A stretch of 44,715 nucleotides of DNA from Ectocarpus siliculosus. Its lineage: Eukaryota; Sar; Phaeophyceae; Ectocarpales; Ectocarpaceae. Shown here one piece after another: positions 1 to 44,715 of the stretch. A program made the translations under genes and the position numbers. Where the stretch lies: contig FN648780.1 in the NCBI GenBank assembly GCA_000310025.1, positions 1 through 44,715 on the forward strand. The letters run 5' to 3'. The notes beneath the pieces were generated by a model that was not told where the DNA came from, ran no database searches, and saw nothing but the letters and a program-made list of their open reading frames with translations. The stretch's first letter is position 1. Each line of letters opens with the position of its first letter.

Positions 1-530
1 GTGTAGGTCAATGGTCAAATGATACGGCAAGCAACAAATGAGTACGCCCCCCCCCCCCCCTCCCCAGCCGGCCCAAAAAAAAAACCTTTTTTCTCAAACC
101 CCACAGAAAAACCCCCCTAATTTTGGGAAATGGGGGGGGGGCCACCCCAATCCCAAAACGGGCACCACAAGCCCCCCAATGCCACCGGTAAGCAAAACGG
201 CTGGGCGAAAAACGGGGAGGGCGCAGCCCAACAAAAATTCCGGGGTGGGAAAAACCAAAGAAAAAAAAGTGCTGACACAGTTGTTATAACGCTATCGCTT
301 AGGGTAGCTCACTCATGTGTTAGCGTAACAAGCACTGGCTAGGGTTCAATTAGTTTCATCCATTTCATGGGCAGTTTCATGGTATCTCACCATTGGATTC
401 AAGTTGGGGGCTAGCAAAGGGATAAAATCCCGGTGGACCTAGCCCTGTGGGTCTAATCAAGGTGGGATTAGCAAGGGGGGGGCCTAGGCAAGATCTATCC
501 AGATCTACCTCTCATGCTTTGACTCACAGA
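1..530. other. Low-quality and unrecognised left edge
   Basis: No gene is recognised here. Positions about 48-280 are dominated by homopolymer runs (long C, A and G tracts) that look like the noisy end of a sequencing read; the same texture flanks the N gap at 23.5 kb. The short frames over these tracts encode only Pro/Lys/Gly-rich low complexity and should not be called genes. From about 340 to 530 the sequence is ordinary and non-coding. Confidence 0.5.
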
Positions 531-903
531 CTGGTTGCTTCTTAGCGGGTGGGTCAAAGTTCCTCTTCCGAGATTGGCCGTGTTAACAGTGAGCGATCAC
601 TCAAAACACGTGTTGAGGCGGAGCTCTAGAGGGGCTCCGCCAATGATTCAGGTACACCCTGGGGTATACCCTAGCCCTCCTCAAACCATCGTGAAACGGA
701 ATGAATCTCAGTATTTAGCGCCCGTTCATGCTACCGTGACACCCCCCCAGCATACATGTGTTGAAAAACACAAAATGCTAAGGAGGTAGCAGAACGTGTG
801 CTTCTCCCTCCTCAGATCATACCACGCCGGGAATATAGATCTGAAAAGGGAGGATGCCGCCCTCCCCAGGTTAAACCACAAAAAATGGATTTGAACCTCG
901 AGG
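531..903. other. Unassigned non-coding stretch
   Basis: No domain-bearing frame, repeat or RNA gene could be supported. One 84-codon frame (535-789, plus) shows no recognisable motif and starts at a non-ATG codon. Confidence 0.4.
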
Positions 904-1210
904 GGACGGATGCCGGTGTGTTCGACGTCGATGTTACATTGCTGAAATCATCGACCCCGAATGACGGCCGTTAGTACTTTGGCCGCCGTATACCGGACTC
1001 CTTGACGATGACGATCTTGAACTGAAGAAGGCGATCGTCCACTGAAGAAGGTGATCTTCCACTGTTGAAGACGTTCTTCCACAAACAGTCTCCACAGACC
1101 GACGATTATGACGACGATCTTGCATCTTGACCGACGATCACCGACTGTTGAGGACGATCTTCCGCTGTAGAAGACGATCTTGGAACTCCTCATTCGTAAC
1201 ACTGCCGTCA
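904..1210 (-). repeat. Candidate 3' LTR (part) of element B with short tandem repeats
   Basis: On the minus strand the sequence begins TGACGGCAGTGTTACGAATG directly after a purine tract, as an LTR would. The interior (about 1010-1190) is a run of degenerate ~30-bp direct repeats containing GATCGTC and GAAGATC motifs. No second copy was found to the right of gag, so LTR identity rests on position and on the TG start. The left limit is arbitrary. Confidence 0.35.
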
Positions 1211-1246
1211 CCCCCCCCCCCCCGCTTCCCCCTTGGAGAACGGAAG
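1211..1246 (-). promoter_or_regulatory. Candidate polypurine tract of element B
   Basis: The minus strand reads a purine-rich stretch (CCAAGGGGGAAGCGGGGG followed by more G) ending directly at the TG that starts the LTR candidate. This is where a plus-strand primer for reverse transcription would lie. The long G run may be length-inflated by sequencing. Confidence 0.35.
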
Positions 1247-1266
1247 AAGGCTGGCAGTGTACGACT

Positions 1267-1554
1267 TCACGATTCTTGAGCGGTCAGCGGTGGGAGTCTG
1301 GTGGCAAGATCCATTCCACGCCTTAGCTCCCTGCGATTGAGCTCTTCCCAATCTCCGTCGCTGAACTCCACTCTCCAATACGGATCATAGAAATCGCAGA
1401 CCTTCCCTCTGCTGAGCACAATGTTGTTCTCTTGATCCATGAGCTCCCGTCCAACCATGGTTCCACAGGGAAATTCCGCGAGAGCTTCGGTCCGCGTTGC
1501 TACTTCGCGTTCTCCTCGCGACGGCGGTCCCGGGGGTCGTGGTGCGATATTCAC
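1267..1554 (-). pseudogene. Element B pol tail: Tudor-like domain
   Basis: The frame of about 95 codons contains a compact module with VCDFYDPYWRVEFSDGDWEE followed by LNRREL. This G-x-V...YWRVxFxDGDxEEL pattern is typical of Tudor/SH3-like barrels at the C-terminus of Gypsy polyproteins in several protist and fungal lineages. In the retroelement its likely role is chromatin or histone-tail targeting, by analogy with chromodomains; that is inference. The ATG at 1554 lies inside the polyprotein, and the true upstream frame is broken. It lies directly upstream of the polypurine tract, as expected for the last pol domain. Confidence 0.55.
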
Positions 1555-1677
1555 CCCGTGAAAGTCTTCCCACAGGGCATGAAAAACATCAAGTTGCAGA
1601 GGCGAGAAACTGTCCCTGGCAGCGTCTTCGGTGATCCACGGAGAAGTGGTGCCATCCTGATACTTTTCTCTATACTC

Positions 1678-2356
1678 CTATGCCCATGCGGACGCTATTC
1701 CTCCAGCGCCCTGGACCACCCGTCTATTCACCAAAGTATACAGAGGTGCCGCGACGACGGAGTCTTCAGCTAATCCTAAATCCAATGAAACGGCTTGAAG
1801 TCCGTGGCTGCCACCGTCCTCGGGCGGATTTGACGTCCATGCAGTCTTACAGTAAAGGTCAACCCCTCTCGCACGACGTGAACGACTTGCCACGGTCCTG
1901 TGAAGTGGTCATGGGCAAGTTTAGGGTGGACGCCATGGGGGACGACACGAAAATCTGCACAATGTTGTCTGCATTTCGCCCTGTCCTCGCTCCTTCGTCT
2001 GGACCATCCTCAATGGCGCACGCATTGCCAATGAGGATTTCGGGTTTATACTCGAGGATTTTGTGGCGTGTGTCGGACTCTAAAGGCTGACGAATCAATG
2101 TTGCATCACCCGCTCCTCCGTTGACTCTGATGCATTCTATGGTCTTCCAATCAGAGTCAATCACACATGTTACGTCCAGCATACCCTCAACGGCTTGTAA
2201 TGCTCCACCTGCCCCTCGACCGAGAACAGCCGCCCTCGGCTGTCTTAGTGTAAAGAGACCTTGTGTTTGTTGATACGCCGCTACGTACTCCTCGTCCCTC
2301 GGTGTCAACGCATCAGGTGTGATCTGCAATGCATAGAACACACTGAGATTCTCCAC
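1678..2356 (-). pseudogene. Element B: unidentified segment between RNase H and tail
   Basis: Two overlapping frames (2356-1859 and 1893-1678) follow the RNase H region. Integrase is expected here, but I see no HHCC finger and no D,D-35-E motif. What can be seen is a stretch with Pro-Glu-Ile-Leu-Ile-Gly-Asn, then GPDEGARTGRNADN, then a Cys/Trp-containing piece with TSNPPEDGG. The length (about 680 bp) is roughly half that of a normal integrase core plus finger. It could be a diverged replacement domain, a deletion join or host-derived sequence. I do not recognise the fold. Confidence 0.4.
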
Positions 2357-3021
2357 TTCAAGACCATATCATACCCCATCATCTTTAGCGCCCAACGGTG
2401 CATCTTTGACGATAGGTTTTGGCTAGTGAAGAGCCACATCAGGGCCGCACAGTCCGTGATGAGAGTGAACTGACGGTGCTGAAGGTAAATCTTGAAATGG
2501 TCTAGTGCATACAACACTCCCAGAACCTCCCGATCGTTTGACGACAGTTTTTCCTCTGACCTGGACAACCTCTTACTGGCGTATCCGACCGGAGCCTCTC
2601 TGTTCTCCACCTGCTGTGTCAGGACTGACCCTGCCGCGATCAAGCTGGCATCCATATGTAGCGTGAAGGGTTCCAGCCAATTAGGTAGTACCAGCACTGG
2701 GTATGTGGTCAGTTTCTCCACAAGTTTCATATACGCCTCAATTTGTGGAGGCCCCATGACGACTCGTTTGTTACGGGCTCGTTTAGAACTAAATTCCTTG
2801 TTCCTCAGGATGTCCGATAGTGGAGCGGCGATGGCGCGAAAGTTGGGTACGAATCCCCTCAAATAGTTGGCTAGTCCAAGGAAGGACCTCAACTCTCCCA
2901 CCGTCGACGGCATTTCCATTTCTTGCACGGCTGTTACCTTCGATGGTGCTGGTCGAGTTCCATCCCTCCCGACCATGACCCCTAAGAACTCGAGATCTGG
3001 CAATAGAAATTCGCTTTTCAC
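2305..3021 (-). pseudogene. Element B: RT thumb/connection and RNase H
   Basis: The frame (about 238 codons) starts in the RT palm/thumb with LEFLGVMVG, then LRSFLGLANYLRGFVPNF, the standard Gypsy RT connection. RNase H follows: the first Asp in LHMDASLIAAG, Glu in LSSNDREVLGVLYAL and the second Asp in LITDCAALMWL. It is joined to the RT frame by a single-base shift near 3021-3050 and leaves frame again near 2350, just past the RNase H end. The apparent start is a GTG codon and is not a real initiation site. Confidence 0.75.
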
Positions 3022-3848
3022 GAAGTGACCTGTGTACCCTTTCGTTTCAGGATAGTGAGGACCTTCTCCAGCAGTACGAAATGTTCTTCCAACGTCTTTG
3101 TGTGGAGTGCGATGTCATCCAACCATTTCTCCAAGCCCTTGCCCAATAACTCTCGCAGATCATCACCCAACGTGGCTGAGAAGACGGCGGGGATTGTGGT
3201 GATACCAAAGGCGCATCGATTTGACTCGAGTAGACGTCCCGTGGGGTCCCGAAAGGCCGTCTTATGTTTGTCCGTCTCCTCAAGTTCCAGTTGATGATAT
3301 GCCTGTGCCAAGTCGAGAGATGAGAAGAACTTACTCCCTTTCATCCGATGGAGCATGCCCGTAATGTCGCCAAGTCCACCACTATCCTTCTTGATGAGCT
3401 TATTGAGATCTCTGTAGTCTATACAGATGCGGTATGTGCCGTCGGATTTAGGTACAGGCACAATCCGTGAGCACCACGAAGAGGTGGATAGCCTGAAGGT
3501 TCCCGCTGCCAGTCCCTGATTGAGCTGTTTCATCAAGATGTCAGCCATAGGAGGACTCCACCTCTGAGCTTTGCAGGCGATTGGGGTGACATTTTCGTCT
3601 ATGAGTGGCAGTCCCACCTTCCGTCCATGTTTAATCTTGACGACCTTCGTGTTCTTCGGGAAAAGACTCCTAAACTTGTAGAGCAATGCTAGCAGTCTCG
3701 CTCGCATCGCCGGGCTCGTCTGGCCTGTCTTGGCAGTGCTTACGTCCACCGATTGCTCCTCGTGCCTCTGGCTCTGTTCCAAGGTCTGTCGTGTGCCCAT
3801 TAACTCGGGTGTTGCTTTCCCCGGCAGTGGTTCTTTCAGGAGTAGCAT
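3018..3848 (-). pseudogene. Element B: reverse transcriptase core
   Basis: This is a Ty3/Gypsy reverse transcriptase. Visible motifs are IVPVPKSDGTYRICIDYRDL (RT block 2), FFSSLDLAQAYHQLEL with the first catalytic Asp, and KWLDDIALHT carrying the paired catalytic Asp residues. The usual Tyr of YxDD is Trp here, which needs two base changes from a Tyr codon and is unusual for an active enzyme. The frame ends at a TGA created by a one-base shift, and the domain continues in 3021-2305. N-terminal residues 1-60 are a low-complexity linker. Confidence 0.8.
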
Positions 3849-3874
3849 TCTTTCGACATCACTACAGTTAACCG

Positions 3875-4204
3875 CTATCGCCCGCGCGACTTGGGTTGAC
3901 TCAGTAATGGTCTAGTAAGATGTTGCTTTGTTAACCACTTTGATCTCATCCTGACACTTGGGTCCCACCACTGAACACCTTTCGCGACTCCAAGTACTCC
4001 TCCCTTTTCCATATCAAAAGGTGCCACCGGAAAAACCAACACCAGAGTTTTGGTAAACGGTATTGGACCTTTTACACGTGCATCCACCTCGACACTCACG
4101 CTGCCAGGTACGTTGATTTCTTGGTCAACATAGATGGGCCATGTCAACGTCCCATCATCCTCCCACGCTGTTGACCCTAGTTCCAGAGCCCCCATTGCCA
4201 GCAT
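3875..4204 (-). pseudogene. Element B: protease-RT linker region
   Basis: About 109 codons between protease and RT. The pattern of short beta strands with Gly-Pro turns (VEVDARVKGPIPFTKTLVLV, then a GGVLGVAKGVQ stretch) resembles the small beta-rich spacer seen between protease and RT in many Gypsy polyproteins. It has no catalytic motif of its own. The next frame begins in a different register, consistent with a further indel near 3860-3880. Confidence 0.5.
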
Positions 4205-4257
4205 TTACGGCGGTGATTGTGGAACGTCTTCCTCTGCTTGATCTTCCACCGTGTAGA

Positions 4258-4722
4258 CTAGAACGCTCGAGTTTGTTCGTTCTCCTCGTTTGATCTCCTG
4301 TGTAGTCCACGTAGTGTCTTAGCTTTCACTCTCGAAGGCCCCATGTATGGTAGCAGTGGTGTTCGATCAGATGCGGGTGATGGTCGAAACCACCCAGACC
4401 CCGAGCCTCCAAAGTCTAGTGTGCTGTTGTATTGACGCATAAACGCAGTGCCTAGAATGAGACCTACAGGAAGTCCCTCCACGACGCTCACTCTCACACC
4501 GAAAATCTCATCAATCAAGGGAAAGACTAAGAACAGCACACATGTCCCTCGAATGGTCATCGGAGCTACTCCACTGTCACTCGGATTAGCTGCTCGTAGT
4601 CGGCCCCTTCCCATCGTTGACACCATGTTCTTTCCTCCATACTGGTTTCTTTCCACTCCTTGAATGAACTTCCAAGACGCGTAATTGCCCCCTCCCGCAC
4701 CCGAGTCCACCAGCACCTCCAC
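4258..4722 (-). pseudogene. Element B: retroviral-type aspartic protease
   Basis: About 154 codons. The active-site motif VEVLVDSGAGG is near the start, followed about 75 residues later by GLILGTAFMRQYNSTLDF, the flap-distal helix motif of retropepsins. The protease would dimerise and cut the Gag-Pol polyprotein. The nominal start is a GTG inside the polyprotein. It sits between the CCCH-bearing gag tail and the linker/RT, the normal Gypsy position. Confidence 0.75.
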
Positions 4723-4920
4723 TGCCTGAGTCTTTTGTCTTGTTTGTTTATTCCATAGATTCGCTTTGACTCATGCTTGCTGGGACCCTCAAGGTGGCGG
4801 AACTGTCTTGTTTGTGGGAGTCACAACGGCAACTTCATTGTCCAGGGCGCTGTCTCAGGACTCCCGCGTTGAATGCCTATCCTGTGTGTTCCCCAGGAGT
4901 CTTGCTCCTAGGGCGCACCC

Positions 4921-5829
4921 TCAGTGGGACGATGAGTGCTCTCCCTCCTCGTCTTCAAAGTCCATCTCCTCTGGCAGCGCCTCCCTCACATCACCCCTTG
5001 TCTCCTCGTCTTCACGCGAGAGTTGTTCCAAAGTGATCATAGCGAGATGTACTTTCGTTGAGACCCTCTCCTTGTAGGGGTAGATTCCAAAGGGTACTTT
5101 TTCATGACTGTAGTTGCAAAAGAATTGTTCAGCCATGTGAGGACAAGATGCTCCTCTGGCGTGGAAGAAGCAAGTCTTTGAGCGCATGATATACCTCTTA
5201 ATGTTCTCTGCGGAGTCCTCTGGCTTCGGTGCATCCTCCGGGAGGTTCCTCTGGAAGGTCCTGCGTTCTTTCTGTTTTCCCTTGTCTGGGGTCACTCCCG
5301 GAGAGAAAGTGCGGGACGGTTGACGTTGAGAAGTCGCTCGATCAGTGTGGTCCTTGTGGCGTTTGAATGTCTGTTGGGTCTCCCGTCCGTCTCCCTCTCC
5401 TTTGTAGCCTCCCTGGTTGCCTCGTTGCCTCGATCCTGCCGAGTGGTCTTCCATGGCCGTGATGTGCTCCTCTTCGTGGAGATTAACCTTAGCCGTAGGT
5501 TCCTCCACCATGCACAAGGCCGACTGATTAGCCTCGACCTTCCATGTCGCCGGGTATTGACGGGTTTGCAAAGGCAGTTTGTTGGATGCCAATGCATTCA
5601 TCTTAGCCGATGCCTGAGACGTCGGTGTTTGTAACGTCCTGCATCGTGGGCTAAGGTGTTGGAGAACTTTGTGAATATCTCCTTGGTGAGTGCTCCCCTC
5701 CTGGCCATGTAAGGCGAGCCCAGCCCATGTCGGATGGTTGGCATGTTGTCGAGCTGCTGTCGGTAGCGTTCTCTGATCGTGAGCAATTGAGCCTCGCTTG
5801 GCATCCTGTGTCCCCATTGAGGAAAGCAC
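4921..5829 (-). pseudogene. Element B: gag C-terminal part with CCCH finger
   Basis: About 302 codons, mainly hydrophilic and Glu/Lys/Arg/Gln-rich. Near residue 220 there is CFFHARGASC followed by PHMAEQFFCNYSH, a C-x8-C-x8-C-x3-H arrangement that fits a CCCH-type RNA-binding finger in place of the usual CCHC knuckle. The C-terminus is very acidic (EEMDFEDEEGE). The real upstream gag frame is 6140-5598; the register changes by an indel around 5640-5680, so residues before that point in this frame are out of register. Confidence 0.6.
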
Positions 5830-6140
5830 AACTGCAACGCTTTCTCCTCCAAGATCTGAAGATCACGCATAGAGAGTAGTTGCCAGAAGTAACCTTCTTC
5901 TGTGGCGCACGGGGCCTCCGGGTCAAGGTTTGAGGCTCGGAAATACTGCCCCATTCGCACTTGCGCCGCCAACCACGACTCCTTGAGTCCCAACACTATA
6001 CCGTTGAATGCTGCGATGGCTGCACGACGCGTAGCATGTTTCCGTGCTTCTTCTTCTGTCATGAGCCTCAGGAGATCCAGTACCGTCACCTCATGTTGAG
6101 GTACATACCGTTTTGCACCCCTCACATCGTGGACTAGCAT
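5598..6140 (-). pseudogene. Element B: gag capsid-like segment
   Basis: About 180 codons, rich in helix-forming residues (LLRLMTEEEARKH, IAAFNGIVLGLKESWLAAQV, LQILEEKALQLCFPQWG). This helical, Trp/Gln-containing content fits a retrotransposon Gag capsid region that assembles virus-like particles, although I recognise no named motif. It is followed in a shifted frame by the CCCH part of gag (5829-4921). Evidence is mainly position and composition. Confidence 0.5.
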
Positions 6141-6365
6141 TCTTGGCCCCGCGATGCATGGTACTCTGTGACGACTGCCATTTCCTGTGGCAGCAACCCA
6201 AGGAGAACTTCCACTCGCGCCGGAGTGAAATCATCGGGTTCGGGATGAACCACCTAGTCCCGAAGCTGGATGAGTAGCCATGCGATCAGGCGGAAACTTC
6301 GCTACCGCACCGGACTCCATGGCGTACGCCTTTGTGACGACGTCTTGGAAGACCAGCGGATCATG

Positions 6366-7448
6366 TCAAGCCTTCAAAATGGGTGTGTCCTTCGTGTTGA
6401 TCTGCAACGGGGGTCCTTCAAAACCTCCTTCTCCCGTACCTTGGACGTTGCGTTTCTTGATACCTTCCCACACTTGGCGACGCTGTTTAGGGTCCGCCAT
6501 GTTGACCGCATACACCGAGGAGAAGGGTGACGGTCCATAGTATCCTCCGTTGTATCCGTATCCGTGAGGCGCAGACCCCACACCTCCCCCTCCGCCATGT
6601 TGTAGAGGCGAGAAGCCATGACCTGGACCCCCAGAATGCGGCTGTCCCCCCCCTCCGTGGTTGGGGAATGGCTGAGGTTGTTGATGAAACCCTCCCTGCG
6701 ACGGGAAGCCTCCCCCGCTATAGGGCATGTGGGGACGTCCTCCGTCAACGTTCGCATGGGACGAAAACTGTCCGTGGGACGGTGCCAGCTGATGAGGAAC
6801 GCCCCATGAATGGTGGAAGCCTCCTTGGTGCTGAAGGGGTCCTCCCGCCTGTGGGCAGTGTGCTGGAAATCCGCCCTGATGAGGGAATGGTCCCCCTTTT
6901 GCGGAGGTGTCGGCAGAAGTGGCTCTCCTGGCTGATGAAGATGTTGAGGTGGTTGTCCTCCATTATTGTGAGGAAACTGCCCTCCTTGCTGTTGGAGTTG
7001 CAAAGGCGGAGGCCCTCCCGGAGGAGGAGGCGGTCCTCCCTGCGGCAAAGGAGGCAGTCCTCCCTGCTGTTGGGGTTGTTGAGGCAGTACTCCCCCAGGC
7101 AGCTGAGGAGGCGGTCCTCCAGGCGGCGGAGGAGGCGGTCCTCCCTGCTGTTGAGGTTGCTGAGGAGGCGGTCCTCCAGGCGGTAGAGGAAGCTGTCCTC
7201 CCTGCTGTTGAGGTTGCTGAGGAGGCGGTCCCCCAGGCGGCGGAGGGGGGCGGCCCTCCCGGCAGTGGAAGGGGCGGCCCTCCCTGCTGGTGGGGTTGCT
7301 GAGGAGGCGGTCCTCCAGGCGGCGGAGGGGGCGGCCCTCCCGGCATTGGAAGGGGCGACCCTCCCTGCTGTCGAGGTTACTGAGGAGGCGGTCCCCTAGG
7401 CGGTGGAGGAGACGGCCCTCCCTGCGGGTACTGCTGCTGGCTGTTCAT
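6366..7448 (-). pseudogene. Element B: Pro/Gly/Gln-rich gag N-terminus
   Basis: The minus strand opens with an ATG at 7448 followed by MNSQQQYPQGG and then repeated GGPPPQQPxQQGG-type units (unit about 45-60 bp, roughly 6980-7440). A Gly/His/Tyr-rich stretch (HGYGYNGGYYGPSPFSS) follows near 6540. The tandem units are interrupted by a stop near 7380 and by frame changes, so the N-terminus is broken. Such low-complexity segments are common at the gag N-terminus of protist Gypsy elements and may drive condensation or particle assembly (inference). Frames on the opposite strand here are shadows. Confidence 0.5.
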
Positions 7449-7530
7449 GTTGTTTGTGGTGTCGGCGCGTGTACTCTGTTATCACGCTCGCAGGCTCTTG
7501 TCGAGAGCGTGTTGCACAAAGGAGTGACAT
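7449..7530 (-). repeat. Leader-like repeat, copy 1 (upstream of element B gag)
   Basis: About 80 bp nearly identical to 10822-10902 (roughly 6-8 differences). It contains a 7-bp inverted repeat, CACGCTC...GAGCGTG, able to form a hairpin. On the minus strand it reads GTGATAACAGAGTACACGCG; the TGATAACAGAGT portion matches 9 of 12 bases of the classical initiator-tRNA-Met primer site TGGTATCAGAGC. Position directly before a gag ATG supports a U5/primer-site leader. The assignment is inference. Confidence 0.5.
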
Positions 7531-7540
7531 ATAAACGTTT

Positions 7541-7640
7541 AACAGCCCCCCTGCTGCATCATCTCCCAAAACACAAACGCTAACAGCCCCCCTGCTGCAT
7601 CATCTCCCAAAACACGAACGCTAACAGCCCCCCTGCTGCA
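7541..7640. repeat. Tandem repeat, 41-bp unit, ~2.5 copies
   Basis: Units start at 7541, 7582 and 7623 with AACAGCCCCCCTGCTGCATC, followed by a TCCCAAAACAC segment. The third copy diverges after about 25 bp. It lies immediately outside the leader-like repeat, so it may belong to the LTR or flank of element B. Confidence 0.7.
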
Positions 7641-7683
7641 ACAACTCTCGGATCCAAACAACGAGAAATCAAACGAATATCAT

Positions 7684-7935
7684 GAAGTTACCTCCGAACT
7701 CCGCGGGAAAAACCAGAATCGCGAATAAACAAGAAATGTATTTCTTATCCTAGCAACGAGGAATCAAACAAGTATCATGAAGTTGCCTCAAACTCCGCAG
7801 GTAAACGCGGAATCGCAAACAAACAAGAAGTGAGGACGAAGTTGCCTCAAACTCCGCAGGTAAACGCTGAATCGCAAACAAACAAGAATTGAGGACTTCT
7901 CCTCATTTTCCGCAGGTAAAACGCGGAAAACGTGA
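7684..7935. repeat. Degenerate tandem repeat, ~60-bp period
   Basis: Four related units around 7684, 7778, 7838 and 7896 share CTCCGCAGGTAAACGC and AATCGCAAACAAACAAGAA segments. The middle two are nearly identical. No coding potential is apparent. Positions 7936-8320 beyond it hold nothing I recognise. Confidence 0.6.
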
Positions 7936-8405
7936 ACAAAATGAACAATCAAACCCGAACGTCCGCTAGAACTCTGCTTGTACTGCGGCGAAGATCATGG
8001 CGTCTCAGCATCACATTCATCCCCCCCCATGATTTTCGACAGCAGTGCTAGCAGTGACCCAACAACATCAACTGCACCATTCGGCGCGGTGAAGTCCTAG
8101 ACTATGCAAACCATATCCTTGACAAATGAAAAACGCATGTACCACAGACCATAAACACCACGTTCGTTCGTGCGCATCGCAACACAACAGCCTACGTCGA
8201 CGCAGTTCTCAAACTCATGGCTTTCAACAAACAAAATCGACCCAGAAAATAGATAGCCAAATAAACATAGTTCTCACGAACGTGCCTGAATCGCGCGTAG
8301 ACTCGTTGTGTAACTACCGGTCATGTCGCACGGTAGCTCCCGAACACGTAGCCTCTCAATTCATGCCGCACCCTTCCAGCCACGATCGAATGTCCAGCCC
8401 TGGTA

Positions 8406-10220
8406 TTACCCCCCATCGTCCCGCACCACGCAGATACCATTGTACACGGTCGGATGGGCGCCGGGATGCCCCACACCCGCACCCGCACCCGCAGACAACG
8501 CCACGAAGCTGCCGTCGCCGCTGCCGCCGTTGCTGTTGCCGCCTTCGTCGCCATTGTCCAACCAACAGCCATCCTCATCGCACGCGTCCTCCGCTTCTTG
8601 CGCTGCTGGTGCCGGTGTAGCTGCTGATGTGGGCACTGCGATCGCCCCCCCAGTTGATACGGCGGGGGGTATCTGGCCGCAGGTCGACGAAACCTCCAGT
8701 GCCACCGTTCCTGCAGCTGACGGCGCCCCGGCCGTTCCCCCCATCGACAAGTCGGGGAAAACACCAATACCTGACGTCGTCCCCACCGTTGTTTCCGCTG
8801 CTGAAGCCACGCCTGCTGACGACACAAGTGGTGGGCCCGGCTGCACATGCAGTGCCGGTTTCTTGGCCGCCAATTTCCCCCATTGCCTCCGTATGTCAGC
8901 AAGCTCTTCTTTCATGCTTTCGAGTTCATCCGTCGCCGGTGCCGCCGCCGGTGGCACCACTGATACCGTCGCTTCAACAGCAAGTGCCTGCTCCCCGGCC
9001 GTTCCCCCTGCCGCCGCCGCGGGGAAGACTCTGTTGCCGGGGGTCCCCGCTCTCGCCGCCGTTGCTGCCTCCGATGCCGCCGCTCCAGCCGCGAGTGCCT
9101 GCGCCGCGCCCGTTCCCCCCGCCACCGTAGCGGGGAAACCACCACCACCGGTCGCCGCTCCTACAGCAGTTGCTGTGCCCCATGCCACCGCTCCATCTGC
9201 AAAGGGGAGGAGCGACTCCGGCTGATGCCTGTGCCTGTGCCTCCTCCAGCGTCGTCGCTTCCGCTGCTGGTACGGCATAGTGTCGTTGCCACTTGCGTTG
9301 AGACCCTCTCCATCACCGACATGCACGTGCTGTTGCATGCGGCCGGTTGTGCAACACATGCGGCGCCGATGACCATATTCACCGCAGGCGGTGCAGTGGC
9401 CTTCAAAGCGTCGTGGCGCATTGCAGTCGCCGAGTGAGTGTCCATGCCTCCCGCACCTCCCGCACTGATGAACGGCACCCATCGGAGCGCCTGGCGGCGG
9501 AGCTGACTCCTCTTGCGGGTACACGGCGTTGCGCCCACAGTCATAGAGCCCCCCAGATCCCCACGTCGGGAAATTAGGAGGTGGGTGGTGTACAGGTGGT
9601 GGTTGTGGATGAACCCACTGTTGTTGCTGCTGCTGCTGCTGCCGCCGCCGTTGTTTCCCCTTCTGACCGCCGCCGCCATGACCACACCCCAAACCACCGA
9701 TCGCCTGCGATTTGCCCAATTCCTTGATCTCGACGTTGTTAGCGTATGCCATGCGAACAACTTTTTCCACTTTCGCTCGGGGAATGGTGGGGTCGGCCAG
9801 GATAGACTTGCGTTCGACATCGTACTCGGGCGAAAGCTGGCGAACAATGATGTGGATGATTTCCCGCTCGGATTTTTCAATGCCGACAGCTCGCATGATG
9901 TTGACGATGCCATCAACTCTGGCAAAGAAAAGCTTCGGGTCCTCACCAGGGGACATCTCAACTGCCTCCAACCGTCGCACAAGCAATGTCTTCTCGGCGT
10001 CGAAAGTAGGCAAAACCCATTCGTGGATCACCCTCCACGCCTCAGGGACGCAGTCGCAAGTAGCCAACCGTTCTTCAATGTCCGTGCCGCAGGTTGCTTC
10101 CAACAGATATCCCCACGCCCGCTTGTGTGCCGTAACGAGCGCCGCATCATGAACCCGGTTCAGATATGCAATCCAAACAGCTGATGACAGGAACATATCC
10201 AGTGGGATAGGTGTCTTCAA
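8406..10220 (-). CDS. Element C: Copia-type Gag with two CCHC knuckles
   Basis: About 604 codons. Residues 1-150 match the UBN2-like gag of Ty1/Copia: AWRVIHEWVLPTFDAEKTLL, FFARVDGIVNIMRAVG and IVRQLSPEYD. A Gln/Pro/His-rich linker follows, then two zinc knuckles, CGRCGRHGHSLGDC (near residue 251) and CTACGEYGHRRRMC (near residue 275), both CX2CX4HX4C nucleic-acid-binding fingers. The remaining ~300 residues are Ala/Gly/Thr/Pro-rich with internal repeats. The apparent start is a TTG; the true N-terminus is in 10503-10147, one frame away, so this is a 5'-broken gag. The long plus-strand frame over the same bases (8323-9225) is a GC-bias shadow. Confidence 0.6.
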   Translation of the reverse strand: MKTPIPLDMFLSSAVWIAYLNRVHDAALVTAHKRAWGYLLEATCGTDIEERLATCDCVPEAWRVIHEWVLPTFDAEKTLLVRRLEAVEMSPGEDPKLFFARVDGIVNIMRAVGIEKSEREIIHIIVRQLSPEYDVERKSILADPTIPRAKVEKVVRMAYANNVEIKELGKSQAIGGLGCGHGGGGQKGKQRRRQQQQQQQQWVHPQPPPVHHPPPNFPTWGSGGLYDCGRNAVYPQEESAPPPGAPMGAVHQCGRCGRHGHSLGDCNAPRRFEGHCTACGEYGHRRRMCCTTGRMQQHVHVGDGEGLNASGNDTMPYQQRKRRRWRRHRHRHQPESLLPFADGAVAWGTATAVGAATGGGGFPATVAGGTGAAQALAAGAAASEAATAARAGTPGNRVFPAAAAGGTAGEQALAVEATVSVVPPAAAPATDELESMKEELADIRRQWGKLAAKKPALHVQPGPPLVSSAGVASAAETTVGTTSGIGVFPDLSMGGTAGAPSAAGTVALEVSSTCGQIPPAVSTGGAIAVPTSAATPAPAAQEAEDACDEDGCWLDNGDEGGNSNGGSGDGSFVALSAGAGAGVGHPGAHPTVYNGICVVRDDGG

Positions 10221-10503
10221 GCGTCTGCTCCAAACCCTCGCTAGCCAGGAAAATCCGCAATCTCCGCAGCCAGCTCACGGCCTTCGCCGAATCTTTCGGG
10301 ATTTTGGGCGGTTTGCGACTGCCGCTGTAACCGCTCAACGCACAATTTCCGTCATTCATCATGCTCACTCGTTGTGTACCGAGACCAGCTCCACCAGCTG
10401 CCCAGGTAGACGTTCTCCCGGCAGCCATTACTCTTGCCGGTGCATCATTCTTCTCCGATAGATGCCCATAATCCCTCTCCGTCATGTCCTTCTCCCTCGC
10501 CAT
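10147..10503 (-). pseudogene. Element C: gag N-terminus before frame break
   Basis: The ATG at 10503 opens about 118 codons. The last recognisable part, KIPKDSAKAVSWLRRLRIFL then ASEGLEQTLEDT, is the typical start of a Copia gag (short helix, Trp, helix). After EDT the frame becomes out of register near 10205-10220, and the gag continues in the neighbouring frame (10220-8406). A single-base indel explains the break; a programmed shift is possible but no slippery site is evident. Confidence 0.55.
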
Positions 10504-10583
10504 CTCTTCTCTTCCTCCGCCAAATTACGCCGCAAAAAAAGAAAAAAACACAATGTGTCTCCTACTACATACTGCTGTATTGT

Positions 10584-10796
10584 GACGCGCGCTGGCAATA
10601 ACCGCCCGGCTGCTGCTGTCCTTGTGTTCCAAATGCTTTCCCTGGATCTCCTTGGCACGCGCAGGCAAAAACCGCCCTGCTGCTGCTGCCCTTGTATTCC
10701 AAACCCTGTTCCCTGGATCTCCTTGACGAGCGCGAGCAAAAACCGCCCTGCTGCTGTCCTTGTATTCCGGTGCCTACCTCCCGAACCTTTCCCTAC
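10584..10796. repeat. Tandem repeat, 71-bp unit, three copies
   Basis: Copies start near 10584, 10655 and 10726. Each contains ACCGCCC, GCTGCTGCTG, CTTGTATTCC and, in the first two, CCCTGGATCTCCTTG. The third copy diverges toward its end. It lies between the element C gag start and the leader-like repeat, in what would be the 5' untranslated region. Confidence 0.7.
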
Positions 10797-10821
10797 CGAC
10801 GTCAGCTGACTCCACGATATC

Positions 10822-10902
10822 GTGTTTGGGGTGTGGGCGCGTGTACTATGTTATCACGCTCGCAGACTCTTGTCGAGAGCGTGTTGCACATAGGAGTGAC
10901 TC
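10822..10902 (-). repeat. Leader-like repeat, copy 2 (upstream of element C gag)
   Basis: Near-identical to 7449-7530, in the same orientation relative to the adjacent gag, with the same CACGCTC/GAGCGTG hairpin. Similarity starts and stops abruptly at both ends (after GGAGTGAC on the plus strand the two copies diverge). It lies about 320 bp upstream of the element C gag ATG. Confidence 0.5.
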
Positions 10903-12130
10903 AAGTTCCTTGCTTAATAGAGAGTTTAACGAGTGACAGACGTGAGCAAGAAGAGGCAAAGCCTGCTGCACCAAGTCTGTCTATCATACCCATATCTATC
11001 TTATCTGCGTATCCCCCTTGGAGATCTCGGAGAATTGTATCCTGCCGAGTACACACACAAACACATGTTGTCTGTGCCATTGAGAAGTGAACAGTATTCA
11101 CAAATCATCACTCCGCAGTATCGCTGGTGTTGGTATCACAACCTCCAGACGTTGAGAATGAGTGATAGATAGACCTGTGTTCACATCCCCCTGTATGACC
11201 ATGTGATGCTGGGCTTCTTCACGTGAGCTGGCGTGGGAAGGTCAACACTGACGACACGCGGTGATTGTGGTGACCACTAGCATTAAAACCGGGTACAAGG
11301 TCGGTGTGGACATGTACGTGTGCCTTGTGATATCACAGAGAACCTAAAGTGTGAAGGAAATCCCCTCAAGGTCATATCCATCGCAGAACCAAGGTGCTTG
11401 GTATGATTCATTATTCATTCTCTGGCACTAAAGACCGTTGTAACCAACAACATGACCCACACAAATGCATGGTTGTTCATGTGTGGCCCACAATGCATTT
11501 GACTTATGCATTAGTTGTATTATATACATAAAAAAAATGAACGTTGCAACCAACAACATGACCAACGACTTCCACCATCCTACACAATGTATCGGCCAAC
11601 ATCGTGCTCCGACGATCCTTCCAGGACGTACTACGTTATTCCAAGAACTTCCTCAAATACATACCAGCAATATGCCATAGATAGGCGGTTGATGTGTATG
11701 ATACATTGGCGTTCATGAGTATGATAAGCACGGTATCCTCAAAAACTATATAAACCACATCCCTACATTGTGGACACTATATGTACAACATTCCCACGCA
11801 GTCCAGTCCAACGTGTCTCATTCCTCTTCTTTGACATCCACGCTGAAGGCATACAGGCTTACTGCTTACTAGGACACCGTACTCTTCATAGATGCTCCTT
11901 TCACCGGCCCCGCAGAGCATCCCCAACCACACGGGCGGCATCCCTCTCGTCGAAGTAGCACTGCCAAAATGGCATAAACAGTGGGTTGGTGGCGTGTCCA
12001 CGCTTGGTATGCGGAGATAGCCGAAAAGGACGGGGTAAAAAAAAATGTACGAAATCTACGAACCACAGTTCGTAATCATTCCAATTTTTGGTTCCAAAGT
12101 TTCCAAATATTTGGAGTCAAATATTTGGGT
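10903..12130. other. Non-coding stretch with a weak TATA-type site
   Basis: No gene is recognised. CTATATAAACC at about 11745-11755 could be a TATA box, but no convincing frame follows. Short frames here lack domains. 10903-11110 may include part of the element C LTR, but no TG...CA boundaries could be fixed. Confidence 0.35.
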
Positions 12131-12563
12131 GCTTCATGGTGCTCCATGGAGCTCCATGGGAAAAGCGTGAAGCAATTTACAAATCAAGTCCATGGTGCTC
12201 CATGGTGGTCCATGGGAAGCGTGAGAAACACTTTACAAATCAAGTGCTCCATGGTGCTCCATGGTGCTCCATGAAGCTCCATGGGACGAGTGGATAACAT
12301 TATTGGGTCTTATCTTTTTGCTGTTTTCATGGTGCTCCATGGTGCTCCATGGTGCTCCATGAAACACCATGAATCATCATACCTCATGATGATTCATGGT
12401 GCTCCATGGTGCACCATGAAAACATGTTCATGGTAGTCCATGGTGCTCCATGGAGCACCCAAACTTTTGTCCATGGTGCACCGTGAACATTCCCATGAAC
12501 ATGTCCACGTCTTTGTCCATGGTGCTCCATGGTGCTCCATGAAAAGTGCTCTATGGGAAGCGT
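12131..12563. repeat. Satellite-like array 1 (GTGCTCCATG units)
   Basis: The core is a ~10-bp motif, GTGCTCCATG, repeated within larger units separated by spacers such as GGGAAGCGTGAGAAACACTT followed by TACAAATCAA. The same spacer appears, reverse-complemented and with about one mismatch, in array 2 at 29096-29132, so the two arrays are one family in opposite orientation. The second half of this array is enriched in CCATGG palindromes. The frames through it (HGAPWCSM-like peptides) are translation of the repeat, not evidence of a protein. Confidence 0.85.
12365..12401. repeat. Perfect 16-bp inverted repeat inside array 1
   Basis: CACCATGAATCATCAT (12365-12380) is followed after a 5-nt loop (ACCTC) by its exact reverse complement (12386-12401). 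It could form a cruciform or RNA hairpin and lies where the array changes character. It is the longest perfect inverted repeat noticed in the array. Confidence 0.85.
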
Positions 12564-15500
12564 AGGAATATAGATAAAACTTGAGGGCTCACGGTTGCAT
12601 AAGCACATCTGCGGGCCTCGAAAGGCAACAAATGCTGTTGCCGCCGCTACATGTAGACGAATACAAACGGGAAGGTTCTTCCATACACAGACAGAGATGG
12701 TACGTGTGAGAAAAGCTGTGGATACGGCTGTCGACAGGCTTTACCCATAGAAGCACACTGCGCCAGTGATATGTTAGCCTTGGTGACGCCCTCCCCCCTC
12801 CCTCTTTCGCAATATTCAATATATTCCACAGGCAGCCACCCACTCTCTTGCTAGCTAGCAACCGGCTCGTTGCAGAACGACAGCTCGCTTGGTGTGTGCG
12901 GCAAACGGCGGTAGGGACTGTGTTCATGCTCGCGGAGCCCCGTCGTATTGCCCGTCGTATCCTAGCCGCCGCGCCCCTGGGTACTGTATGTTCGTCGTTC
13001 GTGCGCTGGTGCGCGGTGGGTCCGTGCTTGGCAGACGTGCCAGCGTCCACGCACCACGCGTGTGATATCCACACATCACCCTGGATGCCAACTCGTTCTC
13101 CCGCTACGCCGACGGGAGTCGTCGGTGCAATCCGACGCGGTTGGCGGGAAAGCATGTCTACAGTAGTACTGCTGCCGAGGTCAGAACTGCTGTGCCGAGG
13201 TCAGAACTGCTGTGAACAAGCCGGCCGCCTGATGGTCCAGTGGTCGCCTCAACAAGGACAGCAGGCGAAGGCACACTGACACAATCGGGAGTGGTCGGGC
13301 GCAGTATTCCCGCGGTATGTCAACCTAAGGTGAAGGCTGCCTCGTACGGATGTACATTCACGTGCGCTCACACACTTTTCATCTCGAGCAGTCAGCCACT
13401 TTTATTGTCCCACGGTCTGCTTGGTGCATGCCGTTCGCGCCGCGCTCGCATGCTTGCACGCTTTCGCACACGTCCGCCTCCAAAATGACGCTGCTGGCAA
13501 ATGTTTCCGTTCTTCATCCCTTGGAACGGTGCTAGTATAAGAGGAATGTACAAATAAATATAGTTACAGCAGTGTGGTCGCAGAATATATACCAGACCCC
13601 CCGGATCTAAAGCTTGACTGCTGTGCTGTATTAGTCCAACCCCGCACTCCACAACGAAGTTGGTGCCCTAACGAAATGGTCCGTTTAGACAAGCTGTTTC
13701 AACCCCGTCTGTAGCGGCCTCGTCCGTAAGCGTGCTGCAGACTGTAATCGCGTGTTGATAATCGGCCCGGGGGGTGTTGTAGCTTATGCGACAGACGTAC
13801 AAACTACTTGTAGACAACTTGCGGTGTCATACATGTATGCATGCAATGCATAAGTTTACAATTGAAACTGATGTAAGGTCTCCAAGCCGTGGCTGCTGTA
13901 CTCGCACCCGTTGCATCGAATGTACTTTCGACTTGCGTTATTTCCGCGATATTCATAAATTCGGAAATAGGTCAAAACGCGAATGAAAGACTGCGATTTG
14001 TATTGGTCAATTATTCGATCGAAGCGAGATTTATGAACACGCCTGAGGTCTCGCCGCAATAATTGCTGGCAGTTGGAAAAAACACCGCACAATTAAGAGG
14101 GAACAGGGATTCCGCACTATTATAGCAGTATGCGGGCGGGGGGTATGTATGGCGACGAAAGCGGGATGTCGATGGGGGAGGGGGGGGGTGACCGGTAGGT
14201 GAAAGGTTACGTTTTCCCATATAGCGCACAGCAGGTGTAGTATGAAGTGTGTGGTGTTAGCACTCTGTTTCCGGCCGCGGACGCACACGGCTGACGACAG
14301 TTACATCTATCAGCTGTCGCTCGCTGTTGCGACAGCTAGTCGCTCGTTGTTGCGACAGCTAGTAGATCTTTGTAGATGGGGCCTCAGTCTCTGTACTACC
14401 TGCGACGCGTTCAAATGCATTTCGCACGTAGGGTTGTGTGCACCATACCCGTCGTTTCTACTCTTCCCTACATGTGTGGCAGCACGGCAGATATGACCAG
14501 TTCGTTGCTGTCTGTGTTCATGTACCATAGCTGCTGATGATTCGGCGTTGCTTTGAACGCCCCTATAATCTCGAGCGATGTACCTCGCCTTCCAAATAGT
14601 TAATTATGTTTAGCCGCACGGATTGTTGGACGCCTCTCGAGTCTCCTGCTGCGGTGTGAATCAGAAAGCGTGTGTGGTACTGCCCCCCGCAGACCAAAAG
14701 GCTTGCACTAGCCCCTCCGCCTCTCTGCTGCGGTGCGTATATTTTAGCTCTTTTGTATGACCACCCGTTCTTCGTTTCTTGGAATCCCGCCATTATCGGA
14801 AATTGTTTTCTATCCACGGCCAACCGGCTGTTGAGCAAAGTCGGCATCCTTTGATCAAACGCGGGCTGCCCGCTGTTTATTGGACACATATCATAACCCT
14901 CCAATCGCCAAGTCGTCCTTTCCATGCCTCTCATGCTTAATCGGCGTTGAGGTACATTGTACATTGCCCATGTTTCTTGTTCGTGTACTTTGTTGTATTC
15001 GCTGTTAGAAGACCCCACGCAAAGCGCCCCTTTGGGCCCCCTGTTGTTGTGGTGGCCGAATCTCACGACAGCGATCCACACCATTGAGGTCGAGGTGCTT
15101 CCTAAGCTGGCGAGCCGCAAGAAGTTTGATAAGGGAGATATTTCAAGAGAATGGCGCGATAGGGTTCACCGGCATCCAGACCGTCTTGAAGGACATGTGA
15201 GCAACGAGAGTATGCATATTTTTTACTGCAGTACCCGCGCTGTTGCCTTGTGCAATTGCGATGGAAGACAATAGCCTGTTGGGAGTCTGTTCAACTGTCT
15301 GTTTGGGGCAAGATCCGTTTGGGTTATGAAGTAATTGTGTCCTTGGTAAGGAGTGCATATGCTGTCTTACACAACCGCACGATTCTATTGTTCTTTTTCG
15401 GGGGCGCGCTCTGTGTTGCATGTTGCTAATTCTAGGACACTAGGGACATGGTGTGGCGATTCGCCAAGGAGGGCCTTTCTTCTCCGAGTGTCTACTGTCG

Positions 15501-16199
15501 AACGGGTGACTCTTGGGACAGGACCGGCTGAACGAGTGCTTCGTCGCGCAGGTGACCGAATGGGTGTTTCCACGTAGTACTTCACTTTCGTGGCAGATTT
15601 CCCCTGAACACTACCAACCGAGGCCTAACCGCTCCATGGGCAACTTAGATTTCTTCCCTCATACCGGAGGAGTAAGCCCGCTGCATTGATTATCTCCCGA
15701 ATTCCGACCAATCGCACGTGCCCGCAACGCGACAACACGCACTTTTGTATCAGCATAGAAAAGAGGGTGCTTATCCCGATCGATAGTTGTTAGGGAATGG
15801 AGGCTATTGATGCTTCTACTGTGTGACCTGGGACCGTGAAGAGACTAGAGGACCAACTGTGGTGTTGGTAGAACCAGCGAGAAGTAGTTAGAGAATGCCT
15901 CAGCATCTACAGTACAATGAAAGTGATGATCAGGTTTTTTACTACCCTCTCAGCTACCCCGCCCATTCTGCCGGAAAAGTGGTAAACACGTTGAAATCCC
16001 CCCCCGGTGTTCTTCATCCGCAAAAATGAGCAACCTCTCCACTACCCTCGGGGTCGTCGTTGGGTTAGTCAAGGATATCCCAGCCCCCCGGGACGAACGA
16101 AAATTTAACGGGTACACCTCGGGAAAATTCCCGCCGTTTTTTTACCCGCCGTGGTGGACGGTCATCCCCGCACTGGCGGTAATTGCCGCCACATTCGGT
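12564..16199. other. Long intergenic stretch, no recognised gene
   Basis: Several frames of 100-190 codons exist on both strands (for example 12848-13279 plus, 13155-12589 minus, 15120-14563 minus), but none shows a domain, motif or consistent composition I recognise, and opposite-strand frames overlap one another. A short tandem repeat (TCGCTCGTTGTTGCGACAGC-like, about 2.5 copies) lies at 14312-14362. G-rich and C-rich runs occur near 14130-14190 and 15990-16010. Confidence 0.4.
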
Positions 16200-16204
16200 G
16201 GTAC

Positions 16205-16380
16205 CGGGAACCACCGAAGGCGTTACCGCCGAAAAACGAAATACCGCCTACCGCCTAAAAAGTACCGCCATATTGCAGTACCGCCGAAGAAGTACCGCCA
16301 AAAAACGAAGTACCGCGAACCGCCTAAGAACAACCGCCATATTGCAGTACCGCCGAAAAAGTACCGCCGTACTGCAGTAC
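16205..16380. repeat. TACCGCC-type short tandem repeat
   Basis: Interspersed copies of TACCGCC joined by GAAAAACG, TATTGCAG and AAAAAG spacers make a degenerate array with two higher-order copies (about 16260-16310 and 16330-16375, sharing CGCCATATTGCAGTACCGCC). The plus-strand frame encodes KYRHIAVPPKKYR-type repeats. This is best read as a minisatellite, not a gene. Confidence 0.65.
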
Positions 16381-16761
16381 AGTCTCCTCTTTGTCAGTTG
16401 CTCGATGGGGTGTGCTATTGTCTTGAGATGGTGAAACCGCACAGAACCACAGCTGAACCGAGATACCTACACCTGAAGGTGATCCTTCGCCTCCGCTGTT
16501 AGCCTACATGAACATTATTTGTCGCACACAGCCGCCCCTCACTGGGGTGTGTCTTCCTCACCCCCCATCGTCGATGCCGCATGTTTTTACCGCCGGCGGC
16601 AAAGACAACCTGGTGCAAAACAAATTTCGAAGTACATTCTTTATCTAGGGGATGAACGCGTGATGCCGACATTTTGTTCAGGGGCCTGACCCGACCATGC
16701 ACTAAGCAGGTGTTAACGCGGAATTTGTTACGGTAGCTCGTGGATAACACTTATATTAAAC

Positions 16762-17737
16762 GTGGGTGGAACGGGGTCCGGTGTAGTCGACCATACCATA
16801 ACACACCTACCTTCGGGCAGACGCGGCTGGCTGTGCAGAGCACGCCCTGTCTCTAAACAGATGATCGACAATCAATCTCATGTGTTAGACAACCAACCTA
16901 CACGTTCGCGCGGCGTCCACATCGTATCAGGACCGTTTTGGCACGCACCCCCAGCTGGTCAGCGTGTCCGCGCCGATCGACCGAGAGAAGTTGCCATCTT
17001 AGACGAACGTGGCAACTTGTCGGGAGCCAACAACTGGAAAGGTTTACTTGAAGAGTTAGACAGGCTCCTTGCCGACATCCAGAGAGAGGGTCTATACACA
17101 CGGCACGAATGTAAGCTATGTTGCCAGCAGGTAGAAGTCTCGGGACAAGAGTTTCACATCCGGGGTGCAGTCTGCGACGGGTTGACGGCGGTCAGGAGCG
17201 AGAAATGTGCGACGTACGGATGCAGCAATGGCCGTTGTGGTACGCGGGGCGCGAGGTAAGCGACGTATGTCAGTACTGAGTGACCCAGACAGGGCGCGTA
17301 AATCTGAAAGTACTGTTCGAAGATGACGGCGCCCAGACCAGAGCAGGGCATCATAACCATCTCATGTCCAGTGGTTAGTGATGATTGGGGCGGCAGTACA
17401 TTAGGTCGAACGAACGCCGAATACCCACACAAGCACTGAACAATGACGTCAAGACTAAATTTGTCGCCGGATCATCGGGAAATACAGAAAATATGAGGTG
17501 CTCAACGATATGTTGGTAACGGCGGCTCTGGCAGGTTTTTGCTCCTACCACGAGGAAGAGCGCGGACAGGCCTGCAGCATTACAGATCCACCATGCCCTA
17601 GACTGCGCGAGGCAGACAGCCGGGTTTGCTCGTTCCACAGACCATGGGAAGACACGTACAACCGTTGGGTCAGGAGCGGTGGATGGCATCGGACGAGTGC
17701 AGCGAGGGCAGCTGGAGACGTTCAAGAGGTGGGATAA
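16762..17737 (+). pseudogene. KDZ-type transposase remnant: cysteine-cluster region
   Basis: The first frame (16762-17258) has DERGNLSGANNWKGLLEELD, then HECKLCCQQVEV, then IRGAVCDGLTAV and CATYGC. The second (17498-17737 and just upstream) has GFCSYHEEERGQAC, then DPPCPRL and RVCSFHRPWEDTYNRW. The spacing of Cys/His pairs and the AVCDGLT core resemble the CxC5- and CxC6-like zinc clusters that precede the catalytic domain of KDZ transposases. The frames are joined if GTAAGC at 17256 is a 5' splice site and ACAG at 17484-17487 a 3' site, giving a 232-nt intron with the reading frame preserved; otherwise it is a broken gene. The nominal start is GTG. Similarity is judged by eye, so family naming is tentative. 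Confidence 0.42.
17256..17487 (+). other. Candidate spliceosomal intron in KDZ-like remnant
   Basis: GAG|GTAAGC at the left and AAATACAG|AA at the right fit GT...AG introns. Removing these 232 nt restores one frame from the CxC5-like to the CxC6-like cluster, passing through KYEVLNDMLVTAALAG. The polypyrimidine tract is weak, which lowers confidence. Confidence 0.35.
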
Positions 17738-20700
17738 CTTAAGTACAGTTGGACAGACCTATCAGCGTGTATGGTACAAAATATGAATGAAGCCGGGAAG
17801 GGTAAAAGATACAGCACCTGTCGCTACAAAGATCCTGGGGGGATAGCTGTAGTTGTCTTCAGACGTGTGCGTCCACGTGACAAGTGCGTGTGATTGCGAG
17901 GGACACCAGAGTTTTTTTATATATATATATATTTTAGTTCACTTTTGTCGTGCGCCAGTCTGCCGCCAGCTGCTGTGGTGTTTTCTGCTGGTGCCTCGCA
18001 GCGTGCCTATATCGTTTACTTTTACGCTTTTCTGGTGTCGGCGGCTGTCCTCGCTGTCGCCCAGCAACGGCTATCTGCCGATTCGCCCGCAGCCTGTGTG
18101 TGTGAGAACCAATTAGTTTTTCCCCTCAAACACCAACCCCGTCCAGCGCAGAGGTTCCACGAAGAAGTCAAAAGGCATATATACAGTTAACGCCCGCAAT
18201 GAAGATTTTGTTTTTTAGAAATATAGGCTCACTTTTCCAGGAAAAAAAAGAAAATACTGTTAAGAAATATGGCTAAGTCTGGGTCACACACGAATAAATT
18301 TCTCAACAAGAAACAGCGGCGACCGCTGCCCTACTACGTAAGAAACGAGGGGTTACGGGAATGTGTCGAATAGGAAACATCCCACAGCTCCTCCTATCTC
18401 TCGCTCTTTCCCCCGTCTCCCACTACCCCCCCCCCCAGTGCATGTATATTTGTACGACAAGGGGGGAGTGTGTTTTTTTTCCGGCGCCCCCTACGGCCCC
18501 TTGCCGGCTCTGGCGCCTTCTGGGTCTCCGGCTCTGGCCCGGCACACCAGACAGGCTGCGAACCAATATATGCTGTCTGCTGTACGGTTTTGATGGTGCT
18601 CTCCGCCAACTCTCGTGAGCAGAGAAAATAAGAAATTGCCGACTTGAGAAATTCAGCAGGATTTGGCGGCACGATAAAATAAGAAACCTTACATAAGAAA
18701 TTGGACGACATACAATACGCTGAGTTTGTAGCCCACAAGAAGAATTTGAGGCTGGACCTGAAATAAGCGTTTCTTTGTTGCGGGTGCTAACCGTAGACTA
18801 TAGCTGGCATCCCTCCGGAGTGGGGTAAAGAGAGCACCGCGGCAGGGGGTGATGCAAGAATTAATATGGAAAGAGCAAACACAGATATTTCTTTGTAGAG
18901 TACGCACTGTTCGTTCGTCCCACACTCACTCTGCATTTACTATGTCATTTTTTTCCCTGATGCTGCGTATCAACCAGCGGCGGATTCCAGGCCGCCAAAT
19001 GACTTGAAACTCATGAGAGCCGTATTGTCGCCCAGGAAACCCACACACACACCCTCGCCACAGGCGGGCGGAGAAGAAGCGTTGTATTCGCGCGTTTAGC
19101 ATGCAAACAGTCTGGTTATAGGGCAGTGGCCGTTACCATCATGGTGTGTGCCGCACAACTTACATTCCGGAGAGAATAAGAGGCCACACGTGCCGAATAA
19201 ATTGGATGGATGGATGGGTGGATGTGGAAAGGTGGGGCAAATCGAATGAATCTATAGACAAGAACAGCGCGCGTGTTGTGTATTTATCAAATATTCGTAG
19301 AAAAATGGATACACGTAGTAAGCACACACAGCCACACCATCACGAACTCCTGAGTACAAATACACTCATCATGTACGTAGGAGTCAAACAGACAGACTAA
19401 CGGAAACAAACACGAACTCACGTACGCAGTGACCTGGGCGCAGAACATTATTTTTCTCGTCACTATTAGTTCTACTACATGTACGTTCGTTCATACAACG
19501 TCGTTCTTTGTCCGGTCCTACTTTCCGACTTTCTTTGTGCAACATTGGGCTGCTGCGGGTCGTGGGTACGTGATAGCGATGTACCACAGCGTTTTCTTTT
19601 GTCTGACTCACGAAGGGTGAGAGCCAGGCTATGGGTGAAACAACGAGCAGCGAAGACCCGAGCAGCAGAATTAAACAGCAGCAGCAGCAGCACAGCAGTA
19701 CAAACTGGAGTCGACGACAGCAGCAGTAGAAAATATAAAAGTCTAACAAACAGGCGGCGGGTGTTGTTCTGAGATGAAGAGAGGACAAGCAAATGGGACC
19801 GACCGACACACAGCCAACCTCGCACCATCAATCAGTCGCGCTCTGAGCCGCAACACCGTCCCGCCTTTTTAATTGATGCAGTACTTGTTGAGCCTACCCG
19901 CTTTACTAAGCGGTTTAGACCTTTCTAGCTGGCGGGCGTGTTTGTTGTTCCTCCAGCAGCGTGCAGCAAGCGCAGGCACGGAGTCCAGACGTGTGCTTAT
20001 TATTATTTTTTTTATATTCCACAACGAATCCATCTCTATCATAGAAAAGAGTCAGAGGCAGATTAGCAATTAATTCATAGCGTCAGAACAAGCTACCTGT
20101 ATGTCTACGATTTCCCAGACAGCATATAGGGACATCTACCCTGCGGGTAACAGGCTCAACAAAAAAACAGTTTGGTAGCTGTCTTGTGTGTCTCATCTAT
20201 GTTATTTTGTTGGGAACGTGCAGCAGAAATGTGTTGGGTACTGTTGGGTAGTCGGGCGTTTTGTGTGTGGCACCCTTGTCGTAGGGCATGCAATCTCCCT
20301 CAGTTTTGTATTCGGATTATTACGGACCGCCGTGCGAGGTGTACTTCATTGTTGTACCCGCTACAGCTGTGCTAGAAAGAGAGAAAATAATGTTACAGCT
20401 GCTTCAAAGAAAATGTAAGACTCTCCAAGTCGAACAGCCGCCTGCAAACAGAAGGGAAAATACCACCCGAACAGCCTCCGCTTCTAAAACGAACGACCAG
20501 CCAACACAAATGTATAACTGTTCATCTATGAGGTTCCTTGATCATGGTCGCGACGTAGATATAGTCTAAACTTCCGATGCGCGCATCCAACACTGGTGGT
20601 AGCATGGCACACGTCACAACACGAACACCTACTACCACCACCACACATGACACCGCCAGAGACAACGACTGGTGGCGTGGGCTACGCTATTCTCGGACAC

Positions 20701-22585
20701 GGCGACTATCCGTTTGACAAGTTGTTTGTGTTCGTTCAACATGGACGGGCGGGTGAAGTTTCGTTGTTGACACGGTCTGCAAGGAGTTTAGTTACAGACG
20801 AGTCTCGCGCTCCCAAAGGCTCACCCATATCTCTCGGCGCCTGTACACCCAAGACTCGGGACGCCCAGAGACAACCTCTTCCTGTAACCAGTGTTCTCAT
20901 GATCTGATACCAAACTCGTCAGCCGTTGTGTCATAGTGCCTTCGTCCCAAGACTAAGACTGTCATCAGACTGTTGATGTTATTTTTTGGATTTTTGGGAT
21001 GCGAAGACCCGTGGGCCGGATGCATGCTGCATTTAATGTGACCTTATCACTCACCAACTACTGCTGTGTACATGTCCCTACCAAACTTCACCGTCTGCAC
21101 GGTCTATGCTTTGCTCTCAACCTCTCTCTGCTGACATTGGCACGATATGGCTTGACTGCTAGAAAGTACATCGGCGGAAGCTCTGGTTCGCAGCTGTAGA
21201 TGTACAAAAGTCCACGTGCGAAGAAATAGAATGCTTGATTGTCCTATTCGTTCAATTGCCATGAGCTCACAGCAGCTAGCTACACAGATGTTGTCGCTCG
21301 CTGTGCACGCGCGTTGTACGTGTGTCGCAGTGCCCGCTGAGCGTGTGTTGTCTTCTGTGCGCGTGTGCCTGTGCGTGTTCTCAGCAGCTGCAAGATGCTG
21401 TGTGCGGTCTGCTGACCCCCCTTCCAAACCCTCTAATAATGTAAAACCTAGCATTTATTAGCGGACACACGTGCAACCTTGTTTTTTTATGGAGCGCTCC
21501 TACTGTACACAATATACATCCTTCGGATTTGTTTTTGGGGTCAGACAAAATGATCAGACAAAAATTGGGTCAGAAATTTTAGAGCGCACACGGTTGTATT
21601 TGTCTGTGACGCTGCCCCAGTTTTCACCCACGGCTCAGACAAATACCTCTGACCGGTATCATTTTATCTTAGGCGTGGGTTCCTGTTCAGAACGCTCAGA
21701 TATTTGATATTTATTTGATGTACAACAGAGTAGAGCAAAAACAACAACAGATGATGGCATCGCAAGGTATAGCACAGACTCGTCCAAGCCTAATGACACC
21801 ACGACTGGACAAACAGACCTGCTCCTCCTCCGATGCGGGCGGTGTGCGTCTATGTGTGTGTAGATATGTGGTAAACGCTGGGGAAGGAACCGAGGGGATG
21901 AGAGGGTGGGGTGAGACAAAAGGTTCACCAGCAGCCTCCAAAAGAAGAGCAACTTTATTGCCCAGCCCAAGTTCAGGAGAACACCCATACCATGATGAGC
22001 TGTAGGCCACTCGAACTGCTGTGAGGTGGCCCAAAAGTTGCTCTGTGTTACGCTCTATCGGCGCCATCTCCTCTACACAGCTGTTGCGGTTTGGAAAGCA
22101 GCTAAAAAAATCGCTGTGTGAGGGGTGATTTATTGTTCTAGGTTGAAGCCTACGTTGCTTCTGCTTGCTGCTGCTGCAGCTAGCTAGCTAGCTGGTTGCT
22201 GACCGCCGCCCCTTTTCTCGGTTGGTTGAAGCAGGACGCCACCTGAGCGGCTGAGACTTGACAGGGTGCTTCTCTGCGATAACAACACCCCCGCTAGATG
22301 CTTCTGGCACCTTGGGTGATAGATGGCGCAGCACCCAACGAAGCAAACCTTTTTTCTTGCAAGCCTTTTCGGATCTTTATGATGCCAATTTTTATCTGGG
22401 CAATTTTGTCTGGCATCACTGGTATAAACCGTCAGTGTACATGTATGTATAGACTTAAAAATACTCTAAATAAGTCCAGTACCCAGCCGGTTTCCCTCAA
22501 CTCACTGGAAAGACTCCACCACTCCCCGTTCGACTGTGGCTATATCTCCAATGGGTCGTCTTTCTCTGTGTGTTTTTTATATTCC
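17738..22585. other. Long intergenic stretch, no recognised gene
   Basis: No domain was found. A 34-codon ATG frame at 18269-18373 (plus), starting MAKSGSHTNKFLNKKQRR, is basic and has a GTAAGA donor-like site after its Tyr-Tyr, so it could be a short first exon; this is weak. TA, CA and CAG microsatellite-like runs occur near 17917-17935 and 19677-19690. 22399-22420 has TCTGGGCAATTTTGTCTGG, related to the minisatellite at 24019. Confidence 0.4.
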
Positions 22586-22588
22586 TTA

Positions 22589-22615
22589 GGCTGAGTCTTA
22601 CGGTGTGATTATTTC
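22589..22615 (+). repeat. Left terminal inverted repeat
   Basis: 27 bp beginning GGCTGAGTCTTACGGTG, an exact reverse complement of 23976-24002, preceded by the TTA duplication. Confidence 0.85.
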
Positions 22616-23492
22616 CGGCTAGGATTTGGGGGGGGGGTCCTTTTCTGAGCAAAAAAAAAAAATGGGCGTCTTACGGGTAGGAAAATAGCATTTTACAGCC
22701 CAAAATCCAACTGGGCAGTTTCCAATAGCGATTCCGGCCGGCCTGTTAGAAAATTGGTTCCAACAGCGATCCTGTTGGAAAATCGCTGTTAGAAATGGGG
22801 GGGGGTACCCCCTGGTCACTGTTGATCGTGCCAGAACGAGGAACTACACCGTCTGCTGGCCAAACAGAGGCCAGTGTCATGAGGTAATGCACAAACCCTC
22901 TGCAGGTATCTAAAAATCAGGGCGTTCTGCGTCGTGTTGGCCGCACACCAGCCGAAAACGTTAACAACCCTGCCACATGCTTCTGCTGACGTTCTTGCCT
23001 TTGGGCCGAAAAGAGCCGTTTTTGCGCTAGTAGCGGCGTGTGGTCATACACATACCCTCTGCTCGCGTCCCAGAAACAGAGCGTATTGTCCAGTTTTGAT
23101 TGCACACGGCCTGCAAACAAACGTGAATCGAGATGTTGTTCGGTGTTGCCTTTTTTGCACGTAGCCTTTTTTTTCTGCCGCTTGCTCCGAGTCGAGTGTG
23201 ATCATCAGTGTACAACGCATGCCATCAGAGAGAGGCCTTTGGCCGACGACATCCACAAACTGCAGCCACTGGCGTGCGATTATACACATGCCCTCTGCGG
23301 GTGACCCATAAATAGGGCGCTCGGTGTCTTCTTGGTCGCACACGAGCCAAAACCGTGTAGCATGTTGTGACTCACAAGAACATGAATCAGCCTCTTTTTT
23401 CCATTCAGAAAAATATATACCTCGAGGAACCGTATTAAGACGGTCGTTTGGATCTGGATAATTTTTTCGGTGCAGGCCCCCCCCCCCCCCCC

Positions 23493-23592
23493 NNNNNNNN
23501 NNNNNNNNNNNNNNNNNNNNNNNNNNNNNNNNNNNNNNNNNNNNNNNNNNNNNNNNNNNNNNNNNNNNNNNNNNNNNNNNNNNNNNNNNNNN
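23493..23592. other. Assembly gap (100 N)
   Basis: Exactly 100 N, the conventional length for a gap of unknown size, flanked by a C run on the left and homopolymer-rich sequence on the right. Frames crossing it are artefacts. Confidence 0.98.
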
Positions 23593-23923
23593 GGGTCCCT
23601 TTTTTTCCCAGACCCCTTTTTTTTTCCCCCCCTGCCCCCGGGGGGGGGGTTTCCCCGGGTCCCACCCCCCCCCCTCAAGGGGGGGCTTTTGGGGGGGGAA
23701 TTCCCAAAAAGGGGGCCAGGGGGGGGGGGTTAAACACCCCCCCTTGGGGGGGGCCCCAAAAAAGGGGGGGCGGGGTTTTTTTTGGTGCCCCCCGGCCCAA
23801 ACCCGTGTGGCCTTTTTGGTCTCCAAAAAAAAAAAAACCCCCTTTTTTTTCCTTTTAAAAAAAAATTTCCCCGGGGGCCCCTTTTAAGGGGGGTTTTTGG
23901 GTTTGGATAAATTTTTTGGGGGG

Positions 23924-23955
<32 letters not shown>

Positions 23956-23960
23956 GAGAG
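23593..23960. other. Noisy re-read of the sequence left of the gap
   Basis: The segment is almost entirely homopolymer runs. About 23733-23925 follows 23284-23480 in order: both end in a GTTTGGATCTGGATAATTTTTT-like stretch (the right copy reads GGGTTTGGATAAATTTTTTG), and both carry a CCAAAAC/CGTGT and a CGCTCGGTGTCTTCTTGG-like step. The minus-strand translations also align. It is best explained as an untrimmed low-quality read end, not a biological repeat. Confidence 0.7.
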
Positions 23961-23975
23961 AAACAAAAATTCCCT

Positions 23976-24002
23976 GAAATAATCACACCGTAAGACTCAG
24001 CC
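23976..24002 (-). repeat. Right terminal inverted repeat
   Basis: 27 bp ending CACCGTAAGACTCAGCC, exact partner of 22589-22615, followed by TTA at 24003-24005. Confidence 0.85.
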
Positions 24003-24018
24003 TTAATTTTGTCCGGGA

Positions 24019-24073
24019 AATTTTGTCTGGGCATTTTGTCTGGGCATTTTGTCTGGGCATTTTGTCTGGGCAA
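24019..24073. repeat. Minisatellite, 13-bp unit, ~4 copies
   Basis: Tandem TTTGTCTGGGCAT units just right of the TIR element. A related sequence at 22399-22420 lies left of the element, so the transposon appears inserted in or beside an older repeat of this type. Confidence 0.75.
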
Positions 24074-24511
24074 AAGGAAATATATTTCCGAAACGCACCA
24101 AACTAAAACGCCCGAGACCCTACCTTGCAGCCGGTGTATTTTAGAAATCTCGGTAACGTAGAATACCCCAAAGTGTCTCGACCGGCGTCAGTGTAGCGAT
24201 GTAGGCAAGAGTGATTGCGTGAGAAAATACGACGCAAGCAGTGTTACAACAGTCCAGCACGACCGTATGTATGTAGTAAGGCCTCGTGAATGCCAGCTAC
24301 ACCTTCTCGTTTGGTTTCATTATTCCAGCTATACGCCCAAGGGACTTTGTGTCGGCCTTGGTGCGTTGTCGGAACCTATGTACCTGTAAGCACGGTTTCG
24401 CATGAAAGATAGATGCCTTCAACGTCAAGACGCTTTTTGACTAACAACACATGAACCGATTGCTCTTCTATTAACCCCACGCAGCCTCGTCCTATCAAGT
24501 ACTTACGCAGC

Positions 24512-24741
24512 ATGCTCGCACCACGACACACCTTCGGAGCTCTCATCTGCACGTGGAGTTGCGGGATAATATCGAGGCCGAAGGGGACGTTGAAGTGGCG
24601 GCAGCTCTCGACGACATCTGGCAGGACCCGCGACACCGCCTTACGCTCCTTTTTTACGACCGCGGATGCAAGAGACGGACTTTCCTGCGACTCCACCCTG
24701 ATCCTACGTGGGGGAATACGATCAACCTGGTTGACCGGTAA
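24512..24741 (+). pseudogene. KDZ-type transposase remnant: catalytic-core fragment
   Basis: One frame (from 24512) gives TFGALICTWSCGIISRPKG, and the adjacent frame continues with LDDIWQDPRHRLTLLFYDRG, then CKRRTFLRLHPDPTWGNT and NLVDR. The order CGII..., about 30-40 residues, LLFYDxGC...L, then VDR(FH) resembles the RNase H-like core of KDZ transposases. A single frameshift lies between 24580 and 24640. GTAAGAG follows NLVDR at 24738, and TTTCTTTATAG ends at 24817, so an 80-nt intron is possible, but the expected FH continuation is not found after it. It is on the same strand as the cysteine-cluster remnant at 16.8-17.7 kb. Confidence 0.42.
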
Positions 24742-24817
24742 GAGCCGCGTTTGTTTGTTGAAATACGCCAGACTCGCCATTCATTTTGCCTTATTGACAA
24801 AGTACCTTTCTTTATAG
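24738..24817 (+). other. Candidate 80-nt intron after the KDZ-like core
   Basis: GTAAGAG donor and a good polypyrimidine-AG acceptor (ACCTTTCTTTATAG). The joined frame reaches a stop within about ten codons, so either another acceptor is used or the gene is broken downstream. Confidence 0.35.
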
Positions 24818-27800
24818 AGATCGCACTCGGAACACGTTTTGACACCCCTTCTTACGACGATGGGTACGGCAATATGGGAACGTTCCTCAAGGCGGGGGGA
24901 CGTCCTGACCCTAAATCTGGAAAGCGGATTTGAGGTGTTTTACGGTCGAGGCATGGCTCCGCTTGTTCCATCATGTACTTTAGCTTCCGGTATGCGATAT
25001 AGAATAGGTGATCAGAGTCGGAGAAGCGAAGACCCCCCACCACAACAGCAGTAACCATGAGAATTGCCTGATGGACTCCATCGCTGCGAAGGAAAGGTTG
25101 CTCTGCGTGTTCGAATTGAGGTGGTGGTGGTTACCTCTCTGCATTCCACTCAATCAAGCAAGCGTCCGTGTGTTAAATGCTTTATCGTTGTTGATGGTGG
25201 GTGACACAATAAACCATAAGCGGGAAATGGGAACTTCTAAGCCAGTTTTAGACACGAACGCACGGGATATGAGCAGCGCGCCATTTTCATTCGCTCAGTG
25301 CTAAGGTCATGGCGGGTGTGCTTCCCCTATTGTTGGTTTCTGCGTATATTATGCTCTCTATCTCGATCTCGATGTCGTTATCTCGCTCTTTCGCTCTCTC
25401 TCCGATCTCGTTGAACAAAGTTGTCTCTCGTCATCATACCTTTATAAATACGGGGTGAGTATCCTCAGCACCCTGGTGACTGAACTGGTGCAGAATGGCA
25501 GCCAATAGCTCTCATTTAGTACGCACCCATTTCACTAGCCCCAAGCAGACAACCACTGAATGCTCAGTATGCCATATATCGTAACCGTTGTCATTCACAG
25601 CTGCCGACATGTTGAGTGTAAAAGGGTCCATACCGATGCGGCACCCCGAGGACGAGGGCCTGTCTGTCGTTGTGTGATTGCTGCAACGGTATTTATTTTT
25701 CCCTTTTTCCGACTACACACAGCAGCCTAGAGTGGTCGACCTCGTCGTCGCATACGGAAACTTCCTTGGATAATTGGATACAGGTGAGGGTGTCTTCCAA
25801 TAAGCGACGTGTAACAAGCGCAGTCGCGTCAAATATACACACTAAGGTGGACATCAAATCTGAACTTTGACAAACGTATTCCTGCGCCAAGAGTGCGACG
25901 TGTTACCACCCTACTAAGTACGTGCCTATTTTGCTGCCGCAACGTCTGCTCTGTGCCCGCCGGCTATTCGTGCAACAAGCTTCCACGCGCTTCATCATCG
26001 TGAACGCGAGAGCGCTGAGTTCTGCTCGCCAGAACGGAAGGATGACCCTTTGCTGTGGAGACCGAACGGGGACAGGGAGCCGACGTTTCGCTGGAATTCG
26101 TTGCGGGCGGAATCGTCCAACTCGATCTTGCACGGTAAATGGATCGGATGTGAATATGGGATTATTCGTGTGAGGTAGGTAGACCCGGAACCCATGTCTT
26201 CAAACTCTGTGCCGAAACTTACTGACCTAACCAAGTCCGAGTAATTTTTAACTTTGACCTTCGGTAGTATTCGTGTACTCGTGCACGGTGAACGAACGTA
26301 ATGCGTATCTGTGGGGAATACGTTGTTGTTGGTAATTAGTCACAACTTGACAGATCGTCACTTGCAACCCAGCGTCATGTAAATGCCTCCCTATTGACAG
26401 TGATACTGATACTTGCTCCCGTCTATAGGTCTGGGACCGTGCGTATCGAAGATGTCCAGCACGATGAACAGGTTCGTTCTCGTCGTCAACATGTTCACCC
26501 ACAACGAGCTCCTGCTGCGTGAGAAGTTGCACGGCGAGGAGCCAAACTTCAGACTTTGACTTTGGCCTCGGCTTCTTTTTGCACGAAAAAGCTTTTCAGC
26601 TTCAACGCGCGTTGTACATTGTAGCATAGAGCTTCAGGGGATGTTGCGCATGTCTAACGTTCGATGGCATTGGGAATAACTTCCAAAATATTACACCGTC
26701 GTAGGAGACTTTGGATCTTCGTCGTCCAAAGAGTGTCGCCGAAGTTGCCTTGCCTTGCAACAACTCCGAATTAAGTGCATGCTGGTGTGCGCAACTCGGT
26801 CGGGCTGAACCGGATAGTATCTATGCACAGAAATATCAGATGGGTTTTGCGCGGTATGTTGGTGATGTCATCACTGCGCACGAGGGCTGGTGCGAACTGT
26901 TGTTTGTCCTATTCATGGGGTGCAACGCTCCTTGCCCATCTCACGCCCGTTAACTTCATATTCATACCTGTCGGCAGGAGAGTAAAGAGTGTGGGTGTCA
27001 AGGGCAAGGCGATTTGCTCCATTTCATTAAGGGTAGAACCCCCAAAAGCAAACCTAACAGGAACAACGGCAACGGTGGTAAAGCCTAAGGGTGATCGCGG
27101 CACGGTAGATAGACGTAACTATATGGAGGGGCGCTCCATAATATATAAGGTCGCTGGAAATTTAAACTTTGGTGTTTTCTATTTCTTTTGTACTACCTGA
27201 TACCGCACAGAGAGTTCACGTAGAATTGCTTCAACACGCCAGAGTCTGTGTCGCCTTGCATAGTGGGATCACTGCTGCCTAGGCACGGGATGTTGTCGTA
27301 GCGTTCGTTAACGGCACACGAGTTGCGCCAGGTCGCCACTCCGCATTTGCAGCTTGGGTGCTTCTGATACGATAAAATAAACAACAGTAGACACCCTGTT
27401 GTAGACTTGATGGAGTAAACCAACGGCAGTAGTAGAATCAGGAACCAGGAACCATTTACGATATTGCGCTCGGGATGGTAGATATTTTGGCACAGAACAT
27501 ATTATCCTGCGACAGAAACGGAGAGTGGATTCCTCTACGCCGGCGATCCCAGGTCCTCTTGTTTTAAACGATACACCAAGATTGAACCTCGTCTCGTTTG
27601 AGTTGACGGAACCTACGCATCTCCACCGTCACCTAATCCGATAGGGAAGAGGCGTGACAAAACGCATCTACTACTGGATGGAGTAATCGATTTAACATTG
27701 TGATAATTCTCTGCTATTTGCTGTTCAGCAGGGGCCTCTTCCTTCACAGCTCCCGTGTTTCCCTCAGATTTTCCAATCCTCTCGTCACCACGAGCTCCTA

Positions 27801-28050
27801 CGAGTGCGAGAGTCACTCGTGCGCTACTCTTACGTACGTCTTTGACGTGATACAGGTGACAGCCGAACAGCAGCAGCACTCGCCGAATTCTCCTATTCTT
27901 CAACAAGCAGGGCGACGCCCAACACACTCTTCCTGGCAAAGAAAGACATGACAACCCTTGACCAACCACATGAGGCTTACATGTACTACTGTTAGCTAAC
28001 CCTACGCCCCTGCCGTGCCACATTATTTCTGTCCGTCCATGAAGCCTGAT
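24818..28050. other. Intergenic stretch, no recognised gene
   Basis: No supported gene. Frames such as 26775-27200 (plus) and 28287-27613 (minus) show no motif and overlap other frames. A TCTCGATCTCG/TCTCTC-rich microsatellite-like run lies at 25350-25415. Confidence 0.4.
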
Positions 28051-28059
28051 ACACAGCAG

Positions 28060-28470
28060 TGCCTCCACCCGTTGCCGTTTTTGGCCACCCTGCCCGAGTG
28101 CCCAAAACATCACCAGGGTACCCCACACGTGTGAGCGGAAGAAAGGTAAACCAGCGGCAAGGTCTATGCTGAACACCCTTGACAGGGTCCACCCTGCTAG
28201 GGTGGCCCGAATCGCACCCTGCAAGCAATCTGCGGCCAGATTTAGCAGGGTGGTGGGATTGACCCATGCATGGCATGTATGTTGCACAGCTGCTATCGCT
28301 AGCTGCGTAGTGAAGGACCTTCCCTTCTTCTTATCGATGGCAACGCAATTCGTTGCCTTTCACGGCCCACAGACCTGCCTATAAAACCCAGACAGCGTGG
28401 ACACCCTGGCAGGGTTTCTACGCGTCGACCTTCTGGGGACCGATTCCCTTGGCAGCAGGGTGTCACAGCG
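28060..28470. repeat. Cluster of CACCCT/AGGGTG motifs
   Basis: CACCCT or its complement recurs about ten times in some 400 bp, often as back-to-back pairs (CACCCTTGACAGGGT, CCACCCTGCTAGGGTGG, CACCCTGGCAGGGT) that form short palindromes. The cluster ends close to array 2. No function is assigned. Confidence 0.45.
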
Positions 28471-28522
28471 TCTATTTGCCCGATAGGCTGGGTATATTGT
28501 GAGTGAGCCGAATAGCCGAATT

Positions 28523-29381
28523 CACCATGGAGCACCATGGAGAACCATGGGGCACCAAGGAGTACTTGATATAATTTGATTTTTCTACACTTACTTCCCA
28601 TCCAGCACCGTGGAGCACCATGAAGCACTTCATTTTTCATCATATTTCTACATTTTCCATGGAGCACGATGGAGAACCATCTAGCACTTGATTTGTAAAA
28701 CGTTTCACACTTACATTTCTCTCATGGAGCTCCATTGAGCACCATGGAGCACCATGAACCACTTGATATGTAAAATGTTTCATACTCTTTGCATGGAGCA
28801 CCATGGAGCACCATGGAGCTCCATGGAGCACAATATTTGTAATGTGTTTCTCACGCTTCCCATGGAGCACCATGGGGCACCATGGAGCACCACGGAGCAC
28901 TTGATGTGTATTTTCTTTCTACACTTTCCATGGAGCACCATGGAGCACCATGAAACACTTGATTTGAAAAATGTTTCACATCACTCTTCCCATGGAGCTC
29001 CATGAAGCACCATGAAGCACCATGGAGCACTTGATTTGCAAAATGTTTTACACGGTTCCCACCGAGCTTCATGGAGCACCATGGAGCGCCATGGAGCACT
29101 TGATTTGTAAAGTGTTTCTGACGCTTCCCATGGAGCACCATGAAGCACCATGGACCTGATTTGAAAATTGCTTCACGCATTTCCCATGGAGCTCCATGGA
29201 GGACCATGGAGCACCATGGAGCACATAATTTCTAAAATGTTTTCCACTTTCCCCATGGAGCACCATGAAGCACCATGGAGCACCATGGAGCAACATGGAG
29301 CACTTGATTTGTAAAATGTTTCGCATATTTTTTCCCATGGAGCACCATGAACCACTTGATTTGATAAATGTTTCACACTTT
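28523..29381. repeat. Satellite-like array 2 (CATGGAGCAC units)
   Basis: About 13 units of 55-75 bp. Each has a run of CATGGAGCAC motifs followed by a spacer like CTTGATTTGTAAAATGTTTC and a C/T-rich ACACTTCCC. It is the same family as array 1 but in the opposite orientation. The last unit is cut in its spacer by the 5' LTR of element A. Minus-strand frames encoding HGAPWCSM-type repeats change register between units. Confidence 0.85.
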
Positions 29382-29690
29382 TGTTATGGTATTTGGAGGT
29401 AGACAAGTGATCGTGGTTGATCATGGTTATTTGGCGCCGTCGGATGATGAGACGTGACGTCATGCTAGATCAGGGCTTTATGCCGAGACATGTGCCCTTC
29501 TGTTCAGTGTGTGCGTACAGGCGATCTATGATCGTGTGTGCGTGGGATATTGTGAGTTGGCTTGGAAAGCGTTAATCAAGAGAAAGAGAACAACGGAAAG
29601 CAACAACAACCTGCTACTGTGGTCGGACAAGAGAGTTCCACACAGCTCAAAGGTGATTGATTCTGAAGGAAGGGGTCAAATGCCATTACA
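29382..29690 (+). repeat. 5' LTR of element A (309 bp)
   Basis: Begins TGTTATGGTATTTGGAGG and ends CCATTACA. It is the same length as the 3' copy with 8 substitutions. It contains a perfect TGACGTCA palindrome at 29455-29462 (CRE/ATF-type, also AP-1-like) and GGCGCC nearby, which are candidate promoter elements. No TATA box is clear. Confidence 0.93.
29455..29462 (+). promoter_or_regulatory. TGACGTCA palindrome in 5' LTR
   Basis: This octamer is the consensus bZIP (CRE/ATF) site and is kept in the 3' LTR at 43320-43327, although three of the eight LTR differences fall within ten bases upstream. A role in element transcription is inferred from the motif only. Confidence 0.4.
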
Positions 29691-29691
29691 C

Positions 29692-29709
29692 TGGCGTTGT
29701 TGGTTTTGG
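29692..29709 (+). promoter_or_regulatory. Candidate primer binding site of element A
   Basis: One base after the 5' LTR, TGGCGTTGTTGG starts with the TGG expected from a tRNA CCA end. It does not match the initiator-Met site, so the priming tRNA is unknown. Confidence 0.45.
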
Positions 29710-29741
29710 TCGTGTTGCTTGATTCTTGCGTTCAATTGATT

Positions 29742-29765
29742 TTGATTTTTTTCGCTTTTTTGCAG
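29742..29765 (+). promoter_or_regulatory. Candidate 3' splice site before ORF1
   Basis: A pyrimidine-rich tract (TTTTTTTCGCTTTTTTGCAG) lies 45 nt before the ORF1 ATG and has the form of a strong spliceosomal acceptor. A donor would have to be in the LTR or leader; none is obvious. Confidence 0.35.
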
Positions 29766-29809
29766 TCTGCTGAACAGCGGCAGGGCAACAGCCTTGGCCC
29801 TGCTTCAGC

Positions 29810-30916
29810 ATGTCGGCTCCTGATGAGCCGCGAGGTAGCAGCGACTCTGCTGTCTCGACCCCGGTCCCTTTGTCGCCGCACAACACTCCTGATGATGATG
29901 ATTCGCATGCTTCGCGTAGCTCGCTCCGTGTTGATAAGGATTCGCCGAATGCCTTCTTGCATGTTCGCGGTCGGACTTTTCAGCAGCAGCAGCAGCACCC
30001 ACGATCGCGATCGCAGTTCGAACGCACGTTAGCAGACGTAGACTCTCAGGAAGATGATGTTGCACGATCGCACACTGAAGGCCTTGGTCGCGCGCCGCGC
30101 TCCAGGTCTGTGCCCTCTCGTGATTCAGCTCGCCGCTGGTCATCAGATGTGGCACACCGCCTTGAGACACCTGCAGAAATGCAGATGCGCTCGGTGGTTC
30201 AACGCGCACACTCACACCCCGCATCCAATTCCGAACACAGCAATGTGCCGAAATTGGATGGTGAAGGCTCTCGCTCTCCGATATTGATTGAAGCCTCACG
30301 CACGCACACGAATGAAGCTCACAGCTCCATTGTGCGCGTGTCGGACGCCCCCAGTGGCGCGGTCGAGTCTAGTACTCCTGCCCCTGGTAGCCCAGCTGTC
30401 GCTGTCGGCATGTTTGAACCTCAGAGTTTGAATTATTCCGACGCCAGCCCGGCTGCATCCCATTCCGAGCGCGGATATGTGCCGAATGTGGATAGTGTTG
30501 GCTCTCACTCTACAAGTTTGATCGATGCCTCACACACGCACTCGATAGGAGTTAGTAGCTCCGTCGAACGCACGTCAGAACGCACCAGCGGAGCGGTCGC
30601 CTCGAGCGATTCTGCCCCTGGTCTCGCTGTCGCAAGCCCCCGAGAAACTATCAAAACGTTCTCTCGGCTGCATGCCGACACCCCTTCTTTATCGCATTCC
30701 GAGAACACCACAAATGTTTCGGAGATGGATGGAGATGGCTCTCGCTATCAAAGTTTGAGAACCACTGCGACCTCGCAGCAGTCGGATACCCTGAGATCCG
30801 CTGACGGTGAGACACCGCAAGCCACCAGCGGCGCATTTGCTTCCAGCAACCCTGCCCCGCCTGGTGCCGCGCATGATGCACGTGACGCTGCACTTGTGTA
30901 CCCGCGTCCACAATGA
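29810..30916 (+). CDS. Element A ORF1: Ser-rich repeat protein of unknown function
   Basis: 368 codons from the first ATG after the LTR. The protein is rich in Ser, Ala, Asp and His, likely disordered, with three degenerate ~55-90-residue repeats, each with HSE..., a D-G/V-GSxS core, THT/THS and an SGAVxSSxPAPG-like end (near residues 140, 225 and 300). No enzyme motif is seen. The frame ends at UGA (30914-30916) followed by C; the same frame then stays open for about 128 codons to UAA at 31298. An extra ORF before gag is unusual in Gypsy elements. It might be an accessory or regulatory protein, or an N-terminal gag extension expressed by recoding or splicing; nothing in the sequence decides between these. 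Confidence 0.6.
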   Translation: MSAPDEPRGSSDSAVSTPVPLSPHNTPDDDDSHASRSSLRVDKDSPNAFLHVRGRTFQQQQQHPRSRSQFERTLADVDSQEDDVARSHTEGLGRAPRSRSVPSRDSARRWSSDVAHRLETPAEMQMRSVVQRAHSHPASNSEHSNVPKLDGEGSRSPILIEASRTHTNEAHSSIVRVSDAPSGAVESSTPAPGSPAVAVGMFEPQSLNYSDASPAASHSERGYVPNVDSVGSHSTSLIDASHTHSIGVSSSVERTSERTSGAVASSDSAPGLAVASPRETIKTFSRLHADTPSLSHSENTTNVSEMDGDGSRYQSLRTTATSQQSDTLRSADGETPQATSGAFASSNPAPPGAAHDARDAALVYPRPQ

Positions 30917-31300
30917 CGTGAATACACAGACAGCGAATATGTTCCGACTGGCAACCATGCTTCTGCCCCTGTTAGTACCGATGCAATTGCAGGCACAGAC
31001 GTAGAACCTGTATCTAGTGTATCTTTACCCGCCGTAGACGAAGATCGTACCCCTACAGCAGCCCCCCCTCTCCCATTTGCACCCACACGCGTGCAAACTA
31101 CGAGTATGCCTGTTATTAGACGGTCACGGCGTCTAGCTGGTAAACCACCATCTGACGCTCTCGATCTAGCACGATCAACGGCCGCTCCAAGGCTTCCTGT
31201 GCCTGCCCATGAAATTACCGAAAAACGACTACACCCAGTTGTACCCCATGGTAAAATGCAATCTCGTCTGTTGGACCTTCACCCAGCTCACCGGCTCTAA
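30917..31300 (+). CDS. Element A ORF1 downstream extension after in-frame UGA
   Basis: Same frame as ORF1, 127 sense codons with no stop until UAA. It contains a Pro/Val/Ala-rich part, then VIRRSRRLAGKPP, a basic motif that could be a nuclear-localisation or nucleic-acid-binding segment. Continuity of composition with ORF1 suggests that both once formed, or still form, one protein. The UGA could be a CGA-to-TGA mutation or a leaky stop. An ATG exists inside (31091), but no initiation signal is evident. Confidence 0.45.
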   Translation, partial: REYTDSEYVPTGNHASAPVSTDAIAGTDVEPVSSVSLPAVDEDRTPTAAPPLPFAPTRVQTTSMPVIRRSRRLAGKPPSDALDLARSTAAPRLPVPAHEITEKRLHPVVPHGKMQSRLLDLHPAHRL

Positions 31301-31643
31301 TGAGCATGGTTTGCAGCAGGCTCGCCCTTACCTTTCGGGGTATGGTTCGCAGAGCCCCTCGCTCACCGATCCTACGGGATTTGGTTCGACGCGAAACCCT
31401 CCCACCGACTCACAGGGGTTCGGTGCGGAGCCCTCGCTCACCGATCCTACGGGATTTGGTTCGACGCGAAACCCTCCCACCGACCCACAGGGGTTCGGTG
31501 CGGAGCCCTCGCTCACCGATCCTACGGGATTTGGTTCGACGCGAAACTCTCCCACCGACCCACAGGGGTTCGGTGCGGAGCACACGCTCACCGGTCCTTC
31601 GGGATTTGGTTCGCAGCGCATGGCGCTCACCGGCTCGAATTAG
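31209..31643 (+). CDS. Element A: 25-residue repeat frame leading into gag
   Basis: About 144 codons in the same frame as gag. From residue 49 it is four tandem copies of a 25-residue unit (EPSLTDPTGFGSTRNPPTDP plus QGFGA), the last one diverged. It ends at UAG (31641-31643), which is followed by C; 14 open codons later comes the gag ATG. It may be an N-terminal gag extension behind a leaky stop, or a decayed 5' part of gag. It overlaps the end of the ORF1 extension (31209-31300) in a +1-shifted frame. Confidence 0.45.
   Translation: MKLPKNDYTQLYPMVKCNLVCWTFTQLTGSNEHGLQQARPYLSGYGSQSPSLTDPTGFGSTRNPPTDSQGFGAEPSLTDPTGFGSTRNPPTDPQGFGAEPSLTDPTGFGSTRNSPTDPQGFGAEHTLTGPSGFGSQRMALTGSN
31353..31640 (+). 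repeat. 75-bp tandem repeat, ~3.8 copies
   Basis: Units begin at 31353, 31428, 31503 and 31578. The first three differ at only a few bases; the fourth diverges in its second half. The period is a multiple of three, so the coding frame is kept. Confidence 0.9.
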
Positions 31644-31685
31644 CTTGGTTCCGAGCCCCAGCACGCCGGCCCTGCGGGGCACGGT

Positions 31686-34391
31686 ATGCCATACCAGCAG
31701 CAAGGGCTGTTGCTGAATCCACCACTGTCCATCGCTAGAGGTGGTTATGTGGTACCGCCCCCGGCCCAACCGTCATACAGCCAAATGGCGCAAGGACCGC
31801 CGGATCTCAGCCTCCGAACGGGGGATGAATTGTTCCTTGACATTCCGGTGTCTAACTTCGCGCACGTACACCAGCAGGCCTTCACGGAAGCATGCAGGAT
31901 ACAAGTCACCAAGGCGGCTACAGTGCTGACGACAATGTTAGAAAGCTCGGAGAGACCCACTGTCACTCTCCGTGAATTCATGCATCACGTCGCTCATGCC
32001 CCTACGGTAGACGCCCCGTTAGTCGAATCGGTAACGCGTCTGCTGCACGGGCTCAGAGGAGGTTACGCTAACCTTACAGGTGGCTACCGTCCGACGGAGG
32101 TCAACTGGTACCTTCCCCCTTCGATTCTGCCAACGACGTTTGGTGCTTCTGCAGCATTCGCCAAGCAGACGGGCGATTTCCGTGTCGTCACTCACCGCAA
32201 GGTGAAGAAGGAGCGCGCTACCGACAGCAGCAGCTCCCACAGCCGTGGCAGCCGTGGTCGTGGTAGTGGTCGAGGTTCTTCCAGCAACCGTGGACGTGGT
32301 AACCATAACGGTCACCGTCAACGTGGTTCGCGAGGGTCGCGCTCTTCCGCAGCTAGCGAAAGTGACGCGTCGGCTTCCGTGGCCGCCAGCAGCTCCAAAA
32401 GATCGAATCGAGGCAAACGTGGCAAGAAGCGCTCTGGGTCCAACGGCCGCCGAGAGGAGGTCGCTGTGGAACGCAAGCCTTCGGCGACTAAAAGCGTCAG
32501 CAAGGAGGACACGAGTCGTGGCCGCCGTCGTAGCCGGAGTCATAGCAGGAGCTGTAGCCCACGCCGCCGCGGACACCGCCGCGGGCACCGAAGCAGCGAC
32601 GGCTCGGAGGCACCAGCCTACGAGGATCACTCCCCGGAGGAGATCTTTGACGCAAACCAACCGCACCTGACCACCGATCTTCCACTGGAAGAGCGTCTGG
32701 ACCAACCCCTGACAGCCCCGCGAGATGACAGGCAAGTACCGTTGTTGGGTGATGTCGCAGCCAGCGACCACTCATTGATGTCACGCAACAGTGCATTCGT
32801 AGGCCATAACGCCCAACCGTTGTCGTCAACGACTGCTCGTGCTCGCCAAGTAGAGATAGACAAGGCTGACGCGCTTGCAGAAGCTGCACGAATCAGAGAG
32901 ATCAGTGCGAAGTACATCAAGACGAAGTTTAGGGATATTCGTATACAACCATCGATCCATTGGCCGGCAAACCTGAAACAGGCAGTGCCGCAGTTGTTAG
33001 ATTCTATCAAGGCTGCAGCCTTAGATGTCTTGCAACAGGCTGACCCTTTCATCGATTTTGACAAATCCGATACGTGGGTTCGCGGGTGGGAAAACCCGCT
33101 GAAGAAAGCCATCATTAGCGCCGTATCCCCAAACAAGCAAACCACTGGTGACCTTATCAGCTCTATCAATGGTATGTTTGTGCAGGTGAAGCAGCGTATG
33201 GACGACGGTATGAACGGAGGAGAAGCTTTCAAGCACCTTCTTCGTCTGATCGCGTCCCACTTCAAGCATGAAGACCGTGGAGACGCCTTGACAACGCTGA
33301 ATGCGTTCGGTGTTCCCAACGGAACTACGTTTGGAGAATTTTTGCGACAGTATCGTACTGCCGTGAACAACATCACGCACTATTCCAGTCTTTTTAGCAT
33401 TAACGAGACTTGGATTGTCGGGATCACAAGGAATAAGATCAACGACCAGTTTTCTGTGATGATGTCTGACTGTTTTCCGGGTGCAAAGCGTACCGCGGCA
33501 GAACCCTACAGTAGTCTGGATGAGATGTGGCGAGTGCTGAATGAGTTCACGACCTCTAAGGTTAAGGCAGAGAATGGCGAGCAATATGCTGCGCTCTCGC
33601 TTAGTGGATTATCGTTGCATTCGCAAGGCGGTAGTCGTTCTCAAGGACGTTCGACGACGCAATCGCAGCAGCCTTGGAGCTCCCAGGGAGCACGTGGCAA
33701 ATCGGTCATGCGTGTTAAGGCAGAGCCAATTCATGATGTGTTTTGTGTTAGCTACGATGCTTGGCCGCTGGCCACCGATGATCATTGGGAGACAGTGCAT
33801 GCTGTTGTTTCCAGTGGTTTCAAACGTCAACTCCCCCCCCTTTGGACACCACTCCTTAGGACTAGAGCTGACCGAGCACAAGCGTTCAGCGCGAATGCTG
33901 GCCGTTGTTTAAACTGTCACGGGTCTGGCCACTCCATCAAACACTGTGAACAGCCTTTCACCAATGCTAGTGGTGTCCTGAACCCAGATTTAGGTGCACT
34001 GACTGATGGTGATGACATGTTTCGCCTGTGGCAAGAGCGCTTGCGGTCCTGGAGGACTAAGCCTGCGACTGCCACAACACACGGCTCACGCAACTCGAAT
34101 GGCCAACAAAACCGGCGCCGTTCCCACAGACCAGCTCATAGAGTTCAATACGCTGGTAACGCTCCAAACCCGCAACAATACACTCAGACGTGGCATCAAC
34201 CGCCACCACAGGGCCTGCTGCAATCTAGTGCACCAGCCCAACAGCACACATTGGTAGCATACCAGCCTCATGCAGGTACTGCTCCAGCGTCTGCCACACA
34301 CGCGCAGCCGGCGTTAAGAATCAACAGCCGACTCCCCGTAGACTCCAACCCAAATGCCCGCACTCCTGGAACGTATAAGGCTGGTAACTGA
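31686..34391 (+). CDS. gag: Element A Gag: capsid/nucleocapsid with RS-rich region and CCHC knuckle
   Basis: 901 codons. Residues 1-170 are mixed with helices. About 180-330 is Arg/Ser/Gly-rich (GSRGRGSGRGSSSNRGRG and SRSHSRSCSPRRR), resembling RS/RGG RNA-binding regions. About 400-660 is helical and fits a retrotransposon capsid (DALTTLNAFGVPNGTTFGEF, then LRQYRTAVNNITHY). A zinc knuckle CLNCHGSGHSIKHC lies at C741-C744-H749-C754 (CX2CX4HX4C), the nucleocapsid finger that packages RNA. The Gln/Pro/Ala-rich tail ends at UGA 34389-34391. The ATG at 31686 is the first in frame after the UAG at 31641. Pol follows in the same frame. Minus-strand frames over the RS-rich part are shadows. Confidence 0.85.
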   Translation: MPYQQQGLLLNPPLSIARGGYVVPPPAQPSYSQMAQGPPDLSLRTGDELFLDIPVSNFAHVHQQAFTEACRIQVTKAATVLTTMLESSERPTVTLREFMHHVAHAPTVDAPLVESVTRLLHGLRGGYANLTGGYRPTEVNWYLPPSILPTTFGASAAFAKQTGDFRVVTHRKVKKERATDSSSSHSRGSRGRGSGRGSSSNRGRGNHNGHRQRGSRGSRSSAASESDASASVAASSSKRSNRGKRGKKRSGSNGRREEVAVERKPSATKSVSKEDTSRGRRRSRSHSRSCSPRRRGHRRGHRSSDGSEAPAYEDHSPEEIFDANQPHLTTDLPLEERLDQPLTAPRDDRQVPLLGDVAASDHSLMSRNSAFVGHNAQPLSSTTARARQVEIDKADALAEAARIREISAKYIKTKFRDIRIQPSIHWPANLKQAVPQLLDSIKAAALDVLQQADPFIDFDKSDTWVRGWENPLKKAIISAVSPNKQTTGDLISSINGMFVQVKQRMDDGMNGGEAFKHLLRLIASHFKHEDRGDALTTLNAFGVPNGTTFGEFLRQYRTAVNNITHYSSLFSINETWIVGITRNKINDQFSVMMSDCFPGAKRTAAEPYSSLDEMWRVLNEFTTSKVKAENGEQYAALSLSGLSLHSQGGSRSQGRSTTQSQQPWSSQGARGKSVMRVKAEPIHDVFCVSYDAWPLATDDHWETVHAVVSSGFKRQLPPLWTPLLRTRADRAQAFSANAGRCLNCHGSGHSIKHCEQPFTNASGVLNPDLGALTDGDDMFRLWQERLRSWRTKPATATTHGSRNSNGQQNRRRSHRPAHRVQYAGNAPNPQQYTQTWHQPPPQGLLQSSAPAQQHTLVAYQPHAGTAPASATHAQPALRINSRLPVDSNPNARTPGTYKAGN

Positions 34392-34430
34392 CAGCCCAAC
34401 GGCGGCTTGTCGTTACTCCCCGACCCGCCG
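34389..34430 (+). promoter_or_regulatory. Candidate gag-pol UGA readthrough signal with 3' hairpin
   Basis: UGA (34389-34391) is followed by CAGCCC, which matches the leaky-stop context CARYYA at five of six positions. After an 8-nt spacer a hairpin can form: CGGCGG (34400-34405) pairs with CCGCCG (34425-34430), a 3-nt bulge CTT follows, GTCG (34409-34412) pairs with CGAC (34421-34424), and the loop is 8 nt. The spacer equals that of gammaretroviral UAG readthrough signals. Gag and Pol are in one frame with no other stop, so readthrough would yield Gag-Pol directly. Confidence 0.6.
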
Positions 34431-37400
34431 ATGGCAAAACAGGGAGCAGCTAGATATGTGTCGCAGGATGCGCGTATAGTAGGTACGGTCGAGTGTACCA
34501 CTCCTGTTCCTACAACCGACACTTCCGCTACAAGCGGTAGTGCTTCGACCTCATCGGGTGAAGATGGTGTAGCCCACACTCCCGATCACGGCAGCTTCAG
34601 CGCTGTCGTCAATGCATATACCCCAAGGTTAGGAACTCAAGGAGCGACCTGTCTTGAAGGCGGCTCCCCGAGTTTTAACACAGCTCGAGCAGCTTGCACA
34701 CGCGGCAGCTTCAGCGCTGTCGTCAGTAAATATACCCCAAGGTTAGGAACTCAAGGAGCGACCTGTCTTGAAGGCGGCTCCCCGAGTTTTAACACAGCTC
34801 GAGCAGCTTGCACAACCCATGATTACACCACGTTGCCGCCCGCAAACCAGCCTGAACCATTACGTGTTGGCTACACGAATGCAAGGGTCGGTTTGAGGTG
34901 CGGGTACGGAAGGTCGGGATTGTCGAGCATGCCCAAGAGGTCCGCTCAGACGTCCTCGTGGAAGACCGTTAAGACACCTACGTTGTCGACAATACATGAA
35001 GTGTCGCCGGGTTTAGCCACCTCGAGCGATGCTTTGGACATGTCCACTACGTACGGGTCATCGACAGCCTGCGGCGATACAGCCGATGGAACTCGAGACG
35101 GTAATAAAAGTCACTCGCCGCACGGTGAAGCGAGTATGACCGATTGCGTTGAAAGAAATACGCGTCGATTTCCCGTGGTTTGCGATTCGCGGAGTACCAA
35201 AACTGAGCGGTCCCCAACCGCGACCACGGAGGTGCTGACAACACCGTATTCGGAGGACGCTCCGATTGCGCCCCTCGCTGAACAAACAGCGAAAAACTCG
35301 CGACCCTCGTCAAGGGAGGTCCGTCATGTCTCCAACGTGATGGATTCTAGCGAAAGCACTACAGACTATACACCCCCACCGGGTTGCGCTGTTGGTAGAG
35401 TAGAGGACTTGGGGAAACAGACATCCCCCTCCTCCGCTATAGCTGGTATTCGTATCTACCCTCCTCCTCCGACCGACGCCAGGTGTTCACCACCAGCGTT
35501 TGATCCGAGCAAGGAGTACTGCACACCTGACATGGTGTTGTTCTGGCAAGCCCCGTCGTTTTTCTCGCAATGGACGCCCTCCGTCTTTACTGTAGATGGT
35601 GTGGAATACTCTTGTGGAGAACAATTCTTCGCGGCTGCCAAGGCTCGTCTCTTTGGCGACCAAGATACGTTGCGGCGGATTATGCGTGTTTCTGACCCGA
35701 TTAAACATAAGCGTTACGGACGCCAAGTTAAAGGGTTTGATGAAGCTGTTTGGGAGCGCGAGCGTGAAAACGTGGTGCGTGTCGCCTCCTACTACAAATT
35801 TTCGCAAAATCCCGCTATGCGACAACATCTTTTGGGCACCGGCGACAAAATGCTCGTCGAAGCTAGCCCATTCGATGCCATATGGGGCATTAGACATCGC
35901 GCGGATTATCCTGCTGCAATCCAACCCTCTTTATGGCGGGGCTCCAATCTGCTCGGCAAAAGCCTGCAGGTTGTTCGAGACCTACTCCGAGAGCACGCGC
36001 CGACGCCGACACTTCCACCACAAGTTTCGTCCGACGCTCAGCTCCGGAATACAATACATGAGGTTAACCCTGCAACGCAAGAGCGTATTTCGACGGCTGC
36101 CGCCGAGGAGGCCGCCCCGTCGTCAGGTTACCGCATAAAATCAGCGCATGTTCCAAGGGATCACAGCGCTGAAGTTCTCGCGGTTACGTCCGCTGAGTAT
36201 CATGAGGAAGATCGTGTACCGTTGCTCGCTGAGCATGGTCCTTGCCTCGTAGGTGGTGTTGTTACAGTTGACGACGCTTCATTTACGACTCGAGTCAAAA
36301 TCCACGCTGGGCCAGCCAAATCACAATATGGTTGCGCCGCTCTGCTCGATTCAGGATCACCGGCCACGTTCATCAACAGCAACGCTGTCGGTACCCTCAA
36401 AGCCATGGGAGCCATCTCAGAGGCTTGCATATCGCACGGTAACTCACGTTCTTGGGGAGGTTTTGGTAAATCCGAGTCTCTTCAGACGTCTGATACAGTC
36501 CGTCTGAGTGTGCAATTTTTCCACGGTGATACGCCTTCGGCTTCTCTTGCCGTTTGGGCGCACATCGTCCCTGCAAACACCATGCAGTTTCCCATCCTAT
36601 TGGGACGCGATAGTTTCATGCGATTTAACACTCGCACGTACCGTATGTTGCCTCCGAGGCCACTGGACAATCGCGTTTTTGGTGAATATACGCTTGCCCA
36701 CCAGGATGATTCTGATGCGGTCGCGTATGTGCCCGATTTCACAGCCCCGGCGGACCAATTCCAGCTCCGTTATGCAGGGCCAACGGGTACTTCATTGTCA
36801 GACGACCACCAAATGATTGAAGTCAACTTGGTGCGTTCCAACGGTACACCGGCTCTGACCGGTCAATACCTTGTCGACATGTTGCCTGATGTTTCGTCGA
36901 ACGAAGAGATCTTTGTCTCCGACGGACGTCAGTTTGTGCCGCTCGCGGGCGCTGCAGAACTTGAGCCAGGAGACTTGCTCGGTACTGCTGCCGCCCCGCT
37001 GATGCGCGTCCCGGTAGAGCATTTAGAACAACAGTTTAGTGACGAAGCTGACACTTCATGTTCGGTGCCTGGACCTATTTTGGGTTCTACCGAGGATAAC
37101 GCGGACAGGACCGTCGATCCGCAGGTGCGTTGCCACGATCCCTTCGTGCACAACCTACGATCCACCGATCCTCCTGTGCCGGACCCAGGGAAATCACCCC
37201 CTGCGGCCCCTGCCCCCGCTCACACTTCGCCCTCGCCGCCACCACAGCATGTGATGGAGCGGTTGAGCGCTGAACAGCGAGTTAGCTTTGAGTCATTGTG
37301 GAATCGCTTGCCGCCTCACCTGAAGTTGGTTAAGTTTGATTTACACGGTCCTGGTTGGTCACCAGAGGTCATCACAGAACTTGGTGATCTTTGGCATAAT

Positions 37401-40400
37401 TTCCAAGACGTGTTTTCCACATCCTCGACGGATTTAGGGTCCTGTTCCCTGATGCCGTTTGAGATCAAAGTACCTCCGGATTGTCCCCCGGTGACGTCCA
37501 AACCGTACCGTATGAATCCTTTGGTTGCGAAGCAAGTCGATGCCATTTTGGACCAGTATCTAGCTGCTGGCCTAATTCAGCACTCGACCTCTCCTTATTC
37601 CAGCCCCATCGTGGTTATACCAAAGAAGTCTGGTGGAATACGCATCACGGTTAACTACCGAAAGTTGAACCATATCAGCAGCTTTGGTCAACTTCCCATC
37701 CCCCGAGTCGACGAGATTCTAACGAAACTCAACAGAGGTTCGATTTTCTCGTTATTCGATTTCACGGGTTCTTTCCACCAGATCACTGTCCACAAGGACA
37801 CTATCCCCCTTACGGCTTTTGCGACCCCCACTCGTTTGTTCGAATGGCTCCGCATGCCGATGGGTGCTAGCCAATCCGCAGGCCACTTTGTAAAAGTGAT
37901 TAACGAAGTAATCAAAGGACTCGATGGAGTCGAGGCATACCTCGATGACGTCGTTGTTTTTGACGAAGGCCCACTGCAGCATGTCCGTAATATGCGCACG
38001 CTCTTCGAACGGTTGAGAAAGTACGACCTCCAACTTTCTCCCTCGAAAGCCACCATCGGTACCACCAAGGCTGACTTCTTGGGGCACACCATATCTTCGA
38101 AAGGTGTCCTCCCCAACGCCCGTAAAGTAGCCGCCCTGGCAGGTATGCCCATGCCGACGACCGTCAAGCAACTCAGGTCACTCATGGGTGGTCTGAGCTA
38201 CTACCGACGTTTCCTCAGAGACATGGCCAAGCGTGTGAAGTCCGTTACGCACTTGCTCAAAAAAGGTGTTCCCTTCGCTTTCACGAGCGACATGGAAACA
38301 ACTGTTCGCAGCCTACTGGCTGAGCTCGCGAAACCGCCCATTTTAGTGTTTCCTGATTGGGACGCTATTGCGGACGGTACACGCCCTTTACGTCTTTGCT
38401 GTGACGCCAGCTCCGACGGTCTCGGCGCCGCGCTGGAGCAAGAGCAGAAAGACGGCTCGGTACGGCCGATCGTTTTCATCAGCAGAGCCACGCTCGAAGC
38501 TGAACGCAACTGGACCGCTCTCGATCTCGAAGCAGGAGCCGTTGTATGGGCGATCAAGCGTCTCCGCGAATACCTTCGTGGCACACACTTCCGCATCTAT
38601 TCCGACAATAAGGCGCTGGAAAGTTTGTCAAAAATCAGCGAGCACAACCCACGCGTCCAACCCTGGATTGAGTTCCTTGAAGCATACAGCTACACGTTGG
38701 AGTACCGACGAGGTGCCTCCAACGGAAACGCTGACATGCTGTCTCGTCTGCCGATTGAGCCTACTGCCGCCGACATCAACGGTAACTGTCGTTTGACGTC
38801 CCCAGAAGACGTTGGTGTGTATCTGATCCGAGCGACAGGTCACGCACCACCCGGACAAACCACGCCTGGCGTTGGTTTGGGTGGGCTGGCGCCCCCGAGC
38901 GAGAACGCCGCTCTGGGTGGGCTACCCCTCACTTCCGATGATTTTGCGGATTTTCGCAAACACGGGCCTCGAATGAGGATTGACGACCTTGATGCTCCTG
39001 CAGGAGAATTCGTCGCTCGTGTTTTTCCGTGCGTCAATGCGCGAGGACCTTTGCGACACCTTGCGGACGATCGTGCATTGTCTTGCACCGACCACTCCGT
39101 ATTTGCTGTGCCTGAGGTTATTTCCGCTGCAACCCAGAAAAAACAGGGCGCTGTGCCGGAACTCCGGTCTTCAGCTTCTCCTGTTGTGTCTCCGATGAGA
39201 CCATTGTATAGGGACACCGCCACGGTTTACGGACCGTCTGCGCGACCCCACACGGATACAGCTGCATTTGCGCTCCCTGTCCACGGCACACAGACCGCCG
39301 ACGATAACTCTCGGTTGCCCCCTGTCGTGTCTCCTGCGACCGCAACTGTCGACGCCGGCTCCCACTCTGATCGTTTGGATGCCGCCGACTCATTGCCGCC
39401 GCCTTCGACCTCTCGGTTGCAACCGCATCGTATTGATCCGTCGGAACTGATCTCTACTCGTACGCGTCGCCGAACCGCGGCTGCTGCGGGTCAGCCTCAA
39501 CCCGATGTAAACTACGGTTTCGGTCCTGATTTGTCGATCCCCCCACACGTTCCGCGTGCAGGCGCTTCTCGTCGTCAAACACGAGTGACACCAGCTGCCA
39601 CCACGCCTGAGCCTGCTGTCGAACCTGTCCCAACGGTGCCTATAGCGCCGCCCGAGACAGTTACCGACGCCCCTACGGGTCCTCTGTTGGGTTTGTCACA
39701 ACCGGCTGCTGCAGCTGGTAAGGCAACGCCCGCAGTGGATTCCATGGTCCTCAATCCTGCAGAGTTAGAATTCCGTGAGTCCGTCGAACGCTACACGCGT
39801 GCCGATTGGGCGCGGGAACAGCAGAAAGAGCCGGTGTGTGAAGCCACCATCCGCTACATTCTCCTCAAACGCCCTCAGAGTCTACCTGTCGATTTCTTTG
39901 CCAGAGTGTCATATCACTCCAGGCATAGACCCTCGTTGGAGGATATTCGAGAGCTTGCAGATAAAGGACGCCTCGTCACTGACGATGGCCTTTGCCTCTT
40001 GGTACGAAAGAATACCAAGCCCCTGGTCTCTTCTGACCGTCCCGGAGGACGAGCTGCACGTCTGTTGAATGACGAACCCACTCGTATTTACGTGCCCATG
40101 TTAATGCGACCTTGGGTCATGCAAGCTTGTCATGCCAACGCCCTCTGCCACCTTGGTACCGCTCGCACGCTCAGCTTGCTTGAGAGGTTTTACTGGTGGA
40201 TTGGGATGAGTATCAGTACTCGTTGGTGGATTCGGCGATGTTTGAAATGTCAGGCCCGCAAAACTGCGCGCCAGACTATTCGCTGGCCGATTCTCACGAT
40301 CCCTCTGCCTTCGGCACCAGGGGTCGCGATTAGCGTCGACTATTTTGGTCCGCTTCCCACAACTCCGCGAGGTTTCTCGTATATTTTGCTATTCACTGAC

Positions 40401-42005
40401 CGTTTCAGTCGGAGAGCCAATATGTACGCAGTGACTGACGCCGAGTTCACAGCTGAAGGTACAGCTGACGTCCTTGTCAATAAATACATGCCTGTTTGGG
40501 GATGCCCCCTCAGCATTCTTTCTGACAACGGATTGCAGTTTTGCTCCAAACTGTCGGTTGCCATCTTAAAATTGCTACGCGTCCGAAAAATTACGACGAG
40601 CGCGCACCACCCTAGCGGCAACGGAGGAGTTGAGCGCGTGAACCACACCATGGCCCAGATGCTGGCAATGGTTGTGAACGAACGACAAGATGATTGGGAC
40701 ATTCATCTCCCTCATGTTGAATTCGCGTACAACAACTCCGTTAGCGCTGCCACAGGATTGGCGCCCAATGAGGTGCATATGGCGCGCCTTCCCAGGTTTC
40801 CACTGACCGTTTTTGACAACATTTACGCTCGTGGTCACCAGTCGCTTGCCCGCGATCAGCTCGAGTATTGCAACCTTGCCGCCGATCGGCAACGGCGCTC
40901 CTACGAGCTAGTGCGTGAACAACACGAACTCACAGTTTCCCGTATGGAAAGACGGAACTCGAAACTGTCTGATGCCTTACACAAACTACCCGTTTACGCC
41001 ACCGGTGGATGGGTGTGGGTCTACAACCATTTGGCTACCATCCGCCAAGGTGCCAAACTCACTTCCAAGGCCCGCGCAGACGCTGACTCCCAGGTACTCA
41101 AGAAGAAGCTGTCCTTGAATTGGACAGGTCCTTTTAAAATCCTAGCAGTCGGTCCTTGCAACAAGGCTCCCGATGGCAGCCCGATGGCTGACAAGCTCCT
41201 GTTCTTGGATCTTCCCTCCGATATGCCCGGAGTGGATGCCAAGCGCCGAGTTTCTGTCGCTCGTTGCAAACCGTGTGCGAACCCGCACGATAGTGACGAC
41301 ATGCCTCGGTTCTTGCCTGCAGGCCTCACGCAGTATGTTCTCAACAACTTCACGACGAAGTCTCCGCCGTACCATGTTGCCGCGGACGATGTTTCGGCGC
41401 CTGTCCGCAGGCTCGAGGTTGAGAAAATCACGGGACACCAGTCGGTTCGAGGACGTGGCGGCGTTATCGCAGTCATGTACGAGACCCACTGGAAAGGTCT
41501 TCTGCGGCCCTCGTGGGAACGAGAAATGGACCTCCAACACTCCCGAAAACAGATTCTTCTGTATTGGGCTGGTACACCCGACCAACACCGGCAGACTAAC
41601 CGTCTGTATCGTCGCATGCGCATTGGCGCAGCGGAACGTGAACTGTCTCGCATCAAAGGCGAGCGGTCCTCGTCGCCTGGGTACGAATATGTCCCCCGCG
41701 ATGTTTGGGCCCGCCGTTTTCGCAACACCGTGCTGCCTGTTGGCGCACACTTCTGGTACAAGGCTCAAGACGCTCTGTGGTGGCTAGGGAAAATCTCCGG
41801 ACATACTCCAACTACAAACGTCTTCGTCGTTCGCTTCCTGGATGACCCTGGACCTGTCAAGATCACCCTCTCCCCTTCGCGCTACACGACAGCTTTGGGA
41901 GCTGTTTGTGGTTCTTGGTGCCTTCAGCTGCACCGAAGTAGTCCCTTCATGCGAGGTATCTTACGCAATATAGACGAGTCGCGTGGTACGGCTATAGATG
42001 CCTGA
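34392..42005 (+). CDS. pol: Element A Pol: NADAR, protease, RT, RNase H, integrase, chromo- and Tudor-like
   Basis: 2,537 codons open after the gag UGA (first ATG 34431; residue numbers here count from the TTG at 34407). 1-375: low-complexity, with a 38-residue duplication. 376-530: NADAR. 620-745: aspartic protease, catalytic D648 in LLDSGSPATF, then ILLGRDSF. 1020-1250: RT with YLDD at 1178-1181. 1328-1450: RNase H with D1333, E1375 and D1400. 1450-1850: Pro/Ala/Thr-rich spacer. 1900-2130: integrase with an H-x5-H...CLKC finger and D1978, D2040 and E2076 (D-x35-E), then GPF near 2241. 2333-2390: chromodomain-like. 2447-2500: Tudor-like. All catalytic residues are present. It would be made as Gag-Pol by readthrough and cleaved by its own protease to copy and integrate the element. 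Duplications, NADAR and spacer make it much longer than the usual ~1,200-1,500 residues. Confidence 0.9.
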   Translation, partial: QPNGGLSLLPDPPMAKQGAARYVSQDARIVGTVECTTPVPTTDTSATSGSASTSSGEDGVAHTPDHGSFSAVVNAYTPRLGTQGATCLEGGSPSFNTARAACTRGSFSAVVSKYTPRLGTQGATCLEGGSPSFNTARAACTTHDYTTLPPANQPEPLRVGYTNARVGLRCGYGRSGLSSMPKRSAQTSSWKTVKTPTLSTIHEVSPGLATSSDALDMSTTYGSSTACGDTADGTRDGNKSHSPHGEASMTDCVERNTRRFPVVCDSRSTKTERSPTATTEVLTTPYSEDAPIAPLAEQTAKNSRPSSREVRHVSNVMDSSESTTDYTPPPGCAVGRVEDLGKQTSPSSAIAGIRIYPPPPTDARCSPPAFDPSKEYCTPDMVLFWQAPSFFSQWTPSVFTVDGVEYSCGEQFFAAAKARLFGDQDTLRRIMRVSDPIKHKRYGRQVKGFDEAVWERERENVVRVASYYKFSQNPAMRQHLLGTGDKMLVEASPFDAIWGIRHRADYPAAIQPSLWRGSNLLGKSLQVVRDLLREHAPTPTLPPQVSSDAQLRNTIHEVNPATQERISTAAAEEAAPSSGYRIKSAHVPRDHSAEVLAVTSAEYHEEDRVPLLAEHGPCLVGGVVTVDDASFTTRVKIHAGPAKSQYGCAALLDSGSPATFINSNAVGTLKAMGAISEACISHGNSRSWGGFGKSESLQTSDTVRLSVQFFHGDTPSASLAVWAHIVPANTMQFPILLGRDSFMRFNTRTYRMLPPRPLDNRVFGEYTLAHQDDSDAVAYVPDFTAPADQFQLRYAGPTGTSLSDDHQMIEVNLVRSNGTPALTGQYLVDMLPDVSSNEEIFVSDGRQFVPLAGAAELEPGDLLGTAAAPLMRVPVEHLEQQFSDEADTSCSVPGPILGSTEDNADRTVDPQVRCHDPFVHNLRSTDPPVPDPGKSPPAAPAPAHTSPSPPPQHVMERLSAEQRVSFESLWNRLPPHLKLVKFDLHGPGWSPEVITELGDLWHNFQDVFSTSSTDLGSCSLMPFEIKVPPDCPPVTSKPYRMNPLVAKQVDAILDQYLAAGLIQHSTSPYSSPIVVIPKKSGGIRITVNYRKLNHISSFGQLPIPRVDEILTKLNRGSIFSLFDFTGSFHQITVHKDTIPLTAFATPTRLFEWLRMPMGASQSAGHFVKVINEVIKGLDGVEAYLDDVVVFDEGPLQHVRNMRTLFERLRKYDLQLSPSKATIGTTKADFLGHTISSKGVLPNARKVAALAGMPMPTTVKQLRSLMGGLSYYRRFLRDMAKRVKSVTHLLKKGVPFAFTSDMETTVRSLLAELAKPPILVFPDWDAIADGTRPLRLCCDASSDGLGAALEQEQKDGSVRPIVFISRATLEAERNWTALDLEAGAVVWAIKRLREYLRGTHFRIYSDNKALESLSKISEHNPRVQPWIEFLEAYSYTLEYRRGASNGNADMLSRLPIEPTAADINGNCRLTSPEDVGVYLIRATGHAPPGQTTPGVGLGGLAPPSENAALGGLPLTSDDFADFRKHGPRMRIDDLDAPAGEFVARVFPCVNARGPLRHLADDRALSCTDHSVFAVPEVISAATQKKQGAVPELRSSASPVVSPMRPLYRDTATVYGPSARPHTDTAAFALPVHGTQTADDNSRLPPVVSPATATVDAGSHSDRLDAADSLPPPSTSRLQPHRIDPSELISTRTRRRTAAAAGQPQPDVNYGFGPDLSIPPHVPRAGASRRQTRVTPAATTPEPAVEPVPTVPIAPPETVTDAPTGPLLGLSQPAAAAGKATPAVDSMVLNPAELEFRESVERYTRADWAREQQKEPVCEATIRYILLKRPQSLPVDFFARVSYHSRHRPSLEDIRELADKGRLVTDDGLCLLVRKNTKPLVSSDRPGGRAARLLNDEPTRIYVPMLMRPWVMQACHANALCHLGTARTLSLLERFYWWIGMSISTRWWIRRCLKCQARKTARQTIRWPILTIPLPSAPGVAISVDYFGPLPTTPRGFSYILLFTDRFSRRANMYAVTDAEFTAEGTADVLVNKYMPVWGCPLSILSDNGLQFCSKLSVAILKLLRVRKITTSAHHPSGNGGVERVNHTMAQMLAMVVNERQDDWDIHLPHVEFAYNNSVSAATGLAPNEVHMARLPRFPLTVFDNIYARGHQSLARDQLEYCNLAADRQRRSYELVREQHELTVSRMERRNSKLSDALHKLPVYATGGWVWVYNHLATIRQGAKLTSKARADADSQVLKKKLSLNWTGPFKILAVGPCNKAPDGSPMADKLLFLDLPSDMPGVDAKRRVSVARCKPCANPHDSDDMPRFLPAGLTQYVLNNFTTKSPPYHVAADDVSAPVRRLEVEKITGHQSVRGRGGVIAVMYETHWKGLLRPSWEREMDLQHSRKQILLYWAGTPDQHRQTNRLYRRMRIGAAERELSRIKGERSSSPGYEYVPRDVWARRFRNTVLPVGAHFWYKAQDALWWLGKISGHTPTTNVFVVRFLDDPGPVKITLSPSRYTTALGAVCGSWCLQLHRSSPFMRGILRNIDESRGTAIDA
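34590..34817 (+). repeat. 114-bp tandem duplication in pol N-terminus
   Basis: 34590-34703 and 34704-34817 are nearly identical (38 codons each, GSFSAVV...YTPRLGTQG). Two or three base changes lie in the first third, and the frame is preserved. The near-identity implies a recent duplication. Confidence 0.92.
35532..35996 (+). other. NADAR (YbiA-like) domain inside element A pol
   Basis: Pol residues about 376-530 contain the full NADAR signature in order: MVLFWQAPSFFSQW, FTVDGVEYSCGEQFFAAAKA (conserved Glu at E405), a D-P-x-x-x-K-x-x-G-R segment, a Trp-x-x-x-R-x-x-V segment, YYKFSQNPAMRQHLLGTGDK, LVEASPFDAIWGI (WG at 493-494) and LWRGSNLLGKSL...VRDLL. NADAR proteins (Pfam family formerly DUF1768) include E. 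coli YbiA, an N-glycosidase acting on riboflavin-pathway intermediates, and members reported to remove ADP-ribose from guanine. Every hallmark residue I can identify is intact. It sits upstream of protease in the same frame, so it is a domain of the polyprotein and not a separate gene. Its role in the element is unknown. Confidence 0.88.
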
Positions 42006-42098
42006 TAGCACTGTTGCCTTGTTTTCCTTGTTTTATGTGTATGTATATGTATGTGTATATGTTTGTGTGTTACATGTTTGTGTTTATGTATGTTTGTC

Positions 42099-42360
42099 TG
42101 TATGTTTCTAGCTCGCCCTCTCGATCTATTTTCGAGACTGGCTATTGCTTCTGTATGTTTCTAGCTCGCCCTCTCGATCTATTTTCGAGACTGGCTATTG
42201 CTTCTGTATGTTTCTAGCTCGCCCTCTCGAATATTTCGAGACTGGCTATTGCTTCTGCACGTTTCTAGCTCGCCCTCTCGAATATTTCGGGACTGGCTAT
42301 TGCTCCTTTATGCTTTCCGCTCGCCCTCTCAATCTCTTTGAGACTGGCTCTTGCTTTTGT
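42099..42360 (+). repeat. Five tandem ~53-bp units with conserved hairpin
   Basis: Units start at 42099, 42152, 42205, 42256 and about 42308. The shared skeleton is TTTCTAGCTCGCCCTCTCGA, variable loop, TCGAGACTGGCTATTGCTTC. The stem TCTCGA/TCGAGA is perfect in units 1-3, has a G-U wobble in unit 4 (TCGGGA) and is TCTCAA/TTGAGA in unit 5, a compensatory double change. Loop sequence varies freely. Confidence 0.88.
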
Positions 42361-43234
42361 GTTGCGTACTTTCTCGCCCCGTTGTCACTGCTCGGTCGGT
42401 TGTCGAAAGTTTTCGCTCCCCTTTCCCTATTTTTCAATGCGACCTAGGTTCGTCATTAGTTGCGGTGACGCCCAAATTTGGTGCATCGTTTAACTCCCCC
42501 CGCCTATGGTTTGCTTCGCATATTTTTGGTCCAACGTTCCGCCAGTGCTTCTATTGTATGCCACGGCCAGCGTGTTCCATCTTGGTACTTTCTTAAGCAT
42601 TTTTCTTGATGCAATTGGCCTTGACGTACAAGTAGGATTGTTTTCCTCGCCCCACCCCGATCGCAAGCACGTTGTATCGTGACATGTGAACGTTGTTTTT
42701 GGCGTTGGTTCCTGTCCTTTTCTTTGGCCGTTGTTTACGTTCCCGGAAACCCCCTCTTTCCCTGCTTTTCTCGATTTGGGTCGACCCCTAACGGTTTTCC
42801 ATGTCGTTTGATCCTTTGCAGGCTCGGTTTTCGTTTCTTTTTATTTATGTTTACATTTCAGCACTCGATCGCATCGTAGCCCCCTTCCCCGTAAGGTTCT
42901 GGCTTACTTGATTGCGTATTCGATCGGTTCATTCGTACGAGATCGTTTGTGATTTTCCCTTCACGATTTCGTTACTTCGTGTTATGGTCTTTTCGGGTTC
43001 GGATGTTTTGGTTATTTTTCGCACCCCATGTGCCTTTTTTCGATTTTATCCGCCGACTATGCCGCCCCGGCTTCTTCTGTGTTTTCTTCTTTCTTGGTTC
43101 CGCTTCTTGGTTTGGTTAACGGAGAGGTGCGGGTAAGAATTTTGAGTTGTCGTATCTTCGATCCATCCCGCAAACCTCTTGATTGACTAGAGTCCCTCCG
43201 AGATTTGCTTCTGTATCTGCATCTACGTCCACTC

Positions 43235-43246
43235 AGGGTGGGCTAT
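43235..43246 (+). promoter_or_regulatory. Weak polypurine tract before 3' LTR
   Basis: CAGGGTGGGCTATT precedes the LTR. The purine run AGGGTGGG is short and interrupted by CTATT before TG, so the plus-strand primer assignment is weak. Confidence 0.3.
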
Positions 43247-43555
43247 TGTTATGGTATTTGGAGGTAGACATGTGATAGTGGTTGATCATGGTTATTTGGC
43301 GCCGTCGGATGCTATGACGTGACGTCATGCTAGATCAGGGCTTTATGCCGAGACATGTGCCCTTCTGTTCAGTGTGTGCGTACAGGTGATCTATGATCGC
43401 GTGTGCGTGGGATATTGTGAGTTGGCTTGGAAAGCGTTAATCAAGAGAAAGAGAACAACGGAAAGCAACAACAACCTGCTACTGTGGTCGGACAAGAGAG
43501 TTCCACACAGCTCAAAGGTGATTGATTCTGAAGGAAGGGGTCAAATACCATTACA
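43247..43555 (+). repeat. 3' LTR of element A (309 bp)
   Basis: Same length and ends as the 5' LTR, with 8 substitutions, three of them clustered just before the TGACGTCA palindrome (43320-43327). In this copy those changes create a second upstream TGACG half-site. Confidence 0.93.
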
Positions 43556-44715
43556 CACTCAACACCACCAGTGGGAGTGCGGTGATCAGGGTGCAGCTGT
43601 CACGCAGCGCAGCACAAAAAACAGCAGTACCTGCGAACAGGGGAAGTTCGTTGGGTGACTGTCGTCCCACCGCCAATCACATGAAGCCGCCTTAAATCGG
43701 AAAATATTCGCCTGCAGGAAGTTTCCAGGAAACTTTAACTTTTTTATCTCAAAATCTGTTTCCTTATCTCAGCAAATTTGGAGCCCCAGTCCGAAACTGT
43801 GTAATCAATCATATGATGTTCTTGTGCGGACAAATGCAAGTTCGCCCGCGGGAACAACGAAAGAGCTGAACTATATAAACTACCGGTCCGCGTCCTGGTG
43901 GTCTCCGTCATTCGGGTGTGATCGTGCATACTAGTCAGATCATCAGAGAGCACGGATAGCGAGATTGTTGACAGCGTGGAGTGCCTCGCCACAAACAGTG
44001 GGTACCCACCGATGGGCGCTGTGAGAATTGCCCTCTTCTTTGTCTCCGCTGAGGGCCGGTCGAAGACTGATATTTCCGGGTGCGTGCGCGTCTGGTCGTC
44101 TCAACCTTCTTCTCGCGAAAAACAAGTCATGGTCTCCAACAACAAAAATAGTCCACCGAAGAAGAAAAAAATACGAGCGAGCAGGCACTGCTGGGTTTGT
44201 CCATGGTAGTTGTATTTTTGCTGTTCTCTGCTCAGTAACGTCTACAACACACATACATTCCCAAGCTTGGGGTCTCTATCAACCTAAATTCACTTTTTTT
44301 TCCGTCGCTGTCATTTTCGTTCGCATAGCCCACCCTTCGCCCGACAGAGTCTCAAATGTTGATCTCGAGCCACAGTGGTCAGAGGGACGAGGGTGGGTGT
44401 CTTCTCGAGCGTGTATGCCTGGAATATACGCCCGTTTGAAACCAAAAATGTTCGATTCAATCAGACAATATCCATCCAAACAACTCGAAAACACTAATGG
44501 TACCGACTGTCTGATACTATACGTGTACGATACTTTTTACAGGGGACCAATCGGGACAGAAAAGTGGACGATACGATGCCCGATTCAAGTATACTAATCT
44601 AAGTATGCAGCAGCCTTCCCACGGCGGGCGCGTTTCTCACGGGCACCTGTATCGTTTTTACTCGAAAAGAGTGCGGGGGAACGGAAGGGGGAAAGGTGGA
44701 GGGCGGAGGGCGAGT
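43556..44715. other. Right flank, no recognised gene; candidate promoter
   Basis: No domain-bearing frame. AAGTTTCC-A-GGAAACTT (43719-43735) is a perfect 8-bp palindrome with a 1-nt centre, and CTATATAAAC at 43872-43881 is a TATA-like site 140 bp downstream, so a plus-strand promoter is possible. The frame after it (from about 44010) has a basic SPPKKKKIRASRHCWVCPW end that could be a nuclear-localisation signal or the start of a zinc site, but without a recognised domain. Confidence 0.35.

Follow-up and report, generated by a model that had tools for sequence, protein, structure and literature searches.

Element structure

The window, a 44,715-nucleotide stretch of Ectocarpus siliculosus contig FN648780.1, contains a 14-kb LTR retrotransposon on its forward strand (29382-43555; Table 1). 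The two LTRs are identical at 305 of 314 bases, in an alignment slightly longer than the 309-bp LTRs themselves, and their ends are near-palindromic (TGTTATGG...CCATTACA), with the TG...CA ends present. No perfect target-site duplication was seen; the flanking CACTT and CACTC are identical at four of five positions, a comparison that depends on where the LTR edges are set. Pfam, at an E-value of 0.01, gave no match for the 901-aa gag-like ORF or for the 368-aa ORF that precedes it. An earlier reading of this locus from its letters (the sequence-only reading) had described the element as recent and apparently intact. The LTR identity and the open gag and pol frames agree with that description, within the limits set by the missing perfect duplication and by the 368-aa ORF ahead of gag.

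Gag and pol share one frame, separated by a UGA stop. The exact flanks of this stop were located in 21 of the 25 window-family copies (30 loci looked at) and were not found in the other four; all 21 have TGA. The order protease, reverse transcriptase (RT), RNase H and integrase in Pol is that of Ty3/Gypsy elements (Metaviridae), with the protease recognized by motif only; its region had no match in the Pfam scan of pol. A weak match to the chromodomain profile PF00385 (E from 0.0025 to 0.11) recurs in all five family Pol tails scanned. Past this putative chromodomain, a conserved block at 41736-41885 (W-Y-K ... W-L-G-K-I ... V-R-F-L-D ... P-G-P) looks Tudor-like by eye and has no Pfam match.

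Table 1 Coordinates of the retrotransposon and of the NADAR residues compared with P. nicotianae NADAR
Feature	Position in window	Strand	Remarks
5' LTR	29382..29690	+	309 bp; alignment to 3' LTR
368-aa low-complexity ORF, between 5' LTR and gag, other frame	29810..30916	+	
gag-like ORF, 901 aa	31686..34391	+	
CCHC zinc knuckle within gag-like ORF	33906-33947	+	
UGA stop separating gag from pol, frame shared on both sides	34389..34391	+	
pol open frame, 2537 codons stop-to-stop	34392..42005	+	
NADAR domain, pol aa 379-528	35541..35990	+	PF08719, TIGR02464
E405 (E43 of P. nicotianae NADAR)	35619..35621	+	kept in 53/54 copies
K412 (K50, phosphate contact)	35640..35642	+	kept in 53/54 copies
E485 (E125, YbiA-subfamily catalytic glutamate)	35859..35861	+	kept in 54/54 copies
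D490 (D130)	35874..35876	+	kept in 53/54 copies
W493 (W133)	35883..35885	+	kept in 52/54 copies; stop at the site in the other two
Aspartic protease motifs LLDSGS ... ILLGRD	36342..36617	+	read by eye
Reverse transcriptase, pol aa 1071-1229	37617..38093	+	PF00078 E=3e-23
YLDD box of RT	within 37935-37955	+	
RNase H, pol aa 1325-1427	38379..38687	+	PF17917 E=8.5e-30
Integrase, H2C2 zinc domain and catalytic core	40092..40613	+	PF17921 E=7.2e-13, PF00665 E=1.7e-8
Putative chromodomain, Pol C-terminus	41415..41567	+	PF00385 E=0.0025, under Pfam cut-off
3' LTR	43247..43555	+	alignment to 5' LTR

A complete NADAR domain in Pol

Between the N-terminal linker and the protease, in the same frame as RT, RNase H and integrase, pol encodes a NADAR domain. 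It matches PF08719 at 151.4 bits against a cut-off of 35.1 (E=3.4e-44), over positions 2-163 of the 163-position profile. The top NCBIfam model is TIGR02464, a riboflavin-intermediate N-glycosidase, matched by pol aa 377-527 at 136 bits against a cut-off of 73.7 (E=1.2e-39). The sequence-only reading had claimed a complete NADAR domain in frame, N-terminal of the protease, and had proposed a profile search as a check; the significant match to nearly the whole of PF08719 bears this out. The signature blocks that it had placed, namely E405, the W493-G494 pair and W-x-G-x-N-x-L-G, were all found where it had put them.

Active-site residues were mapped by alignment to the solved NADAR of Phytophthora nicotianae (8bau; E=4.7e-17, residues 9-121 of the 155-aa query), with residue numbers from PMC11543638, to which the 8bau chain numbers add two at all five sites. 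All five of the active-site residues checked are matched in the window domain. Over the aligned residues there is no large insertion and no evident nucleic-acid-binding extension; extra elements are described for the P. nicotianae protein in excerpts of PMC11543638. A glutamate at the E125 position, not Asp or His, marks the YbiA subfamily according to the same excerpts. Judged by its profile matches and residues, the pol domain is a complete NADAR domain of the YbiA subfamily. P. nicotianae NADAR and E. coli YbiA (2b3w) belong to this subfamily too, but neither lies in a polyprotein.

Residue counts were made on 55 distinct copies, 54 of them with the NADAR domain aligned. A loss of catalytic residues in other copies, which the sequence-only reading had considered, was not what we found, as each is kept in 52-54 of the 54 picked copies, a sample that favours intact copies (the 30 best-scoring matches, with the rest picked by hand, many for long open frames).

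Spread in the Ectocarpus genome

The genome (189 Mb in 492 contigs) was searched with domain and RT queries. At least 151 NADAR matches were found, and the 150 listed fall into families at about 88-100, 67, 57 and 53% identity; 123 of these 150 are free of stops. The RT search was scored at 111 of 622 first-look candidates, and 96 of these 111 places have a listed NADAR match in the 8 kb upstream, on the strand of the RT; the distance is 1962-2135 bases in 91 of the 96. No listed NADAR lies within 8 kb upstream at the remaining 15. The single one of these 15 that was read (L050/L074) has none in its pol piece or in a further 5.5 kb upstream. Conversely, for 54 of the 150 listed NADAR places no RT is listed in the 8 kb that follow. 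A stand-alone host NADAR gene was sought among these 54 and rejected for the six that were read (L080-L085), all of which adjoin pol matches. A host ribD-like gene is represented by three exon-size matches, and the NADAR queries found nothing in these three loci.

The four best matches among the fetched copies are 95.3-95.7% identical over 492-494 aa to the protein P0005 and 94.5-94.9% identical over 567-568 aa to P0139, both from Ectocarpus sp. CCAP 1310/34. In one family C copy (L058, C89:161521-161976), RT is 67% identical to that of the window but NADAR only about 51%, and the copy forms a long branch within its family; the low NADAR identity may reflect rapid change in this one copy or a shift in how it was read.

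The sequence-only reading knew of no LTR element with this architecture. The same arrangement has in fact been published for Ectocarpus: an article in Genome Biology of September 2025 (PMC12477816) describes a YbiA-type NADAR at the Pol N-terminus throughout one Ty3/Gypsy lineage and suggests that it takes part in the processing of the RNA intermediate. NADAR in Pol is thus not new as a type of architecture and, very probably, not new for the host genus. As in that lineage, for example Gypsy-12_Ec32, NADAR in the window element is N-terminal in Pol. A C-terminal chromodomain is named for Gypsy-12_Ec32; the window Pol has the below-cut-off PF00385 match at that end. None of the words catalytic, readthrough and dN dS turned up in the main text of PMC12477816. 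What we add is the NADAR-RT spacing across the genome, the residue conservation and the constraint between subclades. Two other articles, PMC6679389 and PMC9594970, were discarded as NADAR papers, "NADAR" there being author names.

A 391-aa Ectocarpus NADAR protein, Esi0017_0056, is described in excerpts of PMC7922944 as stress-induced and as improving salt and heat tolerance in Arabidopsis. As a guess, this protein may derive from a NADAR-Gypsy element, as a fragment of one or as a gene model on it, and one may ask whether some of the NADAR genes published for Ectocarpus belong to retrotransposons.

Selection on the NADAR domain

dN/dS was estimated after Nei and Gojobori, with intervals from codon resampling. 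In the window family (dS about 0.03), NADAR gave 0.64 (0.39-1.21) for 23 copies and 0.59 (0.32-1.24) for 15 copies that overlap those 23; RT gave 0.54 (0.38-0.78) and the linker about 1. As both NADAR intervals include 1, constraint on NADAR in this young family is not demonstrated. Lower values were obtained in family D (0.17, 0.07-0.38; eight copies) and family B (0.22, 0.07-0.79; four copies).

Family C has two subclades, which are silent-saturated between them and nearly identical within, so that its pooled dN/dS of 0.175 mixes the two and pairwise figures are preferred. Across the 155 NADAR codons, four pairs differ by 54-58 nonsynonymous and 76-78 synonymous changes. Between subclades dN/dS is 0.06-0.08 for NADAR, 0.06-0.07 for the protease, 0.03 for RT, 0.04 for RNase H (three pairs, the fourth not being computable) and 0.21-0.23 for the linker; with silent sites near saturation these figures are rough, and the four pairs, which all span this one divide, amount to a single comparison. 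By these estimates, NADAR is held at protease-like constraint, at least between the family C subclades, which suggests that the domain has been kept by selection. The dN/dS check proposed in the sequence-only reading therefore came out divided, with strong constraint between the subclades but, in the window family, a NADAR interval that includes 1 while that of RT lies below it.

Origin of the domain

A NADAR tree of 71 rows unites all 18 rows from the genome with 11 Gypsy Pol rows of other origin and six short metagenome proteins (99/96); five further short proteins, from protist or metagenome sources, join this group (95/96). The next branch, weakly supported (84/71), holds Streptomyces and allied rows. 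Streptomyces NADAR is 55% identical to that of the window, and the viral and phage NADARs listed are no nearer. A known viral donor was rejected, since the best virus-contig NADARs (among 80 of 552 listed) are 48% identical to the window domain, as was a phage donor, the best phage NADARs (among 8 of 692 records listed) being less than 50% identical.

In an RT tree of 57 rows, every one of the 28 taken to be NADAR-bearing Gypsy elements belongs to a single group of 38 rows (100/100), next to which stands a nine-row group (100/99) with NADAR listed in none. Five of these nine rows, with 704-1124 residues upstream of RT, gave no NADAR match at an E-value of 10, and the other four have 168-520 residues there, too short or borderline for NADAR. 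Among the 120 proteins listed, RT identity is at least 58% in 20; a NADAR is precomputed for 11 of them and for none of the other 100. In seven of the nine remaining high-identity proteins, the stretch ahead of RT is 228-397 residues long and could not accommodate NADAR; of the other two, P0143 gave a partial match to NADAR (E=4.3e-7) and P0130 seems to be a chimeric gene model. Since all nine are short, partial or chimeric-looking, absence of NADAR inside the lineage is not established. A single capture of NADAR near the root of the brown-algal Ty3/Gypsy lineage fits these trees best.

For three proteins of the nine-row RT group, the annotation gives another nucleic-acid-modifying domain in Pol, a cytosine DNA methylase: it is listed for P0151 (E=2.1e-5) and P0153 and appears in the name of P0154.

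Other retroelement-like proteins with NADAR

A search for such carriers gave seven proteins, three of them of brown-algal type. P0006 is, like the window protein, a Ty3-type Pol with NADAR (E=2.7e-38), but its NADAR lies between RNase H and integrase, its RT is 23% identical over 515 aa, and a Macro-like stretch precedes the domain (PF01661 E=0.0012, NF001667 E=1.6e-4, both below cut-off). A PDB sequence search with this Macro-like piece gave nothing informative. P0008 has NADAR and an RT match (E=2.1e-15). P0009 combines NADAR with a sub-threshold tyrosine recombinase match (E=5.8e-5) and with deoxynucleoside kinase, Nudix and SET matches, and P0007 resembles it over 919 and 350 aa, with a weaker recombinase match (E=0.042). 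When pieces of P0007-P0009 were run against Pfam, the weak P0007 recombinase was the sole match; RT in P0007 and P0009 and the recombinase in P0008 are putative, from motifs read by eye. All four, P0006-P0009, may be gene models that span element borders.

An AU test did not reject a tree with P0006-P0009 all grouped with the Gypsy NADARs (p=0.10), nor one with P0007 (0.085), P0008 together with P0009 (0.085) or P0006 (0.31) so grouped individually. The differences among these proteins in NADAR position and element type call for separate insertions and support separate captures, of which the tree gives no proof. NADARs are also reported in excerpts of PMC12477816 from ORF1 of Crassostrea gigas Tx1 LINEs, likewise in a retrotransposon protein, but these elements are non-LTR, the protein is another one and the domains are described as divergent. 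It is conceivable, if doubtful in our view, that NADAR is a counter-defence captured recurrently by retroelements, namely by the Gypsy lineage, P0006, P0008, P0007/P0009 and the oyster LINEs. Should this be true, the implication would be a eukaryotic defence, so far undescribed, by which guanines in the RNA or cDNA of retroelements are ADP-ribosylated.

Possible function of the Pol NADAR

We tentatively favour, at not quite an even chance, a scenario in which a YbiA-type NADAR was captured once by an ancestor of these brown-algal Ty3/Gypsy elements, was kept by selection and removes ADP-ribose from guanines of the element RNA or cDNA. To judge from the frame alone, the domain would be made within Gag-Pol by read-through of the UGA. 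Placed ahead of the protease, it would be packaged along with the element RNA and could be freed by the protease at maturation. It would then hydrolyse ADP-ribose off guanine bases in the RNA or cDNA, undoing a modification, by the host or a competing enzyme, that would otherwise block reverse transcription. The sequence-only reading had likewise suggested that a host ADP-ribose-type modification of the element RNA or cDNA is undone, a reasonable hypothesis; its alternative, that nucleotide pools are altered during reverse transcription, may also hold. Tested YbiA-type NADARs strip ADP-ribose from guanine in DNA (excerpts of PMC11543638 and PMC11125620), and tested NADARs do so in RNA (excerpts of PMC11833690). 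Polyprotein NADARs of eukaryotic RNA viruses, which share a polyprotein with a polymerase as here, but an RNA-dependent RNA polymerase, have been proposed to counter host ADP-ribosylation (excerpts of PMC9503650).

Four exon-size PARP matches, two of which have an internal stop, and one partial Macro match were found in the genome; DarT and KptA gave no match in a search that can miss intron-split genes. To our knowledge, guanine ADP-ribosylation has not been reported in brown algae, nor do we know of a described brown-algal defence that ADP-ribosylates retroelement RNA or cDNA. If NADAR does clean the element's own nucleic acid, it would itself be evidence of such modification in these algae.

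The main rival is that NADAR acts on small molecules around the particle (ADP-ribose signals, riboflavin intermediates or nucleotide by-products) and not on nucleic acid. The top NCBIfam model fits such a role, as does the lack of an evident nucleic-acid-binding extension in the 8bau alignment; E. coli YbiA, of the same subfamily, cleaves riboflavin intermediates (excerpts of PMC11543638), and phage NADARs have been proposed to destroy diffusible ADP-ribose signals and low-molecular-weight derivatives (excerpts of PMC9503650). We nevertheless consider it unlikely, as the NADAR representatives tested in PMC11833690, as excerpted, were all active on guanosine-modified RNA, and riboflavin clean-up would bring the element no plain benefit; the weak Macro match beside the P0006 NADAR also points to ADP-ribose over riboflavin. 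NADAR might instead mainly bind ADP-ribose marks and, with the putative chromodomain of the same Pol, steer particles or integration complexes to PARP-active chromatin. Chromatin readers are common among Ectocarpus Gypsy elements (excerpts of PMC12477816), but the hydrolysis-linked residues are kept and NADAR sits at the opposite end of Pol from the integrase, which makes such a binding role improbable.

The window-family dN/dS could also be read as that of a functionless passenger carried between selected domains. This seems very improbable given the retained active-site residues, the presence of NADAR across families saturated at silent sites and, above all, the protease-like constraint between the family C subclades. 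For an assembly join, or a host exon mistaken for element sequence, we found no support and see practically no chance: such an artefact is ruled out by the same arrangement, about 2 kb from RT, at 91 places in the genome, and the arrangement recurs in proteins from other sources.

Other features of the window

Rfam and tRNA scans gave nothing informative. A second retroelement has left remains at 2305-3848 on the reverse strand, where two frames give matches to RT and Ty3-type RNase H. A copia-type gag ORF (8406-10220, reverse strand) matches PF14223 just below cut-off (E=5e-6); it is flanked by direct repeats at 7451-7528 and 10823-10900, which are 94% identical, and resembles the gag-only Copia families described in excerpts of PMC12477816. 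Adjoining the 5' LTR of the NADAR-bearing element is a tandem array (28657-29407) of about 70-bp units rich in CATGGAGCACCATGG, and an inverted copy lies about 17 kb away, at 12128-12301.
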